A stretch of 64,000 nucleotides of DNA from Diphasiastrum complanatum (Eukaryota > Streptophyta > Lycopodiopsida > Lycopodiales > Lycopodiaceae): assembly GCA_029204225.1 (NCBI GenBank), contig CM055093.1, positions 18,563,041-18,627,040 on the forward strand, read 5' to 3'. The first letter of the stretch is position 1; each line of letters starts with the position of its first letter. Positions 1 to 64,000 of this stretch are shown one piece after another. Made by a program: the position numbers and the translations under genes. The notes below the pieces were generated by a model. The model worked only from the letters and a program-made list of their open reading frames with translations. It was not told the DNA's origin and searched no databases.

Positions 1-337
1 CCTGTCTTTCTCCCTCAGCCTTCTCATAAGCACGAAGAATCCACCAGTTGAGGTAGCTGTCAGCTAAATTTAGCAAGGCTTCTCTAAATTTGGCAGCGGA
101 AGGTTCTAGATGCGTCTAGATCTCAGCAGTCTTGGGAAAACTCATGGAACTTGAGTCACTAATCACCCACCCAGGTTCTCCCAAATAGCTCTTCAACCAT
201 CCCTCATGATAATGGTAGCCAATGAATGGAGTCACCTGAGAAATGGTTTGATTTCTGAACATCTGATTCGTTGGAAAGGCAAGTTTGATTTCTGAACATC
301 TGATTCGTTGGAAAGACAAGTCAGATGATGAGGACAC
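1..337 (-). other. Unrecognised coding-like stretch, minus strand, at window edge
   Basis: Reading the minus strand leftward from 337 gives a coherent peptide-like stretch broken by one stop at about 116. It continues in the same frame to the window edge with segments such as KFREALLNLADSYLNWW. I do not recognise a family. It could be the decayed end of a transposable element or of a host gene lying mostly to the left. No splice or start evidence is visible, so it is listed only because the composition is protein-like on both sides of the stop. Confidence 0.2.
247..320. repeat. Two-copy 37-bp tandem duplication
   Basis: Copy 1 is 247-283 and copy 2 is 284-320. Each starts TTTGATTTCTGAACATCTGA and ends in AAAGGCAAG or AAAGACAAG, with one mismatch. 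It lies inside the unrecognised minus-strand coding-like stretch and is a multiple of neither 3 nor a nucleosome length. Confidence 0.9.
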
Positions 338-511
338 TGGGAGAAGGAAGACGATTTGAGACTTAGATTCCCTAGTTTTCTCCCATAGAAGTAAGTTTTT
401 ATGGGAGAGGGAATCTTATGTACCATAACGGTACGCCCTTCAATGATAGCCTCACAAGGGCATGACACAGGTCTATGACGCAGGTCTGGTGTTATCGACA
501 TGTTTTGGTGC

Positions 512-590
512 CACGTGTCACCATCCTAGGTGGTCACGTGTCGCCGGCAGGACCGTGCTTGATGGGGACCCACTATGCTATGCCTATATA
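512..590 (+). promoter_or_regulatory. G-box/ABRE pair with downstream TATA box (promoter-like)
   Basis: CACGTG occurs at 512-517 and again at 535-540, each followed by TC in the form of the ABRE core ACGTGTC. A TATATA box follows at 585-590, and a third CACGTG lies at 650-655. G-boxes about 45-75 bp upstream of a TATA box are a common plant promoter layout. No clear gene follows within 1 kb, so it may belong to an LTR U3 region or to a lost gene. The functional reading is inference. Confidence 0.4.
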
Positions 591-655
591 GTGGTGGGAT
601 TTCTCTTTTGCCATTCACTGAGTCTACCCGGGAGTTGGTGGATGGAGAACACGTG

Positions 656-1881
656 CATTAGCCAGGATGTATCTCCAGGTCAGGGGATGTGTGCTAGGGA
701 GAGCCAAGGGCGATGGCTGGTGGTATGGGACGGCAGTTATCGCAGTAGGCTTGACTAGGCATGAGGATGTCGATAGCTCCAGTGCATGGGGGTGGGTCGG
801 TAGTGACCCTATGGATGGGCGAATACGGTGCGTTGTCATTGGTATGGGGCGTTTGCAACCTTCAATGCAATCGGAGATTTATGAGAGTTGTAACATATAC
901 CAATGTGCAATAACAGAGTTTCATATTTTTGCCAAAATTTCATTTAATATAGTCTTACCTATTTATGACTAGTATGTAGTAGACTATTTTTTCATGATTA
1001 CAAAATCTTATGTGCTTCTTACTCTTCTAGAAGGAATGAGCATATCATATGGGATCGCTTCCATCCCTAAATTTCATGTGGAAGTACATTCTATCCTGGA
1101 TTTGCTCAACTAGGTTCTGAGACCTGGATTTTGGTTCCTCCACATTTTTCTCCACATTTCACCAGATAAATGTGATAGTAAAAGAGGTGCATGTACACTC
1201 TTCTACTTAGGGAAGTTCATCATAAATGTGATAGTAAAAGAGGTGCATGTACACTCTTCTACTTAGGGAAGTTCATCTTTTGCTGCTCTTCACACTTTTA
1301 TCTAATTTGAATTTGTCTCATAGCCAACTCTTGGGATGGGATTCATTAATAGGCTTATTCTTTAAATCATGTTAAGTGAGCCTAAGAGCCAAAGTTGATT
1401 CTTTAGCATGCATTCCTTAAAGTCATTAGAACATGGTATGCAACTCATCTCAAATATCAGGACAAAAGCACATGCCTATGGAAAAATGAGGCACTTCCAT
1501 TGGCTCTTTATCCTTTGTGTGGTGCATTTCTTTACCCTCCTCGTAAAGGCCCTCAAAGCTTATTTGAATCTTTAGGATTAGATATTTCTTTTGTCCACTG
1601 CCTTGACTTTTAAAGAAATGATTGTTACCTTTGTCAAGGACAATAGGATGGGTTAGGTGAGAGGGAAATTCATGCCATGCTGATGCAAGCTCAAACCCTG
1701 CTTGTTGCTCTGTTGACATACTTGATTGTTGGCTCCCACATCAAGTTTGAAACTTTGTACACTTATGCATAAAATACGTAGTAGTGTTATGATGGGCTCT
1801 GTGCTGGACGATTAAGACGTCGGGTATCCATGATCCTTTCTGGTTCATGGGGTACAAAGGCAGTCAAATCCTCCAACAGCA
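656..1881. other. Unassigned interval
   Basis: No gene or transposon protein could be recognised in either strand. It contains the 56-bp tandem duplication at 1166-1277 and AT-rich sequence. Confidence 0.5.
1166..1277. repeat. Perfect 56-bp tandem duplication
   Basis: Unit 1166-1221 is repeated without a visible mismatch at 1222-1277. Both copies contain AAATGTGATAGTAAAAGAGG and end in GAAGTTCATC. Identity suggests a recent slippage or unequal-exchange event. Confidence 0.95.
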
Positions 1882-2345
1882 TGTTAGAAATAATAAATGA
1901 TAATGTTAGTTTCCCATAGGTTACTTTGACCCAAAAGGTTGAGACTTGTGTAACCATGGGGTAGGTTTATTATTTAGACCATGTTAAGATAGTTTTAGTT
2001 AAGTTGGACCCAATTTTGGTCTAGTGGTAACTCATGGGTCCAAGTAAAGTCTAATTATGTTAAGGGACCCTATCTTGACTTTTGGGAGTGCCCTATAATT
2101 AGTAGTGGGTTTGGAAGGTTCTAGAACTTAGAGTTTGGAAGAGTCTAGGCCCTTGGAAGGCCTATTTATATGTACTCATTGTTCATTTATAATTCATTTC
2201 CTTTGAAGCATTGCTACTACTTTCTCTCTCCTTGAGGGCGCCTAACCCTCTCCCTCTTCTTCTTCTTCTTCTTCTTGTATATGGAGATTGAATGTTAGAA
2301 GGATCTTGGCACTTTGATTTCCTCATATCTTAGAATTAGGTTATT
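1882..2345 (+). repeat. Lone or truncated copia-type LTR
   Basis: The stretch begins TGTTAGAAATAATAAATG and carries the block ATAGGTTACTTTGACCCAAA at about 1916, followed by TGTGTAACCATGG. These features are shared with LTRs at 16046-16488, 44110-44583 and, on the minus strand, 39035-39474. A CTT run lies at about 2256-2277. The 3' end is not sharp: a CA terminus and a primer site are missing, and the sequence passes directly into the gypsy integrase end. It is probably a remnant. Confidence 0.65.
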
Positions 2346-2357
2346 TTTTTCACCAAG

Positions 2358-3426
2358 TCATTCCTTTAGACAACTAACATGGAATACAAGATGGACCTTA
2401 GTTCCAACAGGGAGCTCTAGTCGATACGCAGTCCTACCAAATTTGTTAACAACCTTGAAAGGACCGCTATAACGTGGAAATAACTTCGAACATTTCCCCG
2501 TTCGAAGTGTCTTAGAATCCTTTGGGATTCTTAGATACACTCAATCACCGTTCTCAAATTCTCGAGGAGAGCGGCTTTGGTTAGCATAGAATTGGGCTCG
2601 ATCCTGAGCTGATCTAATGCTTTCCCTAGCCACCTGCAACATTTCCTGCATATCTTGCAAGAAATCAGCTGCAGCTTGAACCTTGAGACATTTGAGTCCA
2701 ACGAAGATAGGGGAATGAGGCTGAAAGTCGTACAAGAGCATGAAAGGACTAAAACCAGTGGCAGAATGTTTCATACTATTGTGTGCGAACTCAACCATTG
2801 GGAGATACTTTTCCCAATCAGAATGTCGCTTGGAAACATATGTGCGAAGCATATCTTCCATCGACCGGTTGACACGTTCGGTCTAACCATCGGTTTCTGG
2901 GTGATCCATAGACGAAAGACTTAAGGTAACTAGTTTCCAGTCTTTAGAGACCTGCCAGAACTTCCTAGTGAACTTGGAATCACGATCACTAACAATATCG
3001 TTCCGACAAACCATACAACCTGAACAACTTTTCAACAAAGAGTTGAGCAAGTTCCGAAGCTTTGACAATAGTTTTTGTTGGAATAAATTGCGCCATTTTG
3101 GTAAGTATGTCAACTACTACCCAAATGGCATCGTGACCCTTCCCAGACTTGGGAAGTCCGACCACAAAATTCATGGACATACTTTCCGACTTCTTGTTGG
3201 AAATTTCCAACTGATATTACAGACCAGCTGCTTTGAGTCTTTCTGCTTTGTTTACTTGGCATTGTTCACACTTTTGAACATATGCCTTGACATGACCTTT
3301 CATTTTTTGCCAATAAAATTCTCTCTTAACAAGGTCAAGTGTCCTCATTATACCAGGGTGTCCTGCACTAGGGCTATCGTGGCACTCATGCAGGATTTGG
3401 ACCCTTATGTCCGCGATATCTGGCAC
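2358..3426 (-). pseudogene. Ty3/gypsy integrase remnant
   Basis: The minus-strand segments contain the zinc domain (HECHDSPSAGHPG then CEQCQ at about 3390-3250), a core with FVVGLPKSGKGHDAIWVVVD (about 3165-3105), and the downstream SATGFSPFMLLYDFQP segment. The C-terminal part has KLFPRYSGPFKVV and VHLVFHVSCLKE. A TGA at about 2540 sits where the usual GDxVYL tryptophan codon is expected. Frameshifts separate the zinc domain from the core, so it is not functional. Confidence 0.88.
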
Positions 3427-3729
3427 ACAAACCTTTCCTCTACAAAAAACTAAACTGTTCCTAATTGAATACTCATCAAGTATCTTCTCTTTGCGAGACT
3501 TCTTGGAATCCTACTTTCCAAGATTATTTCTCACAATAGAGCTTCATGCCAGGACTTCTTGCCAAATATGACCGAAAAACTCATCGATCCGACAAAGGTC
3601 TCGCAGAGAAAGATACAACTCGGATTAGAACTCAGCAAAAACTTACAGATTAACCTCTCCAATCCGGCTCAAAGCATCAGCGACACAATTCGACGTACCT
3701 CGACGATACTTAATGTCAAATTCAAACTC

Positions 3730-4065
3730 CTATATCAGTTCCAACCAGCGGGGCTTACGACCCCTAAGGTCTGAGGCATCACAGATAAACTTAAGAGACT
3801 CGTGATCCATCATAACCACGAATTTAGATCCGTACAGATAATGTCTCCAGATCTTTAACACGTGGATGACAGCAAAACGTTCCTTCTCATAAGTAAAATA
3901 TCTACTTTGAGTTGGGTCCAACTTCTTGCTTTCAAAAGCCACTGGTCTACCATCCTGATAAAGGACTGCATCCACCGCATAGTCGCTAGCATCAGTTTCC
4001 ACCAGGAAAGGTTTGCTAGGGTCCACTATGTGTAAGATAGGGGCTGTAGACACTAACATCTTCAA
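3730..4065 (-). pseudogene. Ty3/gypsy RNase H remnant
   Basis: The translation has PFLVETDASDYAVDAVLYQDG followed by RPVAFESKKLDPTQSRYFTY and IHVLKIWRHYLYGSKFVVMM. This matches the RNase H domain that follows RT in Ty3/gypsy pol. The catalytic-type ETDAS is visible. The flanks are frame-shifted. Confidence 0.88.
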
Positions 4066-4407
4066 ATCTTCAAAGCTTTGATTAAGTTCATCGGTCCAAA
4101 TAACAAGTGGACTGATTTTTTAATGCCTTCCGACTTTCTTCTTATTACTCTTTTTAGTTTTTCTTTTGGCTTTCTTCACTCCCTTAAGAAGATACGTTAG
4201 AGGCAATGCAATTAAAGCATAGTCTTTAATGAATTTATGAAAAAAAAACTTGTGAAGCCCAAAAAAGATTTAACTTCCCTAATGGTTTTCAGGGTAGGCA
4301 AATCACGAACGTTGTGGACCTTATCGTAATCGATCTCAAGACCTCGATCAAAAATGGTATGTCCCAAGTATTTGAGTCTTGTTTGAAAGAACTCACACTT
4401 AGACTCC

Positions 4408-4836
4408 TTAGCATAAAGCTTTGCCTACCTTAGAATATCTAAGACCGTACGCAAAATGCGTCTCATGCTCCTCAAGAGTCTTATTGTAAATCAAAATGTC
4501 ATCCAAAAATACCACGAGAAACTTCTCTAGATATGGACGAAGGATATCGTTCATCATTTGTTGGAAGGTTGTCGGTGCATTAGTTAGACCAAAGGGTAAA
4601 TTAAAAAATTCATAGTGGCCATACCTACCAATTTTGAAAACATCCCCCTCGTGAATTCTAATTTGATGGTACTGCGACCGAAGGTCCAATTTGGTGAAAT
4701 ACTTAGCACCATTTAAGTCGTCCATCCGAGGTAAGGGATAATAGTTCTTAATAGTCATTTTATTAAGCTTCTTGTAATTGACACAAAGATGAATACCACT
4801 GTCTTTCTTGTCGGTTAACAAAATAGGAGCTCCCAA
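4408..4836 (-). pseudogene. Ty3/gypsy reverse transcriptase remnant
   Basis: Motifs in order are GIHLCVNYKKLNKMTIKNYY, YPLPRMDDLNGAKYFTKLDL, FNLPFGLTNAPTTFQQMMND and the catalytic-type FLDDILIYNKT. Upstream on the minus strand (4920-4840) a short degenerate stretch of the pol N-terminus is followed by an apparent deletion before the RT. The frame is open here, but the surrounding pol is broken. Confidence 0.9.
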
Positions 4837-5115
4837 GGGGACTTATTGGGTCTAATGTGGCTCTCACCGTCTATGTGATGGTCCACTCCCCTAGGAGGGG
4901 GAAGACCCTCAGGCAACTACTCAGGGAATATATCACTACATTCCTCCCTAAATCTTTTAAAGATTTTGCCCTCAGGCATTGATTCTAAATTAACATCAGA
5001 AAAAGACAATGCTTTAGGAGAAGACGATACATCAACATTGAGATTATGAGTAACAAATTGTATGTGCAGGAAATTAGCAAGGGTGAAGAGAAGATCAGAG
5101 AGGGAGTTTGACATT

Positions 5116-5127
5116 TGGTATCAGAGC
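5116..5127 (+). other. LTR-retrotransposon primer-binding site
   Basis: TGGTATCAGAGC is the standard plant site complementary to the 3' end of initiator methionine tRNA. It is preceded by ACATT rather than directly by a CA terminus. Confidence 0.75.
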
Positions 5128-5770
5128 GAAGGTTTGGAAGTTTTGGAAGCTTGAGACAGCAAAAAACAAACACGTTCTAGAGAGAGAAAGACAAGTTTTT
5201 GCTCATAACTTTTGATTGAGAGCTCAGATGGCTATGGGATCTGTTGCAAACTGTTCTTATTGCCAAGGCACAATAGATTAGTCACAGAAACCAACCCCAG
5301 CAGCAAAATCCAAGCGATTTTGAGAATTTTCTTGTGGCTGGTGGGCGTTGGCAGGCTAAAGGATTTTTCTTCATAACTTTTCGCTCGGTCCTTGGATCAT
5401 CCTCAAATTTTGGGAGTCTTTTAGGCAGCCTCAAGGGCTATAGTATGCAATTTACCACAAAGAAAATGGAGACCTATGGTGTTTTTTTTCAAATTTTGGT
5501 TCTCATACGTAGGTGCAAAACCAGCTGAGAAGAAATTGCTTGATGATTAGGCAATCCTAGCCTAAACCGGACTGTTAAGGGTTGATTGAAAAGCCAGCAA
5601 GAGGGCGACCTACTACAAATTGACCGCTTAGGAAAAGTCCAAGTCACAAAAAAGTTATAGCATTCCAAATTTGGTCTGATTTTTGGGCCAATATACAAGG
5701 AAAAAAGGGTTTTGAGAGTTGTAAGCTCATATTTGCCAGTAATTTCGACTTCTAAGCAAGTGGACAGCCT

Positions 5771-6520
5771 CCAACATTGCAAATATGGATCCATTAGGAG
5801 GTGCAAGCACAGAAATCTTGAGAAGTGGCAGCCAAGGTGGATGCCATGGAGGTGATTTTACAACAAATTCTCGACCAACTAAAGTCGGCTAAATCTCCAC
5901 AAGAACCTGAAAGGGTTAGTGGAATGGCTATGGTAGCCGTTGAGCCTGTGACAGTTGAGAAAGAAGCCGAACAACTATCAAAGATGCGAAAATTGCCCAC
6001 AATTAAAGATTTGAAACCGCCAAAATACACAGGAGCAGTTGCAGTACGCAACATCGATGCAGTCGAGAATTGGATTCAAAAGTGGGAAAAGGCTTTTCAG
6101 ATGTGTGGTATTGATGATGATGAAGAGAAGATCAAAGAGAAGGCCAAGGGGATTGAGACACCTGTTACTAAAGGGTTTTAGCCTTGGGAAAAAAGAAAGT
6201 TCAAGAAGTGGAAGGCTCAATCCTCCAAGGAGCAAGTTCAGGGTGCCAAGAAGAGTAAAGGCGCGGGCGCCTCAAAAGGCAAATGACGGTATGGGACGTC
6301 CAATGTTCAAGGGGGCCAACGCTTTTCGACACTATTGTCGCAAGACGTGGAACAGACAAAGAAGGAAAATCTTTGTTTTGGATGTCTGGGGTGGCATAGG
6401 TGGAAGGAGTGTTCTCGTGTTGAGACAAGAACCTCCTGATGTTCCAAGATTAATGAATGTGTTGGTGATTCTAAAGTTGGATTCAGTTCCTTTGCCACAC
6501 CTATCAAGAGCGGCACAATA
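5771..6520 (+). pseudogene. Ty3/gypsy gag remnant
   Basis: The main open stretch (5825-6181) contains KLPTIKDLKPPKYTGA and AVENWIQKWEKAFQMC, as in gypsy capsid proteins, and then stops. A short basic stretch rich in Lys, Gly and Ala follows (about 6187-6290), and then a degenerate zinc knuckle CFGCLGWHRWKEC (about 6375-6415) with one residue too few between the second Cys and the His. Most of the capsid C-terminal half is deleted. Confidence 0.75.
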
Positions 6521-6545
6521 CATGTATTAATTTCCTTGTACTTCT

Positions 6546-6881
6546 TTGATTGTTATGCATGGACAGTTGTGTGGTAGAGATGTCTTAATTCTATTTGACA
6601 CTGGGTCCTCACATAATGTTATCAACTCTGCTTTGATTAAATGGTTACGAGTGAGCACACAACCATCCTTGTACCAGTACACAGTCGAGATGGCTGATGG
6701 AAAGAGTGCAGAAGTTTGGGATGCCAAGGTTGTGGGTATGCCTCTAACCATTCAAAGCTACACTAAGGAGTTAGATTTTGAGATTACCCATTTGGCTCGC
6801 TTTGATGTGGTGCTTGGAATTTGTTGGCATGTGGCTGAGAAACCCTACATCACTTGGGATACTCATGTGTATGAGTTCTAG
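6546..6881 (+). pseudogene. Ty3/gypsy retropepsin-like protease
   Basis: The segment has LILFDTGSSHNVINSALI, with the DTGSSHN active-site motif of gypsy proteases, and ends in the ARFDVVLGICWH region typical of the second half of the fold. It is open for 111 codons but flanked by stops. Confidence 0.85.
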
Positions 6882-6902
6882 CACGATGGTAGGATTCACT
6901 CC

Positions 6903-7712
6903 TTGCGTGGAGAGCCTAATATGCCTCCAGGTACTTTGATCACGACGATGCAGCTGCGTAACGTTCTGTGTAAGTGCATGTATGTTTGTTTCTTGTATGA
7001 TATGTCTGTTTCTGCTAATGAGTCTGATGTATGCCAAGAACAAACTAACCTTACTAAGAACCTAAATCGCCAAATTAGGGAGGAGTTTCTAGATGTGTTC
7101 ACGAACGAACTTCCATCTATTTTACCCCCTAAGAAAAATGTGGAGCATAGAATCAAGTTAATTCCTGAATCATCTCCTATTAATAGACCACCTTATAGAA
7201 TGAGTCTGAAAGAGGAGGAAGAGGTCAGAAGCATGATTGAGGACTATCTTGCCAAGGGGCAAGTAAGACCTAGCTTCTCCCCCTTTGCCTCTCCGATCAT
7301 TCTGGTAAAAGAGAAGGATGGGTCTTGGAGAATGTGTGTGGACTATCGAGGCTTGAACAAGATTACTATTAAGCATCGATATCCTATGCCACGTATAGAT
7401 GATCTTTTGGATGCCCTCCATAGTGCTACAGTGTTTAGCAAAATTAAGAGTGGTTACCACCAGGTGAGAGGTCGAGAAGAGGATGTGCATAAAACTGCCT
7501 TCCAGACTCATTTTGGACATTATGAATTTTTAGTTATGCCCTTTGGATTGACTAATGTCCCTGCAACATTTATGATGTTAATGAATGATGTGCTTAGACC
7601 GTTTATGGGCAAGTTTGTGGTTAATTTTGTTGATGACATACTTTTTTACAGTTGTGGTGATGCTATGCATGTTAATCACCTTATAACTGTGTTATCAACT
7701 TTGAGGGAATAA
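6903..7712 (+). pseudogene. Ty3/gypsy reverse transcriptase
   Basis: A 269-codon open frame contains [58 protein letters not shown] and the catalytic-type FVDDILFY. The end of the domain drifts out of frame at about 7712. It is the best preserved pol piece in the window. [17 protein letters not shown] segment confirms the family. Confidence 0.92.
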
Positions 7713-7899
7713 AACCGGATCCTCAGAAAGTTGTTGTTCTTCTTGTCTGGCCTGTTCCTACAGACTTGACAGCACTAAGAAGCTTTCTAGGGTTGGCTGT
7801 GTTTTATCGTAAAGGTGTGAAGTTTATTCACACATAGCTGCACCATTGACCGATATGTTACAGAAAAATAAATGGAAAGAATGGACGGAAGTTTAGCAG

Positions 7900-8767
7900 C
7901 AAAGTTTTGATGCTTTGAAACAAGTTGTGGCTGACTTTGTCACTTTAAAAATTGTTGACCCTCAAAAACCATTTGTCGTAGAAACGGATGCAACTGACAT
8001 CATCGTTGGGGCAGTTCTGATGCAAGAGGGTAGGCCTGTGGCCTTTGAAAGCAAGAAGCTCAAGCCTGCATAGAAGAACTATCCAACTAATGAGAAACAG
8101 TTGTATGCCATTATCCACGCTTTGAAGACATGGAGGCATTATTTGTATGGTGCGGAATTCTATGTGTACACCAACCATAACACTTTGAAATATTTCTACA
8201 ACCAGCCAGACCTAAGAGGGTGGCAAGCTAGGTGGGCTGAGTTGATGCAAGAATTTCACATGGAGATTCGGTACAAGAAGGGTGCCAAAAATCGTGTGGC
8301 TGATGCATTATCTCGAATATTGTATCAGATGTCTTTTGTGGTCATTGAAAATGACCTGATTGTTGAGATTAAGCATGCTCAACAGGAGGATCCTCATTGT
8401 CAAGGAATTGTGAGGGAGACAAATTTTGCGCAAGTAGAATCTCAGGATGAGAGTTATGGTCTCTTGACTCACACTTACTTTAAATATACCATAGAAGATG
8501 GTATGATCAGGATAAATGGCAAACTTCTCATTCCAACTTGTGAGGAGCTGCGTAGGAAGACTGTCCATTTGTGTCATGATTGCCCTAGTGCAGGTCATCC
8601 TGGTGTGGATAAGACCTATGAGTTGACCTTACGTAACTTCTGGTGGACTAAGCTTAAAATAGATGTTTACCATTACGTGATGCACTGTTTGAAATACCAA
8701 GTCACTAAAGCTGAAAGGATTAAACCTAGTGGAGTTTTACACCCACTATCTGTGCCAAAAGGAAGAT
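7900..8767 (+). pseudogene. Ty3/gypsy RNase H and integrase zinc domain
   Basis: RNase H motifs FVVETDATD (about 7975), MQEGRPVAFESKKLKP and HALKTWRHYLYGAEFYVYTN are followed by RYKKGAKNRVADALSR. The integrase N-terminal zinc domain has HDCPSAGHPGVDKTYE, but the second pair is CLKYQ, so one Cys of the HHCC set is lost. The reading stops at VPKGRL where the foreign LTR fragment begins at 8768, removing the integrase core. Confidence 0.88.
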
Positions 8768-8856
8768 TGTAGGAATCCAGAATCAAGACTATTCATTAAT
8801 ACAAAGTATTCTCAAAGAGAAGAGAGAGATGGTTAGATGACCCTCTTGTAGAAACT
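8768..8856 (-). repeat. 89-bp copia LTR 3' end fragment (minus strand)
   Basis: TGTAGGAATCCAGAATCAAG onwards is the reverse complement of the last ~90 bp of the LTR at 16046-16488 (ending GATTCTGGATTCCTACA). It ends abruptly at about 8856. It truncates the gypsy integrase precisely, marking an insertion or rearrangement junction. Confidence 0.85.
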
Positions 8857-8973
8857 GATGTGAAAGAACAGTGGCAACTACGATGCCGGGGAGAGTGGGG
8901 TCCGAGGCCTCAACAGGTGATTGGCGTGTCATTAGCCGATGAGACGAATTTTTTTTTTATTTTTTAGAAGTAA

Positions 8974-9110
8974 GCGAGTAATGGCGAGTAATAGACAGTG
9001 GGCGAGTAATGGCTATTGGTGAGAAATGCGCGAAAAATGGTTGTCGACGAGAAATGGCGAAAAATGACTGTCGACGAGTAATGGAGAGAAAATAGATTTT
9101 TACTTGTCGG
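8974..9110. repeat. Cluster of GGCGAGTAAT-type motifs, copy 1
   Basis: GCGAGTAAT occurs at 8974-8982, GGCGAGTAAT at 8983-8992 and 9001-9010, and GACGAGTAAT at 9073-9082. Variants GGTGAGAAAT and GACGAGAAAT lie between them. A second cluster of the same motif lies at 18399-18716. Neither matches a repeat I know. Both adjoin the same part of a copia polyprotein gene. Confidence 0.8.
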
Positions 9111-9118
9111 TTTGCCAA

Positions 9119-10759
9119 GAAAAGTACATTCGAAATGTACCTTATGTTCCTAAGAAATCTCATTTCGGTCTCTACAATCATGAATCAAGGATTGATTATA
9201 GAATTTAAAGAGGACAAATGTCTTATAAAAGACCCAAAGAGATCACTTTTAATTGTTGCTTCGAGAACATTGCGAGGAGGTTTGATTTTGTTGGATATTT
9301 ATGAACCTAAAGCTTTGACATCCTTTGGTCTTGTTGCTACTAATTCACATGCATTGGAGTTGGCTAAACTATGGCATGCGAGGTACGGGCACCTCAATTT
9401 TGGAAGTTTGAATATGTTGAAGAAATTCAACATGGTGGAATGCATTCCAAATATGGAGCATCCCGAAGGCATGTATGTGAAGGATGCATACTAACTATGA
9501 TAGAAAATCAATTTGGGCATACTTTGAAGATACTACGTACCGACCGAGGAGGGGAATACATTAAAAGTACGTTCGACACGTTTCTTCAAAGCAAAGGCAT
9601 TTTACATCAAATGACTGAACCTTACACACCGCAACAAAGTAAAGGCTATAGATTGTTTAATATGGATACTAACAAAATCATAGTGAGTCGTGATGTTCAT
9701 TTTGATGAGAAGAACTTCTATGATCTTGCGCCCATTCATGTCATGAAAGGGGGCATCCCCCAAGATGACTATGTTGAAGTGTTTCCAGATTTGGTATCAC
9801 CATCTAATATTGAAGAGGAGGGGCTGCCATCATCCTCTAATGGACAACCCACTGGTTCTTCAAGCGAACAACCCATAATTCATCAAGAGGAGCAGATTTA
9901 TGAAGAGGAACGACCTGTTGAAAACTTTGGACAGCATAGTCCAATTTCAGAGCACTTTGGACAACAAAGTGTTGACAGTTCAGATCACTTTGAACTGCAA
10001 AGCGTTGATTGAAGTAAGGCTTTTGGACAGCCTAAACCAGTCCCTAATTGGTTGTTGCAGACTTTGCAGGACAACAAAGTGAACCACCTGTATGAAGGGA
10101 AGACTTGTGCCTCATCTAAATCAGTAGAATTTGCTAATTTTTCTAATTTTGCTCTTACATCTATTGGGGATAGTGCAATAGAACTGGCTGTAAATGGGTT
10201 TATAAGATCAAGTACAAGTCCGATGGTACTATTGAAAGGCACAAGGCAAGACTTGTTGCCAAAGGTTAGGCGCAAAAGGAAAGCATTGATTATGAGAAAA
10301 CTTTTGCACCTACCACATGAATAACTATCGTAAGGATAGTCATTGCTTTGGCTGCCCATCATGGTTGGCATATGCACCAACTTGACATAAAGACAACCTT
10401 CCTCAATGGTGATCTTAATGAGGAAGTTTACCTTCAACAACCTGCTGGTTTTTTGGTTGCAGGTCTAGAAGACAAAGTGTGTCTTCTCAAGAAGTGGACT
10501 AAAACAAGCCCCAAGGATGTGGTATCAAAAGATACACACATACTTTTGTGATCGTGGGTTTTCTAACAGTCCTAGTGAATCTACGCTTTATGTCATGGAT
10601 ACATCTGAGTTTATCATCATCATTTTGCTATATGTTGATGATATTATCATTACGGGTAGTAATGAACAATATATTGCAGTCTTAAAATCTGATCTTGCTT
10701 CAGTTTATGATACATCAGATTTAGGCCAATTGCATTTCTACCTTGGTCTTGAGTTTTTG
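9119..10759 (+). mobile_element. Ty1/copia polyprotein fragment A (plus strand)
   Basis: It starts within the protease/pre-integrase region (LISVSTIMNQGLIIEF at about 9152), then LELAKLWHARYGHLNFGSLN (GAG pre-integrase), a shortened integrase (TDRGGEYIKSTFDTFLQSKG) and the integrase C-terminal KGYRLFNMDTNKIIVSRDVH. An IN-RT linker rich in FGQQSV phrases follows, then RT with HQLDIKTTFLNGDLNEEVYL and LLYVDDIIITGSN. It ends at LHFYLGLEF (10759), where opposite-strand copia sequence begins. Internal deletion of the integrase core, stops and frameshifts show decay. Confidence 0.9.
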
Positions 10760-10762
10760 CAA

Positions 10763-13051
10763 AGGTTGAGTAGTAGTACCTTGAGATGTATCCTCAAGTT
10801 CATCACTCGGAAGGTCAATGAATGGATCATCATTAGGTGGTATTCTCACTATACCATTTTTTCCACTGGAGGTGTCTATCTTCTCAGCATCCTCGTCTTC
10901 ATACATCTTGGATTCATCAAAGATAACATCACGGCTTATATGGATTTTGTTTTCCACTGGATCAAAACATCTATAGCCCTTCACACGATCATCATATCCT
11001 AGGAATATGCACTTGATAGCTTTCACATCAAGTTTACGTCTTTCTTCCTTAGGAATGTGTACAAAGGCCTTATATCCAAAGATTTGCAAGTGGTTCACCT
11101 TTGGCTTCTTCTTCGTGAATGATTCCTCATGTGTTATCTTTGGTATGGCAATGGTAGGACTTCTATTTTGCCATGCTACATGCTTCTGACCAAAAATATT
11201 TTGGTAGTTTCATCTCAGCTAGCATAGATCTGGCACTTTCCACAATCGTACGATTCTTGCGCTTAACTACACCATTGAGAGCAGGAGTATGAGCTTGCGT
11301 AAATTGTCTTTTAATCCCACATTGATCACAAAGATCATTGAAGTCATTAGACTTGTACTCACCTCCACTATCTGATCTTAGGACTTTGATCTTCCTACCT
11401 GTCTGATTTTCGACCAATGCTTTGAAGCTCTTGAAGTTATCAAATGCATCTGATTTCTTTTTCAAGAAGTAGATCCACGTCTTACGTGACATATCATCAA
11501 TAAAGGTCATGAAATAGAAGGCTTTACCTAAGGACATGGTCCTCATAGGCCCGCATAAATCTGTGTGGATTAAGTCTATGATGCTCTTTGCTCTTGCAAC
11601 ACCCCCTTTATTGAACTTCTCTCGATGCTTCTTCCCATATACACAGGATTCGCACATCGATTTCAAGTGATCTTCTATGGTAGGAAATCATGTTACCATC
11701 TCCAATCTTCTCATCAAACTGAGGCTTCCCAAGTTCAAGTGACCAAGCCTCTTATGCCACAACTCAGTTTGCGATGGAATGGATGATACAAGTCCATGTT
11801 GCCCCTTAATTGTAGCATTCAACCTGTACAATTTTGTATTGGGCTCTCTTACTCCATCCACAATAACTTTGAACTTTTGGTTCACATCCTTCACAAAGCA
11901 ACGATCATGGGCGAATTCTACTTTCAACTTTTGATCAGTAATGACTCCAACAAAAAGTAGATTTTTCTTCAAACCTGGTACGTAAAGTACCTCCCTGATC
12001 ATCCTACTTTTGCCATCAAGTAGTTGGATTGAAACGGTACCTATCCCCTTGATCTTGCACACCTCACCATTTGCTTGTGAAACAGATGTTCCATTATCCA
12101 ACATTTTCAAGCTATTGAACCAATTCTTGTTACCTGTCATGTGTCTTGTGGCTCCCGAGTCAATATACCATGCTTGAACATCTTGATTAGATGACAATGC
12201 AGATATGAAGATGCTAGAGTCCTCAGTCTCACCCTGATCAACAAGGTTACGTGCTTGTTTGGTTTTCCCTTGCCTTGTTTCGCCAGGAATTTGCGACATT
12301 CACTCTTCCAATGGCCCTTTTTACCACAATGGAAGCACATGTCTTTCTTTTTGGTCTTACTGGAAGATCCCTCATCCTCCTGAGACTTGGCAAATTGCTG
12401 CTTAGACTTCTTCTTGCCCTTGCCCTTGCCTTGTTTTTGGCGTGTTGCAAGTGCCCCGATCGTCAGTATTTTGACGTGTAGCTTTCACCATTTCTCGTCG
12501 TTGCTCTTCCTGCATCAAGTTTTTTGTGAGTTCGTCAAAGGTTGGCAATGCACAATCCATCAATATTCCACTCACAAACATCTGGTAGGGTTCTGCGATG
12601 CCACACAATGCATTGTGCACCAACTCCACATCACGTATGCGCTCACCAATAGAATGCAGTTCATCCCTCATTGTCTTGATTCTGGTCATGTACGTCTGAA
12701 TGTGCTCTCCTTGCTCCATGCAGGCACTATTTAGCTTCGACTTCAGAAACATGATTCTTGATGGATTTGACGTCTTGAACTGCTCCTTTATCACATCCCA
12801 TGCCTGTCTGGGTGTAACAGCATCACAAATGTGGGTAATGATGTGGACCTTCACTGACAAGTTAATGAAGGTCAAAGCTTTCCTCATCTTTTTGTCGAAC
12901 ACTTTGGTGACCTTCTCTCATCACCTGCAATGACTTCCCACACGTCTTTCTCCATCAATATGTTTTTCATTTTGAATTTCCACACTGCATAGTTGGAAAT
13001 CCCGTCCAATTTGCTACTTTCACTCAAAATGGACTGTCCCATGTTTGCCAT
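10763..13051 (-). mobile_element. Ty1/copia gag-integrase fragment (minus strand)
   Basis: Read leftward from an ATG at 13051: gag with GISNYAVWKFKMKNILMEKD (about 13015-12955), the UBN2-type region (12902-12402), a CCHC zinc knuckle CFHCGKKGHWKSEC (about 12338-12296), protease with YIDSGATRHMTG (about 12170), pre-integrase ELWHKRLGHLNLGSLSL, and integrase (11666-11163) with DLCGPMRTMSLGKAFYFMTF and SDSGGEYKSNDF. The integrase C-terminal KGYRCFDPVENKIHISRDVI ends near 10763. RT and RNase H are absent. It belongs to a different copia lineage from fragment A. Confidence 0.9.
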
Positions 13052-13852
13052 CGCAAAATTGCTTGAAACTTCTGCCGTAGGTTAAAAACAGTATGCCGAG
13101 GCAACAGTGATGTCAAAAGTTGAAAATAATGACCTTCACCTTTTCCCTTACTAGGCCACTCGCCGCTTTTCCACCAATTTGAAAGCCAAATCGGCGCCGC
13201 CTTCCGAAATGCACTCAGTCGTCAACTCCCAACAATGTGCCTAGTGGAATGGTGAAATCACTTCTGGCGCACTCCGAACACTTTCTCCATTGCAATCACT
13301 CTATTTTGCTATATCGTACTTGCAGGTACAGTTTGGGTGCCCTTCGTTTGGAGGTTATAGCCTTTCGTTTGGGTCAAAACGGGCAAAGGACTAGAAAATA
13401 GGGACTTTTAGAACTTTAGAACTGTTTTTTCACTTTGAAGAAACTCCACCCTTCAGTGAATTTGGACCCAACTCTCACTTCAAACTGAAATTTTTTAATG
13501 AAGTTGCAATGTGAATTACACTTCAGGTCCCTTCCATTGAAGTTCATGTGGATTTAAATAAATCCAATGGCTTATCAAGATCCAATGGCCCAGTCTCATT
13601 TAATCTTCATCGTCCATCCAGATGCCACGAAATTCGATGGTTCTGCACACTTTTGTGCACTGATGGAAGCCCTTCCAACCACTGGCTCACTTCAAAACAC
13701 TATGTAGGAGATTGGTTTGGGCGCGCAGACTTCGCCGCGACCTCCCTGTCTACGGCCGAGCCTCCCCAAGCTCGTTTTTGCTTGATTTAACTCGCCTATG
13801 GTTCAATTTGAGCACGATCTGAGGCTTGGACAGGGTCGCCCTTCTGATACCA
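13052..13852 (-). other. Leader and primer-binding site of the minus-strand copia element
   Basis: TCTGATACCA at 13843-13852 is the reverse complement of TGGTATCAGA, a likely primer-binding site, which would give this copia element a leader of about 790 nt before the gag ATG at 13051. A second such site lies at 14354-14363, about 511 bp further right, so either could be the true start, or one belongs to a nested relative. No clean LTR boundary was found. Confidence 0.5.
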
Positions 13853-14363
13853 AGTCTGTAGAGTGTTCACTCATGAAATTCCATGGAGAAACGGTGATTT
13901 TATCTCAACTTGACAAAGTGGCTTTTTTTCACCTTTTATCGCAAATTTGCTAGGTTAATTGTTTGGAGACAAATCTCTAACATAAACCTCATAATCTCTC
14001 CATGGCTGGTTGACAATGTGATTAGCTTCCTTCCTGTCCTTAAGGCATCCAAAACGGTGCACAAACAGCGAAGAAATCACCAGTTATGTATAAAAAACCG
14101 TAACCCCAAACCCGATTTCAATTTTCAGCTGGCTTCAAAATTGTCAAATTTTCACCAAATTTTTCCCTGTCTGATGCTATGCACAGGCTAATAATCCCTC
14201 TGTTGAGCTTGGCAAGCCTCTATAAACTAGAAACCATGCACCAGTGCTTCTCTTTCCGTCTTCAACCTGCCGTAAACCCCGAACTCTCAGAAGACAGTTC
14301 TCCCGAAGCTCTCTTCAACGACGATGTTGTATTGTGTACACTCTCTATACGGATCTGATACCA

Positions 14364-15162
14364 ACTTAGAATTTGCTTTGCACAGGAACACAGATCATGC
14401 TACACAGTAACACATACAGAAAACACTCTCCACAACAAGCTCACATAGCAACTGTATTTCTCAAAATGAAATTACATTGTACATATAGTTGTTCACTCAA
14501 GCAACCCATGCATGACCCAAGTTGCCGTTGGCGGGACGCACGTCCCATCGACTTGCCTCGTGGTGAGGCCAACTGATCCTTATCCATTGATAGGACCCAC
14601 AGTACAGTAACACAGTGATTCTACTTTAATTCTAACTGTTCGACCATGAGTTATCCTCTGACAGGCAGGACAAAAATATACTACAACGAGAATATGTTCC
14701 CTTTTGCCTAATCTGGGTCTTTAAACAAGAAAGATAATCTCAAAAAGAACCCACCGTCTGATAGACAGAAGTAAGAAAGAATTAATTTTAAAAAACCAAC
14801 AGATCCTCTGGAGCAGGGGATCTATCAACAAATATTGTCCCACGTGGATATGTGAATTGTTTAAATTTTAGGGTATCCATCTCTTGGATCTCTCTGTTAC
14901 ATCCATCTGTTACTCCACTTTATGTTTATTATCCATATTGATCAATTTTTTATTTACCCTTTTTTTTCTCGTTTCAACAAAAAAAAAGAAAGTGGGACAC
15001 CACAATTGTGCAACCCTTGAAGCAATCTCTTACCTCAAGACTACACTGCATTCCAGCCATGACTGCCGAATTTGTTAGATTACCTTATTTCAGATGTTTC
15101 TTGATGAGACAATTCAGCAATACACCAGATAACAGTACAATTTGGTGAAAAACAATGATTTA
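14364..15162. other. Unassigned interval, probable LTR-derived sequence
   Basis: The interval follows the second minus-strand primer-site look-alike, so LTR sequence of that element is expected here, but I could not define its ends. It contains a T-rich run at about 14940-14990. No gene is recognisable. Confidence 0.35.
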
Positions 15163-15456
15163 CCCACGCTCAAAGAAATCCCATAAGTAGAAGTGGGACT
15201 TTGTTCAAAGTGGATATAAGTGGTAAATGTCCAAGTGTTTAATGTCCCCTGGTACCAGCCGCTTTGCGGTAAGGGGGAGCACTTGGATTCGTGGGCGACT
15301 AGGCGTCCGGATCCCAAAACGCGACTCACAGAAGGGGCAAAAGGCTCCATGATTTTGGTGCAACCTCTGAACCAGAAAGGTTAAGTTGCATCACGGTGCA
15401 ACCTCTAAACCAGAAAGGTTAAGTTGTATCCGTTGAAGGCCCACCAAATTCCTACA
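15163..15456 (+). repeat. TRIM left LTR, 5'-truncated
   Basis: It begins directly at CCCACGCTCAAAG, which corresponds to position 28 of the right LTR, and ends TTCCTACA. Differences from the right copy include a TGTTTAA insertion near 15237 and a GGGGAC difference near 15315, so the two LTRs have diverged since insertion. An internal 38-bp repeat lies at 15357-15394 and 15395-15432. Confidence 0.85.
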
Positions 15457-15503
15457 TGGTATCAGAGCAGGCAACGTGATCTGTGCCCCACTTTGAGGGG
15501 GAG

Positions 15504-15817
15504 TGTTGGAATGGCAAAGTGGAGCCACAGCCCACGCTCAAAGAAATCTCATAAGTAGAAGTGGCACTTTGTTCAAAATGGATATAAGTGGTGAATGTCC
15601 CCTGGTACCAGCCCCTTTGCGGGTAAGGGGGAGCACTTGGATTCGTGGGCAGCTAGGCGTCTGGGGACGGGATCCAGGAACGCGGCTCAAGGAAGGGACA
15701 AAAGGCTCCACAATTTTGGTGCAACCTCTGATCCAAAAAGGTTAAGTTGCATCACGGTGCAACCTTTGAACCAGAAAGGTTAAGTTGTATTCGTTGAAGG
15801 CCCACCGAATTCCTACA
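15504..15817 (+). repeat. TRIM right LTR
   Basis: The 314-bp copy begins TGTTGGAATGGC and ends TTCCTACA, with TG...CA termini. The 38-bp internal repeat (GGTGCAACCT start) lies at 15717-15754 and 15755-15792. Confidence 0.88.
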
Positions 15818-16045
15818 CTACTGAGCCTAGAGACCATAATGAAGTACTACTATATCGGACTACTTGATGAGATCAAGTCTGGTATGAAGAAGTTCACGTG
15901 CTACACTTCATTGTCATAAATATGTCAAGATGCGGTCATGATGGAGAATATTATCTTGAAGAAGAGAGCAGATCACTCCTGTCCAAACACAGAAATATCG
16001 GATGGGAAATAAAAAAAAAATGAAGGTTCAAGCAGACAAGGGAGA

Positions 16046-16488
16046 TGTTAGAATAATAAATGTAAATGATGTAGAAGCCATAGGTTACTATGACCCCAAA
16101 GGTCGAGATCTGTGTAACCATGGTCATTTATATTTTAGGCTCAAGTTAGTATGAAACTAACTTCTAGGGACTCGTGGGTCCGCTAGGGGCCTATACATGT
16201 GAATTAAGTACCTAACTTGTTATTTGGGGTACTTAATTATTTTATGTAACTTATGGTAGCTAGATAGCCATTAGTCACGTTATTGGACAACCAACAGTCA
16301 TGAAGGTAGATAGCCAACTTGGACTACTTATATGTAGCCATTCATTTGTATGAGACACACTTTTGTTAAGCAATCTACTATTCATATTGGTTGTCCACAA
16401 GCTTCTACAAGAGGGTCATCTAAGCATCTCTCTCTTTTCTTTGAGAATACTTTGTGTTAATGAATAGTCTTGATTCTGGATTCCTACA
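16046..16488 (+). repeat. Ty1/copia 5' LTR
   Basis: It runs from TGTTAGAATAATAAATG to GATTCTGGATTCCTACA and is followed at once by the primer site TGGTATCAAAGC (16489-16500). It shares the ATAGGTTACT and TGTGTAACCATGG blocks with three other LTRs in the window, and its 3' end with the fragment at 8768-8856. Confidence 0.88.
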
Positions 16489-18360
16489 TGGTATCAAAGC
16501 CATTTTATAGAATTGATTGCTTGCTGGAGAGCACCCAATAGGCAGCCACATTTCTCCTCTTCTGGTTCATAAAAGTCAGAACTTTTCTGATTTTTGTGGA
16601 GAGAGACCTGTTCGGATCCTTCTTGTTTTTTGTGCAAGAAATTGCAAGGAAAAGCTTGGAACCTCCTCATTTGGGAGCCAGCAGTAGGGCGCCCATGCTT
16701 AGCTAGTTTTCATGTGATTGAAATCAGATTACATGCTTCAAATTTCAGATTTTCTTCTTGGAGGAGGGCGCCCATCTACCTTGAAGACAAATGCGTTTTT
16801 GACACATTTTTAGTGGCTGCAATTTTTCTATTTTTGAGCTTGGAAGAAGGTCCTACCATCTGCTCCAGTAGAACATTGAGTGCACACCATTTTACCACAA
16901 AAGTTCTAATTGTGGTTTTGGCTTCATTGGAAGCCTGCATATTAGTTAGTATTATGTTATTTCAGCAGAATACAGCCACCTATATCTTCTTGTGAATGAG
17001 CTATTGCATGTGGTGTATTGCAATCTATAGTGCTCATTAATTCAACTTTGATCTTGCTGATTTTTTAGTAGATTTTGGCCTGGAATCTGCTTTTCCCATC
17101 TACTATTAGTAAAATTTTCAGAAATGGCTAAAGAATCTGAATCTATAGGATCTTTGTTCAATGAAGATAGGTTGGATAGAACTAATTTCTCCTTGTGGTG
17201 CTACATGATCAAAAACCTCCTTATTGCTAAAGGTTTGTTTGAAGTTGTAAGTGGTGATGAAGAGAGGCCACCTAGTTTGGCACCTACTACACCGTCAAGA
17301 GCTACTTCTTCAACACATGTGGAGGTGTCTTCCGAAGAACAAAAAAAGTGGGATCGACGTGATACACAAGCACATTCGGTCATAGCGCTATCCGTGACGA
17401 GATCAATCCTACCTCACATTCGATCATGCAAGGCTTCCAAGAGTGCTTGGGAAGTACTTGCCAAGATGTTCCAAGTGAAAAATACGGCGAAAGTGCTTTT
17501 TCTACGTAATCAACTCTCAACATTGAAGATGCAAGAGGGTGATACGCTTTCAAATCACTTAATGAAGATCAAGGATCTTTGTGAAGAGTTTCTTAGCATT
17601 GACGAAATTGTCGAGAACTCTCAATTTGTTTCAATTACTCTTAATTCACTTCCTCATTCCTATCTTCCATTTGTGTCTACTTTAAGCATATCTCTTAGGG
17701 GACAACAAATCCCCTTTGAAGAGCTTGTTGGCTTACTTCTCCAAGAAGAACAAACAAGGATTAATTTTGGTGAACAAGAAGATCAAGCCTTCTTCACCAA
17801 AGGCAAAGGCAAGGGCAAGTGGAAAGGTAAGCCTTCTTCTTCCAAGGATCAAAAATCCAAGGAAGGCCAAGATCAAGGATCCAAAAAGAAGGGTAAGTGC
17901 CATTATTGTAAAAAGTTTGGGCACCACATAAAGGAATGTAGGAAGAAGCTTACTAAGGATAAAGAGAAAGGTATTGATACAAATACAACCATGATTTCAT
18001 TAGAACATCAAAAGGAGAATGATTCTTTCAATGGTGATTTTGCTTTTGTCACTAACAATCTCATTTCTAATCAAAATAAGATTTCTACCACTTCTCGACT
18101 TGCTGGTTTTTCAGCAGAAAACAGCACTAGTTCAGCTTTGCAAGTTGCTGTTTTTTCTTCCATTGATTGGGTGATTGATAGCGGAGCTACACGCCATATG
18201 ACTCACCATAGAGACGTCTTCACAAAGCTTACAAAAATCAAAGATGGAAGCAAGGTTCAAGGTGTTGACAACACCTCCTATCCAATTGAAGGCATTGGAT
18301 CTATACCCCTCATTCTTCCCAATGGAATAGATCAAGTATTGTACTATGCTCTGTATCGAC
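16489..18360 (+). mobile_element. Ty1/copia element B, 5' part (leader and gag)
   Basis: The leader runs from the primer site to the ATG at 17124. Gag follows in one open frame: FNEDRLDRTNFSLWCYMIKN, the UBN2 region, a Lys/Gly-rich stretch, and a CCHC knuckle CHYCKKFGHHIKEC (about 17899-17940). The protease start WVIDSGATRHMTH comes next (about 18169). The frame fails after DQVLYYALYRQQ, where GGCGAGTAAT-motif sequence begins. The element at 40325-44583 is the same family. The 3' part and 3' LTR are missing. Confidence 0.9.
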
Positions 18361-18389
18361 AACAAGTAATGATACCGGAAAAAATGTGA
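17124..18389 (+). pseudogene. Ty1/copia gag-protease open frame, 3'-truncated
   Basis: This 421-codon frame is the longest uninterrupted transposon ORF in the window. It starts MAKESESIGSLFNEDRLDR, has the zinc knuckle CHYCKKFGHHIKEC, and carries the aspartic protease motif DSGATRH. It ends after only the first part of the protease because unrelated sequence replaces the rest from about 18360. The open frame suggests a relatively young insertion that was cut afterwards. Confidence 0.88.
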
Positions 18390-18398
18390 GTCTTAGTT

Positions 18399-18716
18399 GG
18401 CGAGTAATAGAAAAGGAAAGGAAATTAAAAAATGGCGGGAAAATTTAACTGATGAAAAGTAGGCGAGTAATAACTTATTACTTGCCGAGCTGCATGATGC
18501 TAGATCTGAGGGTTTTGATCACACTGTATTGATGGCGAGTAAAATACTGTAAAAATTTCTTGATTTTGCAATCGGCGAGTAATAATCACAGTGGACGAGT
18601 AATAGACATTACTCACCGAGTTGATTGATGTTGCATCGGGTTCTGCTACGGCCTCTAGAAAAGTCGCGAGTAATAAAAATCACAAAAAAGTGAAAAAAAC
18701 ATAGTTGGCGTGTAAT
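18399..18716. repeat. Cluster of GGCGAGTAAT motifs with palindromic pairs, copy 2
   Basis: GGCGAGTAAT lies at 18399-18408, 18462-18471 and 18574-18583. Variants lie at 18534 (GGCGAGTAAA), 18593-18603 (GGACGAGTAAT), 18666-18674 and 18707-18716. The 18462 copy faces TTATTACTTGCC at 18475-18486 (12-nt arms, one mismatch, 1-nt loop). The 18593 copy faces ATTACTCACC at 18608-18617. Spacing is irregular, unlike a satellite. Confidence 0.8.
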
Positions 18717-20880
18717 AAACCTGGCAAAAAAGAAAAAAAATGGCAAAAAAATACAAACATAAAATCCACTCCTAGGACTGTTTAGCACCGTCTCCTCGGC
18801 AACGGCGCCAAAAAAATGTTGGACCCTTTTCGTGCCTCCCTAATTGGTAGTGTTTGGGCCTATTGTAGAAGCCTCTTGCCATATTTTGGAATATTCCATG
18901 TCGTTCCCAGAATTAGACAACAACGTTAAAGGCCTTGAGAAATGGTTTTCCTTGGCGACAATCAAAGGTTTTTTTTTTTTTTAACTTTCTATTCTTAGAA
19001 AATCCGAATTCACGTTTTTGAAAATAATAAATTGAGATTCAGGCTCCTACAATTTTCTAAAAATACTCATGACTACCCTTATTTGACTTTCTAATCTAGA
19101 AATAGTAAGCTTGAGATTTAAGGTCCTTTCCAATTTTCTAAAAATGGTGGTGAGTACATTATGCGACCTTTTAAAATAGTACATATTGTAAGATATTTAT
19201 GTGACTTTCTAAAAATAATAACAAATCCTTACAATTGTAAGGGATTTATTACTCCATGTATTTTGTAATAATGTTTTTAGGTGTAGGATTCCATGTAAGG
19301 GTTCCACTATATACAAAGTGAAAAAATCTATAGGCTGTTACGTGGGGGCCTTTTGTGCTGGGAGGTCCCTTGCCCGAGGGCGAGAGCCGAGGGCATGGCC
19401 CCAACCTGTACGGAAGGCCCGAGGGGAATAGGGCCTTCCCCTACGTAATGCTAAGTCTGAACTTATTTATTTTTTCTCTTGATAGAATCGATGCAACATT
19501 GAATTCCTGAATTGGTGATGAAAATTCTACACAGAATCGTAAAATTGCTAAATCGATGTGTCAATTTTGAATAGAATGAGTGCTTATTTCACTCAGAGAC
19601 AAATTATGCCTTTGAAGGTACATCCGAAACACAAAGAAAAGTGAAAACTTAGCATTACGGTTTAATAAGAGGCTAAGATGGCATGCACCTCGTTAAAATT
19701 CATTATGGGCCAAGCAAACAATGTACTAGAGCCTATAGACAAAATGATTGTTTTTAAATTTTATGCTAAAACATTTTAGTAAAACCTAAAATATATGATA
19801 GGCTCATAGGTTATAAAGGGCATGCACATTGTGGAAACTTAAAGGAAGAAATTGACACGTAAAATCAAATTTATGTAGGCTTTTTGCAATGGATTATGTA
19901 CTATGTTTCATTCATGAGGAGACAACGGGCTATACTGTTTATAGCACACCTACTTGTGGGAGCGACAAAGTGTGCTAGAGGGCGATGGTCAGTTGAAGCC
20001 ATTCGACAACTTTCTCTAACCTAGCGAGCACCAAAATATCGTGTATAGGAGGCACAGACCTCTGAACTAACAATCTGTGGGTGATTCATCAGACTCGGAA
20101 GAGGACTTAGTGGAAAGAACTTTTTTGGACATGTTGGCAAGTGTGTAGATAAGGGTAGAGTGTTTGCAAATAGGCTGGTTTAAAAGTTAGAAAAACTTTC
20201 AATTTTTTTTTTGGCACGAGCTCTGCTAGCATTTGTACAATATGAGCCGATTTCCAGAAAAATACAGATGATTTTGAATAGCTTATTAGCCTGTAATTAA
20301 GCTTGTCTTGGCCAACCATAACGTGCCACATGGATTTATTTTTTTTTCCCTTCACAAATGCAACATATTTTTAGCAAGTCCTTTGCAGGGTCTTGATGAG
20401 ATCTCATAAGCGAGCTTTCAACAGTGGAAAAGCATCCTCATGGTGGGAGAGGTCCTGGTGAGAGATCTTAGAAGTGATGAGCCCTACGACTAGATGAGGG
20501 TGGGGGCCTTGCCTCTCGATCTTCATTTACTAGCCATTGTGCAAAATACTCTCCTTCCAAGGAAAGGGCCACAAAATTTAAGATAAGATGGCCCTATTCT
20601 CTCTAAAGTGTCATCCACCTTTGAGTTATTGTTCATATATTCTTTTTCCTTTTTTTTAAATAAAATCTCTTCATATAATTTATTTATTTATATACTCTTG
20701 TAGTGTCGGCTAGTAGTGTCAATTAGGGCGTGCACTTTTCAAGGTCTACCTCAAATTGACGTCTTTGAACATTTCTTGCCCTTCAAAACTGACGTTCGCG
20801 ATATTTCGTATCCAGCTACAGTATTTTACGGCCAGTCAAGTATGAATTTAGACGCTCTCTTTTCAAAATGACAGTCAGTG
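18717..20880. other. Unassigned AT-rich intergenic interval
   Basis: No protein-coding homology is recognisable. CTCGGCAACGGCGCCAAAA at about 18793 resembles sequence near the ends of some plant LTR elements and is followed by TGTTGGACCC, a possible LTR start that I could not close. A GC-rich block stands out at 19338-19446. T-runs occur near 18967 and 20340. Confidence 0.4.
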
Positions 20881-20995
20881 TGACGGCCATATGATGTTTT
20901 TCCCTTCAATGTTGAAGTTTACAGTGTGTGTAAACGGTCAACATGACGGCCATGCCATGTTGTCCCCTTCAACATTGAAGTCCCACAATGTGTTC
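20881..20995. repeat. Imperfect two-copy repeat upstream of the fusion gene
   Basis: GACGGCCATATGATG (20881) and GACGGCCATGCCATG (20945) each start a ~50-bp unit. Each unit continues through CCCTTCAATGTTGAAGT or CCCTTCAACATTGAAGT to ACAGTGTGTG or ACAATGTG. The TTCAACATTGAA core is itself a near-palindrome. The pair lies 300-420 bp upstream of the predicted ATG, so a cis-regulatory role is possible but unproven. Confidence 0.65.
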
Positions 20996-21009
20996 GCGTG
21001 TCTGTGCCA

Positions 21010-21014
21010 GAGAG

Positions 21015-21063
<49 letters not shown>

Positions 21064-21068
21064 GAGAG
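21010..21068 (+). promoter_or_regulatory. GA-repeat in the promoter or 5' leader of the fusion gene
   Basis: An uninterrupted GA run of roughly 40 bp within a longer GA-rich stretch lies about 240 bp before the ATG at 21300. GA repeats near plant transcription starts can be bound by BBR/BPC GAGA factors. Equivalent runs at 39125-39171 and 55420-55458 (CT) lie in transposon or intron DNA, so it may be only a microsatellite. Confidence 0.5.
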
Positions 21069-21299
21069 GAGCGAGCGGGCTATGGCGAAAAGCTCGGCTA
21101 CAGATTGAATTCTGGAGCTCCGCCATATTTTCTGCTATAACATTTGTTTTGGGTGATTGATGGGAAAGTTTTGCAGCTCCAACAGTTGATTTCAGAAATG
21201 GGAACTTTCGTGAGCAGCAGCAGTGGACGGAATTTCCAGATTGCTGATGAGAAAATGGGACTGTTTGTATGGGCTTCACAGAGTTGAATCACAGCAGCA

Positions 21300-24200
21300 A
21301 TGGAAGAAAATTTGGAGCTCCGGGTGGTGGCTCTGCAGGGAGCAGCTGCGGAGGTTCTGTGTGCCTTGGAGCTGCAGCATTTGCTAATTGGAAGATCACA
21401 TGAATGCACTTACCCACCTGAAATCCTGTCTTTGCCTTGTCTTTCTTGCATCTCTCCGGAAGATCAAGCACTCTTGGCCTCTGATTTCAAGGTCAGTATT
21501 GAAAACTCAACTCCCACTGTCGTTTGTTTTATTTGCTGATGGTTGTTTTCTGCTTATTTGCAATTGAAGGTGAAATATTGGGATATGGCAGGAGCAAAGG
21601 TTTATCCGGAAGGCATTGGCCCCATTCCAGGTCAACTTGAAGCTGCTTAAGGAATTGAAGCCAAACGTGATCATCACGCAGGACCGGTGTGAAGCATGCG
21701 GAGGCGGCCTGGATGAGCTTCAGAAAGCTTGTGGAAGATTAATTTTTGGAGATGATAAAAGATGTCGGCTCTTGTCCCTCAAACCTCTGATGGTAGGACA
21801 CATTCTCAATTTTACTTACATGCAATACCTCAAAACGCTTTGCCCAAGGGCTATTCGAAATTTTTCTTTGTCTTCCAACGGTGATGGCACTGATATCTTT
21901 CCAGAATGCTCCATAAGATTAGGATCCAACAACTATATATAGCTCCGTTTTCTTTTCCGGAGAAGATATAAGGATCCCTCCCACCAGCCACTGCTATAAA
22001 TTTTTCAGTTGAGTTTCTCTTTCATATTGGCCTTCCATAGTGGTAAAATTACGTGAAGAAGGCGATCATTTCGAGATGCTAACGTTAGTGATGCGAATAT
22101 TGTATGCCCATGCTAGGAAATGAACGAATTGGGTTTGTATTGATCTAGGACGAGGCAGGTGTCTACTAGGACATTGGTTGAGCTTAGTCATTCTTTCTGT
22201 GCAATTTTATTGAAACATTGAAGTTTTCAGCTAGATCAGTAAGATCTCCTGAATGTGGAGGAATGAAAGTCCAACAACGTACATTTTTACTTTTCTGTGA
22301 ATTGAGTAAAGGTTTGAAAGGAAGCTTATAGAAGTGGCTATTTGTCCTTGAAATGGCCTGAAGTCCACCTGATATTTGAGCTCTGATTTGGGCCTCGTAA
22401 CTGATAAGTACAATGCCGACATTGATGGGATTCTAAGGACATGACAAGGAGGCTTTAAGGGAACTTAAGCCCACCTTTCTGCTAAATATTGATGCCTAAT
22501 TGACAAACATCATGGTAGTTTGTCAAGTTAGGGTTCTTTACATTGATCAAGAAAATTCAATCTCGAAGCTCTAGGTGTCATCTATTCCTGAGGATAACTC
22601 ATGCTGTCCGTTTGGCTTTGCAAAGCAATTGTTTTGAGATTGGTTATCCCTGATACTTGCCGTTTTTCTTTGTTACAATCTGCTGTTAGACATCCTCTAT
22701 TCCTCAGGCACAAGTTTGCTCGGTTTGATATGCGGGCAATTTTGCATTAGTGAAGGATTTTAAAAATTTCCTCTTAGGATGTTGTGAGCAATTCAACTGT
22801 CATTTTGTTGAATTCAATTTGTATACATGCTACAGATTGAAGACATCTTTCAAAATATACAGTCTGTTGCAAACGTTTGCTACTCCAGTGGTAAAGGCAA
22901 GAAGTTGGTGGCGAATCTCAAAACTCGGTGGAAGCATGCCATGCAGAGGAGCCCTCAGTGGGCAGATGGGGTTCCTCGTATAAATGTTGCTTGCCTGCAG
23001 TGGCTGGAGCCGCTGATTGGCGCAGGCTACTGGATCCCCGAGATTGTGGCATGTGCTGGAGGCTTCAATATGTTTGGTGATGTAGGCCATCACAGTCCCG
23101 TTATTTCCTGGCCAGAGTTTATGCACGCTGATCCAGATGTTATAATCATTGTGTGTCTTGGACTCAACATAGAAAGAGCAAGCTCTGTGCTAGCATTACT
23201 TCAAAATGCAAACCAGTGGAGGCAGCTTAGAGCTGTGATTGCCAAAAGGGTCTACGTTGTAAATGGTGAGCGGTAAGGTCATCTTGCAATTATGTATTTT
23301 GTAACAGATTCAAAGAAAATTAATAGTTTTCCTAGTTATTTCAGCAAAACTTGAATGTTGGCCTTTTCAGTTTTGCGTTCATGTTGTGCAGAAAATATCA
23401 TTTTTATTGCCTTTGACCTAAGTGGTGGTGAACCAGCATTCCGGACCTTAATTTTTGCCCTGGATATTTTGTTGATTAAAAAGAGTCCTAAGGTTAGTTT
23501 TAAGGTCTATATATACCATTACATTTTGCTCTGGTGGTAAAAATTTAAATCGAAAAATAGCTCATGGTTTCTACAATAATTAAATTTCTTTCCAACGTTC
23601 TTCACCCAAAAGAAATTTTTTGAGACCTCGAAAGTCTCTATGGCACTACATTGCTATGCTTTTTGATTCCAACATATTTCTGGAGTGATGTACTTCTAAG
23701 TTGCTGGAATTCCTTGTCAGTTCCTAGCCAGGAGGCAGCAGACTAGGGTATGGTAATGGTACTTAAAAAAAAGAAACTTGGCCTGAAAAGCTTGATTGTT
23801 GGACTCATAATGCCTACTAGATAGAAATTATTATAAAGGCAGAGACCATAAGCAATCTATCTGCATCTTTAACAGGGGCTCATATGACAATGAAAACAAA
23901 GGTCTGAAACAGACAATTTCTCCAGAATGTAGGTCATCAAAATTAAAGGCCTTGAAACAAACGGTTTTTTCCAGAATGTGGAGGTCATCAAAATGTTGAC
24001 TGTTTTGATCATGTAACACCTTCTTGATGCTAATCCAACATAACATCTGAGAAGTAGAGCTAGAAGAATCAAAATAAATGACATACCCATATCAATATGG
24101 TTTGTGACTGTTCTCTGTCAAGACCACTTTGATGTGTCCACGGAACCCCTTGTTGAAGCTCAACCAATGTACGATAATATCTATAAAGCTAGGAGAATAT

Positions 24201-25060
24201 TGAAGGTGAAAGATTGCTGTTGAATTTCAGCAATTATTGTTTGAATAGACAATGTGAAGATAAAGAGTGAGATATCTATCAAAATACTTAGCCTGGCTTC
24301 CTTGAAAGACCAAGAGGCTCTTGAGCTAGGAAAAAATATAGAAATTTTTTTGGGATTAGAGAGATATACTTGGGTCCAGGGATCCATTGAACATATTGAT
24401 CAATCAATCTCAGTTTGAAGCTATCCGCTCAAAAGGCAAAATATTCTTTAGAGAACATTTGAAAATGGAATGCTTTAAAAACTGTTAGGATATGTGTATT
24501 TCATATGCATTCCAGATTCCAGAATGTAGCATTTTGGATCGACGTGCACTATGCTTTTGATCCTGTCCAACTTAGTTACAAGCCAGATATTATTGAGAGG
24601 GACATCTAGAGAACCATGGTCAACATTTGTCATTTTTTTAATATTTGGATAAACTAATTTGGGCATTTGGGTCTGTTATTTATCATTTGGCAACTATTGA
24701 GGCACTCGCTTATGACGTTTAAAAGCTTTTGCATTTTCATCCCTTGTATATGGACATGAGCTGTAATCATTATAATAACCTAAAAACATCAACTTCTTGC
24801 GGTGGCATGATTTCTTAATGAAATTTCCAGCTTTTTGAGTGTCTGCTTTCATCTCTGAAATTCAGCTATTTTTTGTGCTCACAAATACATTTACATGACA
24901 GGCATTGACTAAATTTGTTAGGTTTCAGGTATTTTAACTTGCCTGGAACAACAGTTGTGGATTCTGCGGAGCTAGTTGTGGAGATTTTATATGGATCACG
25001 TAATGAGCAGACATTTCTTTATCATGGAAATGGCTATGTAAGGTGGGAAGTAAGAAATAA
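21300..25060 (+). other. BtuF-like (cobalamin-binding-protein family) domain, exons 1-3 and start of exon 4
   Basis: The order of motifs follows the bacterial BtuF/TroA-like family (COG0614): a first strand RVVALQGAAAEVLCAL (residues 8-23), GRSHEC then TYPPE (31-41), PNVIITQDRCEAC (88-100), LEPLIGAGYWIPEIV (188-202), AGGFNMFG (205-212), a DPDVIIIVCLG segment, and the C-terminal RYFNLPGTTVVDSAELVVEI (from residue 277). These proteins normally sit in the bacterial periplasm and hand ligand to an ABC importer. Here the domain starts at residue 7 with no export signal, so a cytosolic binding or sensing role is more likely (inference). HEC and CEAC are possible metal ligands. Confidence 0.82.
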
Positions 25061-28000
25061 TGTGGAACATGCTGTCCCTTCAAATGGACTGCAGAGTTTG
25101 GCACGCAGATCAAATCAGGGCACTGTAGGTGCAGAAGATTTAGAAGGTGAGCATGCTGGGAGACGTGGAATTTTGGAGGATTGCCTCATGGAAAAGGAGG
25201 TTCAAAATGGACGAGTAACTTTTGTTTCTCATATGCACTCGGACTCAGATTCAACGGTATCCTCTGAGAAGAAAGCGAGTGTTTTGGCTTCTTCTAGGAA
25301 GGGCAATGGATGGGATGATTGCTGTGAAGAAGGGCATGTTGGGTATAACAAGAGTGCATCGATGTTCCGCATGAATTCTTCAAAAAGAAACAAAGATTTA
25401 GTTGATAATCGCTCAAAGACAGGTAGACGTTTAGACTTCAGTAGTTCAAGTATACTTGATTCACTAGCTGAAATTTCTCTGGCAGATTCCAATCCATCTG
25501 CTTTGAAAGTTATCGGCGAGGTATCAGGTCAACAGTACTCTGGACATTCAATGGACAGCACTTTGACCGATCAGGCTTCTCCCTCCCTCCATGAAGGCAG
25601 ATTTGCAGATGCTGTTGATCAAAGTAGTGGAGCGAAGTTAGTTACGAATGTGAGACACTATGCTGTTCCTCCAACATTGGAAATGGACTTCTCTGCTTGT
25701 TATACTAAAGATCCAACCATGCATAATGCTGGTGCAATCGCCAAACGATCTTGTGAAACTTCACCTGTTAAGGGATCGCCTTTCTCTGCTGGCAGATCGT
25801 CCAATGCGAGAAGTTCTTGGGCGTCCATATCAAGTTCTGGGACCCTCTCTGAAAAAGAAGTGCTGTCAAAAATGTGGGCATCAACAGAAGCTGCTGCAAA
25901 ATGCCAATCTTCAGAGGCACTCAGGGGTTCAATCAAGCGTGGAAAATATTCGCACGACAGTGCCAAGGACGTACCAGATTGTGTGGACATCGCAACTGTA
26001 TATAAGCTAGTGGTCGGTACCGATGTTCAACTTGATAAAAGGTCTGAAGAGGTGAAGAATAACAATGCCACTTCTGGTAGGAAACGCTGCAGAGCCAAAC
26101 ATCCTCAAGCAGACCCGTCGCTTAACAAAAAGCCAATGGGTGCTGTTCAGAATGGCACAAATGCGATGTCGAAAAGTTTTGATTGCACTTTGAGTTTGCG
26201 TAATTCCAAATTATCAGTTTTTAGTCAGAAAGCTTTGGCTCTGAGAAATCTTATTTTCAAGGCAGTGAAAGAACTGCCATTTGCAGACTGTCTTCTTCTT
26301 AGCGGGGGACTTGGCTCTACTATCCTGGCTGAAGCTGCACAATTGGCCTTTCCTAAAAGCTATAGAATAGGAGTGACTGTTCTTGCTGGGCCCGATGCAA
26401 AAGACAAACACTTCTCTCCACTAATATCAAAAGAATATGACATGAAGCACATTGTTGTTGGTGGTGGGGATAAAGGCAATCCGGTGGATTTATTGGAAAT
26501 GCAGCTTGACTTCGTTGTTGAAACTCTACAAACATTCAACCCCTCAGAGGTAAAAATAAAATCATCTAGCTCCCCAAATGTTTCAGATATGAGTTCTATT
26601 GTGTTTAGGTATGGTTTGTTTAGTGGAAATTTGATTTGCTACGTCATTCTTATGATCATAGATAAGGTAAAACTCATTTTCTGGGACTTTTTTCACTTGG
26701 AAACGCCTTCCTCAACTCTACGTTTCGCATCTCCCGGCTTGAGGAAATGCTTCAACTTTTACCATACTACAAAGCATGAAGATGAATTGTAGCCTAAATG
26801 TTTGGTGTTTGGCAACTAGCTGATGTATTGTCCATCAATGATTCTGAGGACAACTGTTATGATTGATGGTACAGATACAAAAAGCAATAGCTTTAGCAGC
26901 CGCTTTAAGGGAGGCTAAGCGCTTAGGGTTCAGCTCTGTTGTCACAGGTGATGGTGCAGATGAGCTTTTTGCAGGGTAAGGTGCAGCGCAGACCGAAATG
27001 CTTTCTTTCATGACTCGCAGTGTCCTGAGAGTCTCTCTGTTTTGCAAATTTTCAATAGGAAGATTACTATTAACTAGTTTACAAAGTCAAGATTTCCAAT
27101 GACCACGTTTTTTTGTACAGGCATTACTGTATGCAGTCCATGACTGAAGATGAGTTTGACTGTTATCGCTATCAGCAAATAAGTTCAATGACATATTCCA
27201 GTGTTTCCCTGGGCACAGCTGTTGGAATTAAGGTAGGTCTTGCATCATTGCTTGTAAGTTAAGAGCTTAGGCATTTTGAGTGCTCTTAATTATGTGCATG
27301 TTAATGTTAAATCGTTGCCCTAGTAACATCTACAGGAGACACAGATTTGTGGTCGCTGCAAAGCTCAATAATTTTCCCCATGGAGGTTTGCACTTATAAA
27401 GTACCTCCAAACATCTGCAAGACCTGATTTTAAATGGAAGGATATTTCTTTTTCGCTGACTATTGCACAAACATTCCAATAACAATTTTTGATTCCATGT
27501 CATTTCATCTTATACAGGTACTACAACCTTATCTTAATCAAAAGGTGGTTGAATTTGCAGCTGGGTTAGGCAAGGTAGATCTGATTGGTCCTAAGGATGG
27601 AAAAGTGCATGATAAATTCTTTCTGAGACATGCCTTTTCTGAAGTTATATCTGCAAGACGTTCAAAAGATGCAATTGAGGTATACCTTTGATTTCTAACT
27701 GGAATTCTAGGTGAATTTGTCTTTAACAAATGGCATGCCTCATAGTTTTCCATAAACAATTGACTACAAACACCAATCTTTATAAAAGAAATGTGCGAGA
27801 GATGGCATCTCATCCCAACAGATTTTTTATTCTCCACACGAATATCACATTTTTGCCATTGGAGATCACTATTTTTGAAGTAGCCATTTAAACTCCTTCC
27901 ACAAATGTTGCACCCTTCTCAACAGGTTGGCTCTGGGACATACGTTCTTTCACAGTATTTTTCTGGGCAAGTATCTTGGGCACAATTCAAAGTAGAAGCC

Positions 28001-28639
28001 AGTCGTATTTTCCGGGAAGATCGTGTTAAGATTAGAGATCCTGAGCATTTAGCCTACTATTTAGTTTTTCAAAGGATATTCAAAGACCGTGCACCGCCTG
28101 GAATGGTTAGGTGGGGTTCAAATCCTTGTGTTGCTTGTGGCTATCAGATGACAATGATGAAGCAAATGTGCTGCTCAGTATGTGGGCATTATCCTGCTGG
28201 GTTGAAAATCTCATGCAATAATCTAGAGCACTCTTCGTCACTGAAGGACTTGCACAACAACTTAGATGAGTCGAATTCTAAGGTGGATAACCAAACTTTG
28301 AGGCAAACATTCATATCAAAAAAATGTCTTGTGAAGACTTCTGAAAAGACCCCAGTCAATGAGTCCTGCCATACAGTCTGCAACAACACTGAAAGCAATG
28401 ACACGTTGGCTAGTCAATCAGCAGATGTACCAACAGACTTGGGAGCTTTGAATGATGATTATGCAAGTGATTTTGTCGCGTGCAAAAGTCCAGTTGCAGA
28501 ATTGCAAGAGGTTGACCATTTTGAGAACCCCAATCTAGAGTCCGAAGTGAGGAAAAAAAAGAGATGGTTTTGGAAACTAGCAGCTGGTATTACAATGCTT
28601 GTAGTTGTGTTGAGATTTCAAAAGAAACGTGCAGGCTAG
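21300..28639 (+). CDS. BtuF-like / asparagine-synthetase-like fusion protein with predicted tail anchor
   Basis: I infer eight exons: 21300-21491, 21592-21792, 22836-23272, 24929-26549, 26875-26975, 27121-27232, 27518-27679 and 27926-28639. All junctions are GT-AG and phase-consistent, giving 1179 residues. An in-frame TGA just upstream supports the ATG at 21300. Residues ~7-300 are a BtuF-type corrinoid/metal-binding fold, ~300-705 a Ser-rich linker, ~706-1000 an AsnB-type PP-loop synthetase domain, 1010-1028 a zinc-ribbon-like cluster, and ~1156-1172 a short hydrophobic segment flanked by Lys/Arg. There is no signal peptide and no class II glutaminase domain. The substrate is unknown. The introns argue against bacterial contamination; bacterial ancestry of the N-terminal part is inference. 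Confidence 0.82.
25061..26213 (+). other. Long low-complexity linker between the two folded domains (exon 4)
   Basis: About 400 residues rich in Ser, Asn, Lys and charged residues, encoded entirely inside one 1621-nt exon. No domain is recognisable. It contains many Ser/Lys clusters typical of phosphorylated disordered linkers. Its position joins the BtuF-like domain to the AsnB-like domain. Confidence 0.7.
26214..28100 (+). other. Asparagine-synthetase-like (AsnB C-terminal) PP-loop domain
   Basis: The domain starts SVFSQKALALR (residue 706). The PP-loop reads LLLSGGLGSTILAEAA, with SGGLGST at 735-741 (26301-26321), where AsnB enzymes have SGGLDSS. The second ATP-site motif, GDGADELFAGH (842-852), is intact. 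YSSVSLGTAVGIKV and LNQKVVEFAAGLGKV follow, as in the helical C-terminal half. AsnB uses this fold to adenylate a carboxylate before amidation. The Asp-to-Gly change in the PP-loop may lower or alter activity. With no glutaminase domain, ammonia or another nucleophile would be needed. Confidence 0.78.
28121..28189 (+). other. Zinc-ribbon-like cysteine cluster
   Basis: C1010-x2-C1013, then 11 residues, then C1025-x2-C1028 with an extra C1024, in the context RWGSNPCVACGYQ and CCSVCGHYPAG. The spacing fits a zinc ribbon. Such ribbons occur beside PP-loop domains in tRNA thiolation enzymes as well as in other families, so a nucleic-acid or protein-binding role is possible. Zinc binding is inferred from spacing only. 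Confidence 0.6.
28550..28639 (+). other. Predicted C-terminal tail anchor and stop
   Basis: The last residues read RKKKRWFWKLAAGITMLVVV followed by LRFQKKRAG and TAG at 28637-28639. A 12-16 residue hydrophobic stretch between two basic clusters, placed at the very end, is the form of a tail-anchored protein. The short length and strongly basic flanks are more usual for mitochondrial, plastid-envelope or peroxisomal outer membranes than for the ER (general knowledge; targeting here is inference). The body of the protein would face the cytosol. Confidence 0.6.
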
Positions 28640-30824
28640 AAGTATTCAATTGTCCGTCCAATAAGTATGATCTTCATGTATAATATTGAACCATGGTTCT
28701 CTCTGTTGGATGCATAAATTGCTGAAAGGGGAGCCTGTCTTGAAATATTCTTCAATTTTGTATAATACTTCCATTCTGTGAATCATCATACAACTCCTCA
28801 ATGTTTCCATGGATCAGGACTAATCACCATGATAATTTTATGACTCTAGCTATCATGTTCTTGCAGATAGTAGAAGATTTGTGCCTGAAAGTTTGACTTT
28901 AAGCAAACTCTGCTCTAGCTACTTTGTAATGACTGACATGGTGGATCTTTTGCTAGCAAATGTCCATGCAGTCTATCACTTCTGAAAAAGCTTCCATCTG
29001 GTGTGATTGAGTCACTGCCAAGCTATTGCAGCAATATTGAATCCTGGAAAAGCTTCTTGCATTCATACAATCTACATACATAAAGTTGCTATCCGGAGTT
29101 TGAGGCTGTGATCAATTTCCATTGGCATGTTAATTCTCTTGCAGACTATCCAATATTTTGCAATACATTAAGGCCTCCAAAATCCTGCTTAAATGTGTGA
29201 CCTGTAGACGCCAAGCTACTGTATTGATACCGCTGCATACCTTAGTAAACTGCTATTTTTTGCACCTCATGTATGGTTCCTATATGTAGACTAAGCCACC
29301 CAAAAAGGTGAATCAAATACGTCATCTCATTTTGTGAAGCGAAGTGTTGATTTCTTAATCTGGCCCACGACCAGTCAGTATCTTCAAATGAAGAGTTTAG
29401 ACTAGCAGATGCTAGTCCAAGCAGTTATAAAATTCTTACAAAACTTTTAGCCACACAGAAGAAAGGATATTGATTGATCCTAAGATCAGTGTCAACTATG
29501 GCATTAATACAATCATCTACCCTGGAAATTAGCAAAATCATGATCAGAATGGAATTTTTTCTTCCAAGCTTACTGTACCTTTGAGGCTTTGAGCTATGAG
29601 CTTTCTAGCTGCTAATACGTCCCTATTGGTTTGAAGCTTTATGACCGAATTTCCAAATATCAGAATAAAAGATGCTGCCCATACACACAAGGGCCCATTT
29701 CAATATTTTTTGTTTGCATACATGTTAAGCAACTAGTGGTCGTTATATATAACATATACAACTTGGCAATGCCATTTAAGGAGCCAAGCTCCTTAGATGT
29801 CACTACACAGTGTTCGAGATTCGAGCCTGCACCTTTCCGGTGGCAATCAACAAATCTACCCATTTCAATACTGACAAAAATAGTACAACCAGAGAAAAGC
29901 TTTAATTGCCAAGTGACCGTTTGACCATCAATTGGCAAAGTAGTTCCTTCATCCTTGGTATTAACATGATTAACATGTTAGGGTGTTTTCACACATGCCT
30001 AGTGTCTATTTGTAAAAAATATTCAATGTTCATTGAGAAAAAATAGGAAGGTGGTTACCCCATTTCTAGCATAGGAAAGTAAGGGATCCCATGTGGCAGA
30101 TGACTTGGCATAAAGAGTGCCGACATGGGGTAAGTGAACATGCTAGGCATGACCCCTTGATATATCCACTATAGTAGGGCCCCTATTTTTCAAGAGATGT
30201 TCAGAATCGAATTTTTTTAATGGGAGAACATCATGTAGGTTGCTATAGGATAGAGGAGAGAGAATGAAGGTCATTATGCATGTTTGTACGTGAAATCTAG
30301 ATGAAGAAAGATGAAAAGATGGGGGCCATGAAGGGGAGTGAGTGTGACTCAGCGTCATTATTGTGTGAATTTGCCATTAGATCTTGTTTTATAGCACGCG
30401 ATATGTTCGCAAAGGTGATTGTATTATCCAACATTGCGAATAATTACAAAAAAGAACCAACACATGCAGGGAGAGATGACAGAGAGGAGAGGGACGAAGA
30501 ACAAAGACATTGATCAAGATGATAGAGGAGCAGAGGGAGAGAGATAAATTCATTGATCAAGGGAATGTATACGTCTTGCATGTTATCGTAGAACAAGAGG
30601 TTAGCTAACTTGCATGGGAGGGCAACGCTACCTCGCGTTGGTAGGTTTGGATATTTAGCTTCAAACTCAAGGATGGATTCCTCTAGAGTTTTAGGCTTCT
30701 TATATGTGTTCCTAGTGCTGACATGTGTTGTTGCTAGTGCTATGGCTTGCCCTTCTCCTGTGTAGCTACTTCTTGGGAAGTCTGTTGCTCTACACCCATT
30801 GTACTTGGGTCATTGTCCGCTTGA
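28640..30824. other. Intergenic interval after the fusion gene
   Basis: The 3' UTR of the fusion gene must lie in the first few hundred bases; AT-rich stretches such as TATAATATTGAA at 28680 could supply the poly(A) signal. No further gene is recognisable. The part after about 30440 is purine-rich. Confidence 0.5.
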
Positions 30825-32345
30825 TCATCTTGTTTGACTATAAAGAATTGGTCGAAGGTGGGAGGCTTGGTGACGGTAGTGGATGTCTCTTGAGGCTATG
30901 GTTGTGTCATGGGTTGGCGCTGTTGAGGTGGTGGCCCATTGTGTTGCTGGGGCATGATTTTTACTGAGCTGATAACTCATCATTTTCTTTCTCAAGTTGC
31001 TCGACAAGGTTGATGGTAGGGTTGACATAATCTTGCTGGGACTTGTTGAAATCGACATGTATTTGCTTGGTGGCCCAAAGCTTAGCGATGACCTCATTGA
31101 TTCTATTAATTGGCACAACAGTGGTATCATGCATGGGTGGCGCAAACAAATTGCTTTCAATGATCTTTTGGTGTTGATTGTGCTTGATCTGCCATGTCTG
31201 GGGCTATATGATCTTGACGCTTGGCCAAATTGGTTTGTCACACGTTGTTGGATGGCCAGTTGATGTTGCAACTGTGTGACCTGATGTTGTAGTGTGAGTA
31301 CCATGGACTGATATGAGCTAAGGCTAGTGCCCATAGCATCCATTTTTATTGGAGGTGACTCCTTTGTACCACACTGTTCCTAGTGTAGTTGAACCAGTTG
31401 CTATTGGGAGCTACGCTTTGAGGTCATGCTCTACCTCCCACTTCTTTCTTGCTCTTTCATGAGCAAGCTTTTCCCCAGTGGCTAGTTGGTGGTGCTTCAA
31501 CCGATCGATCAATAGCCAGTTGAGGTCTCATACTAGAGCATGTGCATGAGATGAAGCATTGGTGGTAGGCACATTTAGCATGGCTAGGGGCTAGCCAAGA
31601 TTAAGTATCAGTGTTGGTGGTACTTGAGGTGGTGGAGTGTGGCTCTAGTGTCTGCTACCTCAATTTTGTTAGTGGGGCCCCTTCTTGAACATCATAAGTT
31701 TGCTCTACCCTTGATTGAACCGATTAGGAGGTTTAAAGCCTTCATGGAATAATGGAAAAATATACTCCTTAGAAGATTCTTATTCGACTGGTCAGATGAT
31801 AATGATTTCAGACCTTGGTTCAACAATCGATAGATTGCCCTCTCAATTGCCTGCTCTTCTAGCATCGAGTGCTCCGGTGCACTTTGCGGGGTTTCCTCTG
31901 CTTGGTTGGCCTCTAGGAAAATCGAGTGCCGATGGTGGCGGGGACAAGGTGAAGGAAGGCCTCTTGTCGATCAACATAGCCACCAACTAACTTCTTCTAG
32001 AAGGGGGAGTGGTACTCACTGCTTCTTGTGCCTTTGGTGGAGAGAGCTCATCGAGCATTCTCTTTTCAAATCCGTGACGGAAGTGGATATTGCCAAGCTG
32101 GTCTTGTGTACATCATTGGCACCTCTAGATGAGCTATTGATCGGGTTTTACATAGATTCATTATCAATCCAAAATGCCTTTGGATAACCATTCGTGAATG
32201 ACTATTCATAAGCTAGGAACTATGAATTCGACATGATAATTGCTTCTAAGCCATAAACTAGTTGGAAAGGGGTGTGATCGGTAGCTAATTTATGTTGTGT
32301 GGAATGCCCATAAGGTTGTTGTAACTTCTGTTCCCAATCCGAGTG
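30825..32345 (-). mobile_element. Ty3/gypsy remnant (minus strand)
   Basis: On the minus strand at about 32345-32200 the reading has SDWEQKLQQPYG and DHTPFQLVYGLEAI, the conserved late-core segment of gypsy integrases, with a stop soon after. Downstream (31343-30825) is a Gln/Leu-rich frame with heptad-like LQHQVTQLQHQL and a frame-shifted companion ending VEQLEKENDELSAQ, a likely coiled coil whose family I cannot name. RT and LTRs are not visible. Confidence 0.55.
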
Positions 32346-33141
32346 ACTGGTTTTTATAATTTTGGTAACAATCATGCATAAGATCTTATTTGACGTAGAA
32401 CAAATTGCATTTCTACATTTGTACTGTCATAGCAAATGCAGAGGTCCTTTGTAGCTTGCATGTATCTCATTACTCTAACAAGTGCTTCCCAATGGGTAAG
32501 TCTAGGATTGGACATATATTGGTTGAAAGTACTAGCTACATATGCGATGTCAAATCTTGTACAAATCATTGCATACGTTTAATGATAAAATGAAAATGAT
32601 ATCTCTTCATTTGTCCATTTTCTTCATTGGTATGTGGGCACTCTTCCTTTAATCACTTTAGTCAAGTATTTATTGGAGAGTTTACCTGTATTTAATTCAA
32701 AAATATCCGATTTTCTCAATAAATTGTAATTATATCTTTGTTGATTTATATGAATCAATATTTTTTGCCTATATCTATAGATCTGAATTCTGAGGAAATA
32801 TTGTGCCTCCCTCCACTTTGTTATCTCAAAATCCATGACAACATTCTTTTGGCATATTTAATGAATTTGATATCACTACTAAACAATAATGTATCATCAA
32901 CACATCATATATATTTTAGAGAGAGAATGTAAAGGGTATTGTTAACCAACCCTACTCTCCCTATGTCACACCTAGACCCTACTCTTTGCCTATTCATACA
33001 TACAATACATATGCACACACACAAGCCTATTTTTTGACTACACATACACATGCACACATGCACATATATGTACACACACACACACATATACATACCTAAA
33101 GACAAACATATACATACACATACACATACACATGCGCGCAT

Positions 33142-33142
<1 letters not shown>

Positions 33143-33200
<58 letters not shown>
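33143..33200. repeat. (CA)29 microsatellite with GC-rich palindrome at its right edge
   Basis: A pure CA run of 58 bp follows about 140 bp of mixed ACAT/ACAC repeats (33000-33140). Just to the right, GCCCGCC-ATC-GGCGGGC (33210-33226) is a perfect 7-bp inverted repeat in otherwise AT-rich DNA. Confidence 0.95.
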
Positions 33201-33202
<2 letters not shown>

Positions 33203-34036
33203 ATCGGCCGCCCGCCATCGGCGGGCACACTATGCTAGTAATATAATAATTATAAAGAAGTGTAAGTGACATGGAAGTAAACATTTGAGTCTATAGAGCT
33301 AGGCATAATATTACTTCTAATAAAAAGTATCTAATCCTTTAAAACTAGGCTCTAGGTAATTGTTTAAGTCCATGCAAGGCCTTACGGAGTTTGCAAGCCA
33401 TGGGCTCTTTGCCCTTGAGCTCATAATCCTCAAGTTGTGTATTACTAAGAATTAAGTCTGGACATCCATTTGGTGGATTTTTAGATCTGTTCTATCTACA
33501 TAAAACAATAATAGCTTGATAGAAATGTTTGATTACTGGGCAAAAAGTTTCAAAATAATCAATATTGGAAATCTGAGAATACCCCTTTGCCTTTTTCTTC
33601 TTTCAATGTTAGCATTTGCTTTGTATTTGGTCTTTAAGACCCACCTACAATCAATGACATTTTTGTTTGTAGGTAGTTTCATGAAAATTCACATTTGATT
33701 TTTCAAAGAGATTGATATTGTTTGTCCATAGCTTTCTTTTCAAAGTTCATATATGAACCTGACATAAGAAACTCAGGTTCTTGTTGATCTTCAAAGAAGT
33801 ATGTTTAGTGATTCCCTCTCCTGTCTAGACATGTAAATAATGCTAGAATTATTGAAATGTTGCTTGCTTCTTTGATAGCCAAGAACCTAGATTCTCTCCA
33901 AGAAAAAGTGTGTAAGCACTTGTGGATTTTCTATCCAACCTGTCTCCTGCAAAATCTAAATCTGAAAAAGCAACCAAAGTTAGATCTTTTTCTTTATAGA
34001 TCAATCCATAGTCTAAAGTAGAAGATACATATCTCC

Positions 34037-34164
34037 CAATATGTAATGCTAAAGTAAATCTTTATTGATTGTAACTAGATCTTGTCTAGACATGTGCATA
34101 ATGCTAGAATGATTGAGATGGTCCAATATGTAATCCTAAAGTAAATCTTTATTGATTGTAACTA
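34037..34164. repeat. Imperfect ~87-bp tandem duplication inside the copia remnant
   Basis: CAATATGTAATGCTAAAGTA continuing to GATTGTAACTA (34037-34077) recurs at about 34124-34164 with one visible substitution. The intervening CTAGACATGTGCATAATGCT resembles sequence at about 33823, so part of the region may have been copied twice. Confidence 0.7.
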
Positions 34165-35423
34165 CCTTATGTAGTGTTTGTGAAGAAGAAGCATAGCAAT
34201 AACTAAGTTTATAAAGATATTATTTTATTTTTAGATTGCAAGTATCTTATTGTTTTTGTTTAGAATAGTGTAGCACTCAAAATCAAATTTTACTACTTAT
34301 GGTTAGTCATGTGTGAAGTTGCATTTCGATCAAGATACCAAGATTGGTAGTCTTGAATATCTTCATGCTTTGTCATGAATACTAAGAGCTAATCTTCTTG
34401 TTTTGCTTCATGGATGGTGACTACAATAATGACTTGCTACAAATTAGTATGCTTTTTCTTCTTCTTGTTGTTATCTTTCAAGGCTCTACAATCTTGAATC
34501 TCATGATTTTTGTAATCACAATACTTGCAAGAGGGTTTTTCTTTTATTTTGAAGAAGATGCATCATTTAGATTTGATTGTTTGTTGTTCTAACTTTCCAT
34601 GTCTTGCTTGGTTGGTTTATTCTTCTTGCCTTTATAACCTTTCTTGGTGAATAAAGCTCGAGTTTTGAATCTTGAGCTTTGAATTTAGCTGAAGTTGCTA
34701 AGCTGTCATTTCTCCTCATCTCTTCATGGAGTAGCATAGTTATCGCTCTTAAAAGAGTAACTTCGCCTTGATTGATTACTACCATCACCCAATTCTTGTA
34801 GGTCAGAGGGAGACTATAAAAAAGGCTCATGATTGCATTAGTGTCTTGAATTTCAAATCTTACTGTAGCCATTTGTGCAAGCAAATGTTTTGAAATTATT
34901 GATGTGGTTCGATACTGTATCATTTTTTTGCACTTTGAATGCAAAGAATCTTTTTCTCAAAATAAAGTTTTGAAAACATATACCTAACTTCATAGAAAGT
35001 GATCAGAATGTCCCAAGCTTCTATGAAAGTTTGAGTTGAGCTTAAATGTCCAATTTGAGTGTCTTGTATATTTAGGATGATTAAAGCAAATGTCTTATCA
35101 TCTTTTCACTGCCACTTGGTGATAGCTTGAGCTTCCACCAAGGGTGTAGCTTCTATATTGTCAACTACATCCCACAATTTTTTTGCTTGAAGAGTCTCCT
35201 TCATTTTGAATTTCCACAGGTGGTAATTTGCTACATCTAGTTTTTCAATCATAGAGATTAACTTGCTAGAGGAATACAGTGTATTTTAAAACATTTAACA
35301 AAATATTTCAATTAATCTTTGTTCTTGATAACTTAATAGAGCATACAAAGGTGAGAGCCCTTACTATTATACCCTCATTAGGTGCCTCTAAACACAATTT
35401 TATGTATTGTAAAATGGTATTTC

Positions 35424-35525
35424 TAGTGACCTTGGCACCCAGTAAAAAAATCGTAAAAAATTATAGCGAGGTTGTTAGGCCGAGCCATAATTAAACAACC
35501 TTTGAACTGGGTGTAAAGGTCACTA
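35424..35525. repeat. MITE-like or foldback hairpin
   Basis: The arms TAGTGACCTTGGCACCCAGT (35424-35443) and ACTGGGTGTAAAGGTCACTA (35506-35525) are complementary with two mismatches. Inside, AGGTTGTT (35469-35476) faces AACAACCT (about 35494-35501). The 102-bp unit could fold into one two-part stem. It has no coding capacity, and flanking target duplications are not obvious. Confidence 0.7.
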
Positions 35526-36374
35526 AAACAACTTTTACCAAGCGTAAAGGATTGTTTTGGCATTTTACATTACGATTGAACCAATATTTATGGCCCATAG
35601 ATTTTGATATTTTACGACGTGTATTGTATTGTCTCAAACTATCTAGGCACATTTTATGAGATGTAAACTCCTCTTGAAAAGTTATATGAACTTCAATATT
35701 TTGTAATTCCAAGTGGTCATAATTTATGTGTTATGAAGTCACCCCTAGAAGCACAATGTTCATGCAAACTTAGAACTAGAATTTTGTTGTGAACCTTCTT
35801 GCCACAATTCTCAATTAAACAACCAATAAAGACACATGGCACATGAAATTCTGATGGAATGTGCACGAGGACAACCAATGATGGGGGCTGCCACATATCA
35901 CATGCACATTTCAGATAATCTTTTCTTCTCTAATGTAATTTTTTTTCAAAAAAATGGCAAAATCAAGATTTTTTTCTTTTCGAAAAAGATGCAAAAAAAT
36001 TAAAAAAAAAGGAACCTTCGCTCTTGACATTATGTAGGGGAAAGCCCGATGAGTGCGCAAAAGGACCTCCGGATGCGCTGAATGTGTGCATAGCATTCCC
36101 TTTCACAAATGATAATCCCTTTTACATTTCATTTTACAATCCTTTTTTGTAAAGCAAACTCACACAAAGCTAAAATCATAATTTGCATGACTTTTGATCC
36201 AATTCAAACATATCAAGTGAAATGGCAACACGATCCTTTCCTATTTACGTGTGAAAAGCTACAACACACATTGATGGTGGCTAGAAGCTCACAAGTGCTT
36301 CCTTATCAAACCAAAGGAAGTTTACCTTGTAATGAGGGAGGGAGGCAGTGCTCCTCGTGGGTTTTGAGTTGAAT

Positions 36375-39122
36375 ATGGAGCAGATCAAAGCTACCATACC
36401 AACCCATCTCAGAAATCGAATTGTTGAGAGCAAGACTGAACATGTGCCATCTACTTGTGCTCATTTAGTTGCCCATCTTGCTTCCAATCCTATCTTTCCT
36501 CAGGTATTTTACATCTCCCCTTTTTTGGGCAGCAACCCTTCACAAAGGCTCCTCAATATCTTGTCAATCAAAGCGATTTAAGTTGTTCTTTATGTGGAAT
36601 TTGCAAGGACATTATCCGGTAATGGGTGCTTGCTCTTGTATTGCTTCTTGTGTGCTCTTCCTTTGATATGCTTTGTACTCTATAATCTCTTCTTTTTTCA
36701 CTAAGCTGCAGAAGGGTAAAGAAGCAGCTCGATGATGAGTAACGTTTTCATATCTAGTTAGTCAATGAAACTTTGCTATTTTGTTATCATGGGGGTGATC
36801 ACCACGCAGTGTCCATCACATTTGATGGCCGAGATCCTTAACACCCTAAGATAGCTGAAGCTGAACGATTTCCAGATAGAGCATCCCCAAAAAGCTAAGG
36901 CTATTTCACAATTTGTATGCTTTGTTGGACGTCTAGGGATCTTTATCTTACATCCTAATTTATCCAGCTGAATTTTTTCCTTTCTATGGAGTCATCCGAC
37001 ATTATTTTGTGAGTTGGCCGATTATGTCGCTTGGGGGTGCAGCTTCTGCAGCAGCTCACAGATCCTGAGGTAACGTGCTGTTCAAAAGATGCAGATGCAG
37101 CACTGAGGTGGAAGATGGATGGGAACTCTGCTGTTAGGTGCAAGGATTTCGAAAAAGCATTATCGTGTTACAGCAAGGTTTTTACCAAGTTCGTTTGTCA
37201 GCTTTTATTGTTTGCTCTTCAAAATTTCCATAATCTACCGTGTACACAAATTTGGTTTAACTAAGGGTCTGTTGTGACCGATTGAAGATGATTTCTTTTC
37301 AAATCTCAATGCCAAAGCTTTTTTGGTGATTGTCAATCAGCTTCAAACCATTCCAAAGATATGATTAACTGCATAGTTGTGATTCTTAGAGGATAAATTC
37401 AGTAAATCCGTTAGCCATCGTGGGATGCTGATACTATTGTTTCATTTGTTGAATGTTAATGATTAAGAAACCTCCATAGAAGTAGTGACGATCTTAATTA
37501 CGTGTGTAGCATCACATAAGAACAAAGACCATAAAAGATGCAGCAAATAGCATCATTCAACTAAGAAGATCAAAAGAACATCAACTATAGTCAAATAGCG
37601 GCTGATCCCTACAAAGAAGAGCAGTGAGTCTTGTACAAGAACTTAAGAACAATCAAATCATGAGCTACTGAATAAATGAAGCTACTACTTAGCAGTGGTT
37701 GTTTGAGCAAGTTAGGCCAATATGTGCCCCTTATAGAATGGCCTAAAACATCAAATGTTAAGTAGCCTCAAGTAAAAGTAGTATGCCCTTGGTTAAGTGG
37801 CCCTACGTAAAAGTAATGTGTCCTTCCACTAGAATCCTATACCGCCTTTTGCATAGCAATAATAATGGGTTCACCCAAATAATATGGGCCTTGGGTCCAT
37901 AATGTCGAGTAACCCTATATGTATTGTTAGTCCATCACTCTTCCCTATTAACATAAGCCTTACTCTCAATATGGGCTGTGAATGTAACTTTTGTGGAATG
38001 TTGTCACCTACAAAAATGCATATGCCAAAGACGATGTCGCAAAATATCCATGGCGTAGCACTATTCAATATGCAGTTTGTTAGAAGTCACTATTTGTCCT
38101 ATTTGTCCTTTAATGGAGATTCCTCTGTTGATGCTCTGACTGTGAAGTCGAGGTACCAGAAGGTACCCCCTGGACGGCTTTCAGGGGTCATCAGAGTTTA
38201 TTTTCTCCCTGGGTGAAATCTTCTCCAGAGATAGTATGGCGAGTACAAAGCTTTCTCCAGGCTTGGATTGCGTGACTTCATGGGGTGAATGCCATATTTA
38301 ATGAAGTTGGGGCAATGTCTATGGTTTTGAGGACCCAAGGAGCATTTTTTAACTTTTGGTCCATGTACTCAAGTTTGGAGGGGCCCAACTCATAATGGGG
38401 GGTCCATGGGGCAAGTGACCTTCTTCTCCAATTAGCACTTGGCTGTACAAGATGTCTACCAATCTGCAACCAAAGTGCCCAAAAGATAATGGATAGTTGG
38501 CTGTTTTTCTGCACAAAAAAAATAGCTGCTTGAAAATTAGGTTAGCTTCGATTGAAGCCTACATCGAAACCCAATTAGGATGCCAAATAGTGTGATCAAT
38601 AGGGCTGTTGAAAGCGCCCTACTGCTTGCTGAAAATCCAGCCACAAATTTGCCCTAACCCACAATAGGGTATGCTGAATATTGGGCACCCTCCTTCACAA
38701 CGGCAAACCTGAAGAAAAAATAGCAAGGTAAGAAGGCTCCAAAAACCCAAATCAGAAGCAGATTTTTGGGCGCGCTCCTCCAAACAAAACTTGTTGAAAA
38801 CTGGTTGCAAAAAAATCAGATTTGAGATGCTGATTTTTGGGCACCAAAAATTGCTCCTCCAAGATCTGTGATGGGTGCCCTCCTTCAACCTGAAAAGAGA
38901 CAAAAAAGCTAATCCAAACTCCACTTGGAAAAATCAGCAGGATGCTGAAATTTCAGAACAAAAAGTAGAGTAGCTCCTCTTCTGGTAGGGTGCCAACATA
39001 CAAGCTTGCTGCAGATCCGGTAGCTCTGATACCATGTAGAAAAAGAAGAGTCAAGGCACCAAGATCTAGCTATCAATCAATCTCCACAAGACACAAGAGA
39101 GAAGAGGCTGGGCGCCCTCCTC

Positions 39123-39175
<53 letters not shown>

Positions 39176-42100
39176 TCAACACAAGTAATGGAGAGCAATG
39201 CTTAGCCAAAACTGAAAAGTGTGACACAATAAGCCAATATGTACTCTAGCTACTTACTGAATGTAGGGCACCCCCAAAAGTCAAGATAGGGCCCCTAACC
39301 ATATTAGATCTCTAAGGACCCACGAGTCAGTACATGACCAAAATTGGGTCCATCACAAATTAAGACAAACTTAACATGGCCTAAATAACTACATACCCAT
39401 GGTTACACAAATTTTGACCTTTTGGGTCAAAGTAACCTATGGATTAACTTTAGCGTAGTCATTTATTTCTAACAATTGCTAGACCACTGTCACTTATGTA
39501 TTGGACCTACTAGAGGGTTGCCTGTTATTAGAAGCGTAAGACTACAATTTTGATGTTTTTCTATGGTCAATGGATTGCCATCGAAGCAAGTCTTAAGGCC
39601 AGCTTTATTCCCCACAAACTTAGACATTTCAAACAATTTCTCAATTAATTGCTTGCACTTAGTGGTAGCTTCTTGGGCTAACAAGTGGAGTAGATGATGT
39701 GGCAAGGTTTTCTTGGAGGCAGACTAAGCCCCATGGTAGGAGTATTACTAGACTGGTTAGAGGGGTTGGTCATTGATTGGAGAAGTGGCTTAGAAGGATT
39801 CAATTGGGCTTCTAGGCTTTGCAAAATAGTCATGACAACATTAAATTGTGACTCCTTGTTTTTAAATTTTCCTACGAGCCTTGTCCAACCTCTTAGCAAA
39901 ATTTCTCAACAAATAAGAATAACACCACTACAGGTGAAAATAATTTGAAAAGGAAAACTGTGAATATTGTGCTCTTTGAAATTGAGCACATCGATAAACC
40001 CTTTTATTCTAAATATTTAGTAGTACTTGGTGGACATCGAGATGATGACACATTGATTTAAGCTAATACCGTTAGGTGCAAAGACGTCAATATTTCCTTG
40101 TGATGTTAATAATCATCCCTTGATCTTGATCCACAAAAAGGTAGAGAGCGCAAACTATAGTGTGTAGGCATATGACACCAATTTTAGTATTCTCTAGGGG
40201 TTAAACTTTATTCACTCCAATTTGTGGCATATAGCTTGATCAATGCCAAGAGATCAAGATAGTGCAAATATCATTATCTACACCACCACTTTGGGACATC
40301 TATTTTGGTAGCAGAAAATCATCAAGCTGCTGATTTTTGCAGGAGAAGAATCTGTTCATCTTCTTGTAACTTTTTTGCAAGAAATTGCAGGAAATTGAAG
40401 GGCACCTTCACCTATTTGAGAGCTAGCAGTAGGGCGCCCATGCTCAAACCAATTGCATGTGATCTTGACTTAATTACATGTTGAAAATTTCAGATTTACT
40501 TCTTAAATGAAGATACATGTGTTTTACACACATTTCTTGCTGAAATTTCCCTGTTGGTGAGCTTGGAGTAGGGCGCTACCATAAGTATATGCACATAGTG
40601 TGCACTCTTTTTAGCCACAAATTTCTGGTTATGGTTTAGGCTTCATTTGAAGTCTACCTATTTGTGAGCATTCTGTTTTTTGTGTAGAAATCAGCCACCT
40701 ATTTCATTACTTGTTGAGCAAATTGCATGTTGAGTATTGCAATCTATTGTGCTCATAATATCAGCTTTGAGGGTGCTTTTGTCTTGGAAAGTCTATTTCT
40801 TATCTACTACAAGCTGATTTTTCTGTTATGGCTAAAGAATCGGAGTCTTTTGGTTCTTTATTTAATGAAGATAGGCTGGATGGCACAAACTATTTCTTGT
40901 GGTGCCACATGATAAAGAACCTTCTAATTGCTAAAGGTTTGTGGGAAGTAGTTAATGGTGACAAAGAGAGGCCGCCTACCTGGGCACCTATTACACCATC
41001 TAGAACAACTACTTCATCATCTACGGAGGTGTCTTCCGATGAGCAAACAAGTGGGATCGACGAGATGCACAAGCACATTCCGTCATTGCATTATCAGTGA
41101 AGAGATCTATCCTTCCTCATATTAGATCATGCAAGATTTCCAAAAGTGCTTGGGAGACTCTTACTAAGATGTTTCAAGTAAAGAATGCGGCAAAAGTGGT
41201 ATATCTTTGAAATCAACTTTCTATCTTGAAGATGCAAGAAGGTGATTTGCTTACAAACCACTTGACGAAGATCAAGGATCTTTGAGAGGAGCTTCTTAGT
41301 ATTGATGAGGTGATTGAGAACTCACAATTTGTATCTATTACTCTCAACTCTCTTCCGAATTATTACCTTCCATTTGTGTCATCATTGAGCATTTCTCTTA
41401 GGGGACAATAAATCTCCTTCGACGAACTTGTTGGCTTACTTCTTCAAGAATAGCAAACAAGGATCAACTTTGGTGAACAAGAAGATCAAGCTTTCTTTGC
41501 AAAAGGCAAAGGCAAAGGCAAGTGGAAAGGGAAGCCTTCTTTCAAAACTTCCAAAGATGATAAAAAATCTAAGGAAGCTCAAGATCAAGGCTCCAAGGAG
41601 AAGGGTAAGTGCCACTATTGCAAGAAGTTTGGGCATCACATCAAAGAATGTAGGAAGAGGCTTGCAAAGGAAAAAGAGAAAGGTAACGATACAAGTACCG
41701 CAATCATTACTTTGGAACAACAATTTGGAAAGGAGGATAATCTTTCTCTTATGATCATTGCTTCGGGACCATTACGTGGTGGATTGTTCTTTATGGATAC
41801 CTATGAGCGAAGAGCTTCATCATCTTTTTGTCTTGTTGCATCAAGTTCACATTCTTTGGAGTTGGCTGAATTATGGCATGCTAGGTTTGGACATCTCAAC
41901 TTTTCTAGCTTGAAGATGTTGAAGAGATTCAATATGGTTGAAGACATTCCTAATATTGAGCATCTCAAAGGACATGTATGTGAAGGATGCATTCTTGGAA
42001 AATTTCAAAGGCAAGCTTGTCCAATTGATGGAACTATTAGAGTTGATGGCAAATTTGATTTGGTTCATAGTGATGTATGTTGTCCAACGAGGACCGAATC

Positions 42101-45100
42101 CATTGGAAGGTGTAAGTACTTTGTTACTTTTATTGATGACCTTTCAAGATTTACATGGATTTATCCTATGAAGGCAAAATCTGAAGTTTTTCAACGCTTT
42201 AAGGATTTTCTAGCAATGATAGAAAACCAGTTTGGGCACTCTTTGAAGATCAAGTAAGAAGCCTATTGTTTCTCACTTTGGGTTGCACGACTTATGCTTT
42301 CATTCCTGATAAGCTAAGAACCAAGCTTGATGATAAAGGAGTTAAATGCATATTTGTTGGCTATAGTAGCTAAAGCAAGGGCTATAGGTTGTTTAATATG
42401 GATACTAATAAAATCATAGTGAGTCGTGATGTTCATTTTGATGAAAAGATCTCCTGTGATGTTGCGCCCACTCATGTCATGAAAGGGGACTTCCCCCATG
42501 ATGCATATCTTGAAATATTTCCAGATTTGGTTTTGCCATCTAATCATGAAGATAAGGGACTGCCATCAACTTCTAGTGGACAGCCCACTACTTCTTCAAT
42601 TTTGCAGCCCATAGTTCATCAAGAAGAACCTATTTATGGTGAAGAGCAAGGTCCAAGTTCGAAGACATTGGACAGCAAGGTCCAAGTTCGGAACACTTTG
42701 CACAACAAAGTGTTGACAAAGGTAAGGCTATTGGATAGCCCAAACCAGTCCCTAAATGGTTGTTGCAGACTTTGCAGGACAACAAAGTGGATCATTTTTA
42801 TGAAGGGAAGACTCGTGCATCTACTAAATCAGTAGAATTTGATGATTTTTCTGATTTTGCTTTTATTTCTATTGAGGATGGTGCAGTAGAACCTGTTTTT
42901 TATGAGCAGGCCAAAGGAGTAAAATGTTGGGAGGATGCGATGCAAGAAGAGTGTAACTCACTCATGAAGAACCACACCTGGGTTCTTGTTGATCTTCCAC
43001 ATGGGGCTGGAATCTTCATCTCTCAACAACGATACATTGAGCAGATGTTGAAGCAATCTTCTTTTTTAAAGTCACCCCAAGTTGATGCATATGATGGATG
43101 CCTTAGTGAAAAGTTTCATGCGAAATCTTTTCAATTTGATGTTTTAGCAAAGGCTAAAGAATTCAAGCACTCTTTGGAACCGTTTTGTACTAATCGAGGA
43201 GGGAGTCAACATGTGTCAATTAGTACTTTTGTTCAAAGTGTTAAGAGCGAGCATTTGTTTGGAGAGAATTTTTCATTACTTGAATAATCTTCTATGTCAT
43301 CCCATGCCTCTTCGAGGGACAACTTTGATGATGCCATCGTTGATGCATCTCTTGATAGCGTGCCAAATTTTTATGATGAAGACATTGGACAGCAGGTTCA
43401 GTCATCTTCTTTTGGTCATTTACAGCCCATTTTACATCATGTGCAGTCCATTATGCTTTGGGAACAGCCTGCGGAAGATTATGGACAACATGGTCCATGT
43501 TGGGAACACTTTGGGCAGCAAAGTGTTGAACAACCCATAACAGTTTGGGCAGCAAAGTGTTGAACAGCCCATAACAGTTCCTTGTCGGCTATTGGAGACT
43601 TTGCAGGACAGCAAAGAAATGTCTTACTACGAAGGGAAGGCACATGCCTCTTTAAAATCAGTACCTCTTGCTGATTTTTTTGGTTCTACACTTACTCTTC
43701 ATCATGATGTTGGTACATTGCCTATTCTATGTGAGCAAGTCATTGATGGTAAGGTTTGGGAGGATGTGATGCCAAAAGAGTTTGGTATTCTTTTTTATTG
43801 TCCTTATGGTAAGAAGTTTTTTCGAATGATGTGGGAGCCTATGATGGATTACCAGTCCATGTTTCGACTTATTGCCGAGTTTATGTTGGTTCCCTACTGC
43901 GGATGGAGCATGCAAATCCTCACCCTTCGACTTGATGCTTCATTATTACGCATTCTTTTCCTTTTATATGTTGGACATGATTGGGGATAAGATTTTGACT
44001 ACTTCGTTGCGAAGTTTTTTTTGGCGACATGAAGTTCGGACAACAAGTTACATTTTTCTCTTTCGAGAAGTTACTTCATGCTATGTTATGCTTTTTGATT
44101 TAAGGAGGGTGTTGGAATGTAAATGGAATTGCTTACATTATCATAGGTTACTTTGACCCAAAAGGTCGAGAGTTGTGTAACCATGGTCATATTATATAAG
44201 GCCTACTAAACCTAGAGTTAGCTAAGCTAGTATGAAATTAACTTGGTAGGGACTCATGGGTCCACTAGGCCTAATTGTGACATTAAGTACCCCAACTTGA
44301 CATATTGGAGGTACCTTATTCTTTCTATGTAACCTATAGAAAGTTGGATAGTCAATAGTCAAGTAGTTGGATAGCCAATAGTCATGAAGTTAGATAGTCA
44401 TCTTGGACTATATATATGTGTGCATATTTGTATGAGACACTTTTGTAAGCAATACTGACTATTCTCCTTGGCTGTCCACGAGTTTCTACAAGAGGGTTTC
44501 TAGCCATCTCTCTCTTTCTTTTGAGAATGCTTTGTGTGATTGAATAGTTAAGATCTTGGATCCTTAGGCTTCTATTTCCTACAGAGTAATCCTTGACATG
44601 GTTGACCGGCGCTCTGTTGTTCGTTATGCCTCAAAAAAATTCCAATTCAAGGCTAGTTTTGTAATTAATAACCTTGAGAGCATGTTATCATGCATAGACC
44701 TTTGGAGGCTATATGTACCGACATGAAATTGTTCCAGTTTGATAGATCTAGTTACCGGTTTTCTCTCCTATCTTGCATTCACATACTGTGGCTTGTGAGT
44801 GAAGCCTTTGAGTTTTGATCATCGGTTTCTACTTGGTTGGGTGGTTTGGCTCCACAGTGTCCTTTTAGGTGTGTTTGTAAGCTTGATCCTAGGGTGACCA
44901 TTACATTGATATCAAGGCTTACGACGATTGGAATGGAAGGTGAAGGTCTGTGCTGCTATTCCACAAGTTATGGTAAGGAAACATAACTCTATGCTACTCT
45001 ATGTCCTGGTGGACGCTATCTCCAGATATGAGGTTGATGAAGTCCTCTTTGCTTGTGAATCAATAGCTCAGGAATAATTCAAGTTCTTGACGCTCGTAAG

Positions 45101-48100
45101 GATTCATCTCACAGTTTATCATCTTGTTGAAAGAAACTTTGTGATAAGTTGATGTTTTTTGGTTGAGGCAATATTTGATGGATTCTAGGGAAGGTAAGAC
45201 TTGTCTCCAAGGGATTTGACTGGGTATGGTGATTGCATGTTAGTATTCTTCTGATACAATTGGATAAATAGTGATTTTAGGTGAAAATTCACGATTTTTT
45301 GAGAAACGGTCCTTAAAACCGATAATTGCTATTTTCAGAGGGTTGTGTGCTGTAAGGAGGTTGATTTTGCATCATTATAGGTTCTGATAACCTGCATACG
45401 AGATTGAATCGTTGATAGGTTGCAAAATAGGAGGTTTTGGATGAAAATCATGGATTTCTGGTCTAAAAATGTGAATTTTGATGGGGTGGAGCGTTCTGAA
45501 GCTACCTGCTGCTGTAGTTGGATCCCAGTAGAATGATTATGAGCCTGTAAATCTGTTGTGATGAGTTGTAGTGGACATGGATGCTTCTATTCACGAATAT
45601 GTGCCTTAACCTCTAGACCTGAGGCTTGGTGGATGTGTTGCTGGCGGTTTAAGCCTGATTTTGGCTGCATGTATGAAGCATGAGGACGGCCCAGATCCAT
45701 AGCTACAGCCTGTATACAATTAATACCTTCAAAGCACTATTTACCTTGTAGAAAACTCATTTTTTGATTGCTCTTGCCATATTGCTCCATAAACGATTGA
45801 TAGAGGGTATGATCAGGGTCTAATGGCAATCGTAAACGCATTGTTAGCCTTAGATCTCCGACGTGCATTGATTCATGGTGGTTTTTAACTTTTTCCCTTC
45901 TGGAAATTGCACCTTCCTATTGTTTTTTGCACTTTTTTTCTCACGCTCGTGGGCCATACTATCGATGCTTACATGGCAGGCAGATTGTTAGTTCACTCCC
46001 TCCTGTCTGCAATATACGGCATGCAAAATGATCGAGGATTGAGTGTGTACTGATCGTCTGAATGTCTTAACGATTTTTTTTTTGGTACATTGTTTTCCTT
46101 CGAAAGACATCCATTGCCCCCCAAAAAAAAAATCTGAAATCAAAATTTTTGAAGTAGACTGTCCCTATTTCTTTCACAGAATATTAACTTAATTTGTTTT
46201 CATTGGATGGACTTAAAGCATTCTACACTTAAAAAATCTTCTACCTGGCTCTGATTAGTTCAGGGCTAATGAAGTATGTGTTTTGGTGATAGTTTGCTTT
46301 GAGTAGCATGTCATTTAAAAACCTAGTCTTTTTAGTCCTTATCCCTCTATGACGGCTAAATTTACCCTCTTTCTGCTCACGTTTATTTGAATTACTTAGA
46401 TTAGTCCGTGATAACATAATTCAGGGAGTTGAATATGTTACTATTTTTTTGGGGAGGGATGTTGAATCAGTATTCATTATTCTTTTTTGGGAAAAGTCGG
46501 TTTTTGAATATTGTTTGAATTAGTTATCTTTTGAAAACTAAATGGTTTTTTTAATGTCTAAGCAGCCTATTTGAGTTAGCCCGATGCCATTACCTTTTTT
46601 AACTATTTTAGAAAGAATTAAAAAAAAAAATTCTCTGAAAAAAATACAATTTGGCTTTTTTTTAGGTCACATTCTAAAAAGGAACTGTTTCTGAACGTCG
46701 TTCCGAAACGGGTTCCGTTTCAAAACAGGCAACTTTTCTAAAGAGTAGTCAGAGGTTGAAAAATAAATGAATCCCAATTTTGCAGTATGTAAGGGATCGA
46801 ACCAATCTTTGCTCTTTGATCTAAGCAGGTAGTTTTCAAACAATCAGCCATTTGACAATGTTGTATATATGGGCTAGTACCCAATAATTGACATAATGGA
46901 GGTTTCCAAGGGCATAAGATATATTTGGTTGGAATCTCCAATAATAACAAATAACATGTGTCCTAAGATGAAAATAAGATGCTTGTAATACGCCCTTCTT
47001 AAAAAGACACTGTCCTCGATGTTGGCCCTTGGGTTAATGAAAATGTTGAAGTTGCAACATAATGACGCATAATGCATAAAGGCATATATTGAAGAAGCAA
47101 CCGTCCAAATCCAAAATGTATAAGCTGAGGCAGCAGTAAAAAAACTGGAATATCATCTAAAGGGCCTATTGTGATCATAGTTTACAAATGGCTCATGAAT
47201 TCAAATAAAGGCATCAAACTGAACCAGAGCACTTTAGTACACCATAATAGCTCTACTACATTACCTTGCCAACTGATGGAGTGTAAATGCCGAATGAAGG
47301 CATGAATGTGCAACACCTCGGTAAAGTATGCACTAAGGACTCAGCCGCTGTATACAATTAGACACTGTGCCAGCTGAATGTATCAAAAGTGCCTCTTGAA
47401 TGAAATAGGAGGCTGCAAGGCGAAAGTAAGTGTGTATGGGATCACTAGAGTAGGTGACATAAAACAAAATGAGTGTAAATATGGAAACAGATACAGAAGT
47501 AGAACAACAGAAGATGTAGCGATAAAAGACATATGAACGAGAGGTAAACATGCGAAAACTATACAATGTCAAGTATATTCAAATTAGATGTGTGAGTGAG
47601 AAATGTACAAATAACAGCAATGGTAGATAACCAGGAGTTGAAGAAATACATGTAGCATCTGTAGAAGGACCTGACATCAGAAAATGAGAAGATGCCTATA
47701 AAGCAGATAGCGCCTGACTATCATATTTATTGACGACTCATTTGTAGAGATACCATGCCTGTGTCTCATCTGTAAATATATTCACCTCAGCTGCAAATAC
47801 TGATTCCATGCAGGCGTGCACACATCTCCATATGAAGATGTGCGAGTGGAATTTGAACCAAAAGACTGAATTCTACCCATAACTCAAGCAAACAATTGAT
47901 CGAAATATCTCTATCTCTGCGTTGATGGTAAATCTCTAACCCAGACATAACTGTCTGTGTCTCTCAACGTATAAGTCTGTATCTGAGCTGATTATCTCTA
48001 CCTCTGAGCTGCAAGTCTGTGTGTTTGATCTGAAAGTGTCTTAGCTTCAATCTAACTCTTATCTTCGGGTCTGTGTTTCTCAGCAACATATTCGTTGAGC

Positions 48101-51100
48101 CAATCTCTAGTGAAAAATGAAGTTGTATGGATGTAACTTATTTCTGGAAGTAACTTAGGTGAATCTGTTAATGCGTTTAGATTGCGGTTTCGGTTTACTC
48201 CTTAGAAAGGCTTTCTTGAAAGTGAATGAATCTAGTGGAGAAGAATAATTTAGAAAACAAAGTCTTTAGGATTGAGGAAGAAAGTTTGTTTGTTTGAGCA
48301 CTTGCCTCTATCCATCCACTCTACAGATGTAGTCTTTTCCTATAAAATGTGTTAAGTGCATGATCTAGTTATCATCTCGATTGATAATTATAAGCCATAA
48401 AGTGACAGATGCTGGCTTTATAAGTTTGTCTTTGTGCAAACAACTTTTCTTCAACAACTCGTATAATTATGGAGCTTTCTTCATTATATAAAAAGAGGTA
48501 TAGCACTTTGTTCACAATACTGTACATTCTCTAATCTCACTTCTCAATCGCTTAGTTGCAATTGGTTCTTTTTTCACTAAACAGTTGAATACAGTATTTC
48601 CAAAAGCTTGGGTGATGATGTAGTGGATCGTTTGATTGGTTGGAGCTCTGAGTTGAGTGTTTGCAGATTCCTAATGAATTCTGCACTACATAAACGTGGT
48701 GTACTACCAGGCTTTGCAGTATTTACCACTAGCTTTGGAGAGGAAGGGTGGGGAAGCAACCGCTATACTGTTTGTCAACCGAGCTTTCAGTTTGCATGTA
48801 CGTTAAATTGAAACTGAGTAAATATATCATTCAAGTAGTAAGTTTGGTTCTATGTTGAGCACTTTGTTTTTTCTTTCATGAATATGCATATGATACATAT
48901 CCAAAAACAATAATTAGATTGTCCAAGCCTTCCATATGTGTGGAGGGTTTGATGAAAAAGATCGAAACATTATTTTACCCATGAAACAATGGTGCTTCGC
49001 CCTTTTCTATTGGGAAGGTATGCAAAAGCTTTTGAGTTGGAAGAAACATCCTTTTCTATACATCTATAAAGAAAAAGATAAAGGAAACTTGTAGACGTAA
49101 ATTTTTACCACAGTGAAGCTTGAGCTGCTCCAGCAGAAGATATAATAATAGCTAAACTTTATAATCTCAGTTTTTAATTTTGATTGCCCATAGGGCACAA
49201 TATCTCTGTAATACACGAGCATTTTTCTAAGAAGACAAATAATGCTACCTCAAGCTATATGTCCCACTTTTTTGACTTGCCCTCTTCTTGAAGAGATTTA
49301 TGTCTTTCATGTTCATCAAATTCATATGAAACTACTTACACTCGCTATTCTTCGCTTGGTGAAATTGCTGCCCTGAACTGAGGATAAGCTGAGACACTTG
49401 AATAGGAGTTTGACTTTCTAGCGAAATGGAAAAACCAAAAGAGAAGCCTATTCCTCATTTTGTGTTATGTAGAAAATTGAGTTGTTTTTACTCTCAAAAT
49501 GATATGCAAATCGAGGAAGTTGTCACCTTACAGCTTTTTCCAAGGAATCAGCCTTTATAAAACTCTCAACTAAAACTGGCTAAAAAAATATATCATTCTT
49601 TTGTGAGCAATTTTAAAATTTTTGGAAAACTATTTTGTATGACACAAGTATCAAAATTTTGTTCTATGATCTATCCCAATAAGATGTTTATGTTTCAGAG
49701 GAAACCAAGAAGCTTTGTGTTGCACAACTTTTGACTCAAATGCAACGTATCCCGGAGGGGGCTTGCTGTGGTCTTTGAGGCTTCCATGAGGGCAAATTGC
49801 ATGTGCCGCAAATTTGAAATAGGAAAAAGGTCTTCTTTGTTCTTTCAAAGTTGGCATTATGAGCAAGAAAGCATACCAAATTATATCTGGAAAGTGTGGA
49901 CTATGGAAGGTTATTCAAAATTTCAAAAGCATAGCTTACAAGTTGGAGCTACAAGAGGGATACAAAGCACATCTAATATTTGTAAGAAAATTGAAGAGAT
50001 GCTTGTATGACAGTCATAATATCAAACATAGTGGAACAATGTTTCATGGGCCATCGGTTAGAATTGGCCAATTCAACAATTTGACAATTTGAATTGGGAA
50101 ATAATCTCTCTTCCAAGGTTCGAACCATTAAATTATTCTAGATTTCTTGTGAGTTTTATTGCTGGCGTTCTGTTTTAGCAAAAAGAAGTGGTAGTTTAGT
50201 GTTTAGATTGCAATCATAACGTTGTGACGTGTAGACTATAATCAGTCAATTGTTGTGATGCGTCTCTTGATTCCTGAGTCCTTACTTGGTATTGTTGATT
50301 TCTACATAACATATGTTGGGAATTGAGTTGAGTGTTCAATGGCCATTGGCTTGAAGGCATCAAAGTTCAATCATCAATGCATCTTGGTGTTACTCAAGTA
50401 GTAAGAAGATTGAACTTAGAAGAGCTCTTTGGATTAGGACTTAGTAGCAGTTCTAAGGTTACAAGGTGCCGATGATTGATCATTGAAATTAGGCTTTAGC
50501 TAATAAGCAGGATTGAAAACACGTCAAACATCTCACAATGACATATGTCAATAGCCATAGATTAGTAACTACAGTGCAGAGTCCGCACGAGTAGACTAAT
50601 GATCAACCAGATAAGAAATTGTAGTAATAGTTAACCAGTAGCAACATCTCATAACAAAATAAAGGTCAAATGAAATTGCAGTAATACATAACTAGTAACA
50701 TGTCACGACAAAATAAAGGTCAAGCGAAAAATTCAGAATCCACTTAGGAGCTAGCAGACCATCATCCATGTACAATGTACACCGTTCAATGCCAAAACTT
50801 GAATGCTCAAATGTTATTATGAACTCTGTCTGATGAATTATGAATGATGACCCCTGCTGTCTAGATTCTGAGCAATACTCTCCACAGCTATCATCCATGA
50901 TCTTACAATAGCCTCCTAGCACTCTCGTGCAGCCATAGGCTCCCCCTCCTCCTCATCATAGTCATCCTCCTCTTCCCCCTCAATGTACTCCTGAAATAAA
51001 CTTTTTGAGCTTTTACAATCGAATATTGTCTGTTGACCCACAGAAACTTGGGATGATGGAAGCGGCTGAAAGGGATTGCGCTCGTGCCATTGAGCTTCAT

Positions 51101-54100
51101 CCATTGTATTCAAAGGTAAGTATTGCTGTGTTTGCATTCTGACAATTTATATATCTTCCCTTCTTATCTAGAACTGTGATAGGATCTGAGCACACCGGTC
51201 AGGATCATAATAGTCTGTAAGAGGCTTTTCAATTTGTCATCTTACATTTATGGTGGTTAGCTTGCTGTTGAGCTTTCTGTTGACGCAATGTGACCGTTTG
51301 AAACGGATTTTAAAATTATGTGAAAAAAAACCTCCTAGTGTGTGTGAAAGTTTGGCATAGAAAAATTTAGTTAGAACTCAATAAAGGAATAGTAGAATTA
51401 TGAATACCTTGTGCATGTGCATTGTGTGATGTACCGCAATGTCTTATTGACTCCTCATCATCTAAGTGTGTCAATTACCAATTGTTTGTATTGTCATTGT
51501 ATAGAGCTATAATCACTGTCTAGACACTTAAACAACAATTGGTTTTTTTTAACAAAAGGCTGGGAATAAAACCAAGCAAAAGAAAAAGAAAAAAACCCTA
51601 AAGTCATTTTGCTGTTTCTTTCCCGACAAAGCCGATTCTTTCCCGTTCCAAACGCTTCCCAAACACGTTGCAAAAAGGCTTTTCGAGAAGGAACATTGTG
51701 TTGATGGGTCCTTGAGGATTATGTTATGGAAAAGGAAAATGAACTTTACTATTTTTAAATTGTGACCTCTTTAATGTGAGTAAAAATCATCATTCCAGAA
51801 AAAAATGATTTGGTTGGCAACTACCATATTTTTAGCTTACTAAATTCTGAATCATTCTGCTTTGTTACAGTCTTGGTTTTGCACCTGTCTTAATTTCTTC
51901 AGGAAAGTCCTCTGACCACAGAACATGCAGGAACATAGGAGATTAGGATTTTCTCATATCTACATTACAGAAATTACTGAAGTTTTTTGTCAACATCTTT
52001 TGCTGCCAAATTGAAAACTTATCGTCCATGAGAACTTTCTAATGTAGTCAATCGAGAAATCCTGTTTACTATTTTCCAGAGTCAAGTGTACAATTTTCCA
52101 GAGTCAAGCAGTGTTTTCAATTCCATTATTACTATATAGATTGACAGCAATTTAGTAAACCTTGTCTTGAACAGAGCTACATGTGAAATTGTTTACGAAA
52201 ACGAAAACTAGGACCCATTGTTGCACCTTTGTTAAGATTTCTATGCATATTTATATATAAGGTTGTAATATAAAATGCTCTGATGTGTTTCTCTACTGGG
52301 AATGGCCTAGTAATTAACCAGGATACTTGCAGGCATGGTATAGAAGAGGTCATGTGAGAGCTGAGTTATTAGACTACAAAGGAGCCCATTCTGACATGGA
52401 GAAAGCTCTGGCATATGAAAGTTCTGCTAGCAGAAAAAATGAAGTCAAAAAAGAGCTATTGCTTCTCAAAGAAAAGTTAAATGGCACAGCAAAATCAGAG
52501 GATCCTCAAGTGGCAAAAGTCTCAGGTGCCATATTTGTTACATTTAAGGCTATTCCTGAATGCATCATTATAGACTACAACGCTGATGTATTTGTCAAGG
52601 AGACTTCTAATGAGTGTCCTCTTGTGTCGTTTCTTTACAAGGCTTCTGACTTATGCTTGTTGTATTTAAATCTACCAGACAGCTTAGATGCCTGCTAGTG
52701 GGTGATGTTCTTGGGAATTTCAGAAATTTCCTCAGTAGAATGTTCCTTTCTTTGATTTGATCCAACAATTCAGACCTCATCACAAAAGGCTTATGAGCAC
52801 CTTTTCCTAATTGGACTTATAAAGTAAGCTATTACACTTTCTTCTTTGAGCATGTCCATTTTTGACCAGCCAGTTTTGGGAATGTGCATGCTTTTCATGC
52901 TTGAAATATATGACTAGTGAACAGGGCACGTGAATGAATCAGTCTCTCTAATGAGTAACTCAGTTTCTACAAGTGCCAATCTACGCCATGCTATAGATAA
53001 TAAAAAACCGGACACGTTTTGAAAGAGATTTCAAGATATATAAGTCCATTATCTTGTTATCATCTGAAGTATAGTTTAGGAAGTATCGGCTTCTGTGAGA
53101 GCATTCCATTACCCAATTTCTTGTACATTCATCCCAGTTAAAGTTTACTCATTTACCTTGGATATATAATTTGCTTCGTGCTACTTATTTATGGATTTTT
53201 TTAATTGCTGTTATCGATTGAACTCAAGACATCCCGGAAGACTTTTTAGCTCTTATTTGGTTGAAAGCAACTACTATATGATTTGGCCTTGGAATAACTC
53301 CATTGGCTTGTTATCTTCAGACTAACCTGAATGACCTATTTGCTTGTTGTCTTTACCTTCCTCCTTGGAACTTCATCCCAGTTGAAGTTTTGCTCTATTC
53401 AGAATCAAGATTTAGATTTTTGTCAATTAATTGTTGCTCCAATTGACACACTCAATTACGTTAACTGTCATGCTTCTGTGCATAGAGCTTTGCACCTAAC
53501 CCTTTTGGGGGCAACACATTTTCTTACTATGTTTCAAGTTATTATTATACATATGCATAAAGTTCTAATCAGACTTACTATTGGAGGTCTCCTACTCACA
53601 TTGCTGATACTTTGAAAACATATGGTGGCCACTGTAAATTTTTCTCTTTTTTCTTGACTATGTGTCTGCCATTGCTTTTTCATCAGGGAGCTCTGATCTG
53701 GATCAAGAAAATTTACCTAGCACATCCTCAGTTGATGTTTATTTGACTCCTGACAAGGGTAGGGGTGTACTTGCAACCAAGAATTTTGAGCCTGGCAACT
53801 TGATTCTTCAAGAGCCTGCCTTTACAGTGGTATGAGCTGGACTGCAGCGTGCCATTCAATCTATGTGTACATAGAAGCCTTGAGATTGTTGTTTCATAGA
53901 TTTTTATCACTTTTCACTGTCTGGCATAGCTTCCAGTTGGCATTACTCTACGAAAGTGGAACAGGCCTGCTTGTGCTCTTTTCTTCCCCTCCATGCCATT
54001 GCTAAAGCTTGTAAAGCATAAATTTGACTATGTAATGAGTTTTGGGGGCCTTTATGGTCATCACCAGCCGAGGTACAGTGGTTTTGATTGCAGCAATGCA

Positions 54101-55417
54101 GGTTATCCTCAAAGAGCATCGAAAAACGCATTGTCACTTCTGCTTCAGGCTGCTTCCAGCTGATCAAATACCATGCAAGGGCTGCACAACACCTTTGTAC
54201 TGCTCAGAATCTTGCAGAGACTGTGCAATGAGCACTACCACAACACGTCGATCTGCTGAAAGAACTAACGAAAAGTCGCAGTCCTTTTTAAATCCAAAGG
54301 GTAAGCAAAATTTTCAGTCAATATGCTGTTTAGTGCTTCTTAATATCGTGCAGAAAACCTATGAATCATCAAATGCTCTGTCAAAGATCTAATTAGACAG
54401 GCCTGCCCAGGTGGAAAAGGTGTTCCTGCTTACACCAACATGCATGGAGTTTTAGATAGCATTGATAACATGTATGGAGAACATAATCACGAGTGTGGAG
54501 GTGCCAGCTGGCCTGCAGTGCTCCCATCAGAAGCTGTGCTGGCTGCTCGAATGTTTGTTCAATCTATCTGGGTCACAGCTAGCAGTGCTGTAAGAGCTTC
54601 AAAGACACTTTGTGATGAGGTATTACCTACAGCATGTACTTCACGAGAAATTAAGCCAGTGACCATTCACAGTAAGCCATTTAAATAAAATTGTTGCAAG
54701 TTTTTTTCACTCTCTAATTACTGACAGTAATACAGTTCTAACTAGATAACTAAATTCGCTATTTGTGGGCTTTTATGAACCTCTGAGTTAGTAAGGTTGT
54801 TTTGCCCCAGCCATCAAAAGACAGTCATTATGGGTCCTAGTAAGTAGGAGCATATTGGAACGGCACAACTATTTGGCCCTAGAAAGTCAAATGAAAGACC
54901 TTGCTAGTTGATGCCAATAAATTGGGCTTCCTTGTGAGTAAAGGAGTCATGGGCCTCATTAGCTGCTTAGCATAGCTAGTGTAGCTGAGATAGCTCAGAG
55001 TAGCATAGAGCTGGAGCAAACCTCAAAATGAAGTTAAGGTTTGTATGATCCTTTGATCAGTAAAGTTGTCCATCTCTATCTTCTCTCCTCTCTCATGTCT
55101 ATGTGCTGACTTATGCTTTTAACTTGGCCTCAAAGCACTCGTTGGGAGTCAGCAAACTGCATGCCATGTCCCTATATGTCAAAAGCCTTCCTCTCCAGAT
55201 ATAGACATCATTCACAACCACTTTAAGGGCTGACTTATAGTTTAGAACAAACCCAAACACAACTACACGCTTATGGAGTCTGGACATAACACTTGGGCAT
55301 CAGCAATGAGAGACGTCCCACTACCAACAATTCCCTTAGCATCTACAATGGTAGGTAGGGACAAAATCTTAATTATAAATCGTATAAGCCATATTGGCCT
55401 CCGTGCACATTTCTATT

Positions 55418-55461
<44 letters not shown>

Positions 55462-58400
55462 CGGCCGCCAGCAATGGTGCCTGCCTCCAGCGACGGCCAC
55501 TATTGCTGCTGCTGCTACTGCTGTAGCTCTGCTTCATCGCGTGCTGCTGATGCTGCTTCAGCTGCTCCATCTTGCTGCCACTGTCAAGCTCCAGCCCGCT
55601 GGTGCTGCTCTGCTCCATCGCTCTCTGGCTGGTTCAGAAATGTGTTTCATACGTTTTATTTGTATTTTTATTTTTTTATTTTTTTGTGGGCAATATGGGT
55701 ATCAGATTAAAGCTCTAATTAAGGGCAATACATCTATATAGGTTGCCGAATGTTTCGGATGCAGGATGGTCTAGTTCAGGTGCATTAACTCCTACTAGAT
55801 TTACGGTTATAAATTATAGATGCCATTTTACACAGCAAGGGCCATACAAAGAGGTAGATGCATATCCAAATTTCAGGTCATTATGTTATCTCGGATGATT
55901 TCGGCCAAGCCTTTGGTTCCACATCAAATTATCATTGCCAAGTTTGCAGTCCCTCCCTTATTGGTCGATGGCCTCTTTGGCTCATTGTTTATATCCAGAG
56001 AGCTTTGACCATTCCTTTAGACAAATATTCTCGTTTTCATCTCTTCGGTGTAGCTTCATAACCAGAGTTTCCATTTCTCATGGTTCTCTCAGGGAGCCCA
56101 CTTTTTGGACAGGTTCGGCATTCCTATCTCAGCTCTCCCATTAGGTACTCATGAGTTGACTTCTATCGAACATACTTCCTAGAGCTAGATACATCAAGTT
56201 TCCCAATCCTACCACAATATCTTGAGTATGAATTATCACACTCAGGTAGATTCAAGTTTCTTCGCAACAAGTGGCTGTTGAGACAAGATGCTTCCAGGTT
56301 GGGTTCTATAGAATATGTCGGGCCTTTGTGAATTACAATTTACTCTATAGTTGAGATGATTAAGTGCTGCTAGCAGTCATTCCAATAATAGAAAACTGGA
56401 ATACGTGTGTGAAATGGGGCATAGTGGCAAAAAAAAAAATTTCAAGTGTTTTTTGGAACTGCATTCCAGGGTTCCGGAACACTGCGTTCCGGAACCTAGG
56501 GTCCCAGATTGCCGTTTCGACGCACCTTAGCATTGGGCCCATAACAAAAAATTTGAAATCTGCTTAAGTTTCTTTTTGTTACGGCTCCCCAAAGATGATC
56601 AAATAGTTAAATAGGACTGTTTTTTAATAAAGGTAAAAAACAGTAGTTTTTTGACGGTTTTGTGTGCAAAAACCAACTAGAAGAAAACATTTTTGACCTT
56701 TGCAAATTTTGTAGCATAAAATCGGCTATGAAAATGTAGAACATCCAAAATTTAGCTCCTTAACTAGTATACAAGGCTTGTTTTCTATCCAAACGACGTC
56801 GGATTTCAATGGAACAAAAAGCAAACTTTGTAATAGCAGCACCACCATAGAAGATAAGCTTTTCACCCACACATTCATGAAGTTTAAGCGAACCAAGATA
56901 CAGCTAGAACGCATCCTAAATCACAATGATCAATGGTTCTTATACCAAATGTACACAATGATCGGTGGTTCTTATACCAATGTTAGAAACCCCATTGTCG
57001 AAATCGACCAAGGTAAGGACACAATCAGGTGACAAACACTTTATTACTGCCCATCCATAGAGGTATTGACATCTCACCCTCATGCATTGTAGCTATAAAC
57101 CACCATAAAGCAAGCTAAGGTCTCCCCTAGGGCCTGGGCTACGATGTCCTATACCACCGCATCCTAGCTTCAACCCTCTCAGGCCTACATCTTGAGGCAA
57201 GATATTGTCTTGGCCTCACACGTGGGAAGAGTTCTCCAATCTCCAAGTGAGAATGAATGCCTAGCTCATGGACATCCGCCTCTATACACATAGTACAGGC
57301 GGGGTCACCTTTGCCAACATGGTCACATCATAACCATTGACACATGTTAGTTACATGCACAGATGTACTGTTTATTATAGGAATAGAAGGTGTTTCCCTT
57401 GCCTTTCTGTGATTCCCTACTTACACTATGCTCTCTTATTTCTTGTGAGGATCCATGGTGTGTTGCCTTAATGATGCGAAAGATGTTTCTTTTATGTCGA
57501 CATACATGCTAGAGGGATCAATATGGAAGTAGGCTCCCATCCCCAAATTACCTCCTTTTTCTCAAGGAGACACTTCAGAACAACCATTGAGACTAAGACA
57601 CTATAAGAGGATGAGACAAATATTCCGACTAGAGATCAACATCGTGATCGGAGGCAGCGCATAGTTTGGAGACCAAGAGCCTTTCAGAGATCTTGACAGA
57701 CTACAGCACCCTAATGAGGAGATGACACTCTGCACCTTTAGTCTCATAAGTAGTGTCGGGACTATCTATCCTTTCCTGCTTTAGCAAAGTTCCAGCTCCA
57801 CTATGACAAGATATCTTATATACCTCTCCCTTTACAACATGCTCAGCACTATACTCGGTTTATGCAGAGATTTCACTTAGATGATTAGAGATGAGCTCTT
57901 TGATTGATTTAATCAAATTTATTTTGGTTTTGCTCTTGGAGACATATTTATGCACCTATACAGGGGTTAGAAAGAGCATGGAGAACCAAAAAGGAAAATT
58001 CCACTCTTATCATTCGCTTTTCATCTTTAGAAGAAAAAAGCTCAGTGCTATGCTTAAATGCCAAGCTTAAGGGAACACGTATCTTCCTTGATACATTTAT
58101 GCAAGTAAACAAATAGAGGAGAGCTTTTGAAGCAGCCAAAGACGCAGGAAGGATAGCAATATACAGGGATGGGCAGGTGAAGTACATTGATGGTAAAAGA
58201 AAATAAGAAGTTGCCTAGGAAGCAGGTAGGGGGTCCAACCATTGCGATTCCACTCTTTGGCATCTGCAGCTGACCTTCTAGAGTTTATGGACAACAGAGA
58301 TATTCTATTTTTTTCAGAGACTCATGAGAGCCCGGAAAGGGGCTTATCATGCTTTCTAAGCTTTGAGTGGGCATGGGTCTACAGGATGGAGGCCAGATTA

Positions 58401-61400
58401 GTTGGTGGTAGGGGCTCAAGAGGGATAGCATGTCTCTATGTGTTCTCAGTTCAACAGGCTTTAAATGTGATATACAGGGATGAGTAAGCCATATGTTTAT
58501 GAATCAGAGTCCACAGGCTGAGGATTGGTCTAGACAAGGTTGTCTAGATTGCACCATGTTATATTCCTCTTGATACATCTGGAGATGGCTCCCCATATGT
58601 AGACCTTTCAATAAATATTATCAGATACATATTCTTTAATTTGGGGTTTTAATGCCAGAACACGATCGAAGCAGCTTGATTTCCACATGGCACAGATGAT
58701 CTTTTTTTTTCTTAGAATATACTGAAGTTTCAAAAGTATTACCAGAAACATTTTATCTATTATCTCTCTTGCATATTGATTTCATTCTGTTTGGTTCTCA
58801 GTGTTTGATTTTGTTCTAGTCCCTTAAAAATAATTTCTTTTGAATTTTGATCTTGCAGCTGGAAAAGCTATGCCATCACTATGAAAAGTTAAGTCCTAGT
58901 GACAAGTTAGAGGTACATGTGCTTGCTGTTGTCATTGCACATTGTTTACAACCACGGTTATATGAGTTGAAATTTGACATACCATCTCTTGGGAGCCTTT
59001 CTGCAAAAGTAAGTCCCTTACTATGAAGTTATTTCATTTTTTGGCAACATTTCAAGGAATAACACAGTATGCTGAACGTGGAATTCTTTGATGGATGCTC
59101 TACAAAGCATGCAATTGAAGGTGGTAAAGTTGTTGATTTTTCTATTGCTTTTCCTTTCCTGAAATTCTTGTTGCAAATTTTCACATGAAAGATCTGGACA
59201 ATTTATTCTGCACATTTGAAAGTGCTAGTAGGGTCTATATGTTGCCATACTATCCATGTGAATGGAACTAAATGTTCTGGTCCAGTAATTCAGTCTATAT
59301 TTATTATATATATATTGGTGTTCAACCTAATGTTTTGGGAGAAGTAAAATCCAAGTTAATAAATATTGTTCTGCCATATTTAGCCATGAATATCTGAGCT
59401 TTATGTACTTAGATAGCATAATTGAACACACCATTGTACCTTTACAAGTTGACCATGTTTAACAGTTGCAATCCTACCTCATTATGTGAAAGCATTCCCA
59501 CGAGCTCACCTCATACAGATACCTTTTAACAAATTTGGAACTTTGAAAGTGTATAAAGTTGCTGCATTAGTTTCATGCTTGGTGTACATTCATGGCTTTC
59601 AATAAACACGTGATGCTCGAAAGTTTACCCATGCAATGTATTAGCTGTAGTTCAATTCAAAAAGCTCTGTACAAGCTTTTCAAACTAATTGGTTTTTTTT
59701 CAATTACAGTATAGTGCTCATGCATGGAAGTCCTAGGATTATGTCATGCATGATAGAACTAGGATTATCTCAATGGTCCTAGTTCTTTCGAGCTCTTGAG
59801 GAAAAGGAGTGCTATGCTTTATCTAGTAGAAAAAGGCACTAGGTTGCCTGTTGAAAAAGCTAGGTTGCAAACTTGGAAGTGTATTCTTCTCATGATTATG
59901 CAACTGTAGAAAAGGGCACTAGTGCTGATTCCTTTGTGTTCTTGAAAAAGAGGTCATAGCCCTGATTTGGTAACAAGGAGGAAATCAACCTAACCTGCCT
60001 CCTGTCTTTGATTTGTGTGACTGGAAAAGAAAGTATTAGATGCAGTTCTTTCTTTCTCTTGAAGAAAGAGGGTACTATTGCTGATTTTTGAAAGACAATA
60101 GGCAACCACTCTAGATTGTACCCTTTGTGTGATTTCTATAAGTTGGGTGATAAAATTGGAATATTATCCTCCATCAAAATTGTATTTTTAAATATGGTCG
60201 CATTTAGCAAAGTTGTACAGCAGTCGCCCAAGCCCGAAGGCCTCGAACTGCTCTGACATCACTTTTGGAGCTCCTGGAATGCCCTTGCAGGTGGATCATG
60301 CTGCGCCCGAGCATATAAACTATCTCAGGATCTCAAGATATAAGCATATGACAATATACCTATATGCTATATATACAAGGTTGCTCACTTGCCTATGGGA
60401 CGATTCCATCCCCTATTTCATGGTAGGTTTACATTATACACGACTTAAGACAAAGCCTAGGAGAAACACAAGTGTTTGACCCGAACCATTGCTTAGGTAC
60501 TTTAGAAACGGTACGGAACGGTTCCATTCCATCATAAAAAACTTTATAAAGTCGAAATACTTTTTTCGAATCCGATATGCAAGCACCCGTGACCCTACAA
60601 AGTGGATATACTCAAGAGTCCGAAGCTCAAAGTAAAAATTGTAACAACAGCAGCACAAGGGCTTGGTTCTAGAATAGTTGGATCTAGTTTGATACGATAT
60701 TTTTTATTGCCAAAAGAACTAGCATCAATGTTGAGCCAGTCAATTGTTTATTTGATGCAGCTCTCTCAGACCCCTCCATGGACTGCTTGATGTCCATCGC
60801 CTGACTTTTACACAGGTTTACTCACTTATACTGTTATTCACCAGTCTCATCTTGCCTTCTACCCAATTCTTTTACTCATCTGACATCATGTTCATCGCTT
60901 TCTCCTGCAATCACTGTAACTCCACCTTTAGATGGGTATGGTGTGATCTGAGTTGCAATTTTGGGAGTAAAATTTTGCATTGCACAAGAAGCTCTGAGTT
61001 ACTGGGATGGCTAATAGAATGCAGCTTCGTCTTTGTTGGTTTCTCCATAATTTGTTTACACTCACAGTTTCTCAATTGATCAGATATTGAAACTCTGAGC
61101 ACTCTTTCTTACCTAATAGAGTATCCTTGCCTTGAGCTTTATTCTGAGATATAGAGCTCTGCGTTCTTAGCTCCTAAGCCCAGTTTGCCTTATTGTAATC
61201 TTGAGCTCTAACTACATGATAGCCAACAAGTCCCAATCTTCAGTTATATTTAAAATCGCGTGCATAAGAGCGATTTAATGCATAAACACAGCCCTTGTCC
61301 TCAGGTCATCATTCGATACAGAGATTCTTTTTGTGGTAATAACTAAGGAAGGGGACTAAAGAGTGATACTAATTACAAACCATAGTTACCCGTTCCAGAA

Positions 61401-64000
61401 CGTGGCCAAAAATAAATAAAATAGAAACTGTAATTATTTAACACAGGAAAAAAATTGCTCTTTTTTTACTTAGTACCACTTTCCGACCCAGTACGTTCTG
61501 AGTGCTGTGGGTCGGAACGGGTTTCTAAGTCACAAACTAACTGTACATATGCAAACCCCACCCCACTCTTAATTTAGTTCGAAGTTGGGCGTATTAAAAC
61601 CTATATTTTTGTTTTTAATGCTGAACATTGCCAAAAATGTTGTTTTTTCACCTACCTTATCGAATCTAGCAAAAAGGAATACCATTACAAAAAATGCATT
61701 TTGTCCCACATTTTGGAACAGACGCTCAAAATCAAGAGTCTGAGATGTGTTTGACAATAGACATGCTGAGATACTGCAGTTAGCACCCATTAAAAGTTTG
61801 ACTGCTTAAATAAACTATACAGAAGGGTTTTAAGAGTATCGATTCAATTTTGATGGGCGCTACCAAGGATCTGGATGGGTGAGCTTTAGGCAAATAATCT
61901 TGCTTTCAGGATACGTTGTGACAAGCTACTTATGGGTTTGCAGTTCTTGTAGCCTGCTGTTGCGACAGTTAGGATTAATATGTAACACGGTTTTTACGAA
62001 TGTCTTAGTCATTCATCATTGGAAAATTTTCAAATCAACTTCTTCTGTGCCAAATTTTTCTGACTGAAGCATTCTCCAAGAATTACTGGCATTGTAGCAA
62101 ACAGTGTTGGGTTCTGAATATTTTGCTACATGAGACTGGTTTGTACACGGCTAGCTGTTCAAAATGGCTAGGCATAGCTGAGTTTTCCAATAGTTTCAAG
62201 CATCCTTGAAGAAGTTGAACAAGTGATGTCTTTTGATGTTGAGCATGATGTTTTGATGGTTAGTTGCTAACTTAGCGATGCAATGTTTGCAGCTAGTACT
62301 CCTTATATCTCAGGTCAGAGCAAATGCCATGGCCATTGTTAATTTAACCTCACCAGAGTACAATGAGAACGTAGATCTTCATGAACCGTCATCAGAAAAG
62401 TCATCTGAAGACCATGGGGCACCAATTAGTATGACTTGTAGTATTGAGCATGTAAGCAATTATTGTTTGATATACAGAGATCATCAGCTCATCTTTATCT
62501 TAATTTTCTGCTTTTAAATTATGTACCCTCGTGTCAAGCAAGAATTCAATTCACAATATCTAGAATCCACCACCTTGTGCCTCTCCCTTTGATGATTGTG
62601 CCCAATGCGTTTATTTTTATCACAGGTCAAAGTTGCCCAGGCAATATTTTTGCAAGGAAGTTTATTCAATCATTCATGCATTCCAAATGCTCATGCATCA
62701 TTTGTTTCTCGCCATCTATATATTCACTCTACTAAACCAATTATAGCAGATTCACCAGTGGAGTTGTGTTATGGTGCAGAGGTGGGTACCTTCTTGTGGC
62801 ATTATCTGAATTTCACTAATGTTGTTAGTTTAGAAAATTCTATGTGAAGAATCACTTTTCAATGTTATTCATTGGATTATTCTACATATTAGCATGATAC
62901 TGTCCCATGCCAAGTCAAGGTTGGGAGCAGATTTTGCTGGTTCTTTCGGCTGATTGTCTCTTTGAAGCAACTTGTTCAAATTGACAAGCACATTTTTTGT
63001 ATTTTTCTCCAAGGGGTGAATAGTTTTTTCCATTGGGATAAACTTTCTGGGCTTATTTATTCAGTTGGTCAAAACTTGTGTCTGATTTGTGTTGCTTTAA
63101 GGGCTGAAATTGGTTGTCAGATTTGATTGCTACATAGGAGCACACTTTGAAGCATTAGAATGGATAGGGCAGCATATATGTCATGCACCTGTAAATCTTC
63201 TAATACTAACGACAAAGGTTTTCTATAGAGATAAAAACTAACCTTTGTGAACTCCTCGCTCTGTCTGAGGCAGGCAGGAGAAACAGGGCGATTAGAGAGA
63301 CAAAATTGGTTGAAAGAGAGGTACTTTTTTGATTGCCAATGTTGGGCGTGTTCAGAAGGAAACCTTGCTGACATGTATATGTCTGCATACCACTGTCATG
63401 ATTTTGGCTGCGATGGTGTTGTTCCAGCAGATAACTTCATCTCAAAAATGTCACCTGGTATCAAGGAAATAGGTCATGGTAGCTTGATATCTAAGGTACT
63501 TTACGTCCTCGTGTGAAGCTTAACGATAAAGTTTTTTTTGAAGAAAAAGAGCAATGGCTTCTTCAAGGAGATTCAATATATGAACTTGCAACATGCTGCA
63601 AATTTTCTATTGGCAGCTGCAGTCAGAAATGGCTACCAGTATGACTTATTCATTCCGTATGCAGGAAATTCTGGAAGATTCTGCACGTTTGGACAGTGAG
63701 AAAGTTGGCAGTATGGATGATACTGCATGCTGCATGAATTGTGGACTTGTGATGGATAGAAAATTGTATCATACGGTGCTGATAACAAGCCTCAACAATC
63801 TCAAGAGGTCAGTATGGATGTTATATGTGTGTGTTGAATATATAAAAATAATCAAAGCAGTCATTTTAGCTAAATTTTTATGTGTTGTATAATTGTTTGT
63901 GCTAGCCTCCTCTCCATCTGTCTCCAACAATTGGAGAAATTCTGTTTCATGAGATATTCTCACGATCATGCGAGTAACTTTCAGCTTTTTGATACTATGG
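36375..64000 (+). CDS. SMYD4-like TPR-SET-MYND protein (putative lysine methyltransferase), 3' end outside window
   Basis: I infer 13 exons: 36375-36503, 37043-37177, 48720-48797, 51044-51115, 52333-52525, 53687-53829, 54102-54300, 54411-54619, 58859-59008, 62293-62451, 62626-62781, 63274-63495 and 63665-63807 (donor at 63808). They encode about 662 residues in consistent phase. An in-frame TGA at 36333 supports the ATG at 36375. The order is an N-terminal helix region, TPR repeats (~56-190), SET N-part (~215-250), MYND finger (261-291), SET insert (~370-490), SET core (490-541) and a cysteine-rich post-SET (542 on). Plants have one such SMYD4-type family; the substrate is not known from sequence. 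Intron 2 is 11.5 kb and contains retrotransposons. Polyadenylation and the last exon lie beyond 64000. Confidence 0.85.
38280..39474 (-). mobile_element. Orphan copia LTR with leader (minus strand) in intron 2
   Basis: The LTR occupies 39035-39474 on the minus strand (from TGTTAGAAATAAATGAC to TTTCTACA). It is followed leftward by a primer site at 39023-39034 (GCTCTGATACCA on the plus strand). Leader-like sequence with GGGCACCC phrases extends to about 38280, but no gag follows. A GA run (39125-39171) lies inside the LTR. It is most similar to the lone LTR at 1882-2345. Confidence 0.75.
39475..40324. other. Unassigned intron 2 segment between two copia insertions
   Basis: A minus-strand open stretch (39899-39490, two overlapping frames) is protein-like, with LKTCFDGNPLTIEKHQN, but I do not recognise it. 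The remainder up to 40324 is non-coding by eye. Confidence 0.3.
43510..43577. repeat. 34-bp tandem duplication in the copia IN-RT linker
   Basis: TTTGGGCAGCAAAGTGTTGA with CAACCCATAACAG (43510-43543) is repeated at 43544-43577 with one change. Because 34 is not a multiple of 3 it shifts the frame. Confidence 0.9.
44110..44583 (+). repeat. Ty1/copia 3' LTR
   Basis: The LTR starts TGTTGGAATGTAAATGG after the purine tract AAGGAGGG (44102-44109) and ends TTTCCTACA. It has the ATAGGTTACT and TGTGTAACCATGG blocks shared by the other LTRs. The first dozen bases resemble the TRIM LTR start (TGTTGGAATG). Confidence 0.88.
44584..48719. other. Remainder of intron 2, unassigned
   Basis: No coding homology was recognised. 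Notable items are the 7-bp inverted repeat GAAACGG-GTT-CCGTTTC (46705-46721) inside a GGAACGG-rich patch, and a degenerate CTGAGCTGCAA/GTCTGTGT-rich stretch at about 47800-48080. Confidence 0.4.
49650..50010 (+). mobile_element. Ty3/gypsy integrase C-terminal scrap in intron 3
   Basis: From 49859 the plus strand reads KAYQIISGKCGLWKVI, AYKLELQEGYKAHLIFV and KLKRCLYD. This corresponds to the GPFKV...AYKLELPEG...HPVFHVSxLK tail of gypsy integrases. The preceding 200 bp are degenerate. No other part of the element is visible. Confidence 0.6.
51116..52332. other. Intron 4, unassigned
   Basis: It is AT-rich with no coding signal. It contains a TTCCCGTTCCAAACGCTTCC patch at about 51640, related in composition to other GGAACG patches, and a two-copy ATTTTCCAGAGTCAAG repeat at about 52072 and 52093. 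Confidence 0.4.
53687..54300 (+). other. SET N-terminal part and MYND zinc finger, exons 6-7
   Basis: Exon 6 carries TPDKGRGVLATKNFEPGNLI followed by LQEPAFTV, the GRG-type opening of SET domains. Exon 7 carries the MYND finger: HCHFC, PCKGC, LYCSESC and RDC, at residues 260-291 (54129-54224). The finger sits inside the SET domain, as in SMYD proteins. Confidence 0.88.
55420..55458. repeat. (CT)n run followed by GCT/CTG-rich low-complexity DNA
   Basis: A CT run of about 39 bp is followed by 150 bp of GCTGCTGCT-type sequence (55490-55630) in intron 8. Both strands give long but compositionally trivial open frames (poly-Cys/Ala or poly-Ser/Gln), so no gene is called. Confidence 0.9.
56471..56495. 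repeat. Paired perfect palindromes GTTCCGGAAC
   Basis: The 10-bp palindrome occurs at 56471-56480 and 56486-56495, separated by 5 bp, inside a GGAAC-rich patch in intron 8. Confidence 0.9.
56924..56986. repeat. 33-bp imperfect tandem duplication
   Basis: AATGATCAATGGTTCTTATACCA is followed 33 bp later by AATGATCGGTGGTTCTTATACCA. TGTTAGAAACCC follows at about 56981, which could be an LTR-type start, but no end was found. Confidence 0.6.
58090..58650 (+). mobile_element. LINE-type endonuclease remnant in intron 8
   Basis: The plus-strand reading has FEAAKDAGRIAIYRDGQVKY upstream, then FMDNRDILFFSETHES, GSRGIACLYVF and, after stops, a segment with LRIGLDKVV and IAPCYIP. This resembles the APE-type endonuclease of plant LINEs (DILxLSET, GGVAI, YxPP). 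It is degenerate with several stops and no RT nearby. Confidence 0.5.
59009..62292. other. Intron 9, unassigned
   Basis: No gene was recognised. It contains a degenerate GAAAAAG/GGCACTAG repeat at about 59800-60100, GGAACGG patches at about 60510 and 61500, and a perfect inverted repeat CCGACCCA/TGGGTCGG (61483-61490 and 61508-61515). Confidence 0.4.
62626..63807 (+). other. SET core and cysteine-rich post-SET, exons 11-13
   Basis: Exon 11 has SLFNHSCIPNAHASF, the NHSCxPN motif that helps form the S-adenosylmethionine pocket, and ends ELCYGAE. Exon 12 continues ETGRLERQNWLKERYFFDCQ with CQCWAC, and exon 13 has CCMNCG. The Tyr of ELCYG corresponds to the usual catalytic-type Tyr region. The residues expected for an active enzyme are present, but activity is not shown. 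Confidence 0.85.

Follow-up and report, generated by a model that had tools for sequence, protein, structure and literature searches.

The described systems closest to the locus reported here are BtuF and the other class III substrate-binding proteins (COG0614, PF01497), the C-terminal domain of AsnB (PF00733), and the DUF71-B12 family (COG2102/PF01902), whose PP-loop proteins stand next to those of BtuF type in the salvage of B12 (de Crecy-Lagard et al., 2012, PMC3541065). The same paper describes AsnB-DUF71 fusions of Methanohalophilus, which combine a glutaminase domain with DUF71; its passages on these fusions do not mention a BtuF-like domain. In the green lineage a BtuF-like fold is represented by CBA1, an algal B12 uptake protein; CBA1-like sequences are reported from almost 80% of Streptophyta, where their role is given as not known (PMC10828217). 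Enzymes that depend on B12 are said to be absent from land plants (PMC2667541, PMC10828217).

We analyzed a 64,000-nucleotide stretch of the Diphasiastrum complanatum genome (contig CM055093.1; hereafter the window). From open frames in the genomic DNA we built by hand an eight-exon open gene model that runs from an ATG at 21300 to a stop codon ending at 28639 on the forward strand. All of its introns are GT-AG, and its predicted product has 1166 residues, rather than the 1179 given in the first-pass annotation. A BtuF-like domain (PF01497) is followed by a long Ser-rich linker, an AsnB-like PP-loop domain (PF00733), a CxxC/CxxC ribbon, and a short C-terminal hydrophobic stretch. The features, in window coordinates, are:

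21300..21491, + strand: exon 1, residues 1-64; start of the BtuF-like domain, HEC motif with C36
21631..21792, + strand: exon 2, residues 65-118; TQDRCEAC motif (C84, C87)
22836..23272, + strand: exon 3, residues 119-263
24929..26549, + strand: exon 4, residues 264-804, stop-free; end of the BtuF-like domain, Ser-rich linker, and PP-loop
25068..26222, + strand: linker, about residues 311-695
26301..26321, + strand: PP-loop SGGLGST, residues 722-728; Asp replaced by Gly
26875..26975, + strand: exon 5, residues 805-837; GDGADE motif at 829
27121..27232, + strand: exon 6, residues 838-875
27518..27679, + strand: exon 7, residues 876-929; RRSKDA with lysine 925
27926..28639, + strand: exon 8, residues 930-1166 and stop
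28127..28183, + strand: ribbon cysteines CVAC (997-1000) and CSVC (1012-1015)
28568..28618, + strand: short hydrophobic segment with basic residues on both sides, residues 1144-1160

That both domains belong to one gene, as first proposed, is borne out in the DNA, where a single stop-free exon bridges the two. Frame 24909-26789 contains 627 codons without a stop, running from YFNLPGTTVVDSAELVVEIL at the end of the BtuF-like domain through to LLLSGGLGSTILAEAA at the PP-loop, and no stop falls within 25060-26200, where two separate genes could have been expected to part. The chance of a stop-free exon of 541 codons is, by rough estimate, ~5e-12. The linker matches no Pfam family; serine makes up 15% of residues 311-735. 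The contig carries a second copy (C2:11.488-11.495 Mb), just as open, that matches the first at 99.7% identity across 7,986 bases. The model is predicted from genomic DNA, and gene prediction might have merged two genes into one; yet the stop-free exon over the join is found in both copies, and we give such an artefact next to no probability.

A Pfam search with the whole protein placed both halves in the families first named for them. Peripla_BP_2 (PF01497) matched residues 9-260 (42.6 bits versus a cut-off of 27.5) and Asn_synthase (PF00733) residues 718-843 (39.7 bits versus 21). The open frame of exon 3 (22812-23276) passes PF01497 by itself (2e-11), and the remaining five frames, scanned one by one, gave no Pfam match. 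Against NF002894, the NCBIfam model of BtuF proper, the plant domain scored far below the cut-off (14.5 versus 234). Unlike BtuF, it has no visible leader: the protein opens straight with the first BtuF strand (MEENLELRVVALQG...), in keeping with the earlier claim, here checked by eye, that an export signal is lacking. Its nearest relatives are likewise leaderless, and they bear cysteines. Identity to the best 80 loci is 33-40% over most of residues 1-308, a whole-domain match to a family of leaderless solo BtuF-like proteins, which share the class III substrate-binding fold and have iron binders among their best fold matches. In a comparison by motifs alone, F214-F215-N216-x-E218 and W394-F395-E396 of CBA1 (residues as given in PMC10828217) were absent from the plant protein.

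Four cysteines are invariant in all 86 BtuF-like relatives; the first three fall within the two scan patterns, which leaves the fourth alone unaffected by selection. They probably follow strands lining the cleft of this fold. The plant protein keeps C36, C84, and C87, and has L226 in place of the fourth, with C225 adjacent. It differs at 2 of the 13 positions invariant among the 86 relatives, and a cleft aspartate is replaced.

The neighbourhoods of these prokaryotic relatives lend support to the corrinoid or tetrapyrrole link that the first-pass annotation had thought possible. A DUF71-B12 PP-loop gene lies upstream of 6 of the 86 BtuF-like loci (chance of such a neighbour 3e-9 to 1.5e-6, with assumed gene numbers and 48 loci), and cob and pdu genes are found among the neighbours. 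Riboswitch scanning covered 62 of the 86 loci and found a cobalamin riboswitch upstream in five: none in the first 25, one (L069) in three picked for their DUF71 neighbour, and four in the next 34. The majority of BtuF-like loci had no B12 neighbour of the kinds searched for. Among upstream ORFs (95 of 96 listed were scanned, from 52 of the 86 loci, hand-chosen to drop near-copies and plasmids), the most frequent families were DUF6580 (7) and Diphthami_syn_2 (5), the next reaching 3; downstream, no family occurred more than three times in 83 of 99 ORFs scanned. No AsnB-like neighbour of a bacterial BtuF-like gene was seen among the predicted genes of the 86 loci (best blastp E 0.025), where small neighbours may be lost because the loci span 3-13 kb and the focal gene itself escaped gene calling at 19 of the 86. 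On plasmids an AsnB-like match was absent at 1e-5; with a limit of 10, ten records were returned, the best (5e-6) an asparagine synthase-related protein. The invariant cysteines (three of them within the scan patterns), their probable position after cleft-lining strands, the iron binders among the fold matches, and the ribonucleotide reductase genes that L004, L006, and L071 have close to the focal gene would also suit a metal- or siderophore-type binder with no corrinoid tie, whose four-cysteine site holds a metal or an Fe-S cluster. The riboswitch and the cob and pdu neighbours argue against such a binder, which we consider very improbable.

PP-loop ATP pyrophosphatases carry the motif SGGxDS. 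The plant sequence reads SGGLGS in both copies, with Gly at residue 726. As in AsnB, the PF00733 cut-off is passed, and the E. coli enzyme can be aligned at GDGADE and at the lysine motif, with lysine 925 of RRSKDA against its WRQKEQ stretch; unlike AsnB, the plant protein has lost the PP-loop Asp and has no glutaminase domain. The latter agrees with the first-pass annotation: the whole-protein Pfam scan up to E 1 gave only PF01497 and PF00733, and the score for the glutamine-hydrolysing asparagine synthetase model TIGR01536 was 44.3 versus 267.1. DUF71-B12 is another PP-loop family, whereas the plant half is AsnB-like and bears a ribbon. The nearest relatives found for it are eight ribbon-bearing AsnB-like proteins, to which it is 29-33% identical with the four ribbon cysteines kept. 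All eight genes have 311-348 codons, ribbon included, with no room for a glutaminase, which argues against the idea that the BtuF-like part simply stands in the place of that domain. The plant keeps 44 of their 65 invariant positions, including GDGADE, the RRSKDA lysine, and the ribbon cysteines.

Among 245 genomes from a single Chloroflexota class, 8 were found to encode these short ribbon-bearing proteins, and 6 of the 8 genes lie near cob or Btu-type genes. At E <= 1e-55 the family was not found in 194 Cyanobacteriota-draw genomes or in 240 of the L079 phylum, neither draw holding a known positive; the best match in 194 genomes of the L049 phylum, also a draw with no known positive, was 7.9e-43, in the range of ordinary AsnB. 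No sampled genome had members of both the BtuF-like and the ribbon AsnB-like family, versus ~1 expected. The plant gene directs attention to two little-described prokaryotic families, the leaderless four-cysteine BtuF-like and the ribbon-bearing AsnB-like proteins, both of which are candidates for B12 salvage.

From the observed fusion, the families of its halves, and the B12 neighbourhoods of some prokaryotic members, we tentatively favor (probability about 0.45) a fusion of two prokaryotic-type modules with corrinoid (B12) salvage relatives that has been repurposed, with a predicted tetrapyrrole-like ligand. The BtuF-like cleft would accommodate a ligand resembling corrin or another tetrapyrrole; the PP-loop module, carried on a flexible linker, would act on or respond to that ligand. 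The ancestral reaction may have been ATP-dependent activation of a side-chain carboxylate, then its coupling to an amine or to free ammonia to give the amide. As judged from sequence, amidation is probably ancestral; the active amidating enzyme first envisaged is unproven for the plant, whose PP-loop Asp is Gly and whose BtuF-like half has the two altered invariant positions. The altered PP-loop and cleft suggest that the chemistry has been changed, weakened, or lost. The archaeal AsnB-DUF71 fusions, as described, offer a parallel in that an AsnB-type PP-loop is joined to a module of the same metabolic circle. We found no description of a BtuF-like/AsnB-like fusion in the open-licence PMC literature.

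Alternatively, the protein could be a pseudoenzyme or sensor that binds a tetrapyrrole or metal chelate, its PP-loop half serving without ATP hydrolysis as a scaffold or nucleotide sensor. SGGLGS in both copies, versus SGG[L/V]D in 8 of 8 stand-alone relatives, and the long Ser-rich linker point this way; the retained GDGADE, RRSKDA lysine, and ribbon cysteines, among the many conserved positions, do not, and we hold this to be somewhat unlikely. It is unlikely, too, that land plants have kept a working corrinoid or tetrapyrrole handler that binds, amidates, inactivates, or senses microbial corrinoids or a plant tetrapyrrole. If true, this would be a hidden B12-related function in organisms thought to have no B12 metabolism, and the gene is a concrete, testable candidate, since both halves come from families found in prokaryotic corrinoid-salvage neighbourhoods.

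In an 87-row tree the plant branch measures 3.36 changes per column. Its length, the lost invariant residues, and another plant BtuF-like gene at C3:42.198 Mb, also strongly diverged, would fit a decaying relic of a B12-using ancestor, its function fading since land plants lost B12 metabolism; but in both copies the 1166 codons, spread over eight exons, have stayed open, and the copy in the window has GT-AG introns; we regard decay as quite unlikely. A probe for B12 use in the plant found no match to PF02965 or PF02310, and the same probe also missed PF01497, which is present in the window. A cyanobacterial (plastid) origin was not supported by this tree: the plant row stands apart from the 11 cyanobacterial rows and beside a Kuenenia row, a placement with weak support (86/60) and a very long branch. 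The hydrophobic segment at residues 1144-1160, called by Kyte-Doolittle only, a scale on which a segment of the BtuF-like domain scores equally high, may be a tail anchor that would tether the protein to a membrane.

The fusion gene comprises eight exons on the forward strand of the window at positions 21300–28639, each intron being GT–AG; the stop-free frames and the sequence together give a protein of 1166 residues. The first-pass annotation had placed both ends exactly and overestimated the length by 13 residues (1179). Its assignment of a BtuF-like and an AsnB-like domain to one protein was confirmed by a Pfam search of the whole protein, in which PF01497 (residues 9–260; 42.6 bits, cut-off 27.5) and PF00733 (residues 718–843; 39.7 bits, cut-off 21) both scored above their cut-offs and no further family appeared up to E 1. 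Exon 4 (24929–26549), which lacks a stop, holds the PP-loop as well as the final conserved part of the BtuF-like domain; the domain join is therefore present in the DNA itself. The inter-domain linker is serine-rich and about 400 residues long. Near the C terminus, CVAC...CSVC was assigned by pattern as a ribbon (CxxC/CxxC cysteine pairs), and a short C-terminal hydrophobic stretch with basic residues on either side might, from its sequence, serve as a tail anchor. Ten other long frames in the window were scanned, of which six matched LTR retrotransposons and four matched nothing; the retrotransposon frames (gag, reverse transcriptase, RNase H and integrase parts) flank the gene on both sides, at 6882–18386 and 41454–42254.

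A tblastn search of plasmids returned six relatives of the BtuF-like half (25%–33% identity), annotated as FhuD, cobalamin-binding protein, ABC transporter substrate-binding protein (two), hypothetical protein, and not at all. A scan of prokaryote genomes gave at least 570 related stretches, the best 80 of which were combined with the six plasmid loci into a set of 86. At the 30 of 86 loci with the start shown, the products mostly start at the first strand. Thirteen positions, four of them cysteines, are invariant in all 86, and the plant retains 11. The structure predicted for a Planctomycetaceae relative from a 65-row alignment (pLDDT 96.3, pTM 0.93) is modelled as a class III binding protein, closest to heme- and B12-binding proteins, with iron and siderophore binders ranking close behind. 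Its secondary structure places the cysteines in loops following strands, and they would face the cleft, as such loops do in this fold. The proteins of L008 and L014, whose records are named Kuenenia and Rhizobium, respectively, are closely similar; the Rhizobium bin may be contaminated.

Genes next to these relatives connect some of them with B12.

Selected neighborhoods of BtuF-like genes
L079: consecutive genes for PduO, DUF71 (a PF01902-type PP-loop protein), BtuF-like protein and CobQ; PduO and CobQ above NCBIfam cut-offs
L069: cobalamin riboswitch (115.6 bits), TonB-type receptor (read from sequence), PduO (by similarity), DUF6580, DUF71, BtuF-like gene
L010, L012, L018, L028, L029, L032, L037, L043, L046, L052, L067, L069, L072: DUF6580-type loci

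At 6/86 loci the BtuF-like gene has a PF01902-type gene upstream in the same orientation (Pfam identity confirmed singly for three), and all six carry ENGEF/YH, described by de Crecy-Lagard et al. (PMC3541065) as the signature of the DUF71-B12 subgroup, with a predicted role in B12 salvage; 75 of 102 are reported there to adjoin B12 transporter genes. DUF6580, a membrane protein and candidate corrinoid-related factor, is encoded upstream at 13/86 loci. With one query sequence each, PduO was found at two of the 86 loci and CobQ at one. An upstream same-strand cobalamin riboswitch was detected at five of 62 loci scanned (L028, L048, L050, L052, L069), and at L066 the B12-dependent NrdJ is encoded two genes upstream. 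At most loci the search for B12 genes came back empty; the link is therefore evident in some members and an assumption in the others. Class I type ribonucleotide reductase genes occur near distant BtuF-like genes (L004, L006, L071).

In Chloroflexota, the phylum of L044, 12 of 201 genomes matched the AsnB-like half. Two matches were of a new, stand-alone, ribbon-bearing kind: 328 codons in genome G208 (33% identity, 3e-40, query 17–328 of 329) and 314 codons in G144 (3e-24). Among 30 genomes with BtuF-like loci only three gave a match, none of the short ribbon-bearing kind. When an alignment of the plant half with the G208 and G144 proteins was used as query, matches below 1e-90 (311–348 codons) turned up in 8/245 genomes of the class, well separated from ordinary AsnB (next best 3.5e-50).

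Neighbors of ribbon AsnB-like genes
L161: CobU, DUF71-like PP-loop gene without signature, CobT, ribbon AsnB-like gene, CobD-like aminotransferase (under its cut-off), CbiB, Btu-type transporter
L162: CobU
L163: CobD-like gene, CobT, CobS, CobU
L164, L165: Btu-type transporter or BtuR-type gene, with DUF71 and BtuF-type protein
L166: CobT, CobU

B12-type neighbors thus occur at six of eight loci, two of which (L164, L165) depend on genes below NCBIfam cut-offs; at L167 and L168 no B12-related neighbors were seen. A borderline cobalamin riboswitch (L161:15078–15213; 32.9 bits, cut-off 31.5) heads the L161 cluster. The BtuF-type proteins near ribbon AsnB-like genes best match the ordinary secreted kind, with 23%–26% identity to the leaderless kind, which has no visible export leader. 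The leaderless gene was present in 33 of 245 class genomes (apparently the same set), none of which carried the ribbon AsnB-like gene (expected overlap, about one). With so small an overlap expected the evidence is weak, yet it offers nothing in favor of the two being direct partners in prokaryotes. It follows that the fusion brings together two modules of one metabolic setting rather than known partners.

The established facts concern sequence, a relative's fold and gene neighborhood. On the most likely reading, the BtuF-like domain would bind a cytosolic ligand of corrin or tetrapyrrole type, the linker would let the PP-loop module reach it, and the ancestral module would have activated a carboxylate for amide formation. 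All eight stand-alone relatives have SGG[L/V]D, whereas the plant has SGGLG, and this change makes full activity in the plant doubtful. That the protein is instead a sensor or scaffold is nearly as likely: loss of the PP-loop aspartate favors such a role, but GDGADE, the RRSKDA lysine and the ribbon cysteines are retained. In alignment, the E. coli AsnB counterpart of the RRSKDA lysine is a lysine with a catalytic role. Overall, the plant keeps 44 of 65 positions invariant across the eight relatives.

Public plant records bearing an Fe/B12-binding domain name exist. According to PMC2667541 and PMC10828217, land plants have no known B12-dependent enzymes; the latter also describes CBA1-like sequences without known role in streptophytes, showing that the fusion protein is not unique in having a B12-type binding fold with no known role. 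The fusion protein, however, lacks the CBA1 motifs.

Related loci were found elsewhere in the 1.74 Gb plant genome (G000), where the window starts at C2:18563041 and in which a domain search missed even the known window gene.

Related loci in the plant genome
G000:C2:11488072–11494984 (L102): second fusion-gene copy, about 7 Mb from the window copy on the same contig
G000:C3:42197933–42198460 (L103): separate diverged BtuF-like exon, 222 codons; also on contig C2959 (L104)

The second copy is 99.7% identical to the window gene over 7,986 bases and is either a recent duplication or an unmerged haplotype; its exon 4 has four coding differences and two residue changes, with the PP-loop unchanged. 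Upstream exons were looked for at the C3 and C2959 exon and none was found. The C3 exon has about 32% identity to its best bacterial matches and 24% to the fusion, and the C3 and C2959 versions are 99.8% identical over 7,332 bases.
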